DNA of 64,000 nt, taken from contig NZ_BMKQ01000001.1 in assembly GCF_014644415.1 (NCBI RefSeq), positions 2,989,217-3,053,216 on the forward strand. Reading direction: 5' to 3'. A program made the position numbers and the translations under genes. Under the pieces are notes generated by a model. That model did not search any database and was not told where the DNA came from. It saw only the letters and a list, made by a program, of their open reading frames with translations. Positions 1 to 64,000 of this stretch are shown piece after piece (the stretch's first letter is position 1; each line of letters begins with the position of its first letter). The DNA is from Marmoricola endophyticus (GTDB lineage Bacteria > Actinomycetota > Actinomycetes > Propionibacteriales > Nocardioidaceae).

Positions 1-1
1 G

Positions 2-1201
2 CTGGCCGCGGGGAGGCCGACCGGGCCGCTGCACGGCCTGCCGTTCGCGTTCAAGGACACCCACGCGGTCGCGGGCTGGCGCACGACGTACGGCTCGCCG
101 CTGATGGCCGACAACGTCCCCGAGCAGGACGAGCTGATCGTCGAGCGCGTGCGTGCCGCCGGGGTGGTGGTGATCGGGAAGACCAACGTCCCCGAGTTCG
201 CCGCCGGGTCGCACACCTTCAACACCGTCTTCGGGACGACCCTCAACCCGGTCGACCCGACCCGGTCGGCCGGAGGGTCCAGCGGGGGCGCCGCGTGCGC
301 GCTGGCCAGCGGCATGGTGCCGCTCGCCGACGGCTCGGACATGGGCGGCTCGCTGCGCAACCCGGCGTCCTTCTGCGGCGTGGTCGGGCTGCGGCCGTCG
401 CTGGGGCGGGTGCCGGAGTGGCCGCACTACAACCAGTGGGAGACCACCTCGGTCGGTGGGCCGATGGCGCGCAACGTCGGTGACCTCGCGCTGCTGCTCT
501 CGGTGATGGCCGGTCCGGACCCACGGGCGCCGCAGGCGCTCGGGGACCCCGGGTCGGTGTTCGCCGCCCCGCTCGGGGGTTCCCTCGACGGGCTCAGGGT
601 GGCGCTCTCGCCCGATCTCGCAGGCACCATCGCGGTCGACCGCGAGGTGGCCCAGATCGTCGCCGGCAGCGCCGGGACCTTCCGCGACGCCGGGGCGCGG
701 GTCGTCCACGAGCAACCGGACCTGGCCGCCGGTGACGCGGTGTTCCGCACGCTCCGGGCGTGGCACCTGCACGCCAAGCTCGGCGCCCTCCACGCCGCGC
801 ACCCCGGTGCCCTGAAGACCTCTCTCGCCGACAACATCGACGCCGGGGCTCCGCTCACCGGTGCCGACGTGGCCGCTGCGTACGCCGGTCGCACGATGCT
901 CTCGGAGCGGATGCGGGTCTTCTTCGAGACCCACGACCTCCTCGTGCTGCCGGTCTCGCAGGTGCCCCCGTTCCCGGCCGACCAGGAGTTCCCGAGCGAC
1001 ATCGACGGCGAGCCGATGCAGACCTACCTCGACTGGATGCGCGCCGCCTACCTGATCACGGTGACCGGCTGCCCGGCGGTGTCGGTGCCCTTCGGGCGCA
1101 CGGCCACGGGCCTTCCGGTCGGGCTGCAGCTGGTCGCCGCGCACGGCCGCGACCGGTTCCTGCTCCAAGCGGCCGCCGCGTTGGAGTCGGCCCTGGCATG
1201 A
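2..1201 (+). CDS. Amidase signature family hydrolase (5' end outside window)
   Basis: The reading frame is open from base 2, so the gene starts upstream of the window; 399 residues are visible. It shows the amidase-signature triad: the Lys of FKD about 18 residues in, the cis-Ser in GGSSGG, and the nucleophilic Ser in DMGGSLRNPA. Family members hydrolyse C-N bonds of amides, ureido acids or allophanate. The C-terminal part ends soon after the amidase fold, with no extra allophanate-hydrolase-type domain. It lies 75 bp upstream of the hydantoinase genes on the same strand, which suggests it cleaves an N-carbamoyl or ureido acid made by them or by the ring-opening enzyme at 8491. The exact substrate cannot be read from sequence. 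Confidence 0.9.
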   Translation: MAAGRPTGPLHGLPFAFKDTHAVAGWRTTYGSPLMADNVPEQDELIVERVRAAGVVVIGKTNVPEFAAGSHTFNTVFGTTLNPVDPTRSAGGSSGGAACALASGMVPLADGSDMGGSLRNPASFCGVVGLRPSLGRVPEWPHYNQWETTSVGGPMARNVGDLALLLSVMAGPDPRAPQALGDPGSVFAAPLGGSLDGLRVALSPDLAGTIAVDREVAQIVAGSAGTFRDAGARVVHEQPDLAAGDAVFRTLRAWHLHAKLGALHAAHPGALKTSLADNIDAGAPLTGADVAAAYAGRTMLSERMRVFFETHDLLVLPVSQVPPFPADQEFPSDIDGEPMQTYLDWMRAAYLITVTGCPAVSVPFGRTATGLPVGLQLVAAHGRDRFLLQAAAALESALA

Positions 1202-1226
1202 CCTGCCCGAGAAGGGCCCTCCCGTA

Positions 1227-1239
1227 GGCAACTTCTGCC
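1227..1239. promoter_or_regulatory. Palindromic operator candidate GGCAACTTCTGCC
   Basis: An inverted repeat GGCA-N5-TGCC lies 38 bp before the hydantoinase A start. The same arms, with spacer ACNNC and the same reading GGCAAC..CTGCC, occur twice in the divergent promoter at 8287-8301 and 8349-8363. The recurrence before related catabolic genes suggests binding by one regulator. The regulator itself is not identified in the window. Confidence 0.5.
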
Positions 1240-1276
1240 GTGGATGCGGGCTCGGGGGTGGGCTTGACTTCAGCAC

Positions 1277-3361
1277 ATGGCGACAGCGCGGGACATCCGG
1301 ATAGGCATCGACACCGGCGGGACGTTCACCGACGTCGTCGCCTTCGACGAGAGCAGCGGCGAGCTGGTCACCACCAAGACCCCCTCGACGCCGAGCAACC
1401 CGGCCGACGGCTTCCTCGCGGGGATCGACAAGGTGCTCGGGCTGCTCGGCGCCGGCGGCGAGACGATCGACGCGGTCAGCCACGGCACGACCGTGGCGAC
1501 GAACCAGCTGCTGGAGGGCAAGGTCGACCGGCTCGGGTTCCTCACCAACACCGGCTACGAGTCGATGCTCGAGATCGCGCGCCAGTCCGTCCCCGACGGG
1601 TACGGCAACTCCTACTTCTGGGTCAAGCCGGACCGGATCGTGCCGCGCGAGCTGGTCAAGGGCGTCGAGGGCCGCATGGACGTCGACGGGCAGGAGGTGC
1701 GGCCGCTCGACGAGGCGGGAGCCCGTGAGGCGGTGCGCTGGTTCCGTGACCAGGGCATCGACACGCTCGGCGTCTGCTTCCTGCACGCCTACGCGAACCC
1801 GGCCCACGAGGACCGCGTCCTGGAGATCATCCGCGAGGAGCACCCCGCAGCGACGGTCTCGCTGAGCAGCGCGGTGCTGCGCGAGTACCGCGAGTACGAG
1901 CGGGCGATGACCACCTTGGTCGACGCCGCCGTGAAGCCGCGGCTCTCGGCGTACGTCACCAACATCAAGACCCGACTGAGCGCCTACGACGACCGCGAGA
2001 TCCCGTTCTACGTGATGAAGTCCAACGGCGGAGTGCTCAGCGCCGACGAGGTCGTGCACCAGCCGATCACGACGGTGCTCTCCGGACCCGCCGCCGGTGC
2101 GCTCGGGGCCGCGATGATCGCCCAGGTCGCGGGCTTCGACAAGGTCCTCACCTCCGACGGCGGTGGTACGTCGACCGACGTCTCGGTGGTGATCGACGGC
2201 GAGCCCACACTGACGACGGAGGGCTCGGTCGGAGCGTTCCCGTCGAAGATCCCGATGATCGACGTGGTGACCGTCGGTGCCGGCGGCGGCTCGGTCGCGT
2301 GGCTGTCGCCCGAGGGCACGCTCAAGGTCGGCCCGCACTCTGCCGGCGCCGATCCCGGCCCGCTGTGCTACGCCAAGGGCGGCACCGAGGTGACGATCAC
2401 CGACGCGCACGTCTTCCTCGGCCGGATCCCCCCGCACCTGCTGGGCGGCGAGATCCCGCTGGACACCGAGGCGGCGGCCAAGGGCATCGAGGCCCTCGCC
2501 GGCGAGCTGGGGCTCACCCCGGAGGCCTGCGCGACCGGCGTGCTCGAGATCTCGGCGTGGAACCAGGCCAACGCGTTGCGCCAGGTGACGGTCAAGCGGG
2601 GGCTCGACGTCCGTGACTTCACGCTGACGACCTTCGGTGGCTCCGGCTCTCTGCTGCTGTGCCGGCTGGTCGACGTGCTCGGGCTGCGCGCCGTGCTGGT
2701 GCCGCCCAACCCGGGCAACGTCTCGGCCTTCGGGCTGCTCACGGTCGACGTGAAGAACGACTACGTGCAGACCCACGTCGCGCTCCAGGAGGCCCTGGAC
2801 CCCGCCGACGTCGGGCAGACCCTCGACGCGCTCACCGTCAAGGCTGCGGGCGCCCTGAGCACCGAGGGCTTCGTCGAGGCCGAGCACCAGTTCGTGCGCA
2901 CCGCCGACCTGCGGTACTTCGGCCAGGCATTCGAGGTGCGCGTCGCGGTCCCGGACGGACCGGTCGACGCGGCCGTGCTCGCCGAGGTGGCCGACCGCTT
3001 CCACGCCGAGCACCGTGCGCTCTACGGCTACGACTTCTCCGCCGACGCCTCCCAGCAGGTCGAGTGGGTCAACCTGCGAGTCTCGGGCATCGGCCCGATC
3101 CAGCGTCCGGAGATCGCCCGGCACGAGCTCGGCGACGGCACCCTGCCCCCGGAGAGGAGCCGCCGCGGCGTCTGCTTCGACGCCGCCGACGGCTACGTCG
3201 ACACCCCCGTGCTGTGGCGTCCCGAGCTGGCACCCGGCTCGGTGGTGCACGGCCCGGCGATCATCGAGGAGTTCGGCTCCACCGTGCCGCTGCACCCGGG
3301 CTTCACCGCCCGCGTCGACGAGTACCTCAACATCATCGTGACCCGGGAGACAGACCAGTGA
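1277..3361 (+). CDS. hyuA: Hydantoinase A / 5-oxoprolinase-family large subunit
   Basis: 694 residues, the usual length for HyuA. The N-terminal phosphate-binding motif IDTGGTFTD of the acetate-kinase-like (ASKHA) fold is at residues 11-19, and SDGGGTSTDV and GSGS-type nucleotide loops follow. This subunit binds ATP and, with HyuB, hydrolyses a cyclic amide such as N-methylhydantoin or 5-oxoproline in an ATP-dependent reaction. The stop codon overlaps the GTG start of hyuB by 4 bp, so the pair is translationally coupled. Neighbouring amidase and carbamate kinase fit a pathway that opens a ureide ring and then splits off carbamate. The true substrate is unknown. Confidence 0.93.
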   Translation: MATARDIRIGIDTGGTFTDVVAFDESSGELVTTKTPSTPSNPADGFLAGIDKVLGLLGAGGETIDAVSHGTTVATNQLLEGKVDRLGFLTNTGYESMLEIARQSVPDGYGNSYFWVKPDRIVPRELVKGVEGRMDVDGQEVRPLDEAGAREAVRWFRDQGIDTLGVCFLHAYANPAHEDRVLEIIREEHPAATVSLSSAVLREYREYERAMTTLVDAAVKPRLSAYVTNIKTRLSAYDDREIPFYVMKSNGGVLSADEVVHQPITTVLSGPAAGALGAAMIAQVAGFDKVLTSDGGGTSTDVSVVIDGEPTLTTEGSVGAFPSKIPMIDVVTVGAGGGSVAWLSPEGTLKVGPHSAGADPGPLCYAKGGTEVTITDAHVFLGRIPPHLLGGEIPLDTEAAAKGIEALAGELGLTPEACATGVLEISAWNQANALRQVTVKRGLDVRDFTLTTFGGSGSLLLCRLVDVLGLRAVLVPPNPGNVSAFGLLTVDVKNDYVQTHVALQEALDPADVGQTLDALTVKAAGALSTEGFVEAEHQFVRTADLRYFGQAFEVRVAVPDGPVDAAVLAEVADRFHAEHRALYGYDFSADASQQVEWVNLRVSGIGPIQRPEIARHELGDGTLPPERSRRGVCFDAADGYVDTPVLWRPELAPGSVVHGPAIIEEFGSTVPLHPGFTARVDEYLNIIVTRETDQ

Positions 3362-5316
3362 GCACCGCACAGAACCCCAGCCCCACCGCCAGCCGACGCG
3401 CGCCGACCGAGTTCCCCTTCGCCCACCTCACCGCCGACGCCGGTGCGAGCGCCGACCCGGTGCTCGTCGAGATCGTCCAAGGCTCGCTGGCCAGCGTCGA
3501 GATGGAGGTCGAGACGGCCATCGGCCGCACCAGCCGCAGCCCGATGATCCGCGACGCCCACGACTTCCGCGCGGGCATCCACGACCGTCTGCTGCGCAAG
3601 CTTACCGGACGCTCCTACTCCGCGCTGGTGCACCCGGTGGCCCGAGACTTCCCGATCGAGGAGATGCGCGAGGGCGACGTCTTCTTCCACAACGACGTCT
3701 ACCGCTCTGAGGGCGGCATCGGCCACCTGCCCGACCTGTGCGTGACGGTGCCGGTGTTCGCCACCGTGGCCGACGGGCAGCGCCGGGTCGTCGCATTCGT
3801 CCAGGCGTTCGGCCACCACGACGACATCGGCGGCGCCGTGCCCGGCTCCATGCCCTCGCACGCGACGAGCGTGTTCGAGGAGGGCCTGATGGTCCCGCCG
3901 ATCCGGTTGTGGGACGCCGGCGTGCCGAACCGTGCCGCCCTGTCGATCATGACCCGCAACTCGCGGATGCCCGACTCGCTGGCCGCCGACCTCGACGCCG
4001 AGTGCTCGGCCTGCCTGATGGGTGCACGCCGCCTGGGCGAGCTCTTCGACCGCTACGGCGTCGAGACCGTCGAGTCGTGCTTCGACGCGATCATCAGCCG
4101 CACCACCGAGACGTACCGCCGTGAGATCCTCGGCAAGATCCCGGTCGGCACCTGGACGTGGGAGGACTACGCCGAGCACGACGGCGTCGAGGACCCGATG
4201 CTGCACACCCAGCGGATCACGCTGACCCGTACCTCGGCCGAGGACCCCGACGGCGAGCGGCTGATCCTGGACTTCGCCGGCACGAGCGCCCAGGCGAAGG
4301 GCCCGATCAACCACTGCGGCGACCACAGCGACGGCGTCTTCCTCAAGAAGTGGCTGGCCCCGATCCTGCGCAACCTCGCCGACACTCCCGAGCGGATGGC
4401 CGAGCTCGACGTGAACGAGGGCATCGTGCCGCTGATCGAGATGCGTTTCCCGCCGCCGGGCACGTTGCTGACCCCCGTCTTCCCGGCGCCGACGAACGCA
4501 CGCACGTTCGTGATCCTGCGCCTGCTCGGCGTGCTCGCGGGGGTGGTCGCGAAGGCGGTCGACGGCAGGATGCCGGCCGACCAGGAGACGATCCGGTACA
4601 CCGGCGTGTACGGCGAGGACCACGAGGGCAGGCCGTACCTGATGCGCGAGGTGCTCGGAGGCGGCTCCGGCGGCCGCTACTACGCCGACGGGGAGGACAC
4701 CATCCACGTCGTGCCCGACTCGCGCAACCTGCCGACGGAGTTCACCGAGGCCCGGTTCCCCTTCCGGGTCGAGGCGCTGACCCTCGCGACGGACAGCGGC
4801 GGTGCGGGCAGGTTCCGTGGCGGCCTGGGCTACGAGAAGCACATCCGGATGCTCAAGGACGGCCACTTCATGTCCATCGCCGACCGCTCGATCCTGGCCT
4901 GCTGGGGCGTGAAGGGCGGGCTGGCGGGCAAGCCGTTCCAGGTGACCATCGACCCGGGCGGTCCGCGCGAGCGCGAGGTCGACGCCCTGGCCGACGACGA
5001 GCCGGTGCAGGCCGGTGAGGTGATCCGGATCCGGACGACCGGGGGTGGCGGCTGGGGCTCACCGCTCGAGCGCGACCCTGCGACGGTGGTGCGCGACGTG
5101 GTGTGGCGCAAGGTCTCGCCGGCTGCGGCTCTGGCCGACTACGGCGTGGTGCTCACCGGCTCGCTCGCCGACGACACGCTCGACCACGACCCGGCCGCCA
5201 CGGCGGCGGAGCGCGCGTCGCGACCGGCGCCGTCGGAGGCCTTCTTCGACCGAGGCCCGGGCTACGCCCAGCTGGCAGGGGGCGCGGCCCACGCCGAGGT
5301 CGATCTGCTGCGATGA
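3358..5316 (+). CDS. hyuB: Hydantoinase B / 5-oxoprolinase-family small subunit
   Basis: 652 residues from a GTG that overlaps the hyuA stop (GTGA). The frame is open far upstream, but that part is the shadow of hyuA. The sequence is typical HyuB: DPVLVEIVQGSLASVEMEVE near the N-terminus, then RDAHDF, DVFFHNDVYRS and a C-terminal SGGAGRFRGGLG segment. HyuB is the partner of HyuA in ATP-dependent lactam hydrolysis. Its stop overlaps the ATG of the NmrA-like gene (ATGA), so the operon runs on without a gap. Confidence 0.92.
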   Translation: MSTAQNPSPTASRRAPTEFPFAHLTADAGASADPVLVEIVQGSLASVEMEVETAIGRTSRSPMIRDAHDFRAGIHDRLLRKLTGRSYSALVHPVARDFPIEEMREGDVFFHNDVYRSEGGIGHLPDLCVTVPVFATVADGQRRVVAFVQAFGHHDDIGGAVPGSMPSHATSVFEEGLMVPPIRLWDAGVPNRAALSIMTRNSRMPDSLAADLDAECSACLMGARRLGELFDRYGVETVESCFDAIISRTTETYRREILGKIPVGTWTWEDYAEHDGVEDPMLHTQRITLTRTSAEDPDGERLILDFAGTSAQAKGPINHCGDHSDGVFLKKWLAPILRNLADTPERMAELDVNEGIVPLIEMRFPPPGTLLTPVFPAPTNARTFVILRLLGVLAGVVAKAVDGRMPADQETIRYTGVYGEDHEGRPYLMREVLGGGSGGRYYADGEDTIHVVPDSRNLPTEFTEARFPFRVEALTLATDSGGAGRFRGGLGYEKHIRMLKDGHFMSIADRSILACWGVKGGLAGKPFQVTIDPGGPREREVDALADDEPVQAGEVIRIRTTGGGGWGSPLERDPATVVRDVVWRKVSPAAALADYGVVLTGSLADDTLDHDPAATAAERASRPAPSEAFFDRGPGYAQLAGGAAHAEVDLLR

Positions 5317-5987
5317 GAGTCGGCATCCTCGGCGGCCACGGCAAGACCGGTCGCTCCGTGGCGGCCGCACTCGAGCGCCGCGGAGTCGCGGTCCGCCTGC
5401 TCGGCCGCGCCGACGGGCCGCAGCTGGCCGAGCGGTTGGCGGGCTGCGACGCGGCGTACCTCATCGCGCCGAACCTGCACCCCGACGAGCCTGCGTACGT
5501 CACCGAGGCGCTCGCCGCGCTGACCAGGGCCGGGGTCGGTCGGGTGGTCTACCACTCGGTGGCCTCGCCGTACGTCCCGCAGATGCCGCACCACCTGGGC
5601 AAGGCGGTCTCCGAGGACGTGGTCCGCCGCTCCGGGCTCCCCTGGACGATCCTGCAGCCCGGGGCGTACCTGCAGAACCTCGATCTCGGTGCCGACGTCG
5701 AGGTGCCCTACGACGTCGACCGGGTCTTCGGCCTGGCCGACCTCGACGAGGTGGGGGAGGCCGCCGCCACCGTGCTCGTCGAGCCCGGCCACGAGGGCGC
5801 GACCTACGAGCTGGCGAGCCGGATCGCCTCGGTGCGTGAGCTCGCCGAGGAGGCGGGCGTCCGTGCCGTCCGGGTCGAGGACAGCGCACCGGCCCCGCTC
5901 TCGGCGATGTTCGCCTACTACGACCGGCACGGGCTGCCGGTCGGCACCCGCACCCTGACCATGCTCCTGGAAGGCGCACCACGATGA
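5313..5987 (+). CDS. NmrA-like NAD(P)-binding Rossmann protein
   Basis: 224 residues from the ATG overlapping the hyuB stop. The N-terminus MRVGILGGHGKTGRSV is a Rossmann dinucleotide-binding loop, and YHSVASPYVP with HLGKAVSEDVVRRSGLPWTILQPGAYLQN matches the atypical SDR/NmrA family. Such proteins are reductases or redox sensors that bind NAD(P). There is no separate catalytic signature that would decide between them. It sits between hydantoinase and carbamate kinase, both in overlapping frames, so it is co-expressed; its role in ureide breakdown is inferred only from position. Confidence 0.8.
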   Translation: MRVGILGGHGKTGRSVAAALERRGVAVRLLGRADGPQLAERLAGCDAAYLIAPNLHPDEPAYVTEALAALTRAGVGRVVYHSVASPYVPQMPHHLGKAVSEDVVRRSGLPWTILQPGAYLQNLDLGADVEVPYDVDRVFGLADLDEVGEAAATVLVEPGHEGATYELASRIASVRELAEEAGVRAVRVEDSAPAPLSAMFAYYDRHGLPVGTRTLTMLLEGAPR

Positions 5988-6919
5988 GAGTCCTTCTCGC
6001 CCTCGGCGGCAACGCCATGACCAGCACGGACGGTCGCGCTCGGCCCGAGGACCAGATCGCCGCCGCACAGGTGGCGATGTCCTCCGTCGCCGAGCTGCTC
6101 GAGCACGACGTGGACGTCGTCGTCACGCACGGCAACGGTCCCCAGGTGGGCAACCTGCTGGTGAAGAACGAGCTCGCGGCGGCGGTGGTGCCGCCGGTCC
6201 CGCTGGACTGGTGCGGTGCGCAGACGCAGGGCACGCTGGGGTTCGTGCTGGTCGACGCGCTCGAGGCGGCCCTGGACGCGCGTGGTGTCGACCGGAGAGC
6301 GGCGGCGGTGCTGACCCGTACGCTCGTCGACCGCGACGACCCGGGCTTCGCCTCGCCCGCGAAGCCGATCGGACGCTACCTTCCCGCGGAGGAGGCGCGG
6401 CTCCTGGTCGAGCACGGCGAGACCTGGGAGGACCGCGGCGAGAGGGGCTGGCGGCGCGTGGTCGCCTCGCCCGAGCCGAGTGAGATCCTCGACGCCGAGG
6501 CGGTGCTGGCGCTGTGCGCGGCCGGGTTCGTGGTGATCGCCAACGGTGGAGGCGGCATCCCGCACGTGCGCGGGTCCGACGGGCGCCTGCAGGGCGTCGA
6601 GGCCGTGATCGACAAGGACCTCGGCGCCGCGCTCCTGGCGCGATCGGTGGCGGCCGACGTGCTCGTCATCGCGACCGACGTGCCGCACGCGGTGCTGCAC
6701 TGGGGGACGTCGCAGGCCCGCGAGGTGGGCACGGTGACGGTCACCGAGATGCGTGCCCTGGCTGCCGAGGGGCACTTCGCCTCGGGATCGATGGGGCCGA
6801 AGGTGGACGCCGCCTGCCGGTTCGTCGAGCAGGGCGGCGGCCGGTCGGTGATCACCAGCCTGGACCGGATCACCGACGCGGTGACCGGGACGGTCGGCAC
6901 GGCGATCCTGCCCGGCTGA
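5984..6919 (+). CDS. arcC: Carbamate kinase
   Basis: 311 residues, full length for the family. ALGGNAM (residues 6-12) and HGNGPQVGN (49-57) are the conserved nucleotide and substrate loops; NGGGGIPHVR and GSMGPKVDAA follow. The enzyme interconverts carbamate plus ATP and carbamoyl phosphate plus ADP, and in catabolism it runs in the direction that makes ATP. Its ATG overlaps the stop of the upstream gene. With the amidase and hydantoinase it suggests that the pathway releases carbamoyl groups and recovers energy from them. The usual arginine deiminase partners are absent here. Confidence 0.93.
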   Translation: MRVLLALGGNAMTSTDGRARPEDQIAAAQVAMSSVAELLEHDVDVVVTHGNGPQVGNLLVKNELAAAVVPPVPLDWCGAQTQGTLGFVLVDALEAALDARGVDRRAAAVLTRTLVDRDDPGFASPAKPIGRYLPAEEARLLVEHGETWEDRGERGWRRVVASPEPSEILDAEAVLALCAAGFVVIANGGGGIPHVRGSDGRLQGVEAVIDKDLGAALLARSVAADVLVIATDVPHAVLHWGTSQAREVGTVTVTEMRALAAEGHFASGSMGPKVDAACRFVEQGGGRSVITSLDRITDAVTGTVGTAILPG

Positions 6920-6984
6920 GTCGGCGACCTCCGGCGCCCGGCGCGCTCTGCCGACCACCGTGCGACCCCGCGGGTCGACTCCGT

Positions 6985-7038
6985 CGGCAGCGGCAGCGGC
7001 AGCCGCTGAGCGGGGTTGCCGCGAGCGGACCGCTGCCG
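6985..7038. terminator. Inverted repeat between convergent genes
   Basis: CGGCAGCGG at 6985-6993 pairs with CCGCTGCCG at 7030-7038; the inner sequence also holds GCAGCCGCTG. The repeat lies between the carbamate kinase stop (6919) and the stop of the convergent CoA-transferase (7052). No T-tract follows, as is common in actinomycetes, so the terminator call rests on position and pairing. Confidence 0.4.
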
Positions 7039-7051
7039 GTCGCCCGCCCGC

Positions 7052-8218
7052 TCAGTCGTCCAGCCACCGCCTGATCGCCGGCCCGTGCTGGTCCAGCGTC
7101 GGCGGGGCGACGTGCTCCGCGCGGCCGCCGCTGTGGCTGTTGTCGTCGAAGCGCAACGGCGAACCAGGCAGCCGGACCTCGCCGAGCGTCGGGTGGTCCA
7201 CCTCGATCAGCAGTCCCTGCGAGTGCACCTGCTCCCAGGCGTAGACGTCGTCGATCGTGCGGACCTTGCCCGCCGGGACCCCGGCCGTCTCGAGCAGCTG
7301 CAGCCAGTGCTCGGCCGGCTCCGTGGCGAACAGGTCCTCCATCCGCGCGACGAGGTGATCGCGGTGGGCGACCCGCTCGGGGTTCGTGGCCAGCCCCTCC
7401 TGGGTCGCGTCCCAGCCGACGGCCTCGCACAGCCGGCGCCAGAGGCCCTCGGACCCGCAGGCGATCTGGATCGGGGCCGAACCGGTGGCGAACATCCCGT
7501 ACGGCGCGATCGAGGGGTGGTGGTCGCCAGCCAGGCCGGGCACCTCGCCGGCGACGGTCCACTTGGTCCCCTGGAAGGCGTGCACCCCGACCATGCCGGC
7601 CAGCAGGCTCGTACGCACGACGCGACCACGGCCGGTCCGCTCGCGCTCGTGCAGCGCGGTCACCACGCCGTAGGCGCCGTTCATGCCGGCGATCAGGTCC
7701 GCGATCGGGACCCCCACCTTGGTGGGCCCGGCGGTGCCCGTGATCGACATCAGCCCGCCCTCGCCCTGCGCGATCTGGTCGTAGCCGGCGCGCCGGGCCT
7801 CGGGGCCGTCGTGGCCGAACCCGGTGATCGAGAGGACGACGAGGCGCGGGTTGAGCTCGTGCAGGCGGGCCACCGAGAAGCCGAGGCGGTCGAGGACCCC
7901 GACGCGGAAGTTCTCCATCAAGACGTCGGCCCGCTCGACGAGGCGGGCGAGCACGTCCTGGTCCGCCGCCTGCTTGAGGTCGAGGACCATGGACTCCTTG
8001 TTGCGGTTCGCCGAGAGGAAGTACGTCGACTGGCGATCGTCCTCCGGCCCGACGAAGGGCGGTCCCCACGACCGGGTGTCGTCCCCGGCCGGGGACTCGA
8101 TCTTGACGACCCGTGCGCCCATGTCGCCGAGCATCATGGCGGCGTGCGGGCCGGCCAGGGCCCGCGTCATGTCGAGCACGAGCACGTCGGCGAGCGGACC
8201 GGTGGGATTCTCAGCCAT
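7052..8218 (-). CDS. Family III CoA-transferase (CaiB/BaiF type)
   Basis: 388 residues from the ATG giving MAENPTGPLADVLVLD. The N-terminal segment LDMTRALAGPHAAMMLGDMGARVVKIE, the later ENFRVGVLDRLG and the conserved catalytic Asp region of family III are visible. These enzymes move CoA between carboxylic acids. The gene is divergent from the ring-opening amidohydrolase at 8491 and shares its promoter region with two operator copies. A fitting role is activation of the carboxylic acid left after ring opening, for example malonate to malonyl-CoA if the upstream substrate is barbiturate. This is inference; the acid is not identifiable from sequence. Confidence 0.88.
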   Translation of the reverse strand: MAENPTGPLADVLVLDMTRALAGPHAAMMLGDMGARVVKIESPAGDDTRSWGPPFVGPEDDRQSTYFLSANRNKESMVLDLKQAADQDVLARLVERADVLMENFRVGVLDRLGFSVARLHELNPRLVVLSITGFGHDGPEARRAGYDQIAQGEGGLMSITGTAGPTKVGVPIADLIAGMNGAYGVVTALHERERTGRGRVVRTSLLAGMVGVHAFQGTKWTVAGEVPGLAGDHHPSIAPYGMFATGSAPIQIACGSEGLWRRLCEAVGWDATQEGLATNPERVAHRDHLVARMEDLFATEPAEHWLQLLETAGVPAGKVRTIDDVYAWEQVHSQGLLIEVDHPTLGEVRLPGSPLRFDDNSHSGGRAEHVAPPTLDQHGPAIRRWLDD

Positions 8219-8286
8219 GCCAGGGACGCTACGACCGGCGCTCCGCGACGCCCTATGGCCATGTCTGACAAGGCTTGCGTGCCTCG

Positions 8287-8301
8287 TGGGCAACCTCTGC
8301 C
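8287..8301. promoter_or_regulatory. Palindromic operator candidate, copy 2
   Basis: GGGCA-ACCTC-TGCCC, a perfect 5-bp inverted repeat with 5-bp spacer, in the 272-bp divergent region between the CoA-transferase and the ring-opening amidohydrolase. Its centre is 62 bp from that of copy 3 (8349-8363), close to six helical turns, so both would face the same side of the DNA. Confidence 0.5.
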
Positions 8302-8348
8302 CGGCGGGCGATGCCGACCGGGCGGTCGCGACCCGGTGCCGGCTCTGC

Positions 8349-8363
8349 TGGCAACACCTGCCA
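8349..8363. promoter_or_regulatory. Palindromic operator candidate, copy 3
   Basis: TGGCA-ACACC-TGCCA, the third copy of the GGCA-N5-TGCC element. It is 127 bp upstream of the ring-opening amidohydrolase start. See copies at 1227-1239 and 8287-8301. Confidence 0.5.
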
Positions 8364-8490
8364 AAACCCTCCGGTTCGGCCCGGGGAGGTGCGACGTACC
8401 CCGTGCCGCCCGCCGTGGGGAGGATGAGGCGGAGCCGACCCGTCGCCGACGTGCGACACGACCCGAGAGCCACCACAGACGGAGGAACCC

Positions 8491-9612
8491 ATGCCCAGCG
8501 CCATCGAAGTACGCAAGGTCCCGATCCACTCGGTGACCGACGCCAGCGGGCTCCTCGAGCTCATCGACGACGGTGTCCTCGCACCCGAGCGCGTGATCGC
8601 GATCATCGGCAAGACCGAGGGCAACGGCGGGGTCAACGACTACACCCGCATCCTCGCCGACCGAGCCTTCCGCGAGGCGCTCGTCAGCCGGGGCGCCGAC
8701 GCCGAGCAGGTCAAGGAGATCCCGATCGTCTGGTCGGGTGGGACCGACGGCGTGATCAGCCCCCACGCGACGATCTTCGCCACCACCGACGCCGAGCCGG
8801 TCGACGAGCCGCGCCTCAGCGTCGGCTTCGCGATGAGCGAGGTGCTCCAGCCCGAGGACATCGGACGGGTGGCGATGGTCTCGAAGGTCGCCGACGCGGT
8901 GAAGGTCGCCATGGAGCGGGCCGGCATCTCCGATGCGGGCGACGTGCACTACGTGCAGACCAAGACCCCGCTGCTGACGCTCTCCACCATCGAGGACGCC
9001 AAGTCGCGGGGCAAGGACGTGTTCACCGAGGACACGCTCTACTCGATGGACGTGTCCAACGGCGGCACCGCGCTCGGCATCGCCGTCGCGCTCGGCGAGA
9101 TCGACATGCCGAGCGACGAGCAGGTGCTCAAGGACCGCACGCTGTTCTCCTCGGTCGCCTCGTGCTCCTCCGGCGTCGAGCTCGACCGGGCCCAGGTCGT
9201 GGTCGTCGGCAACGCGACGGGCATCGGCGGTCGCTTCCGCATCGGACACTCGGTCATGGACGACGCCCTCGACGCGGACGGCATCTGGGACGCGATCCGC
9301 GACGCCGGTCTCGACCTGCCCGAGCGGCCTCGCACGAGCGATCTCCAGGGCCGGCTGGTCAACGTGTTCCTCAAGTGCGAGACCTCGCAGGACGGCCAGG
9401 TCCGAGGTCGCCGCAACGCGATGCTCGACGACTCCGACGTGCACTGGCACCGCCAGATCAAGGCGGCCGTCGGTGGTGTGACCGCCTCGGTCACCGGGGA
9501 CCCCGCCGTGTTCGTGTCGGTCTCGGCGGCCCACCAGGGCCCCGACGGCGGTGGCCCCGTGGCCGCGATCGTCGACCTGGGCGACGAGCCCACCGGCTAC
9601 ACCGCGCCGTGA
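8491..9612 (+). CDS. Ring-opening amidohydrolase (barbiturase / cyanuric acid hydrolase family)
   Basis: 373 residues, the family length. The fold has three repeated domains, each contributing a Lys and a Ser. [14 protein letters not shown] (Lys41), CSSG at residues 225-228 in the middle domain, and [14 protein letters not shown] at 343 onward with the C-terminal metal-binding loop are all visible. The family hydrolyses barbiturate to ureidomalonate or cyanuric acid to carboxybiuret. Sequence alone does not separate these two, but the CoA-transferase and carboxyltransferase next door fit malonate chemistry, and no biuret hydrolase is present, so barbiturase is favoured. SD and ATG are clear (GGAGGAACCC before the start). 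Confidence 0.9.
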
Positions 9613-11099
9613 GCCGACGCCTCGGCGCCCAGGAGCTGATCGACCGGGTCCTCGACGCGGGGTCGTGGGTCTCCTGGGACGCCGAGGCGGACGAGCCGGC
9701 CGAACCCGGGTCGGCGTACGCCGCAGAGCTCGCCGCCGCCCGCGCGCGGGCGGGGACGGACGAGTCGATCATCACCGGCCGTGGCACCGTCTCGGGCCGA
9801 CCGGTCGCCGTCGTCGCCAGCGAGTTCGGCTTCCTGGGCGGCTCGATGGGGCGCGCCGCCTCGGCGAGGCTCCACGACGCGGTGCGGCGGGCGACCCGCG
9901 AGGGCCTGCCGCTGGTCGCGGCTCCCTGCTCGGGGGGCACCCGGATGCAGGAGGGGACCCCGGCGTTCCTCGGCATGGTCAAGGTCGCCGCGGCGATCAC
10001 CGCGCACCGCGGGGCGGGGCTGCCGTACCTGGTCTACCTGCGCCACCCCACGACCGGCGGCGTCTTCGCCTCCTGGGGTTCGCTGGGTCACTTCACGGCC
10101 GCGGAGCCGGGCGCTCTCGTCGGCTTCCTCGGGCCACGGGTCTTCGAGGCGCTGCACGGCCGGCCCTTCCCGGAGGGCGTGCAGACGGCGGAGAACCTCC
10201 TCGCCCACGGTCTCCTCGACGCGGTCATCGAGGTCGACGACCTCGCCCAGGTCGCCAGCCAGGTCCTCGACGTGCTGATGGCTCCGCGGGAGGTCGTGCC
10301 CGTACCGCCCGGGTTGCCGCTCGAGGACCTCGGGACCGCCGACGCCTGGGAGTCGGTGGAGCGCTCGCGCCGGCCGGACCGACCAGGGGTCCGCGACCTG
10401 CTCCGGCGGGCGGCCGACGTGGTCATCCCGCTGAGCGGCACGGCGCAGGGCGAGGTCGACGACACGATGCTGCTGTGCCTGGCCCGCTTCGGCACGACCT
10501 CGTGCGTGGTGCTCGGTCAGGACCGGCGGCACCAGAGCGGCACGACGTCGCTGGGTCCGGCCGGGCTGCGCGAGGCGCGCCGCGGCATGTCCCTGGCCCG
10601 AGAGCTCGGTCTGCCGCTGGTCAGCGTCATCGACACCGCGGGTGCCGAGCTCAGTCGTGCTGCGGAGGAGGGAGGCCTGGCGGGTGAGATCGCGAGGTGC
10701 CTCGCCGAGCTCGTCGTGCTCGAGGCGCCGACGCTGTGCCTGATGCTGGGCGAGGGTGCCGGCGGCGGGGCGCTCGCCCTGCTGCCGGCCGACCGGGTCG
10801 TCGCGGCCGAGCACTCATGGCTCTCACCGCTGCCCCCGGAGGGCGCGGCCGCCATCCTGCACCGTGACGTCGGGCGGGCTGCGGAGGTCGCGGCCGCCCA
10901 GCGGGTGTCCACCCGCGACCTCCTCGACCTGGGCGTGGTGGACCGGGTCGTCGCCGAGCCCGCGGACGCCGGGCAGGACGCCGAGGTCTTCTGCGACCGG
11001 CTGGCTCTGGTGCTCCAGCACGAGCTCGCCGTGCTCGTCCGCGTCGATCCCCGAGACCGGCTCCGAGACCGGCTGGAGCGGTACGCCCGTCTCGGCTAG
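9609..11099 (+). CDS. Fused carboxyltransferase (AccD-AccA-like) for a CoA ester
   Basis: 496 residues from a GTG overlapping the preceding stop. The N-terminal half resembles the beta subunit of acetyl-CoA carboxylase carboxyltransferase ([28 protein letters not shown]). The C-terminal half resembles the alpha subunit ([21 protein letters not shown] and [17 protein letters not shown]). Both crotonase-like halves are complete. No biotin carrier or biotin carboxylase is nearby. In this context it may decarboxylate or transcarboxylate malonyl-CoA formed by the CoA-transferase. A role in ordinary fatty acid synthesis is less likely because of the operon. Confidence 0.82.
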
Positions 11100-11112
11100 G
11101 GAGCCACGCGGG

Positions 11113-11129
11113 CGACGGCGAGACCGTCG
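11113..11129 (+). terminator. Weak hairpin after carboxyltransferase
   Basis: CGACGG and CCGTCG arms flank a CGAGA loop 13 bases after the stop at 11099, with a G-T and a G-C pair able to extend the stem outward. The 140-bp interval up to 11239 also contains a TAACCT hexamer at 11193-11198 that could be the -10 box of the next gene. Confidence 0.3.
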
Positions 11130-11239
11130 TCGGCCGGCCGGTGGGTACCCGCCCCTCCGGACGGGCAGTGGCCGTGTGTCGGCGCTCACCCCTAACCTCG
11201 GCACTCACGGCACGCAGCGAGGGAGAGGGCGCGGACACG

Positions 11240-12421
11240 ATGGCGAACGACTGGTTCGAGACGGTGCTGGAGGCACAGCGCAGGGCGAAGAAGCGGCTGC
11301 CCCCGTCGGTGTACTCCGCGCTCCTGGCGGGCTCCGAGCGCGGTTCGACGTACGACGACAACCTGCGCGCCTTCGGTGAGCTCGGGTTCGCGCCGCACGT
11401 CGCTGGGAACACCTCCCAGCACGACCTGAGCACCAGCGTCATGGGCCAGCAGATCTCGATGCCCGTGATCATTTCCCCGACCGGCGTGCAGGCCGTCCAC
11501 CCCGACGGCGAGGTGGCGGTCGCCCGGGCCGCGGCGGCGCGGGGGACCGCGATGGGGTTGAGCTCCTTCGCCAGCAAGCCGGTCGAGGACGTCGTCGCGG
11601 CCAACCCCCAGACCTTCTTCCAGATGTACTGGATGGGGGACCGCGACACGATGGCCCAGCGCATGGACCGGGCCCGCACGGCCGGCTGCGTCGGGCTGAT
11701 CGCGACCCTCGACTGGTCGTTCTCGCACGGTCGCGACTGGGGCAGCCCGTCGATCCCCGACAAGGTCGACGTCAAGACGATGCTCACCTTCGCGCCCGAG
11801 GTGCTGCGCCGGCCGCGCTGGCTGCTGGACTTCGCCCGCTCGGGTCAGCTGCCCGACCTGACCACGCCGAACATCCCGGTGGACGCCCAGCCCGCGCCCA
11901 CCTTCTTCGGGGCGTACGGCGAGTGGATGGGCACCCCGCCGCCGTCGTGGGACGACGTGGCCTGGATGGCGAAGGAGTGGGGCGGCCCGTTCATGCTCAA
12001 GGGCCTCTCCCGGGTCGACGACGCCCACCGAGCGCGCGACGCCGGCGTCACCGCCGTCTCGGTGTCCAACCACGGTGGCAACAACATCGACGGCACGCCG
12101 GCCGCGATCCGGATGCTGCCGTCGGTCGTCGACGCCATCGGCGAGGACGTGGAGGTCGTGATGGACGGCGGCATCCGCCGCGGCAGCGACGTGGTCAAGG
12201 CGGTGGCGCTCGGGGCGCGCGCGGTGATGATCGGCCGGGCGTACCTCTGGGGCCTGGCCGCCAACGGCCAGGCCGGGGTGGAGAACGTCCTCGACGTGCT
12301 GCGCGGCGGCATCGACTCCGCGCTGCTCGGTCTCGGCAAGACCGACATCGGCGACCTGCGGCGCGACGACGTCCTCGTCCCGGACGGCTTCCTGCGCGTG
12401 CTGGGCGACGTCCCGGCTTGA
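11240..12421 (+). CDS. mftD: MftD-like FMN-dependent alpha-hydroxyacid dehydrogenase-family protein
   Basis: 393 residues from the ATG with GAGGGAGAGGG upstream. It has the lactate-oxidase/glycolate-oxidase fold: SPTGVQAVHPDGEVAVARAAAARGT, the QMYW strand, the active-site VSNHGGNNIDGTPA and VMDGGIRRGSDVVKAVALGARAV FMN-phosphate loop. The VSNHGGNNIDGTP form, rather than the HGGRQLD of lactate oxidases, is characteristic of MftD, which oxidises the AHDP intermediate to pre-mycofactocin. Here it is detached by about 10 kb from mftA-F but in the same redox neighbourhood. A general 2-hydroxyacid oxidase is the alternative. Confidence 0.82.
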   Translation: MANDWFETVLEAQRRAKKRLPPSVYSALLAGSERGSTYDDNLRAFGELGFAPHVAGNTSQHDLSTSVMGQQISMPVIISPTGVQAVHPDGEVAVARAAAARGTAMGLSSFASKPVEDVVAANPQTFFQMYWMGDRDTMAQRMDRARTAGCVGLIATLDWSFSHGRDWGSPSIPDKVDVKTMLTFAPEVLRRPRWLLDFARSGQLPDLTTPNIPVDAQPAPTFFGAYGEWMGTPPPSWDDVAWMAKEWGGPFMLKGLSRVDDAHRARDAGVTAVSVSNHGGNNIDGTPAAIRMLPSVVDAIGEDVEVVMDGGIRRGSDVVKAVALGARAVMIGRAYLWGLAANGQAGVENVLDVLRGGIDSALLGLGKTDIGDLRRDDVLVPDGFLRVLGDVPA

Positions 12422-13224
12422 GCGAAAACGCCTCGGAGCAGCGCGTCGCGCTGGTGACCGGCGCCGGCCGTGGCATCGGCGCCGCCACCGTGCGGCTGCT
12501 CGTCGAGCGTGGGCTGCGGGTCGTCGCGGTCGACGTCGCGTCGGGGGAGGAACACGGCCTGCCCGGTGTGGGCTACGACCTCGCCACGCGTGCGGAGCTC
12601 GAGGAGCTGGCGGCGCTCGGCGACGCCGTCGAGACGGTGGTGGCCGACGTACGAGACCCCGCGGCCGTGGAGCGCGCCGCCGCCCGGGCGGTCGAGCGCT
12701 GGGGTCGTCTCGACGTGGCGGTCGCCGCCGCGGCGGTGATGTCCGGCGGTACGCCCGCCTGGGAGACCCCGCTCGCCGACCTCGACACGCTGTGGGCGGT
12801 CGACGTCGCCGGCGTGTGGCACGTCGCGCGCTCCTGCGTCCCTCGGATGCTCGCCGGGCCGGACCCGTCGGGCTGCCGCTTCGTCGCGGTCGCCTCGCTG
12901 GCCGCGGAGAAGGGGCTGTTCGGGCTGGCGGCGTACAACGCGGCCAAGCACGCCGTCGTCGGCGTCGTCCGCGGCCTCGCCGCCGACCTCGTCGGCACGG
13001 GGGTCACCGCCGTCGCCGTCTCGCCCGGCTCCACCGACACCGCGATGCTGCGTGCGACGGCGGCGTCGTACGCCCTCGACGACGTGCAGCCCCTCGTCGC
13101 CCGGCAGCTGCTGCGTCGCCCGCTGCGACCCGAGGAGGTGGCGGCGACCATCGCGTTCTGCTGCTCGTACGACGGCGCCGCGCTCAACGGCTCGGTGGTC
13201 GCCGCGACCGGCGGAGCCGAGTGA
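12418..13224 (+). CDS. SDR oxidoreductase, probably mycofactocin-coupled
   Basis: 268 residues from a TTG that overlaps the mftD stop. The cofactor loop TGAGRGIG and the YNAAK active site (Tyr and Lys four apart) with upstream Ser-Leu in VASLAAEKG mark a classical SDR. Tight coupling to mftD supports membership in the mycofactocin-associated SDR group, enzymes that hold NAD(H) without exchange and pass electrons to mycofactocin. Substrate unknown; probably a small or terpenoid alcohol. Assignment to the mycofactocin group is by context. Confidence 0.75.
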   Translation: MSENASEQRVALVTGAGRGIGAATVRLLVERGLRVVAVDVASGEEHGLPGVGYDLATRAELEELAALGDAVETVVADVRDPAAVERAAARAVERWGRLDVAVAAAAVMSGGTPAWETPLADLDTLWAVDVAGVWHVARSCVPRMLAGPDPSGCRFVAVASLAAEKGLFGLAAYNAAKHAVVGVVRGLAADLVGTGVTAVAVSPGSTDTAMLRATAASYALDDVQPLVARQLLRRPLRPEEVAATIAFCCSYDGAALNGSVVAATGGAE

Positions 13225-13226
13225 CG

Positions 13227-13254
13227 CCCGACCTGTCCGACCGGACAGGTCGGG
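13227..13254. promoter_or_regulatory. Perfect 12-bp inverted repeat containing ACCTGT-N8-ACAGGT
   Basis: CCCGACCTGTCC and GGACAGGTCGGG flank a GACC loop just after the SDR stop. By position it could be a terminator, but it contains ACCTGT-N8-ACAGGT, the same element with the same spacing as at 22474-22493 before mno and mftA. It lies 115 bp upstream of the DUF4242 gene. It may serve as both terminator and operator. Confidence 0.5.
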
Positions 13255-13368
13255 GCCTCGCTGCGTGACCGGTCCGTGTGACCGGTGCCACTCCTAGGCT
13301 GGCCGCAGGCCACGGGGTGCCGGCGACTCGGCGCCCGTTCCGGGCCGGACCCACGCGAGGAGACAGCC

Positions 13369-13638
13369 ATGGACCGCTACGTCGTCGAGCGCACCCTTCC
13401 CGGTGCCGGATCGCTCTCCGAGCAGGAGCTGCACGACATCAGTGCCAAGTCGAACGAGGTGCTCGCGGGGATGGACGACATCGCCTGGGTCGAGTCGTAC
13501 GTCACCGACGACAAGCTGTACTGCGTCTACGAGGCCGACGACCCCGCCCAGATCGAGCAGCACGCCGCGGAGGGCGGGTTCCCGTGCGACCGGGTCAGCG
13601 CCGTGCGCGGGACCATCTCGCCGGAGTCGGGACGCTGA
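13369..13638 (+). CDS. DUF4242 small protein
   Basis: 89 residues, ATG with GAGGAG nine bases upstream. The sequence MDRYVVERTLPGAGSLSEQELHDI and the later VESYVTDDKLYCVYEADDP match DUF4242, a ferredoxin-like dimeric alpha/beta barrel; some members bind nickel. No catalytic residues are evident. It is followed closely by the iron alcohol dehydrogenase and preceded by a shared palindrome, so it belongs to the alcohol-responsive group. A role in metal supply to the dehydrogenase is possible but not shown. Confidence 0.75.
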   Translation: MDRYVVERTLPGAGSLSEQELHDISAKSNEVLAGMDDIAWVESYVTDDKLYCVYEADDPAQIEQHAAEGGFPCDRVSAVRGTISPESGR

Positions 13639-13673
13639 GACGAGACCGACGAGCACCCGGCGTCTACCCGGAT

Positions 13674-13693
13674 GTGACCTCGCCCACTAGGGT
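13674..13693 (+). promoter_or_regulatory. Promoter candidate of the iron alcohol dehydrogenase
   Basis: GTGACC (13674-13679), eight bases, then the -10-like TAGGGT (13688-13693). The same arrangement, GGTCAC-N8-TAG-type hexamer, stands in front of mno and mftA. The hexamers are reverse complements of each other, consistent with a binding half-site. Confidence 0.45.
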
Positions 13694-13720
13694 GAGGAGA
13701 CAGCCACCTCGGAGGAACTC

Positions 13721-14968
13721 GTGACGACCACCGTGCGCGAGGAGTCCGTGACCGACGGTCTCCCCCCTCGACCACCCGCGCAGCGGCCGCACGTCGCGAC
13801 GGAGCAGGCGAGCGCGGCGGACCCGCTGGTGAAGTTCCACGCCCCGGAGATCGTCTTCGGGCCGGGCTCGCTCGGTGAGGCGGGCTTCGCCGCGGGTCGT
13901 CTCGGCGCGCGGAGACCGTTCGTGGTGACCGACCCGGGGATCGTCGAGGCGGGGTGGGTCGACGAGCTGGTCGGGCTGCTGCGCGACGTACGACTCGAGC
14001 CGGTCGTGTGGACCGACGTCACCCCCAACCCCAAGGACCACGAGATCCGGGCGGCCCACCGGCGATACGTCGAGACCGGCTCGGACGTGATCATCGCGAT
14101 CGGCGGCGGGTCGTGCATCGACGCCGCCAAGGGGCTGGCCATCCTGTCCGGCAACGGCGGCGACATCCTGGACTTCGCCGGCGTCGACCAGGTGGTCGAC
14201 CCGATCCCGCCGCTGCTGATGATCCCGAGCACCTCGGGCACCGGGGCCGACGTCTCGCAGTTCTGCATCGTCACCGACACCGAGCGGTCGGTGAAGATCA
14301 CCATCCTCGGTCGCGCGCTGGTGCCCGACATCTCGATCACCGACCCGCGACTGCTGGTCACGATGCCCGACTGGCTCAACGCGGCCACCGGCCTGGACGC
14401 GCTGACCCACGGCATCGAGTCCTTCGTGTCGCTGGCGCACAACCCGCTGGCCGACACCCACGCGCTCAACGCCGTCGGCCTGGTCACGCACCACCTGCGC
14501 ACGACGATGACCTCGCCGGCCGAGGAGCTGGCCCGCTCGAAGATGGCGCAGGCGAGCCTGCAGGCGGGGCTGGCGTTCACCAACGCGATCCTGGGCGCCA
14601 CCCACGCGATGAGCCACCAGGTCGGTGGGCTGCTCGACGCCCCGCACGGGGTGATCAACGGCGTGCTGCTGCCCCACGTGATCCGCTACAACGCGCGCTC
14701 CACCCCCGACCGGTTCCTCGACCTCGCCCGGGTCGCGGGGCTGTCCGTGGAGGGCATGCCGGGCGACGAGGCCGCCGACCTCCTCGCCGACCACGTACGC
14801 CGCCTGGCCGACGACATCGGCGTCCCCAAGGGCCTGCGCGCGCTCGGGGTCTGCGAGGCCGACCTCGCCAGGCTGGCCAGCACGACCCTCGAGGACGCCT
14901 GCCTGGCGACCAACCCGCGCTCGGCGTCGGCCACCGACATGGAGCGGCTGTTCCGCGAGGCGCTGTGA
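13721..14968 (+). CDS. Iron-containing alcohol dehydrogenase (1,3-propanediol dehydrogenase type)
   Basis: 415 residues from a GTG with GGAGG upstream; about 25 residues longer at the N-terminus than usual. The NAD-binding GGGSCIDAAKG and the metal-binding region LTHGIES plus ATHAMSHQVGG and PHG are those of family III dehydrogenases. It precedes MadS/MadR-like genes, an order seen in mycobacterial methanol/propanediol loci, where such enzymes oxidise primary alcohols and diols. It is distinct from the Mno-like enzyme at 21075. Whether it uses mycofactocin is unknown. Confidence 0.88.
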   Translation: MTTTVREESVTDGLPPRPPAQRPHVATEQASAADPLVKFHAPEIVFGPGSLGEAGFAAGRLGARRPFVVTDPGIVEAGWVDELVGLLRDVRLEPVVWTDVTPNPKDHEIRAAHRRYVETGSDVIIAIGGGSCIDAAKGLAILSGNGGDILDFAGVDQVVDPIPPLLMIPSTSGTGADVSQFCIVTDTERSVKITILGRALVPDISITDPRLLVTMPDWLNAATGLDALTHGIESFVSLAHNPLADTHALNAVGLVTHHLRTTMTSPAEELARSKMAQASLQAGLAFTNAILGATHAMSHQVGGLLDAPHGVINGVLLPHVIRYNARSTPDRFLDLARVAGLSVEGMPGDEAADLLADHVRRLADDIGVPKGLRALGVCEADLARLASTTLEDACLATNPRSASATDMERLFREAL

Positions 14969-14975
14969 GGCGCCC

Positions 14976-16394
14976 GTGACCGATCTGCAGCACACGGATC
15001 TCCAGCGGCCCGACCTGGCCGCGCTGACCGGCGTGCGCTCGGGCAAGCGGTCCTACTACCGCGCGTACGTCCGCTCCGACGAGCGCACCCAGCGCGCCGT
15101 GCGCGCCATGGACTCCATCTCCCGCGCCGTCGTCCGCACCGTCGAGGGGCCGCGGGGACTGATCCAGGAGGTCGTGGGCGCCGCCGCCGAGCACCTGTCG
15201 TCACCGTGGACGATGCTCGCGCTGACCGACGGGTGCCTGCCGGGCGCCCGGCCGCGGTTCCTGGTGGTCGGGCCGGACGGGTCGGCGTACGACGAGGAGG
15301 CCGACCTGCCGAGCGTGGTCCGGCGGGAGCTGGTCGCGATCCGGGCCGGGGTCGAGACTCGGACGGGTCCCGAGCCCGGCTGGGTCCGTGCGCCGCTCGT
15401 GCTGGAGGGGATGCAGGTCGGGGAGCTGGCCGCGATCCCCGGGCTCGCGGACGAGGCCGACCCCGACGACCACGCGATCCTGCGCATCCTCGCCAACCAG
15501 GCGGCGGTCTCGCTGCACACCTCGGAGCAGTACCAGGCCGGCACCGCGCTGCACCGCCGTGCCCAGCTGCTCTACGACGAGGCGCAGGCCCGTGCTCGCG
15601 ACCTGGAGCGGCGAACCGGCGAGCTGCGCGCCGTCGAGCAGCGGCTGGCCGAGGCCCGCCAGCGCGAGGTGGTCGACGCGGAGCGGCACCGGATCGCGCG
15701 CGAGCTGCACGACAGCGTCACGCAGTACGTCCTCTCGGCCGGCATGGCCGTGGAGATGGCCCGTGGCGACGCCGCGGACCTCGGGGAGGCGGGGGAGCGC
15801 ATCCTCGCCCAGCTGGCGACGGCCAAGCAGCTGAGCCAGGAGGCCGTCGAGCAGCTGCGGCGTGCGATCTACGCGCTGCACCGCGCCCACGACGAGACGA
15901 CGCCGCGGCTCGTCGCGCTGGTCCGCGAGGTGGCCGAGCACTGCCGCCCCGAGCTGTCGGTCGAGGTGCGCAGCTGCGGCGAGGAGCTCACCCTGCGCGC
16001 CGACGCCCACCACGAGATCGCGCGGGCCGTCGGAGAGGCACTGTTCAACGTCGCCGCCCACGCGCACGCGTCGCGGGCCGTCGTACGCCTGAGGTACGCC
16101 GCCGACCTGCTCACCGTCTCGGTGACCGACGACGGCGACGGCGACCCCGCCGCGCTGCACCGCAAGCTGCGCATCGAGCGGGGCTCGTCGGTGAACGGCC
16201 GGCACCGTGGCCTGGTCAACATCGAGGCCCGGATCACCGACCTCGGCGGCGCGGTGACGTTCGGCCGGGCCCGGCTCGGTGGCGTACGTGTCGAGATGGC
16301 CGTCCCGCTGCCGCTGCCCGAGGCGGTCCGGCCGGGCCTGATCGACCACCTGCTCAGCGGACCGGACCACCAGGAGGAACAGTGTCGGCAGTGA
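14976..16394 (+). CDS. madS: MadS-like sensor histidine kinase
   Basis: 472 residues from a GTG seven bases after the dehydrogenase stop. A GAF-like sensor region spans roughly residues 60-190. A coiled-coil leads to the HisKA_3 motif RHRIARELHDSV with phospho-acceptor His245, then a degenerate HATPase domain (DDGDGDPAALHRKL). No transmembrane segments are seen, so it senses a cytosolic signal. In mycobacteria MadS with MadR controls the mno methanol dehydrogenase; the same gene order here supports that name. The ligand is unknown. Confidence 0.8.
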   Translation: MTDLQHTDLQRPDLAALTGVRSGKRSYYRAYVRSDERTQRAVRAMDSISRAVVRTVEGPRGLIQEVVGAAAEHLSSPWTMLALTDGCLPGARPRFLVVGPDGSAYDEEADLPSVVRRELVAIRAGVETRTGPEPGWVRAPLVLEGMQVGELAAIPGLADEADPDDHAILRILANQAAVSLHTSEQYQAGTALHRRAQLLYDEAQARARDLERRTGELRAVEQRLAEARQREVVDAERHRIARELHDSVTQYVLSAGMAVEMARGDAADLGEAGERILAQLATAKQLSQEAVEQLRRAIYALHRAHDETTPRLVALVREVAEHCRPELSVEVRSCGEELTLRADAHHEIARAVGEALFNVAAHAHASRAVVRLRYAADLLTVSVTDDGDGDPAALHRKLRIERGSSVNGRHRGLVNIEARITDLGGAVTFGRARLGGVRVEMAVPLPLPEAVRPGLIDHLLSGPDHQEEQCRQ

Positions 16395-17044
16395 CCCAGG
16401 ACCGCGACGTCATCGGCATCATGCTGGTCGACGACCACGGGATCGTGCGGCAGGGGCTGCGCTCGATCCTCGAGCGCGAGGACGACCTGCGGGTCGTGGC
16501 CGAGGCGGCGAAGCCCGACGAGGCGCTCGTCCTCGTCGGCCGGGCGCAGCCGCGGATCGTGCTGCTGGACCTGAAGCTCTCCTCGTCCTCCGACACCGAG
16601 GGGCTCGAGCTGTGCGCCGAGCTGGTACGCCGCCACCCCGACATCGGCGTCCTCGTCCTCACCACGTTCCTCGACGAGCACCTCGTCCTGCAGGCCATCC
16701 GCGCCGGCGCCAAGGGGTACGTCGTCAAGGACGTCGACACCTCCGCGCTCGTCCGGGCGATCCGTGACGTCAGCCGCGGTGACTCCGCCTTCGACGCCCG
16801 CTCCGCCGCCGCCATGGTCCGCGGTCTCAACGCCCCCGCCGAGGAGAACGTCCGCCACCTCACCGAGCGCGAGTGCGAGGTCCTGCGCCTGCTCGCCCGC
16901 GGGCTGTCGAACCGCGACATCGGCGCCACGCTGTTCATCTCCGAGACCACCGCGAAGTTCCACGTCGGCAACATCCTGCGCAAGCTCGGGGTCTCCCGCC
17001 GCGCCGAGGCGGTGTACGAGGCGTCGAAGATGGGCGTCATCTAG
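16382..17044 (+). CDS. madR: MadR-like LuxR-family response regulator
   Basis: 220 residues. AGGAGG ends four bases before the GTG at 16382, which overlaps the kinase; a second GTG at 16391 is possible but further from the SD. Receiver domain: acidic pair in LVDDHG, phospho-acceptor in VLLDLKLS (about residue 63), Lys in GAKGYVVKD. The C-terminal LuxR helix-turn-helix starts at LTERECEVLRLLARGLSNRDIG. It is the output of the kinase above and the best candidate to bind the shared elements upstream of mno, mftA and the iron alcohol dehydrogenase. Confidence 0.88.
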   Translation: MSAVTQDRDVIGIMLVDDHGIVRQGLRSILEREDDLRVVAEAAKPDEALVLVGRAQPRIVLLDLKLSSSSDTEGLELCAELVRRHPDIGVLVLTTFLDEHLVLQAIRAGAKGYVVKDVDTSALVRAIRDVSRGDSAFDARSAAAMVRGLNAPAEENVRHLTERECEVLRLLARGLSNRDIGATLFISETTAKFHVGNILRKLGVSRRAEAVYEASKMGVI

Positions 17045-17067
17045 CACGCGCTCGCGCGACCAGACGG

Positions 17068-17117
17068 GGGACGTCATACGAGCTGGTCGCTCTGGCAGCC
17101 ACTTCGTATGACGTCCC
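17068..17117. terminator. Bidirectional terminator-like inverted repeat
   Basis: GGGACGTCATACGA (17068-17081) and TCGTATGACGTCCC (17104-17117) pair perfectly over 14 bp with a 22-base loop. It sits between convergent madR (ends 17044) and the methyltransferase (ends 17132), only 15 bp before the latter's stop. Confidence 0.65.
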
Positions 17118-17131
17118 GAGCGGCTGCGCGG

Positions 17132-18085
17132 TCAGCGGTTCACGACGAGCCAACCGCCGTGGTGCTCGCTGACCTCGTACGACGCCCCGGGCACGGCCGC
17201 CGCGCAGGACGCGCCCCAGGCGGCGAGATCGTCCAGGGAGACGGTGCGGACGTGGCCGTACGCCTCGGTGGCGACGTCCTCGAGGGGGACGGCGACGACG
17301 AGGCGGCGCCGGGTCAGGCGCAGCGCCTCGGTGACCACGCGGTCGCCGTGGTCGGGCTCGAGGTGCTCGAGGAGGTGGATCGCGAGGACGGTGTCGGCGC
17401 AGCGCGCGGGCGCGGGGTAGCGGGCGGCGTCGGCGGCCCCGCACTCGAGCGACACCCCGAGGCGCGGCGCGATCCGGTCCAGCAGCCGCATGGTGCCTGC
17501 CGAGAGGTCCGAGGCCGTCGTACGACGCCCCGCCGCGGCCAGGCGCAGCGAGAGGAAGCCGAAGCACGAGCCGAGCTCGAGCACCGACCCCGGCCCGACG
17601 AGCGACTCCGCCCGCTCGTAGACGGGCGCGTAGTCGGCGATCGAGCCGTGCCCGTCGGCGGTCCGACCGCCCGGTCCGTCGTGCAGCACCGCCTCGATCC
17701 GAGTCAGGGTGTGTCGGTAGAAGCCTTCCCACGCGGCGTCCGGGTCGGGGTCGCTGGAGCGCACCAGGCCGGTGAGCACCCGCTCGAACAGGTCGGTGCC
17801 GCGCAGCCAGCCGGGGCCGAACAGCTCGTGCTCGACCAGGCCGGCGAGGTCGTCGTCCAGCCGGTGCGTCGGCACCCGGTGACCGATCTCGACACGGCCG
17901 CCGTCGCGGGCGACGTCGAAGTGCGCGGTCGTCGCGCGTACGGCACCTCGTACGGGCTCACCGGCGGGGCGGACGGCGACGAGGTCGTCGACGTACGCGC
18001 CCTCGACGAGCGCCGCGAACGGGTCGATCGGGCGCGCGGGTGGCGGGACGGCGTGCGGTCCGGCGCCGATCACGACGAGGCTCAC
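17132..18085 (-). CDS. mftM: MftM-like mycofactocin methyltransferase
   Basis: 317 residues from a GTG overlapping the stop of the VWA gene (GTGA). A 150-residue N-terminal domain is followed by a class I SAM-binding motif VLELGSCFGFLSLRLA near residue 166 and the acidic TTASDLSAGTM loop. In mycobacteria the methyltransferase MftM, encoded between madR and madS, methylates the oligoglucoside of mycofactocin; position next to madR and the mno accessory genes supports the same role here. Other SAM-dependent small-molecule methylation is the alternative. Confidence 0.68.
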   Translation of the reverse strand: MSLVVIGAGPHAVPPPARPIDPFAALVEGAYVDDLVAVRPAGEPVRGAVRATTAHFDVARDGGRVEIGHRVPTHRLDDDLAGLVEHELFGPGWLRGTDLFERVLTGLVRSSDPDPDAAWEGFYRHTLTRIEAVLHDGPGGRTADGHGSIADYAPVYERAESLVGPGSVLELGSCFGFLSLRLAAAGRRTTASDLSAGTMRLLDRIAPRLGVSLECGAADAARYPAPARCADTVLAIHLLEHLEPDHGDRVVTEALRLTRRRLVVAVPLEDVATEAYGHVRTVSLDDLAAWGASCAAAVPGASYEVSEHHGGWLVVNR

Positions 18086-19620
18086 TGGCTCGGCTCGGCC
18101 ATGGAGAGCGTGACCTGGTCGAGGCCGGAGAGGTTGCGCACCACCTGTACACGATCGCAGTACTCGGCGTACGACGGCAGGTCGCAGCGCCCCAGCGCCC
18201 AGGAGTACTTCGGCTCGGGCGTGAGCCACACCGTCTCCCGGGCCCGTCGGGTCAGCTCCTCGAAGTGCCGCAGCCCCGGGTCGTGGGCGTTGCCGCGGCC
18301 GTCGCCGAGCACGACCAGCGTGGTGCGGCGCGTGACGGCGGAGCCGTACTCCTCGAGGAAGTCCTCGAAGACCGAGCCGTAGTCGGAGTCGGCGTCCACG
18401 TCGAGCACCCCACCGGCGGGCAGGCCGGACATCACCAGCGACAGCGCCTCGGTGATGTGGTGCTCGGAGAACAGGTCGGTGATCTCGACGACGTCCTTGA
18501 CGAAGGCGAAGGTACGCACCGAGGACGCCAGCGACTGCAGGCTGTGCACGAGGTGCAGGGTGAACCGTGCGGCCGAGCGCACCGACAGCGAGACGTCGCA
18601 CAGCACGAGCAGGTGCGGGCGGTCCTCCACCTTGCTGACCGTCACCGGCCGGAACGGGACGCCGTCGTACCTCATGTTCGCCCGCATCGTCCGTGCGCCG
18701 TCGACCACGCCCCGCGCCGCGGCCTTGCGCCGCGGCCTCGGCGCGCCGTGCAGGCTGCGCAGCAGCCGGCGCAGCGCCTCCTCGAGGTCGGCGCGCTCCT
18801 GCTCCTCGACGGTCTCGGCCTGGGCCGCCTGGACCTCCCGCTCCTCGAGCTCGTGCTCCATCGCGAGCAGGCTCTCCAGGTGCTGCTTGAGCTTCTCGGG
18901 GAGCCCCTCGAGGAACGGCGCCAGCCGGTCGCGCAGTGCCGCCAGCGAGCCGAGGGTGTCGCCGTCGTCGAGGAGCTGGTCGTCGGGGTCGACCTCGTCG
19001 AGCCAGGCCAGCAGCGCCATCTCCTGGGCGACGGTCAGCTCGGTGTCCAGCTCCATCCCGGGGTTGGTCTGCAGCTCGCCGGGGTTGCCGGGGTTGTGCA
19101 TGCGGTTGGTGGTGATCTGGACGCGCGCGGCGTCCTCGCTGTCGTCCCCGGTCCTCTCGTTGGACAGCACGATCTCGTCGGTCAGGGCGGCCATGTCGAT
19201 CTTGTTGGCCTCCTGGTGCAGGTTGTACTGCTGCGCCAGGTCCTCGGGGTCGAAGTAGTCCTTGATGTCGTCCGGCGCCCCGTGGAAGTGGCCCTCCTCC
19301 GGGGTGTCGCCGGGCTCCTCGGAGAGCGTGAACTCCTGGGTCTCGCCCTCGTCGGTCAGGTCGTCGTGCCCGTGACCGTGCCCGACCTGCTCATCGAGCA
19401 CCGCCCGCAGCCCGAAGAACCGGTCGAAGACGCGGTCGAAGGTCTCGGCGTCGCGACGGTCCTTGACCAGGCTCACCGACAACGCCGAGCGGAGCACCTC
19501 GCGCTGCTCCAGCACGCTGGGCTGGGCGACCGCGTGCATGGCGTCCAGCGCCTCGGCGGTCGAGACGCGTACGCCGTGCAGCCGCAGCAGCCGGATGAAC
19601 CGGTGGACCGCGCCCTCCAC
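18082..19620 (-). CDS. VWA-domain protein partnering MoxR
   Basis: 512 residues from a GTG with a GGGGGCGGG SD; the frame is open further upstream but that overlaps the moxR end. An acidic, Glu/Gln-rich middle (about residues 190-310) carries a coiled coil. The C-terminal VWA domain has the MIDAS motif DVSLS near residue 341. MoxR-VWA pairs act as chaperones that insert metals or cofactors. A GHGHGHDD stretch may bind metal. It is 10 bp downstream of moxR, so the two are co-transcribed and probably mature the Mno-like dehydrogenase. Confidence 0.85.
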   Translation of the reverse strand: MEGAVHRFIRLLRLHGVRVSTAEALDAMHAVAQPSVLEQREVLRSALSVSLVKDRRDAETFDRVFDRFFGLRAVLDEQVGHGHGHDDLTDEGETQEFTLSEEPGDTPEEGHFHGAPDDIKDYFDPEDLAQQYNLHQEANKIDMAALTDEIVLSNERTGDDSEDAARVQITTNRMHNPGNPGELQTNPGMELDTELTVAQEMALLAWLDEVDPDDQLLDDGDTLGSLAALRDRLAPFLEGLPEKLKQHLESLLAMEHELEEREVQAAQAETVEEQERADLEEALRRLLRSLHGAPRPRRKAAARGVVDGARTMRANMRYDGVPFRPVTVSKVEDRPHLLVLCDVSLSVRSAARFTLHLVHSLQSLASSVRTFAFVKDVVEITDLFSEHHITEALSLVMSGLPAGGVLDVDADSDYGSVFEDFLEEYGSAVTRRTTLVVLGDGRGNAHDPGLRHFEELTRRARETVWLTPEPKYSWALGRCDLPSYAEYCDRVQVVRNLSGLDQVTLSMAEPSQ

Positions 19621-19630
19621 GACCCGCCCC

Positions 19631-20869
19631 CTACACCGGCCGCTTGCGGGCGCCGCCGAAGGACCGCGAGCCCTGGCCGGCCGACACCGACCGTCCGCCG
19701 CCGGCCGAGCGGGTCGACTTCGGCTTCGAGCCGGTGGCATCGGGGCCGCCGTACGTCCCCGGGTGACGACCGGGGTCGTCGCGCCGAGCCCGTACGTCGC
19801 GTCCGTCCGGACCTCCTGCACCGCCGGCGTCGGCGTCGCCCGCGTCGTCGTGCGAGTGGTCCGCCCCGTGCCCGTGGCCATGACCGTGACCGTGCCCGTG
19901 ATCGAGGGAGTCGGGCACCTCGGCGTTGGGGTCGACGAGGTGCGGGATGGCGCTGACCGCGCGCTTGAGGTCGCGCTCGTACTTGATCACCACGTTGAGC
20001 GTGCTGGACAAGACGTCGGAGGTCAGCTCGTTCACGCCGAGCACCGCCAGCGTGCGCGCCCAGTCGATCGTCTCGGAGATGCTCGGCGCCTTGCGCAGCT
20101 CCATCTCGCGCAGCTCCCGGACGATGTCGACCAGCCGGCGTGCCAGCGACTCCGAGAGCCCGGTGTCCTTGGACCGGATGATGTCCAGCTCGCGCTCGGC
20201 GGTCGGGTAGTCGAGGAACAGGTGGAGGCAGCGGCGCTTGAGCGCGGCGGAGAGGTCACGGGTGTTGTTCGAGGTGAGGACGACGTACGGCATCGTCCTC
20301 GCGCGCACCGTGCCGACCTCGGGGATGGAGATCTGGAACTCGCTGAGCAGCTCGAGCAGCACCGCCTCCAGGGCCTCGTCGGCCCGGTCGACCTCGTCGA
20401 TGAGGAGGACGACCGGCTCCTCGGAGGTGATCGCCTCCAGCAGCGGGCGGGGGGTCAGGAACCGCTCGGAGAAGAACACGCTGTCCTGCTCGGCGATCCG
20501 CTCGACCGACTCGGCCAGGTCGGCGGCGTCCTCGACGACCTGGCCGATCTTCTCGCGCAGGATCTGGGTGTACAGCATCTGCTTGCCGTAGTCCCACTCG
20601 TAGAGCGCCTTGGTCTCGTCCTGCCCCTCGTAGCACTGCAGCCGCAGCAGCCGCCGGCCGGTGACCTCGGCCAGGCTCGTCGCCAGCTGGGTCTTGCCGA
20701 CACCCGCGGGGCCCTCGAGCAGCACCGGCTTGTTCATCCGGGTCTGCAGGAAGACGGTCGTGGCCAGCCGGTCGTCGGTGAGGTAGCCCGCGTCCTGGAA
20801 CTGTCGGGCGGCGTCTGCGACGTCGGTGAAGCCGGGGTGGACGGCGGCTGGGTCGTCGGTGTCGGTCAC
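19631..20869 (-). CDS. MoxR-family AAA+ ATPase with His-rich tail
   Basis: 412 residues. Walker A GPAGVGKT at residues 53-60, Walker B LLIDEVDRAD, sensor-1 LTSNNTRDLS. The AAA+ core ends near residue 315. The remaining tail has an alternating His-Gly run followed by HSHDD (about 322-345), then a Gly/Arg-rich disordered end. The ATPase presumably works with the adjacent VWA protein in metal or cofactor loading of the Mno-like enzyme, and the His-Gly run looks like a metal store or metal-handling arm. Confidence 0.88.
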   Translation of the reverse strand: MTDTDDPAAVHPGFTDVADAARQFQDAGYLTDDRLATTVFLQTRMNKPVLLEGPAGVGKTQLATSLAEVTGRRLLRLQCYEGQDETKALYEWDYGKQMLYTQILREKIGQVVEDAADLAESVERIAEQDSVFFSERFLTPRPLLEAITSEEPVVLLIDEVDRADEALEAVLLELLSEFQISIPEVGTVRARTMPYVVLTSNNTRDLSAALKRRCLHLFLDYPTAERELDIIRSKDTGLSESLARRLVDIVRELREMELRKAPSISETIDWARTLAVLGVNELTSDVLSSTLNVVIKYERDLKRAVSAIPHLVDPNAEVPDSLDHGHGHGHGHGHGADHSHDDAGDADAGGAGGPDGRDVRARRDDPGRHPGTYGGPDATGSKPKSTRSAGGGRSVSAGQGSRSFGGARKRPV

Positions 20870-20909
20870 GCGGTGCTCCTGCCGGGGTGGCGGTGGGTGG
20901 GTCGGTGCG

Positions 20910-21004
20910 GGAGGTCTCGACGTCCTCCCTCGCTAGCGCTCGGTTCGGGCTCGACCACCCGCGGAGGGCCTAGGCGGTCGAGCAGCGAGCGCGTCGAGAC
21001 CTCC
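20910..21004. repeat. Pair of inverted dispersed-repeat copies
   Basis: GGAGGTCTCGACG (20910-20922) and CGTCGAGACCTCC (20992-21004) are perfect inverted arms. The left copy (20911-20959, minus orientation) reads GGTGGTCGAGC, CGAGCGCTAGCGAGG, GTCGAGACC along its length. The right copy (20976-21003, plus) is a shortened version. The whole sits in the 205-bp gap between mno and moxR. A third full copy is at 62828-62874 and an end fragment at 32575-32589. Confidence 0.7.
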
Positions 21005-21074
21005 GTACGAGCTGGCGGCCCGAACCGGACCGGGCGACGCGATCGCGCGCCACCCGGTCCGGTGTCCGGGGTGC

Positions 21075-22367
21075 TCAGGTGAGCAGGTCGTCCAGGTCGC
21101 CGTTCATGCAGTGCTCGACCACGGGGCGCACCGTCTCGAAGGTGCACTCCTTGGCGTTGCCCGGGGTGCAGGCGTCGTCGAGGACGTGGTTCGTGATCGC
21201 GTCCACGTCCTCCTCGTCGCCCTTGATGACACCGCGACCCTCGTAGTACTTCGTCGGGCCCTCGCCCAGCCGGTTCTTCGAGTAGGTGTCCTTGGTGACG
21301 TCGGTGAACTTCTCGGTGATGCCGACGTCGCGCAGCAGCCGGATCGCGGCGGCGAGGGCGGCGTCCGCGGCCTGCGGCTTGGTCATGCCGTGGGTGTCGA
21401 CGCCCATCGCCTCGGCGATGTCGGCGAAGCGGGCGTACTGCGTGGGCATGTTGAACGCCCACACCCGCGGCAGCGCGATCGCGTTGTTCAGCCCGTGGTG
21501 GGTGTCGTAGAACGCCGAGACCGCGTGCGAGATCGAGTGGATGATGCCGAGGCCGCCGGAGTTGAAGGCCTGGGCGGCGATGTACTGGGCGTACATCATG
21601 CCCTCGCGGCCCTTAAGGTCCTGACCGTTCCAGGTGGCCTCGCGCAGGTTCTCCGCGGTCAGCTTGATCGCCCGGATCGCGTTGCCGAGAGACGGCTCGA
21701 AGTTCAGCCGCGAGACGTACGGCTCGGAGGCGTGCGCGAGCACGTCGAAGCCGCACTGGGCCGTGTAGTCGATCGGGCAGTCGTAGTAGAGCACCGGGTC
21801 GTCGATGGCCAGCGTGGTCACCGCGGCGTCGTCGAAGGCGACGTACTTGTGCGGGTTGTCGGGGTCGGTCGTGGTGTCGGTGATGACGTACGCCCAGGAG
21901 GTCTCCGAGCCGGTGCCCGCCGTGGTGGAGACGGCGATGTGCGGCGGGTTCTTCGGGTTCTCGGACATGTTGAAGCCCTCGAACTCGTTGACGTTGCGGC
22001 CGTCGTGCGCGACGGAGACACGGGCGCCCTTGCAGGCGTCGTGCGAGGAGCCGCCGCCGATGGAGACGAAGGAGTCGCACTTGTTCTCCTGGTAGAGCGC
22101 GACGGCGTCCATCGTGTTGTAGTCCTTGGGGTTGGACTCGACCTTGTCGTACAGCACCACCTCGAGGCCGTGGTACTTCATCGACTCGCAGATCTTGTGG
22201 ACGATGTCGGTGCCGCGCAGACCGGAGGTCATCACCAGCGTCTTCTGAAAACCCAGCTTCAGCGCCTCCGGGCCGATCATCTCGTGCCCGCCGGGGCCCA
22301 TCAGCGCCCGCGGGAAGGGGTGGAACTCCTTGATCGGGAACGGCTTGAGCAGCTCGTCAACTTGCAT
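21075..22367 (-). CDS. mno: NDMA-dependent methanol/alcohol dehydrogenase, Mno type
   Basis: 430 residues. The N-terminus MQVDELLKPFPIKEFHPFPRA, GGGSSHDACKGARV and HSISHAVSAFYDTHHGLNNA are characteristic of methanol:NDMA oxidoreductases, decameric zinc/magnesium family III dehydrogenases with tightly held NAD(H). Mycofactocin is the natural electron acceptor of such enzymes in mycobacteria. It is divergent from mftA, across a 228-bp shared control region. Likely substrates are methanol or other short primary alcohols. Low-frequency use of rare codons (one TTAAGG stretch) is unremarkable. Confidence 0.88.
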   Translation of the reverse strand: MQVDELLKPFPIKEFHPFPRALMGPGGHEMIGPEALKLGFQKTLVMTSGLRGTDIVHKICESMKYHGLEVVLYDKVESNPKDYNTMDAVALYQENKCDSFVSIGGGSSHDACKGARVSVAHDGRNVNEFEGFNMSENPKNPPHIAVSTTAGTGSETSWAYVITDTTTDPDNPHKYVAFDDAAVTTLAIDDPVLYYDCPIDYTAQCGFDVLAHASEPYVSRLNFEPSLGNAIRAIKLTAENLREATWNGQDLKGREGMMYAQYIAAQAFNSGGLGIIHSISHAVSAFYDTHHGLNNAIALPRVWAFNMPTQYARFADIAEAMGVDTHGMTKPQAADAALAAAIRLLRDVGITEKFTDVTKDTYSKNRLGEGPTKYYEGRGVIKGDEEDVDAITNHVLDDACTPGNAKECTFETVRPVVEHCMNGDLDDLLT

Positions 22368-22406
22368 GGCGTGGACCTCCTGGGTGTCGTCCGTGGCTGT
22401 ACGGCG

Positions 22407-22426
22407 AACCTAGGAGCGCTGTGACC
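22407..22426 (-). promoter_or_regulatory. mno promoter candidate
   Basis: Read on the minus strand: GGTCAC (22426-22421), eight bases, then TAGGTT (22412-22407) as -10. The arrangement matches those before mftA and the iron alcohol dehydrogenase. Confidence 0.5.
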
Positions 22427-22473
22427 TGCGCAACAGGCGGGTTTCGACAAACGCACCGGCGAGGCAGTGCCCG

Positions 22474-22493
22474 ACCTGTCCGTTCGCACAGGT
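22474..22493. promoter_or_regulatory. ACCTGT-N8-ACAGGT operator candidate
   Basis: An inverted repeat with 8-bp spacer in the middle of the mno-mftA divergent region. The sequence GCCCGACCTGTCCG around its left arm is identical to that at 13226-13239 before the DUF4242 gene. Likely target of MadR or another alcohol-responsive regulator. Confidence 0.5.
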
Positions 22494-22523
22494 AGGCGAC
22501 GCGACTGGGACGGTTGTGGCTCA

Positions 22524-22543
22524 GGTCACCTCCTGACTAGCGT
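22524..22543 (+). promoter_or_regulatory. mftA promoter candidate
   Basis: GGTCAC (22524-22529), eight bases, TAGCGT (22538-22543). A TTGTGG at 22514-22519 is 18 bases before the -10 and could be the -35 box. Transcription would start about 45 bases before mftA. Confidence 0.5.
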
Positions 22544-22595
22544 GACGCCACGAGGTGCCCGCGAACCGTGGGCACGCGACGAGGGGAGCTGTGCG

Positions 22596-22691
22596 ATGAA
22601 CGAGCCCGAGGTGCAGGACCAGGTGGAGGCGCCGGCCGAGGAGGTCCTCGTCGAGGAGGTCTCCATCGACGGCATGTGCGGCGTCTACTGA
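22596..22691 (+). CDS. mftA: Mycofactocin precursor peptide MftA
   Basis: 31 residues, starting at the ATG eight bases after GAGGGGAG. The peptide is acidic and Val/Glu-rich and ends in SIDGMCGVY; the C-terminal IDGxxGVY-type end with Val-Tyr is the mycofactocin core, from which MftC makes the Val-Tyr-derived lactam. Its TGA overlaps the ATG of mftB. Confidence 0.95.
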   Translation: MNEPEVQDQVEAPAEEVLVEEVSIDGMCGVY

Positions 22692-22996
22692 TGACCGCCA
22701 CGCCCGACGCGGAGCGGGGCACTCCGCTCCGCGTCCGGGCGGAGGCCGCCTGGCGCCTCAGCGACTCCGTGTCGCTGCGCCCCGAGCCCTTCGGCGCCCT
22801 CGCCTACGACTTCCGCACCCGACGGCTGAGCTTCCTCAAGACGCCGACCCTGGTCGACGTGGTCCGCGGTCTCGCCGACCACGACACCGCCGGTGAGGCC
22901 CTGACCGCGGCCGGCGTCACGCCGCAGCAGGAGTCGTCGTACCTCTCCGCCCTGACCACCCTGGCCGGCAGCGGCCTGATCGAGGAGCGTCCATGA
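22691..22996 (+). CDS. mftB: Mycofactocin chaperone MftB (PqqD-like)
   Basis: 101 residues from the ATG overlapping the mftA stop (TGATG). The sequence has the RiPP-recognition-element layout: WRLSDSVSLRPEPFGALAYDF, then LSFLKTPTLVDVVRGL. MftB binds the MftA leader and delivers it to MftC. The stop overlaps the mftC start. Confidence 0.92.
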   Translation: MTATPDAERGTPLRVRAEAAWRLSDSVSLRPEPFGALAYDFRTRRLSFLKTPTLVDVVRGLADHDTAGEALTAAGVTPQQESSYLSALTTLAGSGLIEERP

Positions 22997-24261
22997 CCCT
23001 CGCACCCGAGCGACGCGCCACGCCCGCCCCGGCCCGGCCCGTACGACCCACCACCGGCCCGCTGGTCGACCAGTTCGAGTTCGGCCTCGACGCACCGATC
23101 TGCCTGACCTGGGAGCTGACGTACGCCTGCAACCTGGCCTGCACCCACTGCCTGAGCAGCTCGGGGCGCCGCGACCCGGACGAGCTGAGCACCGAGGAGT
23201 GCAAGGCGCTGATCGACGAGTTCGAGCGGATGCAGATCTTCTACGTCAACATCGGCGGCGGCGAGCCGACGGTGCGACCGGACTTCTGGGAGCTGCTCGA
23301 CTACGCCGTCGCGCACCACGTGGGCGTGAAGTTCTCCACCAACGGCTTCCGGATCACCCCGGAGCGTGCGGCGAAGCTGGCGGCCACCGACTACGTCGAC
23401 GTCCAGGTCTCGCTGGACGGCGCCACCGCCGAGGTCAACGACTCGGTGCGGGGGAGGGGGACGTACGACGCCGCCCTGCGCGCGATGGCCAACCTGCGTG
23501 ACGCGGGGATGAAGGACTTCAAGATGTCGGTGGTGTGCACCCGGCACAACATCGGCCAGCTCGACGAGTTCAAGGCGATCGCGGACACCTACGGCGCCCA
23601 GCTGCGGCTGACCCGGCTGCGCCCGTCGGGCCGCGGGGCCGACGTGTGGGACGAGCTGCACCCGCTGCCGGAGCAGCAGCGCGAGCTCTACGACTGGCTG
23701 GTGGCCAACGGCGACCAGGTGCTCACCGGGGACTCGTTCTTCCACCTCTCGGCCTTCGCCGAGGACGGGCAGGGGGCGCTGCCGGGGCTCAACCTGTGCG
23801 GCGCCGGTCGCGTGGTGTGCCTGGTGGACCCGGTCGGCGACGTGTACGCCTGCCCCTTCGCCATCCACGACCGGTTCAAGGCCGGCAACGTGCGCGACGG
23901 TGCCGGCGCCACCGACTTCGACACCGTGTGGAAGCACTCGGAGCTGTTCACCGACCTGCGCAGCCCGCAGACCGGCGGCGCCTGCACGAAGTGCTCGGCG
24001 TACGACTCCTGCCGCGGCGGCTGCATGGCGGCGAAGTTCTTCACCGGGCTGCCGCTGGACGGACCCGACCCCGAGTGTGTCAAGGGGAACGCGGCCTCGA
24101 GCCTCGAGGCCCGCGACCGCGGTGGCCTGCCGGGGACCTCGCAGGACCACTCGCACAAGGGGACGGTCCGGAACGCGCCGGTGCCGCTGACCCTGATGCG
24201 CCGGCCACCGTCCGGGGCGTGCGACGAGAGCCCGCTGGTGCCCGGCCGCAGCTTCGGCTGA
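22993..24261 (+). CDS. mftC: Mycofactocin radical SAM maturase MftC
   Basis: 422 residues. The radical SAM cluster Cys46, Cys50 and Cys53 are in CNLACTHC; the GGGEPTVRPDF loop binds SAM. The C-terminal SPASM region holds auxiliary-cluster cysteines (CGAGRVVC, CPF, CTKCSAYDSCRGGC). MftC oxidatively decarboxylates the C-terminal Tyr of MftA and then forms the valine-tyramine crosslink. The stop is followed by a 78-bp gap holding two imperfect repeats. Confidence 0.95.
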   Translation: MTLAPERRATPAPARPVRPTTGPLVDQFEFGLDAPICLTWELTYACNLACTHCLSSSGRRDPDELSTEECKALIDEFERMQIFYVNIGGGEPTVRPDFWELLDYAVAHHVGVKFSTNGFRITPERAAKLAATDYVDVQVSLDGATAEVNDSVRGRGTYDAALRAMANLRDAGMKDFKMSVVCTRHNIGQLDEFKAIADTYGAQLRLTRLRPSGRGADVWDELHPLPEQQRELYDWLVANGDQVLTGDSFFHLSAFAEDGQGALPGLNLCGAGRVVCLVDPVGDVYACPFAIHDRFKAGNVRDGAGATDFDTVWKHSELFTDLRSPQTGGACTKCSAYDSCRGGCMAAKFFTGLPLDGPDPECVKGNAASSLEARDRGGLPGTSQDHSHKGTVRNAPVPLTLMRRPPSGACDESPLVPGRSFG

Positions 24262-24281
24262 CCCGGCGTGGGACGGCCGCC

Positions 24282-24335
24282 GACCCGGCGCGTGTGCGGG
24301 TGCAGAACGGCGTGACCCGGCGTCTGTGGGGGTGC
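24282..24335 (+). repeat. Two imperfect 22-bp direct repeats between mftC and mftE
   Basis: Copies at 24282-24303 and 24314-24335 both begin GACCCGGCG and end GGGTGC, differing at two positions; ACCCGGCG also occurs at 24261-24268. They occupy most of the gap in an otherwise tightly packed operon and end just before the mftE start. Confidence 0.5.
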
Positions 24336-24339
24336 GCGG

Positions 24340-25053
24340 ATGGCTGAGCGGCTCGCCGCCGCGGCCTGGACCGAGCTGGACGGACGATCGCCGCTGCTGC
24401 TGGTGCCGGTCGGCGCGCTCGAGCAGCACGGTCCGCACCTGCCGTGCGGCACCGACGCCCTTGTCGCGACCACCGTCTGCGCGATGGTCGCGGAGCGGCT
24501 CGGCGGGGACGTGCTGGTCGCGCCGACGGTGTCGTACGGCGCGTCCGGCGAGCACGAGGGCTTCCCCGGCACCGTGTCGATCGGGCACGAGGCGCTGCAC
24601 CTCCTCCTCGTCGAGCTGGGGCGCTCGGCCTGCCGCTGGGCGGGCCGGCTGGTGCTGGTCAACGGTCACGGCGGCAACGTCGCGACCGTCCGCTCGGCGG
24701 TCACCCAGCTGCGGGTCGAGGGGCGAGACGTCGCGTGGACCTCGACCGCCACGCCCGGGGCGGACGCGCACGCGGGGGTCACGGAGACCTCGGTGCTGCT
24801 GCACCTCGTTCCCGACGAGGTCAGGCAGGAGCGCCTCGCCGTCGGTGCCACCGAGCCGGTCGAGGAGCTGTTGCCCGCGCTGCGCGAGGGCGGAGTACGC
24901 GCGGTGTCGGCCAGCGGGGTGCTGGGGGATCCGCGCGGCGCGAGCGCCGCGCACGGCCGCGAGGTCCTCGAGAGCGTCGTCGTCCGGGTGATCGACGAGA
25001 TCGGGATCGCCGACCCCGACCCGCGCGGGCGGCTGCGCGGGACGGCCCGGTGA
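24340..25053 (+). CDS. mftE: Mycofactocin peptidase MftE (creatininase family)
   Basis: 237 residues. Metal ligands Glu28, His30 and Asp39 lie in EQHGPHLPCGTD, with NGHGGN further on, the creatininase-family pattern. MftE cuts the modified MftA to release the C-terminal dipeptide product AHDP. The stop overlaps the GTG of mftF. Confidence 0.92.
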   Translation: MAERLAAAAWTELDGRSPLLLVPVGALEQHGPHLPCGTDALVATTVCAMVAERLGGDVLVAPTVSYGASGEHEGFPGTVSIGHEALHLLLVELGRSACRWAGRLVLVNGHGGNVATVRSAVTQLRVEGRDVAWTSTATPGADAHAGVTETSVLLHLVPDEVRQERLAVGATEPVEELLPALREGGVRAVSASGVLGDPRGASAAHGREVLESVVVRVIDEIGIADPDPRGRLRGTAR

Positions 25054-26498
25054 CCCCGCCGGCCAGCGAGACCCTCCCCGACGGGTTCGCGGTACGCCTC
25101 TCGCCGCGTACGAAGGTCCGCGACGGCGGCCGCTGCCTGGTCGGCGGGACGGCCGGGCGGGTGGTGTTCCTGGCCCCCGCCGCCGTCGAGCGGCTGGCAG
25201 AGCCGACCGGCCTCGTCGTCCGCGACCAGACCTCGCGGCGGCTCGCCCGGCTGCTCCTGGACCGCGGGCTGGCCGACCCCTGCTGGCCCGCGTGGGCGCG
25301 CACCCCGGCCGAGGAGGACGAGGCGGTCGGTGACGTCACCGTCGTCGTCCCCGTCCTCGACCGGCCGGACGCGCTGGCCCGGCTGCTCGGCGCACTGCCG
25401 CGCGAGATCCCCGTCGTGGTGGTCGACGACGGGTCGCGCGACCCCGCGTCGATCGGCCGCGTCGCCGCGGCCGCCGGTGCGGACGTCGTACGCCACGAGC
25501 GCAACGCGGGGCCCGCCGCGGCCCGCAACTCCGGCCTCGCGCGGGTCACGACGCCGTACGTCGCCTTCGTCGACTCCGACGTCGTCCCCGAGCCCGGCTG
25601 GTTGTCCGTGCTCCGCCGGCACCTCGCCGACCCGGCGACGGGGCTCGTCGCCCCGCGGGTCCACGGGGTGACGAGCGGGGCGGACGCGGGCTGGCTGACG
25701 CGCTACGAGGAGGTCCGCTCCAGCCTGGACCTCGGCCACGACCCGGCGGCCGTCCGCATCCTCGGCACGGTGGCGTACGTCCCCAGCGCCTGCGTCCTCG
25801 CCCGTGTCGACGCGCTGGGGGAGGGGTTCGCCACCTCGATGCGCTCGGGGGAGGACGTCGACCTCGTCTGGCGCCTCCTCGGCGCCGGCTGGCGGGTGCG
25901 GTACGAGCCGGGCGCCGCCGTGCGCCACGACCACCGCACGACCGTGCGGGCGTGGCTCGGGCGCAAGGCGTTCTACGGCTCCTCGGCCGGCCGGTTGGCC
26001 GAGCGGCACGGCGACGCCGTCGCGCCGATGGTCCTCTCGGCCTGGACCGCCGTGCTCACCGGCGCGGTGCTGGCTCAGCGGCGGTGGTCGGTCCCGGTGG
26101 CACTGGGCTCGTGGGGCGTCGCGACCGTCGGGCTCTCACGACGCCTCGAGCGAGCGGACTCGCCGCTGCGGACCGCCGCACGGCTGACCCTCGAGGGAGC
26201 GGCGGCGGCCCACGGGCAGGCCGCCTCGGCGCTGTGCCGGCACTACTGGCCGGTCTCGGTCGTCGTCTCCGCGTTCTCCGTGCGCGCGCGGCGGGCACTG
26301 CTGGTCGCGGCCGTCGTCGACGCCGCGCTGGACCACCACCACCGGCGGCCCCGGCTGGACCCCGCCCGCTACCTGGTCGCTCGGCGGCTCGACGACGCGG
26401 CCTACGGTGCCGGCCTGTGGGGCGGGGTGATGTCCCGGGTCGCCCGCGGTCGCTCGTGGGGCGCGCTGCGTGCCCTGGCGCCGCAGTGGCGCTCGTGA
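25050..26498 (+). CDS. mftF: Mycofactocin glycosyltransferase MftF
   Basis: 482 residues from a GTG overlapping the mftE stop. An N-terminal PqqD-like/RRE segment (about 1-85) precedes a GT2 family domain: TVVVPVLDRPDALARLL, VVVDDGS, and the DSD metal motif in VAFVDSDVVPEPGW. C-terminal hydrophobic stretches (AWTAVLTGAVLAQ) could associate with the membrane. MftF adds the oligoglucose chain to the mycofactocin aglycon. Confidence 0.92.
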   Translation: MTPPASETLPDGFAVRLSPRTKVRDGGRCLVGGTAGRVVFLAPAAVERLAEPTGLVVRDQTSRRLARLLLDRGLADPCWPAWARTPAEEDEAVGDVTVVVPVLDRPDALARLLGALPREIPVVVVDDGSRDPASIGRVAAAAGADVVRHERNAGPAAARNSGLARVTTPYVAFVDSDVVPEPGWLSVLRRHLADPATGLVAPRVHGVTSGADAGWLTRYEEVRSSLDLGHDPAAVRILGTVAYVPSACVLARVDALGEGFATSMRSGEDVDLVWRLLGAGWRVRYEPGAAVRHDHRTTVRAWLGRKAFYGSSAGRLAERHGDAVAPMVLSAWTAVLTGAVLAQRRWSVPVALGSWGVATVGLSRRLERADSPLRTAARLTLEGAAAAHGQAASALCRHYWPVSVVVSAFSVRARRALLVAAVVDAALDHHHRRPRLDPARYLVARRLDDAAYGAGLWGGVMSRVARGRSWGALRALAPQWRS

Positions 26499-26572
26499 CT
26501 TCCGGGATCGGCGCGGCGGGCGACCACCGGGCGGGTAGCGTGACCCCGACCACACGACCGGGGAGCGACTCG

Positions 26573-27844
26573 ATGGACACCGGCACCCTGCACGAGCTGC
26601 GCGGCGACGCGGTCCGCGCCTGGACGACGTTCGTGGAGCACGGGGAGGGCGCGCTGGACGACGTCTCCCCGGCTCGCCGGACCGCGATCCGACCGGAGAT
26701 CCTCAGCTCCTGGCGCCGCTCGGCCCCGGCGATCGACCTCGGCGTCAGCGGCGCGCCGTTGGACGACGAGCAGGACACGGCGGCCTACTGGCGCGAGTCG
26801 GCGCTGCAGGTCGCGGTGTCCCGGATCGAGGACGAGCTGCGACGGACGGCCGAGGACGGCGACCTCGTGCTCGCGGTGACCGACCCGCAGACCCGCATCC
26901 TGTGGACGTACGGCGGGCGCGTCATGCGGACGAAGGCGGAGACCGTCAACTTCGTCCCCGGCGGCCGGTGGGACGACACCAGCGTCGGCACGAACGCGCT
27001 CGACCTCGCGGGACGCATGGACACCCCGTCGATGGTGTTCAGCGCCGAGCACTACGCGCCGATCGTGCACAACTGGGTGTGCTGGGCCGCGCCGGTCCAC
27101 GACCCTGCCACCGGCGAGCGGCTCGGTGTCATCGACCTCTCGACGACCTGGGACCGCACCCACCCGATCGGTCTGGCCACCGCCCGGATGATGGCGCGAC
27201 TGATCGAGACCGCGATCCCCGACCGGGCCGCGCCGCCTCGCCCGCGCGGCGCGGCGGGCTCGCCGGTCGAGGTGGCCGGTCTCGGGCTGAGCCTGACCCT
27301 GCTCGGGTCGGCCGAGGCCCGGCTGGACGGCCGGCGGCTCCTGCTCAACCGGCGGCAGACGGAGATCCTCGCGCTCCTGGCCATGCACCCCGACGGGCTG
27401 TCGCTGGACCAGCTGCACGCGTACCTCTACGGCGACCAGGCCGTGACGGCCTCCACCCTCAAGGCCGAGGTCTCCCACCTGCGCGCTGCGCTGGGCGGGG
27501 CGCTGGCGTCGCGGCCGTACCGGCTGATGATGCCGGTGGAGGTCGACGTCGACAGCGTCATCGCGCACATCCGCAGCGGTGACGTGCTCGGCGCGGTGGC
27601 GGCGTACGGCGGCGACCTGCTGCCCGGGACGAACTCGCCGGTCCTGTCCGAGCTCGCCGACTACGTCGCGGTCGCGCTGCGCGAGGCCCTGCTGGCCGAT
27701 CCCCAGCCGGACGCCGTGATGGGCTACAGCGAGATCGCGCCGTACGACACCGAGGTGCTCGAGCACTGCCTCGCCGGGCTCGGGGCGGCTCCGCACCCGG
27801 CTCGAGCGCTGCTCAGGGGCCGGCTCGCCGCGGCGGCACGATGA
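26573..27844 (+). CDS. GAF-domain regulator with OmpR/BTAD-like C-terminus
   Basis: 423 residues from the ATG. Residues about 85-215 resemble the GAF sensor of AcoR-type activators (SVGTNALDLAGRMDTPSMVFSAEHY; PVHDPATGERLGVIDLS). There is no sigma-54 AAA+ domain and no Fis helix. The C-terminal part (LLNRRQTEILALLAMHPDGLSLDQL ... STLKAEVSHLRAAL) is a winged helix of OmpR/transcriptional-activator type. It probably regulates alcohol or aldehyde oxidation genes. TAGCGT at 26536-26541 may be its -10 box. Confidence 0.75.
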   Translation: MDTGTLHELRGDAVRAWTTFVEHGEGALDDVSPARRTAIRPEILSSWRRSAPAIDLGVSGAPLDDEQDTAAYWRESALQVAVSRIEDELRRTAEDGDLVLAVTDPQTRILWTYGGRVMRTKAETVNFVPGGRWDDTSVGTNALDLAGRMDTPSMVFSAEHYAPIVHNWVCWAAPVHDPATGERLGVIDLSTTWDRTHPIGLATARMMARLIETAIPDRAAPPRPRGAAGSPVEVAGLGLSLTLLGSAEARLDGRRLLLNRRQTEILALLAMHPDGLSLDQLHAYLYGDQAVTASTLKAEVSHLRAALGGALASRPYRLMMPVEVDVDSVIAHIRSGDVLGAVAAYGGDLLPGTNSPVLSELADYVAVALREALLADPQPDAVMGYSEIAPYDTEVLEHCLAGLGAAPHPARALLRGRLAAAAR

Positions 27845-28245
27845 GTGCGCAGCGGCCGACCGCGGTCGCCGCCTGGCACGAGGTCGTCGACGCCCGCGCG
27901 GACGCCGGGCGGGTGCGCGACCTGCTGGCCGGGCTGCTCGCCGACGACGTCGTCTTCCGCTCGCCGGCCGTCTTCGCCCCGCAGGAGGGGCGGGAGGCGG
28001 CCACGGCGTACCTCACCGCCGCGATGGCCGTCCTCGGCCCGACGCTGAGCTACCGCCGCGAGCTGTACGCCGAGGACTCGGCCGTCCTGGAGTTCGAGGC
28101 CGACCTCGACGGCACGCTCGTCCACGGCATCGACTTCCTGCGGTGGGACGGCGAGGACCGGCTGGTGGACTTCACCGTCATGGTCCGTCCCAAGCGGGCG
28201 CTGGACGTGCTCATCGAGCAGATGGCGGCGCAGCTGTTCGGCTGA
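27841..28245 (+). CDS. SnoaL/NTF2-like small protein
   Basis: 134 residues from the ATG overlapping the upstream stop. The pattern LLADDVVFRSPAVF ... VLEFEADLDGTLVHGIDFLRWDGEDRLVDFTVMVRP is a typical NTF2-like cone fold of the SnoaL group. Such proteins are isomerases, hydrolases or ligand-binding subunits; the substrate is unknown. The 3' end overlaps the convergent LysR gene by 35 bp. Confidence 0.75.
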   Translation: MSAQRPTAVAAWHEVVDARADAGRVRDLLAGLLADDVVFRSPAVFAPQEGREAATAYLTAAMAVLGPTLSYRRELYAEDSAVLEFEADLDGTLVHGIDFLRWDGEDRLVDFTVMVRPKRALDVLIEQMAAQLFG

Positions 28246-29122
28246 GCGCGTCGAGCACGGCGAGGACCGCCGGGGAGTCCTTCATGCTGCGCCGGTGCAG
28301 GGCGGTGACCGTCCGTGTCGGCACGGGGTCGTGCGCCTCCAGCGCCCGGACCCCGTCTGCGAGCGGAGCACGCCCGAGACGGGGGACCAGGGCGATACCG
28401 AGGCCCGCCTCGACGAGTGCCAGGTGGGAGTCGAACTCCATCGACACGTGAGCGATCCGCGGGGTGCGTCCGGTGCCGACGTACATCCGGTCCAGCCACT
28501 GGCGGCAGATGGTGCCCTCCGGCGTGGCGATCCACTCGACCTCGACCAGATCGGCAGGGCGCACCCGACGACGCTCGGCGAGCGCGTGGCCGGCCGGCAC
28601 GACGACGTCGGCCACGTCGCGCGCGATCTCGCGCGAGTCGAGGTGCTCCGGCACGCTGATCGGGACATCGCCCCAGCTGTGCACGACCCCCAGGTCGGCG
28701 CGACCGTCGGCGACCCGGGCGACCGCGTCCCACGGCTCGTGCTCGGTGATCTTCAGCCGCAGGTCCGGGTGCGTACGGACGACCGGCCCGAGGGCGGGGG
28801 CCACCAGCCCACGTACGGCGGTGGAGAACGTCGCGATCCTCAGCACGCCGGAGACCGATCCGGCTGCGTGGTGCAGATCGCTCTCGACGCGCTCCAGGTC
28901 CTGCAGCAGCGATCCGCCGGACGTGACGAGCCGGCGGCCGGTGTCGGTCAGGATCACTCCGCGACCGACCCGCTCGAGCAGAGCCAACCCGACCTGCCGC
29001 TCCAGCCGCTTCACCTGCTGGGAGACGGCGCTCGGCGTGAACCCGAGGGCGTCGGCGGCCGCGCTGACGGAGCCATGGGTCGAGACCGCCCGCAGAGAGA
29101 CCAGCGCGTCGAGGTCGATCAT
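28211..29122 (-). CDS. LysR-family transcriptional regulator
   Basis: 303 residues. The N-terminal helix-turn-helix is SLRAVSTHGSVSAAADALGFTPSAVSQQVKRLERQVG, followed by the usual LysR substrate-binding domain. Divergent from the EamA transporter across 73 bp, the classic arrangement for a LysR regulator and its target gene. Confidence 0.92.
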   Translation of the reverse strand: MIDLDALVSLRAVSTHGSVSAAADALGFTPSAVSQQVKRLERQVGLALLERVGRGVILTDTGRRLVTSGGSLLQDLERVESDLHHAAGSVSGVLRIATFSTAVRGLVAPALGPVVRTHPDLRLKITEHEPWDAVARVADGRADLGVVHSWGDVPISVPEHLDSREIARDVADVVVPAGHALAERRRVRPADLVEVEWIATPEGTICRQWLDRMYVGTGRTPRIAHVSMEFDSHLALVEAGLGIALVPRLGRAPLADGVRALEAHDPVPTRTVTALHRRSMKDSPAVLAVLDALSRTAAPPSAR

Positions 29123-29195
29123 GAAGCAATGCTACGTGGTCGGTACGACCTTCTTTCGCTGGTGCTTGACGATTGCTGTCACTCACCATGACGCC

Positions 29196-30107
29196 ATGAC
29201 GTTTCGTGACTCGGCCGCCGCCACGCTCGTCGCGGTGATCTGGGGGTTCAACTTCGTCGTGATCGACTGGGGGATGGCGGGGATCCCGCCGCTGCTGTTC
29301 CTCGCGGTCCGGTTCGTCGTCGTGGTGGTGCCCGCGGTGTTCCTCGTACCCCGTCCGGCGGCCTCGTGGCGGGTCGTCGCGGCCGTCGGTGCCTTCATGT
29401 CGCTCGGCCAGTTCAGCCTGCTCTACCTCTCGATCGCCGCGGGCATGCCGCCAGGTCTGGCAGGTCTGGTGCTTCAGGCCCAGGTGGTGTTCACCGTCGT
29501 CATCGCCGCCGGTGCGCTGAGGGAGGTGCCGACCCGGCACCAGGTGGTCGGGATACTGATCGGTGCGACCGGCCTGCTGGTGGTGGCGCTGGGTCGCGGT
29601 GGCCAGACGCCGGGCATCGCGCTCCTGCTGTGTCTCGCGGCCGCGCTCAGCTGGGGAGTCGGCAACACCGTCTCCCGCGCATCCGGCGTCGCCGGTGGGC
29701 TGTCGTTGACGGTCTGGTCGGCGCTGGTGGTGCCCGTGCCCGCGCTGGCGCTGTCCCTCGTCGTCGACGGGCCGGGCGGTGTCCTCGACGGGGCGAGGGC
29801 TTTCGGATGGCACGCCGCGCTGGGGACGGCGTACACCGCGCTGCTCGCCTCGCTGGTCGGGTACGGCATCTTCAACACCCTGCTGTCCCGCAATCCGCCC
29901 TCGGCGGTCGTGCCATGGGTACTGCTGGTGCCGCCGGTGTCGATCACCTCGGCCTGGCTCGCCCTCGGCGACGTGCCGACACCGGCAGAGCTCGGCGGTG
30001 GGGCGGTGATGCTCACCGGGGTGCTGGTGACGATGATGGGGGGACGCCGGCTCGCGTCGACAACTCCCGTGTCCGCCGCTGTCGACGCCGCCCCCGCCGG
30101 CCGGTGA
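29196..30107 (+). CDS. EamA/DMT-family transporter
   Basis: 303 residues from the ATG giving MTFRDSAAATLVAVIWGFNFVVID. Ten predicted hydrophobic segments in two EamA repeats, with the WG(F/V)(N/G)xxx signature in each half (IWGFNFV, LSWGVGNTVS). Members export amino acids or other metabolites. The divergent LysR gene is the probable regulator. Substrate not predictable. Confidence 0.87.
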   Translation: MTFRDSAAATLVAVIWGFNFVVIDWGMAGIPPLLFLAVRFVVVVVPAVFLVPRPAASWRVVAAVGAFMSLGQFSLLYLSIAAGMPPGLAGLVLQAQVVFTVVIAAGALREVPTRHQVVGILIGATGLLVVALGRGGQTPGIALLLCLAAALSWGVGNTVSRASGVAGGLSLTVWSALVVPVPALALSLVVDGPGGVLDGARAFGWHAALGTAYTALLASLVGYGIFNTLLSRNPPSAVVPWVLLVPPVSITSAWLALGDVPTPAELGGGAVMLTGVLVTMMGGRRLASTTPVSAAVDAAPAGR

Positions 30108-30138
30108 GCGCTGGCCGGTGCGACCGGCGCCCGACCGG

Positions 30139-30873
30139 CTAGAGCACCTTCGACAGGAAGGACTGCGTCCGCTCGTGCTGCGGGTTGGCGAGCACCTCGA
30201 CGGGGTCGCCCTCCTCGACGATGACGCCGCCGTCCATGAAGACCAGCTTGTCGCCGACCTCGCGGGCGAAGCCCATCTCGTGGGTGACGACCATCATCGT
30301 CATCCCCTCGCGCGCGAGGTCCTTCATCACGCCGAGCACGTCGCCGACCAGCTCGGGGTCCAGCGCGCTGGTCGGCTCGTCGAAGAGCATCATGTCGGGG
30401 TCCATCGACAGCGCCCGCGCGATCGCGATGCGCTGCTGCTGACCGCCGGAGAGGTGCGCCGGGTAGGCGTCCTCGCGGGCCGCCAGCCCCACCTTCTCCA
30501 GGTTCTTCCGGGCGATCTGTGCCGCCTCGTCCTTCCCGCGACCCTTCACCCGCTGCTGGGCCAGCGTCAGGTTGCGCAGCACCGTCAGGTGCGGGAACAG
30601 GTTGAACTGCTGGAAGACCATGCCGATCCGGCTGCGGATCGCGTCGACGTGCACGTCGGGGTCGGTGATCTCGTCGCCCTCGACAAAGATCTTGCCCGAG
30701 GTGGGCTGCTCGAGCAGGTTGACGCAGCGCAGCAGCGTCGACTTGCCCGACCCCGAGGGGCCGATGACGCAGACCACCTGGCCGTTGTCCACGTGGAAGT
30801 CGATGCCCTTGAGCACCTGGTTGTCGCCGAAGTACTTGTGCAGCTGCTGGACGTCGATCGCGGGAGTACTCAT
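30139..30873 (-). CDS. Polar amino acid ABC transporter ATP-binding protein
   Basis: 244 residues. Walker [10 protein letters not shown], signature LSGGQQQR, Walker [15 protein letters not shown], and the HxH switch region VTHEMGFA. Close to GlnQ/ArtP proteins. It overlaps the permease by one base, forming a complete importer with the next two genes. Confidence 0.94.
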
Positions 30874-31691
30874 CAGCGGGCCCTCTCCGCTCGTGCCTCC
30901 ATGCGTCGTACGACGATGGACAGCGGGACCGTGATCACCAGGTAGGCGATCGACACCGCGAACAGCGGCGTCAGGTTGACGTACTGGTTGAGCGCCTGAC
31001 GCCCGAAGGAGGTCAGCTCCAGCGCGGACGGGCCGAGCCCGAGGATGTAGACCAGCGAGGAGTCCTTGGTCAGCAGGATCAGCTCGTTGGTCAGCGGTGG
31101 CAGCACGATCCGGAACGCCTGGGGGATCACCACCGAGACCATCGCCCGGCTCTGGCTCATCCCGAGCGACCGGGCCGCCTCCATCTGCCCCTTCGGGACG
31201 GCCTGGATGCCGGCCCGGATGGTCTCGGCCATGTACGCCGCCCCCACCAGGCCGAGCGCCACGGTCACGGTGGTGAAGATGCCGCCGGGCAGCAGGATGC
31301 CGAACGCGATCGGCAGGCCGTAGCCGAAGGCGATGAAGACGATCAGCGCCGGGACCCCGCGGAAGAACTCGATCACCACCGTGGCGATCCAGCGGTAGGG
31401 GCCGACCGAGGACAGCCGCATGAGAGCCAGGATCAGCCCCAGGACCAGCCCGAAGACGAACGCGCCGGCGGTGTAGATGACGGTGTTCTTCAGCGCCGTC
31501 GTGATGATCGACGGGAACAGCTTCGAGATGATGTCGCCGGCGAACAGCTGCGAGCGGATCTCGCCCCAGTCGGCGATGAGCGCCAGGGCCACGATGACCG
31601 CGACCAGCACGACGTACTGGACGCCCCTGCTCGCGCGTGCCCGTTGGCGTGGGCTCATCCCCGACGGGCGTGGGGCTGTGGTCGTCGACAT
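30873..31691 (-). CDS. Polar amino acid ABC transporter permease
   Basis: 272 residues from the ATG giving [11 protein letters not shown], with AGGAG nine bases upstream; the frame is open further upstream but lacks an SD. Five to six hydrophobic helices and the EAA loop [22 protein letters not shown] mark a HisM/GlnP-type permease. A single permease gene suggests a homodimer. Confidence 0.92.
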
Positions 31692-31737
31692 GACGGTCTC
31701 CTGGGACGGGGAGTGTCTTCGGGGGACTGGCGTGGGG

Positions 31738-32532
31738 TCAGCTCTGGGGAGCGGCCTGCCCGAACCACTTCTTGTAGAGGGAGTCGTACGTCCCGTCGTC
31801 CTTGACCTCGGACAGCATCTTGTCGGCAGCGTCCTTGAGCTTGTCCCCACCGTTCTTGCTCACGCCGAAGCCGTACTGCTCGCCGGTGTCGAACTCGGCG
31901 GTGACCTCGGTGTCGGTGTTGGTCTTGGCGTAGTCCAGCAGCGGGCCGTTGTCCTGCACGGCGGCGTCGACCTGGCCGGTCTTGACCGCGGTGGTGAGCA
32001 GGCCGAGGTCCTCGAAGACGCGGATGTTCGCGTTCTTGGGGGCGTTCTTCTTGGTGTAGATCTCGCCGGTCGTGCCCTGCTGGACACCGATGGTCTTGCC
32101 GGCGAGGTCGTCGAGCGTCTTCGCGCCGCCCTTCTTGACCAGAAGTGCCTGGGTGGCGTCGAAGTACGGGTCGGAGAATCCGATGACCTTCTTGCGTGCG
32201 TCCGTGATCGTCATCCCCGCCGCGGCGATGTCGCACTGCTTGGTGTTGAGGGCCTGGCCGGACTGGATGCCCTCGAACGGGGTCTGGACCACGGCGACCT
32301 TCACGCCCAGCTGCTTGGCCAACTCGTCCATCAGCGAGATGTCGAAGCCGACGACGTCGCTGCCCTGCTGGAACTCGAACGGCTTGTACGGCAGCTGGGT
32401 GCACACCGAGAGGGTGCCGCTCTTGACCAGGCTCACCCCGCTCTCGGTGGTGCCCCCGCTGGACCCGCAGGCGGTCAGGCCCAGGGCGAGGGCGGCGGTG
32501 GAGACGGCTGCTGTCATCAGTCGCGTACGCAT
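31738..32532 (-). CDS. Amino acid ABC transporter substrate-binding lipoprotein
   Basis: 264 residues from the ATG giving MRTRLMTAAV. Signal peptide with lipobox LTAC near residue 23. The SBP_bac_3 fold follows (PYKPFEFQQGSDVVGFDISLMDEL; IAAAGMTITDARKKVIGFSDPYF). The arginine of the amino-acid site, TDARKK, is present, so the ligand is probably a polar amino acid. First gene of the importer operon. Confidence 0.93.
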   Translation of the reverse strand: MRTRLMTAAVSTAALALGLTACGSSGGTTESGVSLVKSGTLSVCTQLPYKPFEFQQGSDVVGFDISLMDELAKQLGVKVAVVQTPFEGIQSGQALNTKQCDIAAAGMTITDARKKVIGFSDPYFDATQALLVKKGGAKTLDDLAGKTIGVQQGTTGEIYTKKNAPKNANIRVFEDLGLLTTAVKTGQVDAAVQDNGPLLDYAKTNTDTEVTAEFDTGEQYGFGVSKNGGDKLKDAADKMLSEVKDDGTYDSLYKKWFGQAAPQS

Positions 32533-32753
32533 GGGCAGACCGTAACCACCCGAGGCGGTGATCCCGCCCACAACGAGGTCTCGATACGGACACGAAACTG
32601 CTCATCCGTCCCAGGAGCCCCGCGGCCGGGACCGGCGCCGAGCACCAACCTTCGGCCAACCGAGCCCACCTACGTTGTGTGATCCAGGACACGCTCGCGG
32701 CCGACTCTGTACGTCCGCGGTCCGGTGCAGCCCTCGAGGACCAAGGAGTGGGA

Positions 32754-33233
32754 ATGACCAGGATCAACCTCACCGTCGACGGGGCGAAGGTCTCCGACGA
32801 CGTGGAGCCGAGGACGCTCCTCGTGCACTACCTGCGCGAGACGCTCGGCAAGACCGGCACGGTCGTCGGTTGCGACACCAGCAACTGCGGCGCGTGCACA
32901 GTGCACCTCGACGGCAAGTCGGTGAAGTCGTGCAACGTGCTGGCCGTGCAGGCCGACGGCGCCGATGTCACCACGATCGAGGGCCTGGCGCAGGACGGCG
33001 AGCTGCACCCGGTCCAGGCGGCGTTCCACGAGTGCCACGCCCTGCAGTGCGGCTACTGCACGCCGGGGATGATCATGCAGTCGGTCGACCTGCTCAAGGA
33101 CAACCCGAACCCCTCCGAGGACGAGATCCGGGTCGGGCTGGAGGGCAACCTGTGCCGCTGCACGGGCTACCACAACATCGTCCGCGCCGTGCAGACCGCG
33201 GCCGCCGGCGCGAGCGAGGGGGGTCAGGCATGA
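32754..33233 (+). CDS. coxS: Molybdenum hydroxylase [2Fe-2S] subunit (CoxS type)
   Basis: 159 residues; AAGGAG at 32743-32748 selects this ATG. Two [2Fe-2S] clusters: Cys40, 45, 48 and 60, and Cys99, 102, 134 and 136 (QCGYCTPGM and CRCTG). It passes electrons from the Mo centre to the FAD subunit. The stop overlaps the coxL start. The 221-bp divergent region upstream contains GTGTGATCCAGGACAC and a fragment of the dispersed repeat. Confidence 0.93.
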
Positions 33234-35728
33234 CCGTCACCGAGGACCGCCCCGCCGCTGCGGGACCTGCGGGCGAGATCGGTCGCGACCGACGCCGCAA
33301 GGAGGACCAGCGCCTGATCACCGGTCGTACGCGCTGGACCGACAACATCACCCTGCCCGGGATGCTGCACATGGCCATGGTGCGCAGCCCCTTCGCCCAC
33401 GCGAAGATCGTCTCGATCGACAAGAGCGAGGCAGAGGCAGCGCCCAACGTCGTCGGCGTCTTCACCGGTGCCGACCTCGGCGAGAGCCAGGGCGTCCTGA
33501 TCAACGCCTGGCCGATCACGCCGGAGCAGGTCGCCCCCGTGCACCTGCCGATGCCGGCCGACCGGGTGTCCTTCGCGGGCGAGATCGTCGCGGTCGTCGT
33601 GGCGCGCACGGCCGCCGAGGCCCGTGACGCCGCCGAGCTGGTCGACGTCGACTACGAGGAGCTGCCGGCCGCGCTGGACCTCAAGGAGAACGCCGAGGAC
33701 AAGGTCCTCGCGCACCCCGACCTGGGCACCAACAAGTCGGCGCTGTGGGTCTTCGACTCCGCCGAGGCCGGCACGGGTGGCGACGTCGAGGAGGCGATCA
33801 CCAAGGCCCGGGCCGACGGCGTCGTCGTCGAGCGCGAGTTCCGCCAGCAGCGGCTGATCCCCGCGTTCATGGAGCCCCGCTCCGTGGTCGTCGACCCGAC
33901 CGGCGAGCAGAACACCATGTGGTCGGCGACCCAGGTCCCACACATCCTGCGCTTCGCGCTGGCGGCGACCACGGGGGTGCCGGAGTCGAAGATCCGCGTC
34001 ATCGCCCCCGACGTCGGCGGCGGCTTCGGCGGCAAGCTCCAGGTCACCCCCGAGGAGTGGCTGACCTGGTGCCTGGCCCGTCGGATCGGCAAGCCGGTGA
34101 AGTACACCGAGACCCGCTCGGAGTCGCTGATGGCGGCCCACCACGGTCGCGACCAGTGGCAGAAGCTGACCCTGGCCGCCGAGAAGGACGGCACGGTCAC
34201 CGGTCTCAAGGTGGAGCTGCTCGCGGACCTCGGCTCGCACGTCGCCGTCGTCGGCGGTGGCGTGCCGGTGCTGGGCGCGTTCATGTTCAACGCGATCTAC
34301 AAGTTCCCCGCGTACCACTTCGCCTGCCAGACGGTGCTCTCGAACAAGGCCTGGACCGACGCGTACCGCGGTGCGGGCCGGCCCGAGGCGACCTTCGGCA
34401 TCGAGCGGATGATGACCGAGCTCGCCGACGTGCTCGGCGTCGACCCGCTCGAGGTGCGCGAGAAGAACTGGATCAAGCACGACGAGTTCCCGTTCACCAC
34501 CGTGGCCGGGCTGGAGTACGACTCCGGCAACTACGAGGCCGCCACCGAGAAGGCCAAGGCCTCCTTCGGGTACGACGAGCTCCGCGCCGAGCAGCAGCGT
34601 CGTCGCGACGCCGGCGACCCGGTCCAGCTGGGCATCGGCGTCTCCACGTTCACCGAGATGTGCGGGCTGGCCCCCTCCCGGGTGCTCGGCTCGCTGGACT
34701 ACGGCGCCGGCGGCTGGGAGCACGCGAGCGTTCGGATGCTGGCCACCGGCACGGTCGAGATCGTCACCGGGGCCAGCGCCCACGGCCAGGGTCACGAGAC
34801 GGCGTTCAGCCAGATCGTCGCCGACCGGCTGGGGGTGCCGTTCGAGAACGTCGAGGTCCTGCACGGCGACACCCAGATCGCGCACAAGGGCCTCGACACG
34901 TACGGCTCCCGCTCGCTGGTCGTCGGCGGCGAGGCCCTGGTGAAGGCGGCCGACAAGGTGATCGAGAAGGCCAAGCCGGTCGCGGCCCACATGCTCGAGG
35001 CGAGCGTCGACGACATCGAGTTCAGTGCCGGCACGTTCACCGTGCGCGGGACCGACCAGGGTGTCGGCATCGGTGACATCGCGGGGGCGGTCTTCGCCGC
35101 CCACGACCTGCCCGACGGGATGGAGCCCTCGCTGGACTCCGAGGCGACGTACGACCCGATCAACTTCAACTACCCGCACGGCACCCACCTGTGCGCGGTC
35201 GAGGTGGACACCGAGACCGGTCAGGTGCAGATGCGCAAGTACACCTGCGTCGACGACATCGGCAACGTCATCAACCCGCTGATCGTGGCCGGGCAGGTGC
35301 ACGGTGGGCTGGTGCAGGGCATCGCGCAGGCGCTGTTCGAGGAGGCGGTCCACGACGAGTCCGGGACGCTCGTCTCGGCGTCGTTCGTCGACTACCTCGT
35401 CCCCACCGCTGCCGACCTGATCAGCTTCGACGTCGAGCACAACACGACGCCCTCGCTGACCAACACGCTCGGCACCAAGGGCGTCGGCGAGGCGGGCACC
35501 ATCGCCTCGACCCCCGCGGTGGTCAACGCCGTGGTCGACGCGCTGCGGCCCTTCGGGGTCGACGACGTGGTGATGCCCTGCACGCCCGAGCGGGTGTGGA
35601 AGGCGGTCCACGCCAAGGACGGAGCAGCAGCGGACGGCGCCGATCCGACGACCGGAGCGGCTGCCGCGCACTTCGACACCCAGGACACCGCGGACCGCTC
35701 CGCCGGTCAGGAAGGAGCGGGCGAATGA
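33230..35728 (+). CDS. coxL: Molybdenum hydroxylase large subunit (form II CoxL-like)
   Basis: 832 residues. GGGFGGK at residues 263-269 and the active-site loop AYRGAGR at 378-384. True CO dehydrogenases of form I have AYRCSFR with a Cys ligand; AYRGAGR marks form II, whose substrates are mostly unknown and may be aromatic or heterocyclic compounds. Conserved C-terminal Mo-binding [10 protein letters not shown] is present. Annotating it as CO dehydrogenase would overstate the evidence. The stop overlaps the ATG of the FAD subunit. Confidence 0.92.
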
Positions 35729-36579
35729 TCCCCGCACAGTTCGACTACGCCGCCCCCACGTCGGTGGAGGAGGCGCTGGCCCTGCTCGCCGAGCACGGCG
35801 ACGAGGCCAAGGTCATCGCCGGTGGCCAGTCCCTGCTGCCGGTGCTCCGGATGCGCCTCAACGCTCCCGGGATCGTGGTCGACCTCGGCCGGATCGAGGG
35901 GCTCTCGGGGGTCCGCGACGACGGTGACGTGCTCACGGTCGGCGCGATGACCACCCACGCCGAGATGCTCGGCAACCCGCTGGTCGCCGAGCACGCGGCC
36001 CTCGTCACGAAGGCCGTCCACCACCTGGCCGACGCGCAGATCAGGCACCGGGGGACCTTCGGCGGAGCGCTCGCGCACGCCGACCCGGCCGGCGACATGG
36101 GCGCGCCGGCCCTCGCGCTGGACGCCGAGTTCGTCATCGCCGGTCAGTCGGGGGTGCGCACCGTGCCCGCCTCGGACTTCTTCGTCGACCTGTTCGAGAC
36201 CGCGATCGGCGAGGACGAGCTGCTGGTCGGCGTACGCCTGCCCAAGCACACCGGCTGGGGGGCGCACTACGAGAAGTTCGTCCGCGTGGCCCACCAGTGG
36301 CCGATCGTCGCCGTCGCGGCGACGGTCAAGGCGGAGGGCGGCACCATCACCGAGGCCCGCGTCGGCCTGACCAACATGGGCTCCACGCCCCTGCGGGCGA
36401 CCGCCGTGGAGCAGGCCCTCACCGGTCAGCCGGCCACTGAGGAGACGGTCCGCGCCGCGGCCGCGTCCGCCGCCGACGGCACCGCCCCGCCCTCGGACCT
36501 CAACGGCGACAGCGACTACCGCCGCCACCTGGCCACGGTCCTGACCAGGCGAGCCGTGCTCGCCGCGGCGGGAGGCTGA
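35725..36579 (+). CDS. coxM: Molybdenum hydroxylase FAD subunit (CoxM type)
   Basis: 284 residues. FAD motifs AGGQSLLPVLRMRL (residues 32-45) and the second loop RHRGTFGGALAHADPAGD are intact. It completes the S-L-M trimer in the gene order S-L-M, unlike the M-S-L order of form I CO dehydrogenases. Confidence 0.93.
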   Translation: MIPAQFDYAAPTSVEEALALLAEHGDEAKVIAGGQSLLPVLRMRLNAPGIVVDLGRIEGLSGVRDDGDVLTVGAMTTHAEMLGNPLVAEHAALVTKAVHHLADAQIRHRGTFGGALAHADPAGDMGAPALALDAEFVIAGQSGVRTVPASDFFVDLFETAIGEDELLVGVRLPKHTGWGAHYEKFVRVAHQWPIVAVAATVKAEGGTITEARVGLTNMGSTPLRATAVEQALTGQPATEETVRAAAASAADGTAPPSDLNGDSDYRRHLATVLTRRAVLAAAGG

Positions 36580-36580
36580 G

Positions 36581-37387
36581 GTGCAGCTCACCCACCGGTT
36601 CACCGTCCCCGCGTCGAAGGACACCACCTGGGCCGCCTTCGACGACATCGAGTCGGTTGCCGAGTGCTTTCCCGGCGCGCTGGTCACCTCGGTCGAGGGC
36701 GACACGTTCGAGGGCACCGTCAAGGTCAAGCTCGGGCCGATCGCGCTGGTCTACAAGGGCACCGGGACGTTCACCGAGAAGGACGAGGCCTCTGGGCGGA
36801 TGCTGATCGTCGCGAAGGGCAAGGACAAGCGCGGCAACGGCACCGCCGGCGCCGACGTCGTGGCCACGCTGACCCCCCACGGCGACTCGTGCGACGTCGA
36901 GGTCGTCACCGACCTGGCCATCACCGGCAAGCCGGCGCAGTTCGGCCGTGGCGTCATCCAGGACGTCTCGGACAAGCTGCTCGGCCAGTTCGTCACCTGC
37001 CTGGAGTCCAAGGTCGGCAGCGGGGCGGGGGAGAGACCGCCCGCCTCCGCGCCCACGGCACCGGCCCGTCCCGCCACCGAGGACGACGGCAGCCCGGCCG
37101 CCCGAAGTGCGGGTGGGACGGGTCCTGGGACGGACGCAGGGCCGAGCGCCGTGCCCGGGCCCAGCGTCGTCCCGGCGCCCGGGCAGGCGAGCGCGCCCGC
37201 GTCCCCGGCACCGGCCGGGTCGCCCTCGCCGGCACCATCGGCGAGCAGGTCCGAGCCCGCACCGCAGCAGGACGATGCGATCGACCTCGGTGCGACCGTC
37301 CTGCCGATCCTCGCCAAGGCCTACTGGAAGCAGGCACTGGCTGCCGTCGTCGTGATCGCGGTGATCGTCTGGCTGCTGGTCAGGTAG
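36581..37387 (+). CDS. coxG: CoxG-like SRPBCC protein with C-terminal membrane anchor
   Basis: 268 residues from a GTG. Residues 1-145 form a CoxG/SRPBCC domain (FTVPASKDTTWAAFDDIESVAECFPGA). A 90-residue Pro/Ala-rich linker follows, then a single C-terminal transmembrane helix (ALAAVVVIAVIVWLLV). CoxG proteins tether the hydroxylase to the membrane. Confidence 0.87.
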   Translation: MQLTHRFTVPASKDTTWAAFDDIESVAECFPGALVTSVEGDTFEGTVKVKLGPIALVYKGTGTFTEKDEASGRMLIVAKGKDKRGNGTAGADVVATLTPHGDSCDVEVVTDLAITGKPAQFGRGVIQDVSDKLLGQFVTCLESKVGSGAGERPPASAPTAPARPATEDDGSPAARSAGGTGPGTDAGPSAVPGPSVVPAPGQASAPASPAPAGSPSPAPSASRSEPAPQQDDAIDLGATVLPILAKAYWKQALAAVVVIAVIVWLLVR

Positions 37388-37400
37388 CACCCGACGCCCC

Positions 37401-37440
37401 CACGGCCCGGTTCCTCGCCCGAGGAGCCGGGCCCTCGTGG
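37401..37440 (+). terminator. Strong hairpin terminator of the cox operon
   Basis: GGCCCGGTTCCTC (37404-37416) and GAGGAGCCGGGCC (37421-37433) pair over 13 bp with one G-U and a GCCC loop, 16 bases after the coxG stop. No T-tract follows. Confidence 0.7.
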
Positions 37441-37559
37441 CGTGGTGGCGGGTGAGCGAGAAGCACGATTCCGATCGGTCGAAAACCCTGCGAAGGGCGT
37501 GTCGGGATGGCTACGTTCGGGCTCTGGACGTGTGAGGCTCGGGCCTGGAAGGGACAGGC

Positions 37560-38291
37560 GTGGACACCGTCAACACCCCCGGTGCGCGGTTCAAGCACGA
37601 GCAGGTGCGGGAGTACGTCCGCAGCCTGGCGCTGGCCGCCGAGCCGGGTGCGCACGCGCCCTCCGAGCGGGAGCTCGTCCAGCGGTTCAACGTCGCCCGG
37701 ATGACCGTGCGGCACGCGATGGACGGGCTGGTCGCGCAGGGGCTGCTCGAACGCATCCCCGGGCGCGGGACCTTCGTGGCCAAGCCGCACGTCGAGATGC
37801 AGTCGCGGCTCTCCTCGTTCACCGAGGAGATGAAGCGGCGCGGGCGCAAGCCGGGGTCGTCGACGATGCAGCGGACCCGACGTCGTGCGGGGCCGGGCGT
37901 GGCGCGAGCCATGCAGATCGAGGAGGGCGAGCCGGTCGGCTACTGGCGGCGCCTTCGCACCGCCGACGGGGTGCCGGTCTGCATCTGCGACGTCTACTTC
38001 TCGCTGGAGCACTTCGACCACCTCCTCAGTGGGGCCGAGCCGTCCTCGCTGTACTCGTGGTTCGCCGAACGTGACCTCCTGCCGACCTGGGGGGAGGACT
38101 CCGTGGTGGCCGCCGTCGCGACCGCAGAGGAGGCCGAGATCCTGCAGATCGAGGAGGGGTCGGCAGTGCTCCGCGTCTCCCGACGGGCCTTCTGCCGCGA
38201 GGTGGTGTGCGAGGTCTCCCGGTCGACCTACCGCGCCGACCAGTTCACGCTCTGGGTCCCCGTCCTCCGCTCCGACCCGGGTGGCGCCTGA
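37560..38291 (+). CDS. GntR/HutC-family transcriptional regulator
   Basis: 243 residues from a GTG. N-terminal winged helix (PSERELVQRFNVARMTVRHAMDGLVAQGLLERIPGRGTFV), then a UTRA ligand domain from about residue 85. It is separated from the cox operon by a terminator but on the same strand, so it could regulate that operon or act elsewhere. Confidence 0.9.
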   Translation: MDTVNTPGARFKHEQVREYVRSLALAAEPGAHAPSERELVQRFNVARMTVRHAMDGLVAQGLLERIPGRGTFVAKPHVEMQSRLSSFTEEMKRRGRKPGSSTMQRTRRRAGPGVARAMQIEEGEPVGYWRRLRTADGVPVCICDVYFSLEHFDHLLSGAEPSSLYSWFAERDLLPTWGEDSVVAAVATAEEAEILQIEEGSAVLRVSRRAFCREVVCEVSRSTYRADQFTLWVPVLRSDPGGA

Positions 38292-38310
38292 GCGGGCCGC
38301 GAGGGCGTCC

Positions 38311-38928
38311 TCACGCAGGAGGTCGGCCGAGCACGAACACCGCGTAGTCGGGGTCGGTCTCGCGCAGGTCGTAGCCGCCGAACCGGTGCTCGACGACCAG
38401 GCCGACGGCCTCGACGTCGGTGCGGAAGGCAGCCTCCGGGTACGCCGCCGCGTTCCGGGGACCGTGAGCGGTCTTGAAGCCGACGAGCACCCGCCCACCC
38501 GGTGCGAGCAGCGCGGCCAGGCTCCGCAGCACCTGCTCCTCGGTGTCCTCGGCGACGTAGACCATCACGTTGCCGACCGCCACCACGACGTCGTACGAGG
38601 TCGGTCGCCCGGCGCGCGCGAGCAGCTCCGGGGTGAGGTCGAGGAGGTCGGCGGTGACCACGGGCAGGTCCGGGTACGACGTGCGCGCCGCCGCGACGAG
38701 CTCCGCGTCCTTCTCCACGCAGGTGACGTCGTGCCCGCGCCCGGCCAGCGCGGCTCCCACGCGGCCCATCCCGGACCCGGCGTCGAGGACGCGGGCGCCG
38801 CGCGGGGCGAGCACGTCGACCAGGCGGGCCTCGCCGTCGATGTCCTCGCCGGCGGCGATCAGCCGGGTGAACCGGTCGGCGTAGTGGGAGTGGTCGCCCT
38901 GCTCCCACCTGGTCGCCGGGGTGCTCAC
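38311..38928 (-). CDS. Class I SAM-dependent methyltransferase
   Basis: 205 residues from a GTG overlapping the stop of the upstream small gene. SAM motif VLDAGSGMGRVGAAL and acidic loop CVEKDAEL are clear. No substrate-defining domain. It forms a two-gene operon with the small Cys-containing protein. Confidence 0.85.
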   Translation of the reverse strand: MSTPATRWEQGDHSHYADRFTRLIAAGEDIDGEARLVDVLAPRGARVLDAGSGMGRVGAALAGRGHDVTCVEKDAELVAAARTSYPDLPVVTADLLDLTPELLARAGRPTSYDVVVAVGNVMVYVAEDTEEQVLRSLAALLAPGGRVLVGFKTAHGPRNAAAYPEAAFRTDVEAVGLVVEHRFGGYDLRETDPDYAVFVLGRPPA

Positions 38929-39272
38929 GAGAGCCTTCCGACCGCCGCGACCACGGTGCCCGACTCCTCGCACACCCACTGCGGGTCCGGCCCCCCGATG
39001 TCGGGGTCGACGTACAGCGCGTGGGGGGTCTCGACGTCGCAGTGGTGGCACAGCGGCCAGCGGCCGGACGTCGACAGCAGGGCGTCCTGCACGTCCTGGG
39101 CCACCAGCCCGGTGACGAACGGCGAGCCCTCGGCCCACTGCTCGAGCCACCACCGGCGCTGGCTGACCGCCTCCTCGAGGATGGAGACGCACTCGGCGCT
39201 GGCGACGTCGGTGGCCTCGAGGTCGCGCAACACCTGTGCGCGTGCGGTGATCAGCGGGTCCGGGGATGTCAC
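38925..39272 (-). CDS. Small protein with CHHC motif, function unknown
   Basis: 115 residues from a GTG that gives MTSPDPLITARAQVL. Helical N-terminal half; C-terminal CHHC followed by a third Cys in WVCEESG, a possible but incomplete zinc site. It overlaps the methyltransferase start by 4 bp and is divergent from the CutC-like gene by 9 bp, leaving no room for separate promoters. Not recognised as a characterised family. Confidence 0.65.
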   Translation of the reverse strand: MTSPDPLITARAQVLRDLEATDVASAECVSILEEAVSQRRWWLEQWAEGSPFVTGLVAQDVQDALLSTSGRWPLCHHCDVETPHALYVDPDIGGPDPQWVCEESGTVVAAVGRLS

Positions 39273-39281
39273 GATGCCAGT

Positions 39282-40028
39282 GTGACAAGTGAGCCCGACC
39301 AGGCGCGTGTGCTCGAGGTCGTCTGCGCCCACGTGCGCGACGTCGCGGCCGCGACCGAGGGCGGCGCCGACCGGCTGCTGCTCGTCGACGGCCCGGCCTC
39401 GGGAGGTGCGACCCCCTCGCCGGCCGCCGTCAGCGCAGCGGCCCGGGAGAGCGAGGTGCCGCTGCGGGTGCTGCTGCGCGACGACAGCGCGCCGGACCGG
39501 GCACCGACCGACCAGGCGTCGGCCGACCACCTCGTCGCCCGTGCGCGCGAGCTGCTCGCGATCGGGGCGACCAGCGTGGCGATCGGCTTCCTCGACGACC
39601 AGCTCGAGGTCGACGTGACCGGCACGGCCGGGCTGGCCCGGGTGCTGGGCGTCCCGTGGGGCTTCCACCGCGGGTTCGACGACGCCCTGTCGGCCGACCG
39701 CGCGTGGCGCGACGTCCGCGACCTGCCAGGTCTGGAGTCGGTGACCTCCGGCGGGGCCGCCCGCGGGCTTCCGGTCGGGGGCGAGGAGCTGATGCGACGG
39801 GCTTCCGGCGACGCTCGGCTCGCCTCGCTGGTGCTCGCCGCCGGCGACCTGCGGGCCGACCAGGTCCCGTGGCTGGTCCGGGCAGGCGTCCGTCGGCTCC
39901 AGCTGGGTCCCGAGGTGCGGGAGGACGGCTCCTGGCACCGCTCCGACGTGTCCGTCGAGCGGGTCCGCGCCTGGCGGCTGCTGCTCGACGACGCCTGCGA
40001 CCTGGCGGACGGCGTACCCGTCGGATGA
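39282..40028 (+). CDS. CutC-family copper homeostasis-like protein
   Basis: 248 residues from a GTG. The TIM-barrel pattern of CutC is seen in LEVVCAHVRDVAAATEGGADRLLLVDG, VLLRDD and WGFHRGFDDA, with a C-terminal TSGGA loop. The role in copper handling is disputed for the family. The stop overlaps the next gene. Confidence 0.75.
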   Translation: MTSEPDQARVLEVVCAHVRDVAAATEGGADRLLLVDGPASGGATPSPAAVSAAARESEVPLRVLLRDDSAPDRAPTDQASADHLVARARELLAIGATSVAIGFLDDQLEVDVTGTAGLARVLGVPWGFHRGFDDALSADRAWRDVRDLPGLESVTSGGAARGLPVGGEELMRRASGDARLASLVLAAGDLRADQVPWLVRAGVRRLQLGPEVREDGSWHRSDVSVERVRAWRLLLDDACDLADGVPVG

Positions 40029-40291
40029 TCCTCATCGACCCGCCGAACGCCGCCGGCCGCGGACGGCTGTGGTCGCACCTGGCCTCCGACGCGTCGCTGG
40101 CCGAGTTGCACGGCTTCGCCCTCGAGCACGGGGTGCCCGAGGGTGCGTTCGACCGCGACCACTACGACGTACCCGCGGAGTGGCACGACACCATCGTCGA
40201 GGCCGGCGCGACGCCGGTGTCCAGCCGCGAGCTGGTCGCCCGGCTGCGCTCGGCCGGGCTGCGGGTCAGGAAGGCGCCGCGCTCGCGCTGA
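40025..40291 (+). CDS. DUF4031 protein
   Basis: 88 residues from the ATG overlapping the cutC-like stop. MILIDPPNAAGRGRLWSHLASDASLAELHGFA and YDVPAEWHD are DUF4031 hallmarks; function unknown. Confidence 0.8.
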   Translation: MILIDPPNAAGRGRLWSHLASDASLAELHGFALEHGVPEGAFDRDHYDVPAEWHDTIVEAGATPVSSRELVARLRSAGLRVRKAPRSR

Positions 40292-40312
40292 CCCGGTGCG
40301 TGCGGCGGTGGC

Positions 40313-40900
40313 TCAGCGCAGCCGGTCGAGCTCGCGCCGCAGGTTCGCGCGAGCGGCTCGCTCCCACCTCGCTCGGCCGTCCTCGGTCTCGAACAGGTGC
40401 TCCTTGGCGAGCAGGCCGTCGAGCACCGCCCGACGCCCGGCGCGGAAGTCGGCGTCGGGAACATGGGCGTACTCCGTGCGGACGCCGGCGGTGTACGTCG
40501 CGTACCGCTCCGGCCCGGCTGCCAGGATCGCCAGGTCCGCGTCGCACAGCGCGGCACCCGCGACGTCACCGGGCTCGGGGCGGTGGGTCGCGGTCAGTCG
40601 GACCAGGCGGCCCACCTCCGCGGCCAGGTCCGGCTCGTCGGAGAGCGCACTCTCCGCCCACGCCGCCGAGCGCTCCTCGTCGTCGCCGGCACCGTCGTAC
40701 ACCGCATCGTGGAACCACGCCGCGAGCACGACCGCGCCGTCGTCGACGCCCAGCTCGGCGAGCCGGGCGAGGACCTCGCACAGGTGCGTCCGGTCGTGGT
40801 AGCCGCGCCCCGGCTCGTCGTACGCCCGGAGCAGCGCGTCGCGCAGCGCCTCGTCGTACCCCGGGGGCCAGGGCAACCCGGCGATCGCTCCCCGGTCCAT
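40313..40900 (-). CDS. HD-domain metal-dependent phosphohydrolase-like protein
   Basis: 195 residues. Metal-binding His in YHDRTHL and the HD pair in WFHDAVYDG, with a later Asp in DADLAIL, match the COG4339 group of predicted phosphohydrolases. It is divergent from the thiopeptide precursor and probably outside that cluster. Confidence 0.82.
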   Translation of the reverse strand: MDRGAIAGLPWPPGYDEALRDALLRAYDEPGRGYHDRTHLCEVLARLAELGVDDGAVVLAAWFHDAVYDGAGDDEERSAAWAESALSDEPDLAAEVGRLVRLTATHRPEPGDVAGAALCDADLAILAAGPERYATYTAGVRTEYAHVPDADFRAGRRAVLDGLLAKEHLFETEDGRARWERAARANLRRELDRLR

Positions 40901-40959
40901 CTCGCCAGCCTAGAGGCGCCGATCTGCCGACAAAACAGGACGTTGTCGTCGCCAACTAA

Positions 40960-40993
40960 TTGAACACTCATCGGGTGTCTCGATTAACGAGAC
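40960..40993 (+). promoter_or_regulatory. Promoter/operator candidate of the thiopeptide precursor
   Basis: In a relatively AT-rich 155-bp region, TTGAAC (40960-40965) may be a -35 box, with ATTAAC 17 bases later. The second hexamer lies inside an inverted repeat GTCTCG-ATTAA-CGAGAC (40977-40993), so a bound repressor would block the promoter. The transcript leader would be about 70 bases. Confidence 0.4.
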
Positions 40994-41060
40994 GCCGTGT
41001 TGATGGGTTCGATCCAGGTTTGGTCTGGTGGAACCTCATCCACTCGGAGAGGAAATGCAC

Positions 41061-41207
41061 ATGGACAAGATCGACCTGAACGCGCTGGAGATCTCGGACC
41101 TGATGGCCGAGACCGACGGGGGCAACGACTCCCTCTCGCAGGTGATGGCCGCCTCGTGCACCACGAGCGGCTGCGCGTGCAGCTCCTCGTCCTCGTCGTC
41201 TTCCTGA
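41061..41207 (+). CDS. Thiopeptide precursor peptide
   Basis: 48 residues. GGAGAGG at 41046-41052 is eight bases from this ATG and too close to the in-frame ATG at 41055. The acidic leader (about residues 1-31, with LNALEISDLMAE) ends in VMAA, and the core is SCTTSGCACSSSSSSSS. Its first ten residues follow the thiostrepton/micrococcin pattern S-C-T-T-x-x-C-x-C-S. Ser1 and Ser10 are correctly placed to form a 26-membered macrocycle through the pyridine. The eight terminal Ser residues are unusual and could become dehydroalanines. All biosynthetic genes follow downstream. Confidence 0.93.
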   Translation: MDKIDLNALEISDLMAETDGGNDSLSQVMAASCTTSGCACSSSSSSSS

Positions 41208-41222
41208 CTCGACGTCGACTGG

Positions 41223-41260
41223 CATCTGCCGGGGACGACTACGGTCGTCCCCGGCAGATG
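41223..41260 (+). terminator. 17-bp perfect hairpin with UACG tetraloop after the precursor gene
   Basis: CATCTGCCGGGGACGAC (41223-41239) and GTCGTCCCCGGCAGATG (41244-41260) pair perfectly around TACG. In RNA this is a C(UACG)G loop, a UNCG-type tetraloop of high stability. It starts 16 bases after the precursor stop and has no T-tract. It may attenuate transcription or protect the precursor mRNA so that substrate is made in excess over enzymes. Confidence 0.8.
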
Positions 41261-41300
41261 TGCGTGTGGGGACCGATCCGAGACGAGCCGAGGAGCAGTC

Positions 41301-42338
41301 GTGTGGACGTCGTACGTCGTGCCGCTGGCCGACCTGCCCGACCGAGGCGTCGGGCCGGCCCGCCGGCTGGTCGCTGACGCGGAGCGCGTGCTCGGATCGC
41401 GCACGCGTCGTCTCGTCGTGCGCACGGTGGGCAGCCCCGGCGCCGGTGACGACATCCTGCTTGCGGTCGCCGACCGGGTCTCGCCCCAGGAGCAGGACGT
41501 CGCCCGCTCGGTGATCGAGCGGCACGGACTGCGCGCTCCGGTGCCGCGCGAGTCCGAGCAGCCACCGCTGGACGACTCGGGGCTCGGCTTCGACGGCCCG
41601 GCCCTCGCCGAGACCTGGACCGACCTGCTGGTCGCCGCCGCTCCCGTCGCCAGCGCCCTCACGGCCGCCCTGCGCGGCGACCCGGCGCGGGACTACCCGT
41701 TGGCGATCGGCCTCATGGCCGAGCACGCCCGAGCGGCGGTCGCCGTCTCGTCGCAGTCCGTGCTGACCGGGTTGTCCGCCGAGGAGCTGGTGCCCCTGCG
41801 GCTCCTCAGCTATCGCTCGCACGCCGAGGGGGCTCTCGCGCGGTTCCGCGATCGCGACGCGATGGCCGCGCTGTTCGCCGCGACCTACCGCGAGCACCGC
41901 CTGGCCGTCCTCGGTGCGCTCGACCCGGCCACGCCGGCGCCCGCTCAGCCCTGGCTGGGCCAGTGGCGCGGCCTCGTCACCGACGCCCTCCCACGGGTGC
42001 GTGAGCTGCTCGTCGAGGGGCGGCTCGCCGCGAGCGGCGAGCGTCTGGACCGCGTGGCCGAGGACCCGGAGCGCGCTGCGACGCTCTCGTCGTTCCACCG
42101 CCAGATCTCCCCGGCCATGGCGCACCTGCTCTACGACGATCCCGACTTCGGGGCCTACCGCCTGCTCACGACGCTGCTCTACACGGTGCTCTACACCGCG
42201 GGTCTCAGCCTCCCCGAGCGCTACCTGTTCTGCTCGATGGTCGCGGACGGCAACGAGGAGCGCTCGGGCCTGGCGCCGGCCGACCTGCAGCAACGGCTCG
42301 GCGAGGTCGCCCGGTCCGTCGCCGGCGCGGAGGTCTGA
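41301..42338 (+). CDS. Putative thiopeptide [4+2] pyridine synthase (TclM/TbtD-like)
   Basis: 345 residues from a GTG with GAGGAG upstream. Fold assignment is by weak similarity to the LanB small-domain family: mostly helical, with the C-terminal YRLLTTLLYTVLYTAGLSLPERYLFCSMVADGNEE that resembles pyridine synthases. This enzyme class joins two dehydroalanines of the modified core to form the central pyridine, closes the macrocycle and expels the leader. Every thiopeptide cluster needs one; no other gene here can supply it. The name rests mainly on that elimination. Confidence 0.68.
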   Translation: MWTSYVVPLADLPDRGVGPARRLVADAERVLGSRTRRLVVRTVGSPGAGDDILLAVADRVSPQEQDVARSVIERHGLRAPVPRESEQPPLDDSGLGFDGPALAETWTDLLVAAAPVASALTAALRGDPARDYPLAIGLMAEHARAAVAVSSQSVLTGLSAEELVPLRLLSYRSHAEGALARFRDRDAMAALFAATYREHRLAVLGALDPATPAPAQPWLGQWRGLVTDALPRVRELLVEGRLAASGERLDRVAEDPERAATLSSFHRQISPAMAHLLYDDPDFGAYRLLTTLLYTVLYTAGLSLPERYLFCSMVADGNEERSGLAPADLQQRLGEVARSVAGAEV

Positions 42339-42350
42339 GGCGTGGTCCGC

Positions 42351-43151
42351 CTAGGAGACGGTGCGCGAGTACCTCGCGTGCAGGACGATGCCCGCGGCGA
42401 CCGAGACGTTCAGCGAGTCCGCTGCCGGGTTGATCGGGATCCCGACCGTGCCCTCGCAGAGGTCGTGCAGCGACTCCCCGACGCCGGACTTCTCCGCGCC
42501 CAGCACCAGCCCCAGTCGGCGGGGCAGGCCTCGCAGGTCGTCGGTCCCGAGGGTGCCGCCCATGTCGACGTCGACCAGCGACCAGGCGTCGGACTCGACC
42601 TGTCGGCGGACCTCCTCGCGCGAGGCGAGGACCACCGGCAGCGAGAAGACGAACCCCCGGCTGGCCCGGACGAGCCGGCGGTCCACCACCGAGGTCAGGT
42701 CGCTGTCGACCAGCACCACGGCGCCCGCTCCGAGGGCGTACGCGGTCCGGATGATCGCGCCGATGTTCCCGACGATCTTCACGCCGTCGAGGATCACCAG
42801 GTCGCCGGTCACGCCGCCCACCTCGGCGAGACCGACGGCGCGGGGGGCCCGGATCAGACCGAACTGCCGCGGACGCTTCTCCGACTTGAAGACCTTGTTC
42901 AGCACGCCCAGATCGACGCGGCGGACGGTCACCTCCCGCGTCGCGCAGGCCGCGGCGAGGTCGGCGGGGACCTCGCGGGAGGCGTCGGCGTACACCTCGA
43001 GGAACTCCACGCCCGCGGACAGCGCCTCGAGCAGCGGTTCGGGGTCCTCGACGATCGCCGTACGCACGTTGGCGCGGGACTTCTTGACGATGTCCGCGAT
43101 CCGTTGAACGGCCGGGTCGGAGAGGTCGGTCAGCACGTCGGCGTCGGACAC
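42351..43151 (-). CDS. tsr: Thiostrepton-resistance-type 23S rRNA (A1067-2'-O)-methyltransferase
   Basis: 266 residues from a GTG. The SpoU/TrmH knot is at the C-terminus. The sequence is very close to the Streptomyces Tsr/NshR enzymes from end to end as I recall them: SDPAVQRI, GVEFLEVYADAS, VILDGVKIVGNIGAI, LVDSDLTSVVDRRL and RASRGFVFSLPVVL. Those enzymes methylate A1067 in the L11-binding GTPase centre and protect producers of thiostrepton and nosiheptide. It is thus the self-resistance gene and a direct hint to the product's target. It is convergent with the pyridine synthase and divergent from the first YcaO gene. Confidence 0.92.
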   Translation of the reverse strand: MSDADVLTDLSDPAVQRIADIVKKSRANVRTAIVEDPEPLLEALSAGVEFLEVYADASREVPADLAAACATREVTVRRVDLGVLNKVFKSEKRPRQFGLIRAPRAVGLAEVGGVTGDLVILDGVKIVGNIGAIIRTAYALGAGAVVLVDSDLTSVVDRRLVRASRGFVFSLPVVLASREEVRRQVESDAWSLVDVDMGGTLGTDDLRGLPRRLGLVLGAEKSGVGESLHDLCEGTVGIPINPAADSLNVSVAAGIVLHARYSRTVS

Positions 43152-43219
43152 CGCGTGAAACTAGCACGGGGTGCGGGCCCGACCCCCGATCGTGCGCTGC
43201 GGGGCCGAGGGGCCGTGCG

Positions 43220-44557
43220 ATGACCGACACCGGGAGCAGCGTCCCGGCCTCCCTGCGTGCCGTCGAGCGGCTGGTCTCGCCGTACGGGCTGGTCAACGCC
43301 TCGGCCGTGGTTCCTCGCGCGCCCGGCGACCCTCGCTTCACCGTGCACGCCTCGTACGTCGGGAACCCCGGCGCGGTGCTGGGCGGGCTGTCGGGGTGGT
43401 CCCACGACGTCAACATGGGGAACATGAACGGGGTCGGGAGCGACCTCGACCCCGAGCGGGCGCGGCTGGTCTCGGTCGCGGAGGCCCTGGAGCGCTACTC
43501 CCTGTGCGCCTGGCGCGACGAGGACCTCGTCACCGCCCCGGAGACTGCGCTGGCCGCGGACGACGTGGTCTCACCGGCCCGCTGGCCGCGGCCCTCGGAC
43601 GCCGAGCTCGCAGCGCAGGCGTGCGGGCTGCGGCGCTACGACCCGTCGCTGCCGATCAGGTGGGTACGAGGCTGGTCGTTGACGCGCGGGCGAGAGGTGC
43701 TCGTCCCCGCCGTGACCGTCTACATGCACATGGTGCCGATCAGCGACTCCGAGCTGTTCACCCGCGGCGTCACGACCGGTGCCGCCGTCCACTCCGACCC
43801 TGAGGAGGCGGTGCTGTCGGGCGCGCTGGAGGTCGTCGAGCGGGACGCCCTGACCCTGGCGTGGCTGCTCAGGCGGCGCCTCCCCGCTCTGCGGGTCGCG
43901 GAGGCGGACCTGTCCGCCGCCGACGCGCAGGCGGTACGCACCGGCAGTGCGACGCACCTCGAGGTGCGACTCTTCGACGCCACCACCGACCTCGGGATCC
44001 CGGTCGTGTACGCCCTCCAGCTGTCCGAGCACGAGCCCCGGGTCGCCCAGATGGTGTGCGCGACCTGCGACCTGGAGCCCGGCCGCGCGGTGGGCAAGAT
44101 CCACCGCGAGCTCGCCGCACTCAGAGTCGCGCTGCGCGACTACGTCGCTCAGCACCCCTCCTCGCGCCCGGCCGACGACGCCGTCAGCGTGCTCGCCGGC
44201 GCGGCGTACCAGGGGCAGCGCGAGCGCCGTGGCTCCTTCTCCCACCTGCTGGACGGCGAGCGTGCCGTCCACGACCTCGGCGACCTCCCCCGCGTCCCCG
44301 CTAGCGCATCGCGGCTGGCGCACGTCGTCGACCGGGTCGGCTCCCGCGGGGGCGAGGTGATCGTCGTCGACGTCACCACCGACGAGGCCCGCAGCGTGGG
44401 GATGACCGGGGTGAAGGTGCTGGTCCCCGAGGCGGTCCCGCTGTCCTTCATCCATGCCGAGCGCTACCTCGCCACGCCTCGTCTCCGGGAGGCCGCCGCC
44501 CGCACCGACGACGCCGCCTCCTCCGACATCAACCCCGAGCCCCAGCCGTTCGCATGA
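43220..44557 (+). CDS. YcaO-domain azoline-forming cyclodehydratase, copy 1
   Basis: 445 residues. YcaO ATP-binding motifs: SVAEALERYSLCAW (about 88), SGALEVVERDALTLAW (about 195) and the later E-x-x-R-type region VGKIHREL. It ends in PEPQPFA, a proline-rich C-terminus typical of azoline-forming YcaO proteins. The enzyme uses ATP to cyclise Cys, Ser or Thr of the core to azolines. Its stop overlaps the next gene, an E1-like partner. Confidence 0.9.
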   Translation: MTDTGSSVPASLRAVERLVSPYGLVNASAVVPRAPGDPRFTVHASYVGNPGAVLGGLSGWSHDVNMGNMNGVGSDLDPERARLVSVAEALERYSLCAWRDEDLVTAPETALAADDVVSPARWPRPSDAELAAQACGLRRYDPSLPIRWVRGWSLTRGREVLVPAVTVYMHMVPISDSELFTRGVTTGAAVHSDPEEAVLSGALEVVERDALTLAWLLRRRLPALRVAEADLSAADAQAVRTGSATHLEVRLFDATTDLGIPVVYALQLSEHEPRVAQMVCATCDLEPGRAVGKIHRELAALRVALRDYVAQHPSSRPADDAVSVLAGAAYQGQRERRGSFSHLLDGERAVHDLGDLPRVPASASRLAHVVDRVGSRGGEVIVVDVTTDEARSVGMTGVKVLVPEAVPLSFIHAERYLATPRLREAAARTDDAASSDINPEPQPFA

Positions 44558-45231
44558 CCACGGACCACGACGAGAGGAGCACGGTGGACACTGCGCCGGT
44601 GTCGATCCGCGAGTCAGCCTCGCCCGCCGCGAGTGGGCCGGACCTCTACGCGCTGTCCGGCGAGCTGGCCGAGCGGGTCTTCGAGCGCTCGGGTCTGCCC
44701 GCCGAGCGCGCCCTGACCCCTGCCCGTCTCCGCGCGGTGCTGGAGGGCGACGAGGCGCCGGTCGGCGTGGCGCTGGTCGCGCTCGTCGGGACCGGGGAGG
44801 ACGAGGGGCTCCGCGACGCGCTGGACGCCTGGTCCGTCCGTCGCGGGATCGCCTCGACCGCCGTCGAGGTGCTGCCGACCCGGATCGTCGTCGGCCCGAC
44901 GGTGGTGCCCGGGCACGGCGCCTGTCACCGGTGCTACCGGCGGAGGCAGGCGCAGCACGCCGTCGACGGCGCCGGTCGCGACCTGGACAGCACCGGGCTG
45001 CCCGAGGGCTTCGGCAACCACCACGTCGCCGTCGTCACCTCCCTGCTCCGTCTGGCCGCCGAGGACCGGTACGCCGGCCGCGGCGGCACCGTGCGCAGCC
45101 TGGACCTCGTGCGCGGCACCGTGTCGACGGCGAGCGTCGTACCCGTGCACGGGTGCGACCGCTGCGGCACCGGCGAGCACGACGACCGTCCCGCGGCCTG
45201 GGTACGCCTCGACGACCGGGAGGGCCGATGA
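44554..45231 (+). CDS. Small E1-like/leader-binding partner with two CxxC pairs
   Basis: 225 residues from the ATG overlapping the YcaO stop. Cysteine pairs CHRC and CDRC could bind one zinc, as in E1-like cyclodehydratase partners; the ATP-binding E1 motifs are absent. It resembles the C-terminal part of such partners (TRIVVGPTVVPGHGACHRCYRRR). It probably supports the first YcaO protein together with the following fusion protein. The exact job is inferred. Confidence 0.6.
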   Translation: MTTDHDERSTVDTAPVSIRESASPAASGPDLYALSGELAERVFERSGLPAERALTPARLRAVLEGDEAPVGVALVALVGTGEDEGLRDALDAWSVRRGIASTAVEVLPTRIVVGPTVVPGHGACHRCYRRRQAQHAVDGAGRDLDSTGLPEGFGNHHVAVVTSLLRLAAEDRYAGRGGTVRSLDLVRGTVSTASVVPVHGCDRCGTGEHDDRPAAWVRLDDREGR

Positions 45232-46841
45232 GCACCGAGATGAGGGCCGCGACCCTGGGACGCGCGGTCAACCGCGACCTGCAGGTGTTCGTGCCCGCGC
45301 GGCCGGTGGTCCGGCGCGGGGTCCGGCTCCGCGAGGTCCCCGAGGGGATGCTCCTCGAGGGTGCCGACCGGTCCCAGCAGCTCTCCGGGGCCTTCGCCTC
45401 GACGCACCTGCCCGGCCTGGTCGCGCTGCTGGACGGGAGCAGGAACCACGCCGACCTGTCGCGGGAGACGGGCCTGGACCCCACCGCACTCGACTCCGCG
45501 CTGGCGGTCCTGTGGGCGATCGGCGCCGTGGAGGAGGCTCCTGAGCGCCCGGTCGAGCCCCGGCTGGACGAGCCGATGCGCACGATGCTGTCGCGGCTGG
45601 GGAACGCCACGGCCACCAACCACTCCTGGACCGAGGCGGCACAGCGGCTGGAGAGCACGACGGTCTGCGTCCTCGGTGACCCCGCGCTGACCTCGCTCGT
45701 GCGGCCCCTGGTCGACGACCTCTGCCCGACGAGCGATGACGTGGGCGGGGCGACGCTCGTGCTCTACGTCCGTACCGCGGCCTCCGAAGCGGCACTCGAC
45801 ACGGTCCAAGAGGCCTGCTGGCGCGACGGGCGTCCTCTGCTGGTCGTCACCCTGACTGGCGCGCGGGTGCTGGTCGGGCCGTACGTCGACCCGTCGTTCA
45901 CGCCGTGCTGGGAGTGCGCCACCCACACGGTCGACCCCGCACCCCTCGAGCCGGTCGCCGACGCGACGCCGGAGCTGGCGGCGGGGCTCGCCGTGCACCA
46001 CCTGTGTGCCCTGGTCTCGCGGGCGACCATCTCGCACCTGCCGCTCGACGTCGCGATCGTGGACGGTGAGCAGCTCACGACGACGTACCTCCCCCCGGTC
46101 ACGCGGCCCGGCTGCCCGCGCTGCTCCACGACGCCGCCCACCGCGGGGTCCGTGGGAGACGCCGGCCCGGGCGCGGTCTTCGAGGCCTCGGTCGCGATGC
46201 CGCCCCGGCGCTTCCTCGACGCCAAGGGCCACATGGCCCACTACTTCACCGCCAACATCGCGCTGCAGTCGTCCTTCCGGGCCTGGGCGTCCGCGCCGAC
46301 GACCGACCTCCCCGGCCCGGACCTCTCGCTGCTCTCCCACGAGGACGAGGAGTCCGACTGGTCCCTCGACGAGCTCGCGCTCGCCCTGCACGTCGGGCTG
46401 GGCATCAAGCAGACCCGACCGGACGGGAGCGTCAAGCGCTGGACGGCCGCCGCCGGCAACATCGGGACCGTCACGGCGTACGTCGTCTCCGACGGTTCCG
46501 CCGGCCTCCCAGTCGGGGTGCACGCCTTCCTGGAGTCCACCCACCAGCTGGCCGGGCTGCGCGACGACGTGCCCGACGGGCACCGGGGGACGCTCGTGGT
46601 CCTCACCGGGAACCTGCGCAAGGTCGTCGCGAAGTACGGCACCTTCGGGCTGAAGCTCTCGCTGCTCGACACCGGGTGCACGATCAGCGCCCTGCGCAGG
46701 CACGCCGACCACCGTGGGCTGCGGTGCGAGGTGCTCACGTCGTGGGACGACGACGCGCTGAGCGAGTACCTCGGCACCGATCCGATGGAGGAGCCCGTCG
46801 AGGGCGTGCTCAGGCTGGAGGCACCGTGCGCAACGACCTGA
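45228..46841 (+). CDS. E1-like partner fused to a nitroreductase-type azoline dehydrogenase
   Basis: 537 residues from the ATG overlapping the upstream stop. Residues 1-310 look like an E1-like ocin-ThiF partner, with a PqqD-like start (VFVPARPVVRRGVRLREVPEGMLLEGAD) and CWEC plus CPRC zinc pairs. Residues 315-537 resemble a SagB-type FMN nitroreductase (SVKRWTAAAGNIGTVTAYVV; KYGTFGLKLSLLDTGCTISALRRHA). The fusion would couple substrate docking to oxidation of azolines to thiazoles or oxazoles. The domain order is unusual. Confidence 0.72.
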   Translation: MSTEMRAATLGRAVNRDLQVFVPARPVVRRGVRLREVPEGMLLEGADRSQQLSGAFASTHLPGLVALLDGSRNHADLSRETGLDPTALDSALAVLWAIGAVEEAPERPVEPRLDEPMRTMLSRLGNATATNHSWTEAAQRLESTTVCVLGDPALTSLVRPLVDDLCPTSDDVGGATLVLYVRTAASEAALDTVQEACWRDGRPLLVVTLTGARVLVGPYVDPSFTPCWECATHTVDPAPLEPVADATPELAAGLAVHHLCALVSRATISHLPLDVAIVDGEQLTTTYLPPVTRPGCPRCSTTPPTAGSVGDAGPGAVFEASVAMPPRRFLDAKGHMAHYFTANIALQSSFRAWASAPTTDLPGPDLSLLSHEDEESDWSLDELALALHVGLGIKQTRPDGSVKRWTAAAGNIGTVTAYVVSDGSAGLPVGVHAFLESTHQLAGLRDDVPDGHRGTLVVLTGNLRKVVAKYGTFGLKLSLLDTGCTISALRRHADHRGLRCEVLTSWDDDALSEYLGTDPMEEPVEGVLRLEAPCATT

Positions 46842-47533
46842 CCACCATGCGGCGGCTGCTGGCCGCCTGGGACGGCACCGTGGACGTCGCGGTCACCGGC
46901 GCCGGCGCGGCCGTCGAGCTCCCGGGAGCGGTGCCGGTGCCGGTCGAGGCCGCGACGGACGACGTCGACTACGCCGCCACGCTGGGGTCGCGCCACTCCA
47001 CGCTGCAGTACGCACCCCGGCCGGTCGCCACCGGCACGGTCCTCGCGCTGGGCCGTGCGGCGCTGCAGCGGGACTCCGCGGCCTGGCAGCAGGACGAGCG
47101 GACCGGCCCGCTGGAGCTGATGGTCTTCGCCCAGCGCTCCAGCGACCTGCCGAGAGGCGTCTACCGCGTGCACCGCGACGGTTGCGAGCGGATCGCCGAC
47201 GACCGGCGGTTCACGGACCTCGAGGAGCTGGGTGGCCAGCGGGAGTTCGCGACCGCCGCCGGGATCGCCACCGTCTACGCCCCCCTCGCTCGAGGCGACG
47301 TGTCGGCCGGTGCGCACGGCTACCGCCTCCTCACGACCCGCGGTGCAGCCCTGCTCTACGACCTCAACTTCACGATGCAGGCCGGCGGGCTCGTCGGCAC
47401 CATCTTCGGCGGGTTCATCCCCGCGGCGGCACGGCACCTGACCCGCGCGGACGGCGTGACCAGGCACCCCGTCCTGTCGACGACCTACGCGCTCCCCGCG
47501 GAGGCGGCGCAGGACGCGCAGAGCGCGCAGTGA
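46826..47533 (+). CDS. SagB-like nitroreductase (azoline dehydrogenase), second copy
   Basis: 235 residues from a GTG preceded by GGAGG; the start overlaps the previous gene by 16 bp. An ATG at 46847 is the alternative. SRHSTLQYAPRPVATGTVLALGRAAL is the usual nitroreductase N-terminal motif, and GYRLLTTRGAALLYDLNFTMQAGGLVG the FMN-side helix. With the fused domain just upstream it may form a heterodimer, each contributing to the FMN site. Confidence 0.75.
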   Translation: MRNDLTTMRRLLAAWDGTVDVAVTGAGAAVELPGAVPVPVEAATDDVDYAATLGSRHSTLQYAPRPVATGTVLALGRAALQRDSAAWQQDERTGPLELMVFAQRSSDLPRGVYRVHRDGCERIADDRRFTDLEELGGQREFATAAGIATVYAPLARGDVSAGAHGYRLLTTRGAALLYDLNFTMQAGGLVGTIFGGFIPAAARHLTRADGVTRHPVLSTTYALPAEAAQDAQSAQ

Positions 47534-49248
47534 CGACCGCCCCCTCCGATGCCGGCCTCTCCTGGCCCCTGCTGCGCTCCGACGTCACGCTCGTGCCGAC
47601 CGCGTCGGGGGCGTGGCTCGGCACGGCGGACAGCTCGTTCACCGTCGGCGGGGCCGGGGTCCACCGCGTGCTGGCCGATCTGATGACGGGTCTGGACGGG
47701 TCGCGCTCGGCGGAGGACCTGCTCGACGCCGCAGGAGCCGGGCGCGAGGTGCGCGCGCGGCTGCTCGACGTCCTCGCCGAGCGCGGGTACGTCGTCGACC
47801 TCGCACTCCCGGTCGGTGAGCTCGTGGAGCGGTACGGACCCGGCGCCGGCCGCCTCGTCGCGGACCTGGCGCAGCGGCACCGTGACCCCGCAGCCGCACT
47901 GGGCCGGATCGTGACGGGAGCGGTCCTGCTCGTCGGCCCGGCGTCCGCCCGCGCCGCACTGCGCCGGGCGCTGGGGTCGTACGCGCTGCAGGGGCCGACC
48001 GTCCAGGAGCTCGCGGACCGTGGCGCGCTCCACGAGGCGCTCTCGCACACCGACCCGAGCACCGCGGTGGTCGTGGATCTCGACCCTGAGGTGGAACCCG
48101 GCGCGACGCCCCCGCCACTCCTCGGCCCGCCCGCGTGGCGGCAGGTCGTCGCGGGCACCCTGGGCGACGCGGTCTGGGTCGCGCCGAGCACCGGCGCGAG
48201 CCCCGCGTGCTGGCCCTGCCTGGCGCGGGCCGCACCGGACGACGGGACGACGGCGCCGCCGGTGGACGGACCTCTGGTCGCGGCCGTGATCGCCGACGCG
48301 GTGCACGCCCTGCTCGCCGCGCCGGGCGACGCGTCGGTGCTCGCGGACCCCGTCGCGTCCGTGCACGCCGACGTCCGTGTCGATCGCCACCGGGCGTGGT
48401 CGGGCCAGGGGTGCAGGTGCGGGCGCGTGCCTAGGACGACGACGGGCTCGCCGCCGGTGCTGCCGCCGCGCCCGCTCGCTGTCGCGCCCGGTGAGGTCCG
48501 CGACGACCTCGGCTTCGACCGGCTCGCCGACCGGACGGCGAGCTGGGTGGACCCGCAGCTGGGCCCGCTGCTGCGCCTGGACGAGGCGGACCTCGCCCAG
48601 GTGCCCCTCGGTCGGGTCGTGGGGGAGGTGCTGCGTGAGACGGGGGAGCAGGAGCGCCGACACTGGACGCGGGGCCGGGTCACCTCCGTGGCCGTCACCT
48701 CTCGCGAGGCCCGCCACGAGGCGGCACTCGCCGCTGTCGAGCTGGTCGCCGCGTCCGCCCGAGGCCAGGACGGCACCACCGCGGCGGGGTGGAGTCTCGA
48801 CGAGGCGGTCTACCGTGCGCTCGTACGACAGGTCCGCGACCTGCCGGCCGACGGCACGGACCCTGCCGGGCCGGAGCGCTCCGCAGGTCCGGACCACGCC
48901 GGTGGTGACTGCGGCCGCTACTGCTCGTTCGTCGAGCGGGCCGCCGAGCACCTGACCGGGCACGCGCCGCGCTGGGGGGTGGCCGTACGCCGTCGCGGCC
49001 TCGCCGTCGTGCACGGACACCTGGGAGGCCAGGAGGTGCGCGGGGTCGGGCTGTGCCCCGACGAGGCCCGGATCTCCGCCCTGCTCACCCTTCTCGCCGA
49101 TCGCTCGTCGCCGGTCGTGGTGCCTCCGCAGGCGGCGTCGTGGGACGACGTGTGGTCCACGGTCCTGCGACCGGCCCACCGCCCGGTGGCCGCGCGCGAC
49201 CGGCTGCCGTTCCCGACGGACCAGGTGGTGCTGGTGTGCCTGAGCTGA
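47530..49248 (+). CDS. Ocin-ThiF-like cyclodehydratase partner (F protein)
   Basis: 572 residues from a GTG overlapping the upstream stop. N-terminal PqqD-like leader-binding region (about 1-90), then an E1-like domain with cysteine pairs CWPC and CRC. The C-terminal half resembles the TOMM scaffold found next to YcaO proteins. It would bind the precursor leader and activate the second YcaO protein directly downstream, with which it overlaps by 13 bp. Confidence 0.75.
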   Translation: MTTAPSDAGLSWPLLRSDVTLVPTASGAWLGTADSSFTVGGAGVHRVLADLMTGLDGSRSAEDLLDAAGAGREVRARLLDVLAERGYVVDLALPVGELVERYGPGAGRLVADLAQRHRDPAAALGRIVTGAVLLVGPASARAALRRALGSYALQGPTVQELADRGALHEALSHTDPSTAVVVDLDPEVEPGATPPPLLGPPAWRQVVAGTLGDAVWVAPSTGASPACWPCLARAAPDDGTTAPPVDGPLVAAVIADAVHALLAAPGDASVLADPVASVHADVRVDRHRAWSGQGCRCGRVPRTTTGSPPVLPPRPLAVAPGEVRDDLGFDRLADRTASWVDPQLGPLLRLDEADLAQVPLGRVVGEVLRETGEQERRHWTRGRVTSVAVTSREARHEAALAAVELVAASARGQDGTTAAGWSLDEAVYRALVRQVRDLPADGTDPAGPERSAGPDHAGGDCGRYCSFVERAAEHLTGHAPRWGVAVRRRGLAVVHGHLGGQEVRGVGLCPDEARISALLTLLADRSSPVVVPPQAASWDDVWSTVLRPAHRPVAARDRLPFPTDQVVLVCLS

Positions 49249-50939
49249 CCACTGCCGTCGTCGCGTGGCGATCGGACCTCCTGGTGATGCGCGCCGCCCC
49301 GTCGGTCGGGGCCGGGTGCCCCGACTGCCTGCGCTGGTTCCTCCACCGCCAGCAGGTGCCGGGCAGCCGAGCGTCGGACACCCGAGACCTGGACGGGACG
49401 GTCGGCGGTCCCGAGGCGCCCGAGACCGATGACCCGGCGCTCGCTGCGCTGCTCGACGCCGTCACCGACGAGCTGGAGACCCGGCCCGAGGGATCGGTGG
49501 CGGTCGTGCGTCGTCGGCCGCTCGGCGTCCGGTGGGCCCTGGTGCCGCCGGCCACGGCGTGCGGGCACACCGGGCAGGCCTCGTCGGGGCGACTGTCTGC
49601 GACGGTGGACGAGGCCCGCCTGGCGATCGCCGGCGACGGTCTGCGCGGGGGCGCCGGCCCGGCACCGGACCTGGAGAGCGCCTACGTCGGCGCCACCACG
49701 ATGTTCACCCCGGCACGGCTCGACATCGACGGACCCGTCCCGGCGGTGCAGGTCGGTGTACCCCTGCCCGACGGCGGCGAGGAGCCCGGGATCGGACGAA
49801 CCGAGGACTTCGCCTCGAGCCGGCGTGTCGCTGTGCTCGAGGGGCTCGAGCGCTTCGCGGCCCTGCAGGGCGCTGCGGGGACTGCGGCGACCGTGGCCAG
49901 CCTGTCGGAGCTGGGCGAGGCGGCGCTGGACCCGGCCCTGCTCGGAGCGCCCGCGCCGGAGCAGTACGCCGCCGGTGCGTACGCCCCCCTCGCGCCCGAC
50001 GAGCAGGTGCGCTGGCTGCCACTGACCCCGCTCGGCCGCGGCTCACGGCGGTGGGTGCCCGAGATGGCGGTGGCCTGGAACGCCGTCCCCGCCGGACGGA
50101 AGCCGCTCTTCTACGACACCTCCAACGGGTTCGCCCTCGGCTCGACACCCGAGGAGGCCGCGCTGCACGGCGTGCTGGAGGTCGTCGAGCGTGACGCCTT
50201 CCTGCGCACCTGGCACCAACGCCTGGCGCTGCCCGAGCTCGAGATCGAGACCGGCGAGGACGACCTCGCCGTGCTCGTCGACCGGTACGAGGTGGTCACC
50301 GGTTTCCGGGTCCGCCTGCTGTGGGCGGCGATGGAGGAGGGCGTGCCCGTCGTGGTCGCCCTGGCCGGTCGCGATGCCGAGACCGGACCGGCGACCTTCG
50401 TCTCCGCGGGCGCGAGCCTGTCGCCGCGCGCGGCGGCACGCTCCGCCGTCCTCGAGGTGGCCGCGATCTCCATGGCGGTCACCCACGGCTTCGCCGACGA
50501 CCTGCCGCACGCGGCGAGCCTCGCCGAGGACCACAACCGGGTCCGCACGATGCACGACCACAGCCTGCTGGGGGCGCTGGCCTCCTCGCGCCCCTGGTAC
50601 GACTTCCTCACCGGCGAGGACCGCGAGCGCGTCGACCTGGCCGCGCTCGAGGCGCGACGGCCCCGGCACCCCACCGTCACCGCCGCGCTCGAGGACCTCG
50701 TCGGACGCCTCGAGGACCACGGCAGCGAGGTGTACGCGACGGAGGTGACGACCGCCGAGCTGGAGTGGCGAGGACTCAGCTGTGTCCGGTCGTTCGTGCC
50801 GGGCTTCCTGCCGATGACCTTCGGCCACGACCAGCGGCGCCTGCACGGGCTGCCCCGGCTGCACGAGCCCGTCCCCGGCCTGCGGTCCCGGCTCAGCGGC
50901 AGGACGCCGGAGGACCAGCCGCCGCACCCCTTCCCCTGA
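49236..50939 (+). CDS. YcaO-domain azoline-forming cyclodehydratase, copy 2
   Basis: 567 residues from a GTG inside the upstream gene. An N-terminal 150-residue region with CPDC (about residue 27) precedes the YcaO core: RRVAVLEGLERFAALQG, LHGVLEVVERDAFLRTW, ARSAVLEVAAISMAV. It ends in PEDQPPHPFP, the proline-rich end of azoline-forming YcaO proteins. Together with its F partner it is a second cyclodehydratase. One set may form thiazolines from Cys and the other oxazolines from Ser. Confidence 0.9.
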   Translation: MPELTTAVVAWRSDLLVMRAAPSVGAGCPDCLRWFLHRQQVPGSRASDTRDLDGTVGGPEAPETDDPALAALLDAVTDELETRPEGSVAVVRRRPLGVRWALVPPATACGHTGQASSGRLSATVDEARLAIAGDGLRGGAGPAPDLESAYVGATTMFTPARLDIDGPVPAVQVGVPLPDGGEEPGIGRTEDFASSRRVAVLEGLERFAALQGAAGTAATVASLSELGEAALDPALLGAPAPEQYAAGAYAPLAPDEQVRWLPLTPLGRGSRRWVPEMAVAWNAVPAGRKPLFYDTSNGFALGSTPEEAALHGVLEVVERDAFLRTWHQRLALPELEIETGEDDLAVLVDRYEVVTGFRVRLLWAAMEEGVPVVVALAGRDAETGPATFVSAGASLSPRAAARSAVLEVAAISMAVTHGFADDLPHAASLAEDHNRVRTMHDHSLLGALASSRPWYDFLTGEDRERVDLAALEARRPRHPTVTAALEDLVGRLEDHGSEVYATEVTTAELEWRGLSCVRSFVPGFLPMTFGHDQRRLHGLPRLHEPVPGLRSRLSGRTPEDQPPHPFP

Positions 50940-50984
50940 CGTACGTCCCCGTCCCCGTCCCCGACCGACCAGCCTGGAGTGTGC

Positions 50985-53624
50985 ATGACCGACGTGATCC
51001 CCGGCCGCGACCGCGACGAGCTCAGCCCGTACGCGGTCTTCCGCCGCGCCCGGCTGCCGCTCTCGACCCTCGCCGCGATGGACTGCCCGTCGACCTGGCG
51101 GGCTCACGACGAGTGGGAGCGGCGGGACCGGCGTGCGCGCGAGCTCCGCGAGGAGCTCGCCGACCGGGTCGGCGAGCTCGTGGAGGACGCGCGCGACGAT
51201 CGCCGCGCGGACCTGGTGTCCCTGCGCCGCGACCTCTTCAACGGTCGGGTCGACCGCGTCGTCCGGCGCACGGAGGACGCGGGCGACCTGCTCGGGCCGG
51301 ACCTGTCCGCGCGGGTCGGCCGGTGGCTGGAGGAGCAGCGCGCCGCCTCGCAGGACCGGGAGGAGGTGGTCCGGCTCCTCGGCGCCGAGCAGGACGCCGC
51401 CCGTGGCGACTTCGCCGCCATCTTCGAGCACGACTCGATGGCCATGAGCATCCAGCTCTCGGGCGACCAGCTCTACCGCAGCCTGCAGCGGTTCGTCCGG
51501 GCGCCGCGGGACGGGAAGCCGAGCAAGCTGCGCATCCACGAGTCGTCGTTCGTGAACTTCGCGTACCGCGCAGCGATGAAGCCCTCGCCCTTCGGGCGGT
51601 TCACCGAGACCGGGGCCTTCGACCCCGACTCCCCGACGACGGCCACGGACCGGACCGAGTCGACGGTGACTCTCAACAGGCTGCTGCTGAACTGGATGGT
51701 CGGTGTCGCGCAGCGGACCCCCGACGGGATGCGGCAGGGCTACCTGCTGCTCAACTCCAGCCTGCGGGTCGAGGAGGACGCGGTCCGCTTCGTCGGCGTC
51801 GACCCGAAGGGCAGCGACTCCGGGTTCGGTGGCTCCGAGGGTGTCGTACGCCTCAAGCTGGACCCGGCGACCCGCCTGGTCCTCGCCACGCTCGACGGTG
51901 GCAGCTGCCCGACGGCCACGCTGCGCGACGCGCTGGTCGAGGCCACGGGGCAGCCCGAGGCCAGCGAGAGGATGATCCGCGTCCTCATCAACATCGGCCT
52001 GCTCTTCTACCGGCCGGGGTTCGACGAGCTGGACCCCGGGTACGACGAGCGGCTCGGCCGCTTCCTGGCCGCGGCCGGCACCCCGGAGACGACGGCCATC
52101 GCCGAGTCCTTCCAGCGCCTGCGGCACGCCCAGGACTCGTTCGGGCAGGCGGACGCGCAGTCGCGCGGCGAGCTGATCGCGGACTCGCTGAGCGCGATCC
52201 GCGACATCGCTGCGGTGAGCCAGGTGGACGTACCCCCGGAGTCGACGATGCGCTCGCCGCTCTTCGAGGACACCTGGACGGCCGGCGGGCCCCGGGGGTG
52301 GGACGGGGACGCGGTGTCCGGGTCGCTGCCCGCCCTGGGCGCGCTGAGCCGGCTGGCGGGGATCGCGGACCAGGGGCAGGTGCGGCGGCTGGGGCTCTAC
52401 GACTTCGCACGGTCGTGCTTCCCGGACGCCACCACCGTGCCGTTCCTCGACCTGTTCGCACGCTTCACCGAGCTCGACCCCGACGAGCAGCGCGCCGTCC
52501 TCGACGGTGTCCGGTCGAGCTCGGCGCAGCGCTTCGCGGCCGACCGTACGGCCGCGTTCGCGCAGCTGCGCTCCAGCCTCCACGTCGAGGACGGCACGGC
52601 GCGTCTCGGGTCCGATCGTCTCCGAGAGATCTGCGACCGCGTGCCGCGGGCGGTGCAGCCGGGGTCGGTGACCTTCCGCGTCCAGCTCACGAACGACGAA
52701 CCGCGCCCGCAGGTCGTCGTCAACGGGGTGCTCTCGGGCCACGGTGTGTACTTCTCGCGGTTCGCCTCGTTCGTGGAGCGCAGCACCGACCCGGCCTGGA
52801 CGCTGCGCGAGCGGATCAGGGCCCACCTGAGGAGGACGGCGCCCGGCCAGGCGGACCTCAACGCGGTGCTCGGGTTCAACTTCAACCTCCACCCGTTCCT
52901 GACCGACGCGATGGTCGACTACCCCGGGGCGTGGGGAGGGCCCGAACCCGACCGGCGCCACGCCCTGAGCGACCTCGACGTCGAGCTCGACGACGAGTCC
53001 GGGAGCCTGCACCTGCGCGAGGCGGGGTCCGGCGACCCGGTCGACCTGGTGCCGATGAACTTCCTCATCCCGGTCGGCGTACCCGCCCTCTACCAGGTCC
53101 TCGAGGCACTGAGCCCGACCACGCGGTACCCGTGGAACCCCCTCGACGACCTCCTCGCGTGCGGCCCGGAGGAGCCCTCCCCGCGGCTCGTCGTCGACGA
53201 CGTGGTCGCGGACCGCAGGGCCTGGCGCTTCCCCGCGACGGCCGTGCCGAGCCTGGAGACGCTCAGCCGCGGCGAGCCGGAGGACCTGCTCGGTTTCGAC
53301 GTCTGGCGCCGCGAGCTCGGGCTCCCGCAGCAGTGCTTCGTGACCTGCCAGACTCCCCAGGAGTACGCCGCCCTCACCGGCCGGCGCGTGCCCGGCGCCG
53401 ACGCCACGACGGACTCCGCCCACCTGCACCGCGCCAGCGTCCACAAGCCGATGTACGTCGACTTCCGGAACCCGTTCCTGGTGCGGAGCTTCGCCCGGAC
53501 CGCCGCCTCGCGCGAGGGCGTGCTGGTCGTGGTCCGCGAGTGCCTTCCCGCCGTCGCCGACTACCGGTCGCCGCACGGCCCCGCCGCCGCAGAGGAGTAC
53601 TTCGTTGAGCTCAACCAGTCCTGA
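50985..53624 (+). CDS. LanB-like dehydratase, glutamylation subunit (TbtB-like)
   Basis: 879 residues from the ATG with GGAG upstream. The Lant_dehydr_N signature is seen in SPYAVFRRARLPL and the MKPSPFGRFT stretch near residue 204; FNFNLHPFL and the C-terminal RNPFLVRSFA also match. This subunit transfers glutamate from Glu-tRNA to Ser side chains of the core, the first step of dehydroalanine formation. The elimination half is encoded separately by the next gene, as in thiopeptide clusters. Confidence 0.9.
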   Translation: MTDVIPGRDRDELSPYAVFRRARLPLSTLAAMDCPSTWRAHDEWERRDRRARELREELADRVGELVEDARDDRRADLVSLRRDLFNGRVDRVVRRTEDAGDLLGPDLSARVGRWLEEQRAASQDREEVVRLLGAEQDAARGDFAAIFEHDSMAMSIQLSGDQLYRSLQRFVRAPRDGKPSKLRIHESSFVNFAYRAAMKPSPFGRFTETGAFDPDSPTTATDRTESTVTLNRLLLNWMVGVAQRTPDGMRQGYLLLNSSLRVEEDAVRFVGVDPKGSDSGFGGSEGVVRLKLDPATRLVLATLDGGSCPTATLRDALVEATGQPEASERMIRVLINIGLLFYRPGFDELDPGYDERLGRFLAAAGTPETTAIAESFQRLRHAQDSFGQADAQSRGELIADSLSAIRDIAAVSQVDVPPESTMRSPLFEDTWTAGGPRGWDGDAVSGSLPALGALSRLAGIADQGQVRRLGLYDFARSCFPDATTVPFLDLFARFTELDPDEQRAVLDGVRSSSAQRFAADRTAAFAQLRSSLHVEDGTARLGSDRLREICDRVPRAVQPGSVTFRVQLTNDEPRPQVVVNGVLSGHGVYFSRFASFVERSTDPAWTLRERIRAHLRRTAPGQADLNAVLGFNFNLHPFLTDAMVDYPGAWGGPEPDRRHALSDLDVELDDESGSLHLREAGSGDPVDLVPMNFLIPVGVPALYQVLEALSPTTRYPWNPLDDLLACGPEEPSPRLVVDDVVADRRAWRFPATAVPSLETLSRGEPEDLLGFDVWRRELGLPQQCFVTCQTPQEYAALTGRRVPGADATTDSAHLHRASVHKPMYVDFRNPFLVRSFARTAASREGVLVVVRECLPAVADYRSPHGPAAAEEYFVELNQS

Positions 53625-54513
53625 GCAGGCCGAGCGCTGGCACGCGTTCCACGTCTACCTCCCGCACACGGTGCAGTCCGCGTTCCTGCGCGAGCAGGTG
53701 ACGGAGCTGGTGGACACCGCCGAGTCGGCGCGGTTCTTCTTCCTGCGGTACTGGCAGGGGGGACCGCACCTGCGGCTGCGCCTGCACACCGACGAGGCGA
53801 CGGCCGACGTCTTCGCCCGCGCCCTGGGCGACCGGATCCCCGAGCTGACCGAGGAGCAGCGCGTGGAGTACGGCTACGAGCTGGACATGCAGAAGCAGTT
53901 GGCATCGGCCGAGGGCGAGTCGCCGGGCGCCGGGCGCAGCCCGGGGGACGTGGTGCGCGAGTCGTACGCCCCCGAGTACGCCAAGTACGGCGGGCCGGAG
54001 GGGATCGACCTGGCCGAGCAGGTCTTCTGTGCCACCTCGCGCGTGGTCCTGGACGTGCTGGCCTCGCGCGAGACGTACGCGCGGACACCGCCGCTCGGGG
54101 AGGCCATGCGCTGCACGCTGGTGGGCCTGTCGGCGTCGGGCCTCGGCCAGGCCGAGGCCGGCCGGTTCCTCGAGTGGTACGAGTCGTGGTGGAGCGGCTA
54201 CGTCCCCGACGGGCAGGCCGAGTCGTGGCAGCGGCTGAGCGCGCAGATGCGCGGGCAGGTCGACGAGCTGGTCGACGAGGCCTGGGACGGCACCAGGGAC
54301 GACGTGGTCCGCGACCTCTACCGTGCGGCGCGGGCTCGAGCCGACGAGCTGGACACCGGCGACGGGGACGTCCCGGTCGTCGGCGGGGTGGACTACTCGC
54401 GGATCCTGGCCAACTACGTCCACACGACCAACAACCGGTTCGGGATCATCCCCGCCGGTGAGGCCTTCCTGGCCCGGGTGCTCTCCGAGGCGCTGCACGC
54501 GAGAGTCGGCTGA
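53605..54513 (+). CDS. LanB-like dehydratase, elimination subunit (TbtC-like)
   Basis: 302 residues from a TTG; AGAGGAG at 53591-53597 is seven bases upstream, and no ATG or GTG fits. WHAFHVYLPHTVQSAFLREQV, FFLRYWQGGPHLRLRLH and the C-terminal YVHTTNNRFGI match the SpaB_C/thiopeptide-type domain. It eliminates glutamate from glutamylated Ser/Thr to give Dha or Dhb. It overlaps the glutamylation subunit by 20 bp. Last gene of the cluster. Confidence 0.9.
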   Translation: MSSTSPEQAERWHAFHVYLPHTVQSAFLREQVTELVDTAESARFFFLRYWQGGPHLRLRLHTDEATADVFARALGDRIPELTEEQRVEYGYELDMQKQLASAEGESPGAGRSPGDVVRESYAPEYAKYGGPEGIDLAEQVFCATSRVVLDVLASRETYARTPPLGEAMRCTLVGLSASGLGQAEAGRFLEWYESWWSGYVPDGQAESWQRLSAQMRGQVDELVDEAWDGTRDDVVRDLYRAARARADELDTGDGDVPVVGGVDYSRILANYVHTTNNRFGIIPAGEAFLARVLSEALHARVG

Positions 54514-54540
54514 CGGCGACCGTCGAGAGCGGGAGGGCCC

Positions 54541-55302
54541 TCAGCCCCTCCGCGGGGGCATCGGGAAGAACAGGTTCGTGCGCCGCGCGTAGTCGTCCCA
54601 GCCCTCGCGCCTGCTCATCGTCTGCTCCAGCAGCTTGGCGCCGGTGACGTTGCGGATGAAGTACGTCATCGCCAGCGGCCCGACGATCGTGGCGACGCCG
54701 GCCCAGCCGGAGTCGGCGGCGACGATCCACACGCCCCACCACATGGTGGCGTCGCCGAAGTAGTTCGGGTGCCGGGTCCAGCCCCACAGACCCTTGTCCA
54801 TGACCTTGCCCTTGTTGTCCGGGTCGGCCTTGAAGGCGGCGAGCTGGCGGTCGCCGACGGTCTCGAAGGCCAGCCCGACGGCCCAGACGACGACCCCGGC
54901 CCAAGCCAGCCAGGTGACGTCGCGGTCGGAGCCCACACCGATCTGGATCGGCAGCGAGACCACGAACATCGCGACACCCTGGGGGAGCAGCACCCGGCGT
55001 ACCAGGCCGTTGCCCTCGTCGCGCAGCTTCTGGTAGCGCGGGTCCTCACCCTGGCCCTTCGCCCGGCCGATGATGTGCGAGGCAAGGCGCCCCGCCCAGA
55101 TCGCGGGGAGCGCCAGCAGCAGGACCCGCCGCAGGACGTCGCCGTCGCCGACGAGCGCAGCCAGCACCGCGATCACGCCGAACCCGAGACCCCAGGTCGT
55201 GTCGACCACGGCCCACCGGTCGCTGCTCCGCGCCCACGCCGCTGTCGCCGCCATCATCACCACGACGGCCAGCGCACTGACCAGCACCACGACCCACGTC
55301 AT
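54541..55302 (-). CDS. DUF1295 membrane protein
   Basis: 253 residues from the ATG giving MTWVVVLVSALAVVVMM. Seven hydrophobic segments and GWTRHPNYFGDATMWWG, the steroid-5-alpha-reductase-like signature that binds NADPH. It is the last gene of the lipid operon. A DUF1295 gene is also part of the mycobacterial sigK locus. Probably reduces a double bond or methylene in a fatty acyl chain. Confidence 0.85.
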   Translation of the reverse strand: MTWVVVLVSALAVVVMMAATAAWARSSDRWAVVDTTWGLGFGVIAVLAALVGDGDVLRRVLLLALPAIWAGRLASHIIGRAKGQGEDPRYQKLRDEGNGLVRRVLLPQGVAMFVVSLPIQIGVGSDRDVTWLAWAGVVVWAVGLAFETVGDRQLAAFKADPDNKGKVMDKGLWGWTRHPNYFGDATMWWGVWIVAADSGWAGVATIVGPLAMTYFIRNVTGAKLLEQTMSRREGWDDYARRTNLFFPMPPRRG

Positions 55303-55566
55303 GGCGTCAGCCTGCCAAAGTCCTCCACGCGCCACATCGGTCGAGGGCATGCCTCTCCGTTCGTGGCCTGCTGCCCGTCGCCCCTCACGCACGCTGGCTG
55401 CGTTGCGAGAGCTCGCCGGGCCCCGGCCCGCCATCGCTCCCGCGCCAAGCCACCACCCACGAGAGCGCTCGCTGCGCTCGCGCTCCTGCGGGGACCCCGG
55501 AGGTGCCATCGCCTGCGCTGGACGACGTTCAGCGGACGGCCAGAATCGAGAGACACGCCCTAGGCG
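55303..55566. other. 264-bp gap inside the lipid operon, no gene seen
   Basis: No convincing coding frame on either strand. It contains short GC-rich inverted segments (CCGGGCCCCGG at about 55418, and GAGCGCTCGCTGCGCTCGCG around 55460) reminiscent of the dispersed repeat elsewhere in the window. Confidence 0.5.
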
Positions 55567-56865
55567 TCACAGGTCGCGGGTGCGGGGCATGCCGGAGTGG
55601 CCGGCCTCGTCGTTGCGCACCGCGAGGATCTGGTCGACCCCCATCCGCCCGTCGCGGAACGACATCGCGCCGCCGACGAGGTAGATCCGCCAGACCCGCA
55701 GCTGCTCCTCGCCGACCAGGTCGCGCAGCCGGTCGGCCGCGGCCTCGAACTTCACCAGCCAGTCGCGGACGGTGTCGACGTAGTGCTCACGCATCATGTG
55801 CACGTCGCGGACCTCGAGCCCGCCCGCCTCGAAGAACTCGACGGTCTCTCCCACCGGGCGCATCCACATGTCCGGGGCGATGAAGGACTCGATGAACGGG
55901 CCGCCGCCGGGGTGCCGGCCGCGGCGCGACATCTGCTGGATGAGCACCCGGCCGTGCGGCTTGAGGTTGCGGCGCAGCACGTCGACGTACGTCGGGTAGT
56001 TGCCCTGGCCGACGTGCTCGCCCATCTCGATCGAGGCGACGGCGTCGTACGGGCCGTCCTGCACGTCGCGGTAGTCCTGCAGCCGGATCTCGACCTTGCC
56101 CTCGAGGCCGCGCTCCTTGATGCGCTCGTCGATGAACTTCTTCTGCTCGGCCGCGATCGTGACGCCGGTGACCTGGGCGCCGAAGTGCTCGGCGGCGTAC
56201 AGCGAGAGCGAGCCCCAGCCGCAGCCGACGTCGAGGAAGCGCATCCCCGGCTGCAGGCCGACCTTGCGGCAGACCATGTCCAGCTTGGCCGCTTGCGCCT
56301 CCTCCAGCGTCATGTCCGGGCGGGTGTAGTAGCCCGAGGAGTACGCCATGTGGTCGTCGAGGATCGCCGAGTAGAACTCGTTGGAGAAGTCGTAGTGGTG
56401 GCTGATCGACCTGCGGTCGCGAGCCAGGGAGTGCAGCCGGCCCTTGATCTGGGCCTGGCTGTCGGGGGCAGGGACGGGGAGTCCGAGCGCGCCGAGGTCC
56501 TTCGCCGCCCGGACCAGGGTGGCGAGGGTGGCCGGTGTCGGGCGCACGCCGGAGAGGTTGCGCTCGCGGACCACCCCCCACACGTGGGTCAGGGCCTCGT
56601 CGAGGTCGCCCTCGACGTCGATCTCTCCGGTGACGTACGCCTGCGCGGCCCCGAGCTCGCCCGGGTGCCACAGCAGTCGTCGGAGGACGTCGGGGGTCCG
56701 CAGCGTCACCTTCGGTGCGTCGAGCGGCCCGGCCTGCGAGCCGTCCCACGCGGTCAGCCGGACGGGCAGGTCGCCGCCGACGAAGGGCCGCAGCGCCTCC
56801 TCGAGGCGTGCGGCGACGCCCCCACCGGCCGGGGTGGTCGCAGCGGTGTCGAGCGTGGCGGTCAT
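55567..56865 (-). CDS. Cyclopropane-fatty-acid-synthase-like methyltransferase 1 (UfaA1 type)
   Basis: 432 residues from the ATG giving MTATLDTAATTP. SAM motif VGCGWGSLSLYAAEHFG near residue 210, preceded by the family's SISHHYDFSNEFYS and YSSGYY. It methylates double bonds of phospholipid acyl chains. In mycobacteria the sigK-linked UfaA1 is implicated in branched (tuberculostearic-type) fatty acids. Its ATG overlaps the stop of the second methyltransferase. Confidence 0.9.
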   Translation of the reverse strand: MTATLDTAATTPAGGGVAARLEEALRPFVGGDLPVRLTAWDGSQAGPLDAPKVTLRTPDVLRRLLWHPGELGAAQAYVTGEIDVEGDLDEALTHVWGVVRERNLSGVRPTPATLATLVRAAKDLGALGLPVPAPDSQAQIKGRLHSLARDRRSISHHYDFSNEFYSAILDDHMAYSSGYYTRPDMTLEEAQAAKLDMVCRKVGLQPGMRFLDVGCGWGSLSLYAAEHFGAQVTGVTIAAEQKKFIDERIKERGLEGKVEIRLQDYRDVQDGPYDAVASIEMGEHVGQGNYPTYVDVLRRNLKPHGRVLIQQMSRRGRHPGGGPFIESFIAPDMWMRPVGETVEFFEAGGLEVRDVHMMREHYVDTVRDWLVKFEAAADRLRDLVGEEQLRVWRIYLVGGAMSFRDGRMGVDQILAVRNDEAGHSGMPRTRDL

Positions 56866-58220
56866 GCCGAGGCTCCTGCGGTGGTCTCGTGGACGGTCTC
56901 GTCCGGGCGGGCGAAGGTCAGCTGCTGGACGTCGATGTACGACGCCGCGAAGCCGGCGCGGGAGTACTCCAGGTAGAAGTGCCACATCCGGTCGAAGACC
57001 GAGTCGAAGCCGAGACCGTGCACCTCCTCGCGCGAGGCGAGGAAGGCCTCGTCCCACAGCCGCAGGGTCTCGGCGTAGTGCAGGCCCATCGAGAGCCGGT
57101 CGGTCACCCGCAGCCGGGTGCGGTCGGTGACCGTCTGCTCGAGCAGCTCGACCGAGGGGAGGAAGCCGCCGGGGAAGATGTACTTGTGCACCCAGGTGTA
57201 GGTGTTCCTCGTGGCCAGCATCCGGTCGTGCGGCATCACGATCGCCTGGATCGCGGCCCGGCCGCCGGGGGCGAGGACCTCGTCGATCTTGTCGAAGTAC
57301 GACGGCAGGAAGTCCAGGCCGACCGCCTCGATCATCTCCACGCTGAGCACGGCGTCGTACTCGCCGGTGACCTCGCGGTAGTCGCACAGGTCGATGGTGA
57401 CCGCCGCGGAGAGGCCCGCCTCGTCCACCCGGGCCTCGGCCAGCGCCTTCTGCTCGCTGGAGAGCGTGACCGACCGGACCGTGGCGCCCCGGGCGGCGGC
57501 GCGGATGCACAGCTCGCCCCAGCCCGTGCCGATCTCCAGGACGCGGCTGCCGACGCCGACGCCGGCCTGGTCCAGCAGCCGGTCGATCTTGCGCTGCTGC
57601 GCCTCGACGAGGTCGGCGGCGACCGGCGAGCCCGGCGCGGGCGCGGTGGCCACCGCCGTACGCCCGCGGGTCGTACGGGCCGCCGCGTCGGGCGCGGCGT
57701 ACAGCGCGGAGCTGTAGGTCATCGTGTCGTCGAGGAACGTCGCGAACATGTCGTTGGACAGGTCGTAGTGGCGCGCGATGTTGCTTCGGGTGTTGCCCAC
57801 CTCGTTGCGCTCGTCGGCGGGGTGCCGGGCGACGACCGCGGAGCGCAGCGCCTGCAGCGGCTTCGGGACCAGTGTGGAGATCCGGCTCGCCAGCACGGTG
57901 AGGAACGCGCCCAGGTCGGGGGAGTCCCAGTGCCCGGCCATGTAGGACTCGCCGAAGCCGATCAGCTTGTCCGCCCCCACGCGGCCGAAGAAGGCCTCGG
58001 GGTCGTGGACCGTCATCTCGGGGCTGCCGGGGCCGCCCGCGCCGTACGTCGTCCCGTCCGGCAGGTGGACCCGGACGGGGAGCCGGCTCACCGCACCCCG
58101 GAAGAGCGTGCGGGCCGCCGCGGTCTCCACGCGGGTGCGCAGGTTGGCGCGCGCGGGAGCGAGGTCCGGCCAGCGGACGGTGTCGATCGGCTGGGGTGCC
58201 GGTACGTCGGCGAGGGTCAT
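56862..58220 (-). CDS. Cyclopropane-fatty-acid-synthase-like methyltransferase 2
   Basis: 452 residues. IARHYDLSNDMFATFLDDTMTYSSALY and LEIGTGWGELCIRAA (about residue 225) are the acyl- and SAM-binding motifs. A Pro/Ala insertion around residues 175-190 (APGSPVAADLVEAQQ) separates the two. About 20 residues longer than copy 1 and clearly diverged, so the pair is not a recent duplication. Overlaps both neighbours by 4 bp. Confidence 0.9.
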   Translation of the reverse strand: MTLADVPAPQPIDTVRWPDLAPARANLRTRVETAAARTLFRGAVSRLPVRVHLPDGTTYGAGGPGSPEMTVHDPEAFFGRVGADKLIGFGESYMAGHWDSPDLGAFLTVLASRISTLVPKPLQALRSAVVARHPADERNEVGNTRSNIARHYDLSNDMFATFLDDTMTYSSALYAAPDAAARTTRGRTAVATAPAPGSPVAADLVEAQQRKIDRLLDQAGVGVGSRVLEIGTGWGELCIRAAARGATVRSVTLSSEQKALAEARVDEAGLSAAVTIDLCDYREVTGEYDAVLSVEMIEAVGLDFLPSYFDKIDEVLAPGGRAAIQAIVMPHDRMLATRNTYTWVHKYIFPGGFLPSVELLEQTVTDRTRLRVTDRLSMGLHYAETLRLWDEAFLASREEVHGLGFDSVFDRMWHFYLEYSRAGFAASYIDVQQLTFARPDETVHETTAGASA

Positions 58221-60346
58221 CGGTCGTGCCTCCGGGTGGTGCGGTGGTGCGTCAGATCGGTCTCGTGACCGCTCGGTCGGGGCTGCACGGACAGGCCGCG
58301 CAGCCAGAGCATGACTCCCTGCACGCGGATCCGGGCCGCACCCAGCAGGGGGACGAGGGGGTGGCGCAGCGACGCGCGCAGCACCCCTCGGGTGTCGGCC
58401 TTGGCGGCGGTGCCCCTCATGGTCGCCACGAAGGGCGGCTGGTCCTCGCGGTGCAGGGTGACCGTGACGGACAGCTCGTCACCCGGGACCGGGACGGACA
58501 CGGCGTACTCGCCGCTGGTGTCGTTGAACGGGGAGACGTACAGCTCCTTGGCCACCCGCGCGTTGCCGCGCTCGTCGGGGTGCACGACGTACGCGTGCCG
58601 GCCGCCGTACGTGTTGTGGACCTCGACGACCACCGCCGCGAGGCTGTGGTCGGCGCGGTGGCACCAGAACACGGAGATCGGGTTGAAGACGTAGCCCAGC
58701 GTGCGCGCGTGCGCGAGCATCAGGATCCGGCCGCCGTCGGCGCGCGAGGGCATCTCGACACCGTGGTCGGTCAGCACCGCCTCGATGTTCTCCCGGATGC
58801 TGTGGCGGGGGTCGCCCACGTGGTCGGCGGACCGGAACTGCGAGAGCCGGCGCAGCAGCGGCCCGAAGGCGCCGGAGTAGCGCGGGAGGTCGTCGACGTC
58901 GACCAGCCAGGTGTGCGAGCGGTAGCGGAACTGGTTGCGCAGCGGGGCCGTGCGGGTGTGTCCGATGCTCGTCTCGTAGAGCCGCGGCGTCGTGGTGGGT
59001 CGGGGGTGCTCCTCGCGGTCCGGGGTCGACCAGACGCCGCCGACCCGCTCGGCCGCCGTCCGCCCGGACAGCGCGCCGTCCTCGTGGAAGCCCCACCCGT
59101 GGTACGCCCCCGCGAACGCCAGCCGGTCCGTCGACAGCTCGGGCAGCCGGCGCTGCGCCGCCACCGACGAGGGGTCGTAGATCGGGTGCGCGTAGTGGCG
59201 GGTGGCGATCACCGTGGCGGGGTCGACCAGCTCCTCGGCGTTGAGCGTGACGAGGAACCGGCGCTCGTCGCCGGGGATGGCGGGCACCCGCATCAGCCGG
59301 GACAGGTCGTAGGTCACCACGACGCTGCTGTCGGCGCCGGCCGCGCGGCCGACGCCACCGCGGCACTGGTAGTTCCACGAGGCCCACGCCTTGCGCGCCA
59401 CCGGCATCAGCGAGGTGTCGGTGTGCAGCTGCGCGACGTTGGGCTCGTAGTGCATCGCGCCCAGCACCTCGCGCTGCAGCGCACTCGCGCCGCCGGGTGC
59501 GCCCTCGAGCACGGCGAGCGCCTGCTCGGAGTGGGTGGCCACGACGACGGCGTCGTACGTCGTCGTCTCGCCGGCGGCGGTGACCTCGACGCCGTCCTCG
59601 ACCTCGCGGACGCCGGAGACAGGGGTCGAGAGGAGGACCTCGTCGAACGCCTTGGCCACGCGGTCGACGTACTCCCGGGAGCCGCCGGTGACCGTGCGCC
59701 AGGTCGGCGACCCGAAGACGGTCAGCATGCCGTGGTGCTCGAGGAAGCGGAACAGGTAGCGCGCGGGGTAGGCGAGGGCGTGGTCCGGGTCGGTCGACCA
59801 CACCGCGGAGACCAGGGGCGTCATGAAGTAGGTGCGGAAGAAGTCCGTGAACCGGCCGCGGGTGAGGAAGGAGTCGAGTGTCTCCTCGTCGGCGGCGGTG
59901 CCCTCGGGGGAGGCGAGCAGGCGCTTGGCCATCCGGTGGAAGCGCGGGATCTCGACCAGCATGCGCAGGTAGCGCGGGTTCCGGAGGTTGGCCGGGTCGG
60001 GGAACAGCCCGTCGGTGCCGAGCGCCCCGGCCCACTCCAGCCCGGAGCCGCCGAGGGAGCGGGGATCGGAGACCGACATCGACATGTCGGACTCCTGGGT
60101 CGTCACCCCGAGCTCGTCGAAGAGCCGCAGGAGTGTGGGGTACGTCCGCTCGTTGTGGACGATGAACCCGGTGTCGATGGGGACGGTACGACCGCCGCCG
60201 ACGGCCACCTCGTGGGTGTCGGCGTGCCCGCCGAGCCGGTCGTCGGCCTCGTACAGCGTGACGTGGGTGCTGGGGTCGCGGCTGAGCACCCAGCCGGCCA
60301 CGAGGCCCGAGACCCCGCTGCCGACGACGGCAACGCGGCGGGTCAT
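58217..60346 (-). CDS. FAD oxidoreductase fused to DUF1365
   Basis: 709 residues from the ATG giving MTRRVAVVGSGVSGLVAG. Residues 1-440 are an amine-oxidase-like FAD protein (COG2907: GSGVSGL, YEADDRLGGHADTHEV). After a linker (about STPDREEHPRPT) residues 450-700 are a DUF1365 domain (YETSIGHTRTAPLRNQFRYRSHTWLVDVDDLP). In mycobacteria and proteobacteria these are separate adjacent genes, so this is a fusion. It probably acts on the acyl chain before or after methylation. Confidence 0.88.
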   Translation of the reverse strand: MTRRVAVVGSGVSGLVAGWVLSRDPSTHVTLYEADDRLGGHADTHEVAVGGGRTVPIDTGFIVHNERTYPTLLRLFDELGVTTQESDMSMSVSDPRSLGGSGLEWAGALGTDGLFPDPANLRNPRYLRMLVEIPRFHRMAKRLLASPEGTAADEETLDSFLTRGRFTDFFRTYFMTPLVSAVWSTDPDHALAYPARYLFRFLEHHGMLTVFGSPTWRTVTGGSREYVDRVAKAFDEVLLSTPVSGVREVEDGVEVTAAGETTTYDAVVVATHSEQALAVLEGAPGGASALQREVLGAMHYEPNVAQLHTDTSLMPVARKAWASWNYQCRGGVGRAAGADSSVVVTYDLSRLMRVPAIPGDERRFLVTLNAEELVDPATVIATRHYAHPIYDPSSVAAQRRLPELSTDRLAFAGAYHGWGFHEDGALSGRTAAERVGGVWSTPDREEHPRPTTTPRLYETSIGHTRTAPLRNQFRYRSHTWLVDVDDLPRYSGAFGPLLRRLSQFRSADHVGDPRHSIRENIEAVLTDHGVEMPSRADGGRILMLAHARTLGYVFNPISVFWCHRADHSLAAVVVEVHNTYGGRHAYVVHPDERGNARVAKELYVSPFNDTSGEYAVSVPVPGDELSVTVTLHREDQPPFVATMRGTAAKADTRGVLRASLRHPLVPLLGAARIRVQGVMLWLRGLSVQPRPSGHETDLTHHRTTRRHDR

Positions 60347-61074
60347 GCCTGCGCGAGGGGGAACAGCGCGAGCGGCGAGGTGGTCGGCTTCTGCGAGCCG
60401 CCGGCCGGCTCCAGGGTGATCCCGACGCCGGTCGAGCCCTTCACCGCGCCGCGCAGGACGACGGTCGTGTCCGAGCCGCCGGACAGGGTGCCCGAGGGGC
60501 GCATGACGCCCTTGGCGTCCTGCAGCCACAGCTCGTAGACCCGGTCGGCCGGTGCCTGCGGGAGGTTCTCGGTCATCACCACCACGCGGTCGAGGCTGGC
60601 CGAGTGCACCACGGTCGCGCGACCGCCACCCGGCATGCGGGCGGTGCTGTGCTGCGCGTCCGCCGCGTCGAGCACCTGCGAGGCCGACGTGACCTCTGAC
60701 GGCGGCTGGGGTGCCCAGGGGTGCCAGTTGCCGATGCCGACGCCGGCCACGAGGATGACCGCGGCCGCCACGGCGGCGACCAGCCGCGGGAAGCGGCGGG
60801 CCGTGTCGCGCACGGCCTCGTGCGGGGCGACCGGGGGGAGCGGGCGGATCTCGGCCACGGACGAGAGCACGCGGTCCCGCAGCTGGGGCGGGAGGGGAGC
60901 GGACTCGTCGAGGGAGACGAGGGCGGCCGCCTCGCGCAGGCTCAGCACCTCGGCCGCGCAGTCGGCGCACTCGTCGAGGTGGCGCTCGAAGCGCACCCGC
61001 TCGAGGTCGTCGAGCGCGTCGACGGCGTACGCACCGGTCAGGGCATGCAGGTCGGCACCGCTGTTCGGGCTCAT
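60343..61074 (-). CDS. rskA: RskA-like anti-sigma factor
   Basis: 243 residues from an ATG overlapping the sigma stop. Zinc anti-sigma motif His32-Cys36-Cys39 in HLDECADC; one transmembrane helix near residues 105-124; an extracytoplasmic RskA domain follows. It would hold SigK until regulated proteolysis. Confidence 0.9.
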   Translation of the reverse strand: MSPNSGADLHALTGAYAVDALDDLERVRFERHLDECADCAAEVLSLREAAALVSLDESAPLPPQLRDRVLSSVAEIRPLPPVAPHEAVRDTARRFPRLVAAVAAAVILVAGVGIGNWHPWAPQPPSEVTSASQVLDAADAQHSTARMPGGGRATVVHSASLDRVVVMTENLPQAPADRVYELWLQDAKGVMRPSGTLSGGSDTTVVLRGAVKGSTGVGITLEPAGGSQKPTTSPLALFPLAQA

Positions 61075-61688
61075 CAGGACTCCACCCCCAGGGCGTCGCG
61101 CAGCCGGATCAGGCCGTCGCGGATTCGGGTCTTGGCCGTGCCGAGCGGGATGCCGAGGAGCCCGGCCACCTCGGTGTGGGTGTAGCCGCCGAAGTAGGCC
61201 AGCTGCACCGCCCCCCGCTGGGTCTCGGTCAGGCTGGTCAGCGCCTGGCGCACCCGTGCCCCCTCGAGGTTGCGGGCCACCGCCTCGGCGGTCTCGTCGT
61301 GCTCGACCGTCTGGTTCTGCTCGTGGTACGTCGCGTCGCGGCGGGTCGCTGCCTCGGCAGAACGTACGCGGTCGACCGCGCGCCGGTGCGTGATCGTCAT
61401 CATCCACGAGGTCGGGCTCCCCAGGGCGCGGTCGTACCGCGACGACTGTCGCCAGATCTCCACCATCGCCTCCTGGGTCACCTCCTCTGCCTGTGCCGGG
61501 TCTCGTACGACGCGCAGCGCGAGACCGTGCAGCCGGCGCGCCATCGTGTCGTACAGCTCGGCGAACGCGTCCTCGTCGCCGCGCCCCGAGCGGCCCAGCA
61601 ACGTGGCGAGACGATCCGATTCCTCGGCGCGAGCGCTCGACGGTGACGGGGCGACCCCGCCGTCGTCCACCGCACGCAACTGGGTCAT
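61074..61688 (-). CDS. sigK: ECF sigma factor, SigK type
   Basis: 204 residues; AGGAG precedes the ATG. Region 2 (FAELYDTMARRLHGLALRVVRDPAQAEEVTQEAMVEIW) and region 4 (LTETQRGAVQLAYFGGYTHTEVAGLLGIPLGTAKTRIRDGL) are complete. With its anti-sigma and the lipid genes downstream it forms one operon. No clear SigK-type promoter was found by eye in the 231-bp upstream gap. Confidence 0.92.
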   Translation of the reverse strand: MTQLRAVDDGGVAPSPSSARAEESDRLATLLGRSGRGDEDAFAELYDTMARRLHGLALRVVRDPAQAEEVTQEAMVEIWRQSSRYDRALGSPTSWMMTITHRRAVDRVRSAEAATRRDATYHEQNQTVEHDETAEAVARNLEGARVRQALTSLTETQRGAVQLAYFGGYTHTEVAGLLGIPLGTAKTRIRDGLIRLRDALGVES

Positions 61689-61919
61689 CGTGCTCCTGCT
61701 CCTCGTCCGGCCAGTGTGGGATCGATCTGTCTTCGATCCTCGATGGGACTTCGGCACCGTGCCCTCCCCGGATTGGAGCCTGACCGCATTCTTCCGGCTC
61801 ACCGGTCCGCGCGTCGAGCCGGGGCAGAAGTTGCGGCTCTGCCGAGTGCCCGACAAAGCCGCGTCGTCGATGTACCCGGGGCCGGAATGCTCACACCCTC
61901 CCGGCGGGTTCCTCCCGAC

Positions 61920-62681
61920 ATGACCGACGACCAGCTCGCCACCCGCGCTCGTACCCTCGCCGACCTGCACGCCCGTCACACCCCGCTGGTCCTGCCGACG
62001 GTGTGGGACGCGTGGAGCGCCCGTACCGCCGTCGACGCCGGCTTCGAGGCGCTGACGATCGGCAGCCACCCGCTGGCCGACTCCCGCGGCGCGGCCGACC
62101 ACGAGGGCCAGAGCTTCCGGGAGGTGGTCGAGGCCGTCAAGCCGATCGTCGCCGCCGTCGACGTCCCGGTGTCGGTGGACCTGGAGGCCGGCTACGGCCA
62201 GTCGCCGGAGGTCCTCGTCGACGGGCTGCTCGAGGCCGGCGGCGTCGGGCTGAACATCGAGGACACGGTGCACTCGGAGGGAGGCCGGCTGCGCAGCGTC
62301 GAGGAGCACGCGGCGTACGTCGCCGGGCTGCGGGCCGCTGCCGAGGCGGCCGGCGTGCCCGTGTGGATCAACGGGCGCACCGACCTCTTCGGGACCGTCG
62401 AGGACCGCGCCTCCGTGCTGGACGAGGCCGTCGCACGGCTGCAGCGGCTGGTCGAGGCGGGCGCGGACAGCGTCTACCCGGTGCTGATCCACGAGGACGA
62501 CGACCTGATCTCCGCTGTCGTCTCCGCGCTCGACGTGCCCGTCAACATCACGGCCCACCCGGTGAAGCACGACCTCGCGCGGTACGCCCGCCTCGGCGTC
62601 GGCCGGGTGTCGTTCGGCCCGCTCCTCCAGGCCGCCCTGACCGACTCGATGACCGACATGGTCGCCGGCTGGCGCGCCTGA
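61920..62681 (+). CDS. Isocitrate lyase/PEP mutase family protein
   Basis: 253 residues from the ATG giving MTDDQLATRARTL. The barrel pattern of the family is visible: VLPTVWDAWSARTAVDAGFEALTIGSHPLA, SVDLEAGYG, GLNIEDT, INGRTDLF. It lacks the KKCGH catalytic motif of isocitrate lyase, so it is more like PEP phosphonomutase or oxaloacetate-hydrolase-type members. Substrate unknown. Confidence 0.86.
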   Translation: MTDDQLATRARTLADLHARHTPLVLPTVWDAWSARTAVDAGFEALTIGSHPLADSRGAADHEGQSFREVVEAVKPIVAAVDVPVSVDLEAGYGQSPEVLVDGLLEAGGVGLNIEDTVHSEGGRLRSVEEHAAYVAGLRAAAEAAGVPVWINGRTDLFGTVEDRASVLDEAVARLQRLVEAGADSVYPVLIHEDDDLISAVVSALDVPVNITAHPVKHDLARYARLGVGRVSFGPLLQAALTDSMTDMVAGWRA

Positions 62682-62700
62682 CGCGTGGGCGTCCGACCGC

Positions 62701-62852
62701 AACCACCGGCGTTCGCCGGGCCGGAACCACCGGTGGTGAGGGGTTCGCCGGGCCGCGACCACCGGTGGTGAGGGGCTCGCCGGGCCACAACCACCGGTGG
62801 TGAGGGGCTCGCCGGGCCGCAACCACCGGTGGTCGAGCAGTGACGAGCGCTA
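62701..62852. repeat. Tandem array of 32-bp units carrying ACCACCGGTGGT
   Basis: Units start at 62725, 62757, 62789 and 62821 with exact 32-bp spacing; a shortened unit starts at 62701. Each full unit carries the perfect 12-bp palindrome ACCACCGGTGGT (one base before it varies) followed by GAGGGG(C/T)TCGCCGGGCC. The last unit runs into a copy of the dispersed repeat (62828-62874). The array lies between convergent genes. Confidence 0.85.
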
Positions 62853-62874
62853 GCGAGGAACGGCTGTCGAGACC
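62828..62874 (+). repeat. Dispersed intergenic repeat, full copy
   Basis: GGTGGTCGAGC, CGAGCGCTAGCGAGG and GTCGAGACC in the same order and nearly the same spacing as in the complement of 20911-20959. The middle block contains the AGCGCT core. Confidence 0.65.
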
Positions 62875-62899
62875 GTCGACCGTGAGAGGAATGGCGACC

Positions 62900-63139
62900 T
62901 CAGCGCCGGTACGCGACCGCCTGGTGCGGCAGGACGCACAGCACGAACGCCGCGACCCAGCCGATGACGGTCCAGCCGAGCAGGAAGTTCAGCCAGAAGA
63001 TGCCCCACGCGTTGTGCTTGCCGCGCAGCGCCGAGATCATCCACGGCAGGAAGTAGCCCGCCGTCAGGATCGCCAGCACCACGCTGACGATGACGCTGAT
63101 CGGCCTGCCGCGCTTGTCGGTGACGACGTGGTAGCTCAC
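62900..63139 (-). CDS. Small superinfection-immunity-like membrane protein
   Basis: 79 residues from a GTG with AGGAA upstream. Two hydrophobic helices (about 14-34 and 47-70) flank a polar SALRGKHN loop, the layout of the Imm_superinfect family. In most chromosomes the function is unknown. No phage genes are nearby. Confidence 0.75.
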   Translation of the reverse strand: MSYHVVTDKRGRPISVIVSVVLAILTAGYFLPWMISALRGKHNAWGIFWLNFLLGWTVIGWVAAFVLCVLPHQAVAYRR

Positions 63140-63463
63140 GAGTTCCTCCCTGAACCGGCGGGAGTCGAGCCTATCGAGCAGCCGGTGACCGCTGCCGACC
63201 TCCGGTAGCCCCGTCCGTCACACGCTCACCAGCTCACCACGACGAGGTCGCACTCCCCATGGTGGGTACGCCGTGGGAAGCGCGACTTCGCCGTGGGAAG
63301 CGACTCACCCGGCCGGGCGTACGAGCCCGGCGCCTGCCGACGGCGCTCGAACGCAGCCGTCGACGTTCCGGCCCATGATGAGCCCTCCGAGGGGCGCGAA
63401 CGTCGCCGGCTGTGCTGGGAGAGTGGGCGCGTCGTTGCCGACGACGACCGGAAGGGAGCGCAC
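63140..63463. other. 324-bp intergenic region with a 13-bp direct repeat
   Basis: No coding frame is supported here. GCCGTGGGAAGCG occurs twice, at 63270-63282 and 63290-63302, exactly 20 bp apart (about two helical turns). It may be an operator for the nucleoside hydrolase gene that starts 160 bp downstream. Confidence 0.55.
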
Positions 63464-64000
63464 GTGAGCACGGAGAGCGTCCCGGCCGTTCCGGTCGTCC
63501 TCGACGTCGACACCGGCATCGACGACGCCCTCGCGATCCTGTACGCGTCGCACGAGCCGCGTCTGGACCTGCGCGCCGTATCGGCGGTGGTGGGGAACGT
63601 GCCGGTCGAGCAGGCCGCCGCCAACTCCCTCGCGGTGCTCGCGGCGGAGGCGCGAGTCGACGTACCCGTCGTCCGCGGCGCGGGGCGGACGCTCGCCGGA
63701 TCTGGCGCGAGGGTCGGGCCGACGAACCACGGGACCGACGGGCTGGGCGGAGTGCCGGTCACACCCGCGCAGCGCCCCGCCGAGGCGTCGGCGCCCGTCG
63801 AGGTGCTGGCGAGCGCGGGTCCTGCGTCGCTCGTGGCCTGCGCGCCGCTGACCAACGTCGCGGCGATGCTGGGCCACCCGCACGTCGAGCGTCTCGTCAT
63901 GGTCGGCGGGGAGCTCGTCGTCGAGGGCGAGCCGGAGTTCAACGTGGGTCACGACCCGCGCGCCACCGCGGCGGCGCTCGCCAGGGAGGTGCCGACCACG
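63464..64000 (+). CDS. Inosine/uridine-preferring nucleoside hydrolase (3' end outside window)
   Basis: 179 residues visible from a GTG preceded by GAAGGGAG. VLDVDTGIDDALAILYA is the calcium-binding signature at residues 12-28; NHGTDGLGG and PEFNVGHDPRATAAAL are further family motifs. The enzyme splits ribonucleosides into base and ribose for salvage. The frame is open at the window edge. Confidence 0.92.
   Translation, partial: MSTESVPAVPVVLDVDTGIDDALAILYASHEPRLDLRAVSAVVGNVPVEQAAANSLAVLAAEARVDVPVVRGAGRTLAGSGARVGPTNHGTDGLGGVPVTPAQRPAEASAPVEVLASAGPASLVACAPLTNVAAMLGHPHVERLVMVGGELVVEGEPEFNVGHDPRATAAALAREVPTT

Follow-up and report, generated by a model that had tools for sequence, protein, structure and literature searches.

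A candidate gene cluster for a sulfomycin/TP-1161-type thiopeptide in Marmoricola endophyticus

Gene content of the locus

Within the 64,000-nucleotide stretch of Marmoricola endophyticus DNA analysed here (the window), positions 41061-54513 hold a precursor gene, A, and ten further genes. These encode D, R, two YcaO proteins (G1 and G2), three E1-like or leader-binding proteins (sE1, F, and E2, which has a dehydrogenase fused on), a second dehydrogenase-fold protein (E1), and a split LanB (B and C). The features are as follows.

41061..41207, + strand: A, precursor peptide of 48 aa, translation MDKIDLNALEISDLMAETDGGNDSLSQVMAASCTTSGCACSSSSSSSS
41223..41260, + strand: stem-loop, perfect over 17 nt, separating A from D (z -4.9 for the 96 nt from 41205 to 41300)
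41301..42338, + strand: D, putative pyridine synthase for [4+2] macrocyclisation and removal of the leader, starting at GTG
42351..43151, - strand: R, TsnR/NshR-type 23S rRNA 2'-O-methyltransferase by homology, between D and G1
43220..44557, + strand: G1, first YcaO (discrete D protein), PF02624 at 209 bits
44554..45231, + strand: sE1, short E1-like/TOMM leader-binding protein, predicted partner of G1, TIGR03882 at 42.4 bits (cut-off 36.9)
45228..46841, + strand: E2, E1-like domain fused to a SagB/McbC-type azoline dehydrogenase, above the TIGR03882 cut-off and below that of TIGR03605
46826..47533 (about), + strand: E1, nitroreductase-fold partner, start at GTG 46826 or ATG 46847
47530..49248, + strand: F, ocin-ThiF-like leader-binding protein, predicted partner of G2, TIGR03693 at 5.7e-5, far below cut-off
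49236..50939, + strand: G2, second YcaO with a truncated N-terminal E1-like part, GTG 49236 start, PF02624 at 226 bits
50979..53624, + strand: B, LanB glutamylation subunit (tRNA-dependent dehydratase), PF04738 at 80.5 bits
53605..54513, + strand: C, LanB elimination subunit, TTG start, PF14028 at 154 bits

All eleven frames are open, span most of the lengths of their homologues and retain the invariant residues of their families, and the enzyme identities are backed by family or PDB profile matches. Most of the genes start with GTG or TTG; the open reading frame list had read E1 (its P0004) from CTG at 46838 and G2 (its P0006) from CTG at 49245. The initial annotation, which described nearly all of the genes as overlapping, overstated the packing: overlaps occur at six of the ten junctions with the starts chosen here (five if E1 begins at ATG 46847), all of them downstream of G1. 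Searches of the window for Rfam RNAs and for tRNAs returned no matches.

The precursor, correctly recognized at the outset as a 48-residue peptide with a Ser/Cys/Thr core, matches NCBIfam NF033401 (thiazolyl_BerA) at 5.6e-18 and 65 bits (cut-off 37.5) and TIGR03892 at 42.5 bits (cut-off 25), scores that rule out a chance Ser-rich frame. By analogy with its relatives, residues 1-31 form the leader and residues 32-48 the core, SCTTSGCACSSSSSSSS; GAGAGGAA lies upstream of the gene. EISDL and QVMAASCTT are invariant in all six aligned precursors, the latter being the pattern by which relatives were found and the former lying outside that search. The BerA-type leader and the SCTT core start are those of the berninamycin/sulfomycin/TP-1161 group. 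Between A and D lies a 93-bp gap holding the stem-loop, at which no T-run was found; stem-loops occupy the same gap in N. alba and S. africanus (the two relatives examined), and this one could possibly mark the 3' end of the precursor message or serve as its attenuator.

D follows the precursor, as initially proposed, and its profile matches to TbtD (4.4e-14), TsrE and PbtD are those of a [4+2] pyridine synthase. It shows 28-35% identity to six homologues adjoining BerA-type precursors, the six used for its alignment; the N. suaedae D, whose frame continues into G1, was excluded. A pattern search for related loci with the D protein gave 36 matches and no relatives. R, in turn, carries a TSNR_N domain (112 bits, above cut-off) with a SpoU fold and matches 3nk6 over its full length (259 bits). 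Two scores count against our reading of the cluster: D reaches 87 bits against NF045556, under the cut-off of 325 (a single-sequence NCBIfam score), and R reaches 344.6 bits against the equivalog NF000477, under its cut-off of 425, so we call R TsnR-like, and its exact target is putative. The resistance methyltransferase claimed initially thus stands as to type, but it is encoded on the minus strand, between D and G1. That R is unrelated to the cluster was rejected, since it sits inside it and its homologues adjoin G2 in N. suaedae and the cluster in Streptomyces sp. Je 1-79; it is likely a self-resistance enzyme. A linear azole peptide such as goadsporin is ruled out by the TbtD/TsrE-type D protein together with the BerA precursor.

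The remaining enzymes form the azole and dehydroamino acid machinery. G1 is 55% and 56% identical to its homologues in Je 1-79 and N. suaedae, respectively, and sE1 is 40-41% identical to its own. E2 resembles MusD, TruD and LynD on its N side and nitroreductase/CyaGox on its C side; a search for close plasmid relatives yielded only eight records, at 32% identity or less. E2 retains a Lys-Tyr pair, invariant in six of six aligned sequences, which presumably has a role in this dehydrogenase family, and none of the six aligned E1 sequences has one (the alignments of E1, E2 and sE1 each comprised five relatives). E1 had no Pfam or NCBIfam match; by its profile matches to the nitroreductase 3eo7 (1.2e-5) and BmdC, it is a nitroreductase-fold protein. 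The two nitroreductases first proposed are therefore present, but one is the C-terminal half of the E1-like fusion and the separate one lacks Lys-Tyr. F orthologues (33-34% identical) and near full-length G2 orthologues (45-49%) share contigs in N. suaedae, N. alba and S. africanus, and the truncated N-terminal part of G2 suggests that it depends on F. B matches the goadsporin protein 9jhq and 6ec7 and is 44-47% identical to seven homologues, while C matches TsrE and NisB and is 37-40% identical to seven (both aligned with the seven relatives whose loci contained both genes). The earlier assignments of two YcaO proteins, E1-like partners, a split LanB dehydratase and, overall, a full thiopeptide framework set are all borne out by these matches.

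Taken together, a YcaO cyclodehydratase, a dehydrogenase and a split LanB provide the thiopeptide enzymes; the discrete YcaO, its E1-like partner, the E1-dehydrogenase fusion and the second dehydrogenase constitute the module of the berninamycin/sulfomycin/TP-1161 group, as in the part of a gene table consulted (PMC9290621); and the extra YcaO G2 with F is the mark of the two-YcaO subtype (sulfomycin, TP-1161). Gene set and order thus resemble those of 35-membered, series-d thiopeptides, specifically of that subtype, for which this is very probably a complete gene cluster.

Relatives and the distribution of F and G2

A pattern scan for [E/Q]VMAASCTT over 84,980 species genomes, which reaches only precursors bearing that motif and from which the window's own record may be missing, returned 21 loci. 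Nine carried a BerA-type precursor (two of them strains already among the E2-bearing genomes below); the other 12, with no such leader in the pattern frame and no enzyme of the set in the locus, were set aside. Core SCTTSGCACSSSSSSSS was absent from the nine relatives, and 'SCTTSGCAC' was not found in the literature text searched, which excludes figures and the papers that first described the TP-1161 and berninamycin clusters. The core thus went unmatched in both searches, as first suspected, and would appear undescribed on searches of literature text and genomes rather than of MIBiG or antiSMASH; the type, enzyme logic and subtype, on the other hand, are known from berninamycin, sulfomycin and TP-1161. 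The host does lie outside the usual Streptomyces, its family differing from those of Streptomyces sp. Je 1-79 and Nocardiopsis suaedae, but the initial annotation overrated this novelty too: the excerpted literature already names producers in Nocardiopsis, Streptomonospora and Cutibacterium acnes.

Only M. endophyticus, among 391 sampled genomes of its order, has a BerA-type precursor, and none of 14 well-known control genomes has one. This rarity, and the prevalence of GTG or TTG starts, would fit a silent or decaying cluster that makes no product; the eleven open frames near homologue length, the overlapping junctions and the retained family residues speak against this reading, which we consider most improbable.

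The class sample contained ten E2-bearing genomes. Of the nine compared with M. endophyticus, two have a BerA-type precursor and seven have the azole module without one, so the module alone does not define the group. Gene order is shared with two relatives: Streptomyces sp. Je 1-79 has D-G1-sE1-E2-E1, the order seen here, and N. suaedae has D-G1-sE1-E2-E1-F-G2-R consecutively. Across the ten genomes with BerA-type precursors, F was found in four at E 0.001, namely M. endophyticus, S. africanus, N. suaedae and N. alba. These four also have a G2 that is close and almost full-length (E below 1e-120). All four cores have Cys7, and neither F nor a close G2 was found in the six genomes with one-Cys cores. 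This co-occurrence (n=10) suggests that F and G2 make the extra thiazoles, a link that may rest on few evolutionary events given that the ten genomes are related.

Predicted biosynthesis and product

In the pathway that we propose, where the size and positions of the rings, the assignment of steps to enzymes, the C-terminus, resistance and activity are all predicted, the E1-like proteins would bind the leader, G1 and sE1 would make the azolines that all family members share (at Cys2, at residues 5 and 9, and at Ser11), and G2 and F would make the extra Cys-derived azolines at Cys7 and perhaps Cys9. The flavoenzyme E2, partnered by sE1 and the KY-less E1, would oxidise azolines to azoles; B and C would dehydrate the remaining Ser and Thr, Thr3 excepted; D would form the pyridine from Dha1 and Dha13 and remove the leader; and R would methylate 23S rRNA, protecting the producer. 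The tail would probably keep a free carboxylate.

The corresponding rule sets azoles at 2, 5, 9, 11 and Cys7, leaves Thr3 intact, dehydrates every other Ser/Thr and builds the pyridine from 1/13. With one reported hydroxyl added, it reproduces the published formulas or masses for geninthiocin B and berninamycin A, and with fitted O and CH2 added, those for sulfomycin I/III; the Nocardiopsis core comes out at M 1161.26. The core letters of geninthiocin B were inferred from genome relatives and cut to the published length of 15 residues and count of ten serines. For sulfomycin, the rule yields two thiazoles and three oxazoles, in agreement with the part of a review consulted. The fitted O and CH2 of sulfomycin and the inferred letters of geninthiocin B count against the rule, as do two further points: that review gives four dehydroalanines where the rule has five outside the pyridine, and from Thr5 the rule derives a second oxazole, methylated, on which the excerpted description is silent.

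Core SCTTSGCACSSSSSSSS has residues for five azoles. Ser13 is present, and by analogy a 35-membered ring via Ser1/Ser13 is predicted, even if Ser13 is indistinguishable by sequence from the other serines of the eight-serine run, which counts against that assignment. The same enzymes could instead close a 26-membered ring at Ser10, as in thiocillin-type compounds. Ser10 is indeed present, and the heterocycle spacing of the berninamycin macrocycle is described as nearly identical to thiocillin-like ones in the portion of PMC6306032 consulted; yet Ser10 is invariant in the relatives too, making its presence uninformative, and the descriptions excerpted give a 35-membered ring for each of berninamycin, geninthiocin, sulfomycin and TP-1161, leaving the smaller ring very unlikely.

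For the 35-membered product, neither of the relatives' two C-terminal tailoring genes (BerI-like, Fe-ADH) was found in the cluster, and a free-acid end is therefore predicted, with [M+H]+ 1231.26 if dehydration is complete or 1249.27 if Ser17 stays intact, and with three sulfur atoms. That a trimming enzyme from outside the cluster instead leaves a C-terminal amide ([M+H]+ 1161.25), as BerI, a NocA homologue, does in berninamycin, is fairly unlikely. A BerI-like gene is present in all seven Streptomyces relatives, the excerpts describe both berninamycin and geninthiocin B as amides at the C-terminus, and the tail here is all serine, but the Je 1-79 BerI-like protein had no match in the M. endophyticus genome at E 0.01, in a search covering BerI-like homologues.

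More tentatively, and with somewhat less than even confidence, the locus may be a minimal natural 35-membered thiopeptide system, a cluster in which a single resistance gene accompanies the framework enzymes and tailoring genes are absent, in an order otherwise lacking such a precursor in our sample; its product would be a new free acid with five azoles, three of them thiazoles and two oxazoles, and an untrimmed serine-derived tail, and addition of Cys7-type thiazoles to a berninamycin-type scaffold by F/G2 would be a general rule. If expressed, the cluster would offer a new candidate antibiotic from a class that is rich in sulfur and directed at the ribosome, and its compact 13.5 kb could be transferred to a laboratory host. 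Lacking tailoring genes, it also provides an uncluttered setting in which to assign each ring to its YcaO, and to learn how a KY-less dehydrogenase partner and leader-binding proteins share one substrate.

Comparison with known thiopeptides

The berninamycin and geninthiocin systems, whose cores as read are SCTTTSVSTSSSSSSS and SCTTSSVSTSSSSSSS, share the leader motifs, B, C, D, G1, sE1, E2 and E1, and the excerpted account lists a methyltransferase gene, berJ, for berninamycin. They differ in having a one-Cys core, no close G2, no F, and P450 and BerI-like genes; the Je 1-79 cluster is located between ribosomal protein and tuf/fusA genes. Thioxamycin and A10255 are sulfur-containing thiopeptides said, in the part of PMC7231064 consulted, to be related to sulfomycin, and thioxamycin is described there as acidic, like the product predicted here, a likeness of description rather than of core or genes.

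Sulfomycin (S. africanus), whose SulA/Lit11 core is given as SCTTTGCTTSSSSSSSS in the excerpt of PMC8448680, has in common the 17-residue core length, the eight-serine tail, Cys7, the second YcaO and F, but has Thr5, Thr8 and Thr9 in place of Ser5, Ala8 and Cys9, and a BerI-like gene that the M. endophyticus genome lacks.

In the TP-1161-type clusters of N. suaedae and N. alba, precursors are 70-72% identical to A, and both YcaO proteins and F are shared, as are D, sE1, E2, E1 and R in N. suaedae. TP-1161 itself comes from another Nocardiopsis, so that the likeness is drawn via these two cores rather than its own. Unlike them, the M. endophyticus cluster, from another host, has no Fe-ADH gene (the search for which covered six of the ten genomes), places A, B, C and R differently, and has Ser5 and an SSSSSSSS end rather than Thr5 and SSSSSST; the aminoacetone end given for TP-1161 in the excerpted literature would require a C-terminal Thr. 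By sequence comparison, the core is thus a new mix of known features, sharing Ser5 with geninthiocin-type cores, GCAC with the two Nocardiopsis cores, and its serine tail with sulfomycin.

Gene content and enzymes of the cluster

The region at 41061-54513 is a real, intact thiopeptide cluster and probably a functional one. It is laid out as follows:

41061-41207: A, the precursor, whose translation reads MDKIDLNALEISDLMAETDGGNDSLSQVMAASCTTSGCACSSSSSSSS
41301-42338: D, putative pyridine synthase, the next gene after A
42351-43151, minus strand: R, putative 23S rRNA methyltransferase, convergent with D
43220-54513: in order, G1 (first YcaO), sE1 (short E1-like protein), E2 (E1-like part fused to a dehydrogenase), E1 (separate nitroreductase-fold protein), F (ocin-ThiF-like), G2 (second YcaO), and B and C (LanB halves)

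Genes overlap at six of the ten junctions, given GTG starts at 46826 (E1) and 49236 (G2), a few codons upstream of where search queries P0004 and P0006 begin; the initial annotation had nearly all genes overlapping. Its precursor with a Ser/Cys/Thr core is borne out, as A scores above the cut-offs of both NCBIfam thiazolyl_BerA (65 bits versus 37.5) and the general NCBIfam thiopeptide precursor family (42.5 versus 25).

The same reading of two YcaO proteins and a split LanB dehydratase also stands: G1 and G2 carry YcaO domains (209 and 226 bits) and are the sole YcaO matches in the host genome at E 0.001, while B and C correspond to the two halves of LanB by family and profile matches. For the pyridine synthase, a profile of seven D proteins retrieves TbtD, TsrE and PbtD, in keeping with the proposed role, with the single sequence below the NCBIfam equivalog cut-off. 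R aligns over its whole length with 3nk6, the structure of a nosiheptide-resistance methyltransferase, supporting a resistance methyltransferase, but falls below the NCBIfam NshR/TsnR equivalog cut-off.

A TOMM leader-binding domain scores above cut-off in both sE1 and E2. When six E2 proteins are combined into a profile, the front part matches MusD, TruD and LynD, and the rear part SagB-type, CyaGox and nitroreductase proteins; E1 itself hits nothing in Pfam or NCBIfam at E 0.1, and its profile (n=6) matches nitroreductases (3eo7, 1.2e-5) and BmdC. The nitroreductases claimed earlier are thus both recognizable, although the first is fused to an E1-like part. A Lys-Tyr pair is kept in all six E2 sequences and seen in none of the six aligned E1 sequences, which makes a non-catalytic or regulatory role likely for E1.

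The gap separating A from D contains a perfect inverted repeat of 17 nt, with a loop of 4 nt and no T-run (41223-41260), within a 96-nt stretch (41205-41300) of folding z -4.9 that none of 200 shuffles equalled. Stem-loops occupy this place in all three clusters examined (also L035:1868-1908 and L024:4764-4813), the relatives compared being Nocardiopsis alba (15 nt, 93%) and Streptomyces africanus (18 nt, 89%). The structure may end or stabilize a short precursor message, and it may help to set the precursor level over that of the enzymes.

Related cores and the second YcaO

E2-like genes occur at E 1e-25 in 10 of 394 sampled genomes of the class. Among the nine neighborhoods other than the window's, a BerA-type precursor is present in two (Streptomyces sp. 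Je 1-79, L014; Nocardiopsis suaedae, L015), and the other seven hold the G1-sE1-E2-E1 module without one. Four of the loci (L017, L018, L020, L021) pair this azole module with other candidate precursors, Ser/Ala-rich and with SSFG ends, have no D match (tblastn, E 0.001), and are apparently a different RiPP type. In N. suaedae, the D frame continues without a stop into G1 for 780 codons (L015:11495-13837), an apparent fusion or else a sequencing feature.

A pattern scan for precursors with [E/Q]VMAASCTT across 84,980 species, each represented by a single genome, yielded 21 loci, of which nine were real precursors, with cores SCTTTSVSTSSSSSSS (three), SCTTSSVSTSSSSSSS (three), SCTTTGCTTSSSSSSSS (one) and SCTTTGCACSSSSSST (two). 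SCTTTSVSTSSSSSSS is the core of the L026 strain, called identical to that of berninamycin (PMC10495126), and SCTTTGCTTSSSSSSSS is that of sulfomycin (PMC8448680). With three cysteines and a terminal threonine, SCTTTGCACSSSSSST fits the three thiazoles and aminoacetone described for TP-1161 (PMC7345825), and we infer that it is TP-1161's own core. The window's core is absent among these nine, berninamycin's and sulfomycin's included, in line with its having been flagged as unfamiliar.

Across the nine precursor-bearing relatives and the window's own genome, F (E 0.001) and G2 in a close, near full-length form (E < 1e-120) occur in the same four of ten genomes, precisely the ones with Cys7 in the core. 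The remaining six, all with one-Cys cores, carry the first YcaO; in five of these, other contigs encode further YcaO proteins that are more distant (best 1.6e-57). Because the ten genomes are related, few independent evolutionary events lie behind this link. Du et al. 2020 names two YcaO proteins and the five azoles of sulfomycins in its title. The link agrees with that title and with the survey in PMC4603692, where discrete-YcaO thiopeptide clusters are described as occasionally having an additional fused cyclodehydratase and as having the F protein in only 25%.

Genomic setting

The window's genome is the only one with G2 among 24 of the genus (E 1e-60), with E2 among 294 sampled in the family (E 1e-25) and with the precursor family among 391 sampled in the order. 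Of the flanking genes, DUF1295 is found in 24/24 genus genomes (E 1e-40) and that for a 195-aa protein in 10/24 (E 1e-25). In two sister genomes (L087, L088) these genes keep their order, 11.4 kb and 4.4 kb apart, and no window frame matched the intervals (tblastn, E 1e-8); the content of the spot (flanks 40313-40900 and 54541-55509) differs between the window and both sisters. Absence elsewhere may reflect loss rather than gain by the host, but transfer of the cluster into a variable spot is likely. No tRNA or Rfam elements were found in the window.

Two adjacent cyclopropane synthase-like (CMAS) genes (55567-58220 and 58217-60970) adjoin an amine oxidase/DUF1365 reading frame and DUF1295; the CMAS-DUF1295 order is conserved in both sisters, and the region looks like lipid metabolism.

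Predicted product and known thiopeptides

Je 1-79 has a gene of 129 aa flanked by R and a P450. The gene table for berninamycin places berI (a NocA homologue) at this position, and on that ground the Je 1-79 gene is taken as BerI-like; its Pfam match is weak and under cut-off (ydhR, 0.017). Homologues occur in all seven Streptomyces relatives and, more weakly and on another contig, in N. suaedae; neither N. alba nor the window's genome has one at E 0.01. An Fe-ADH gene adjoining the N. suaedae cluster has, among six genomes searched, a 55% homologue close to G2 in N. alba, and its matches in the window's genome are all distant (E 6.5e-10 and 3.3e-6). The match at 13997-14470, 27 kb upstream and at 25% identity to the Nocardiopsis Fe-ADH, is probably an unrelated alcohol dehydrogenase. 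With neither gene in the window's cluster, a free carboxylate is the simplest forecast for the product's end; thioxamycin, a relative described as acidic (PMC7231064), offers a parallel.

For masses, we placed azoles at core residues 2, 5, 9 and 11 plus Cys7, left Thr3 intact, dehydrated other Ser/Thr and formed the pyridine from residues 1 and 13. With one hydroxyl each, this rule yields the values reported for geninthiocin B (C47H46N14O14S) and berninamycin A ([M+H]+ 1146.35), and it yields sulfomycins I and III given two extra O and two or one extra CH2, respectively, additions chosen to fit the formulas in print. Applied to the Nocardiopsis core, with aminoacetone as its end group, the rule gives M 1161.26, in agreement with the number in the name TP-1161. 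Against the rule, it puts five dehydroalanines outside the pyridine in sulfomycin versus four in a review (PMC7231064), and an extra methylated oxazole in TP-1161 beyond the one 2,4-disubstituted oxazole named in PMC7345825. The window's product is forecast at [M+H]+ 1231.256 or 1249.267 (acid) or 1161.251 (amide).

The berninamycin-type cluster of Je 1-79 (L014, L044) lies between ribosomal protein genes, of S10 operon type by eye, and tuf/fusA/rpsG. Geninthiocin and berninamycin producers are reported to share this setting, whereas the window's cluster sits elsewhere. The thiopeptide cluster, initially proposed as undescribed, has a new core, a reduced gene set and a new host lineage, but the subtype is a known one, that of sulfomycin and TP-1161; the cluster is worth expressing, though its kind of system is already known.
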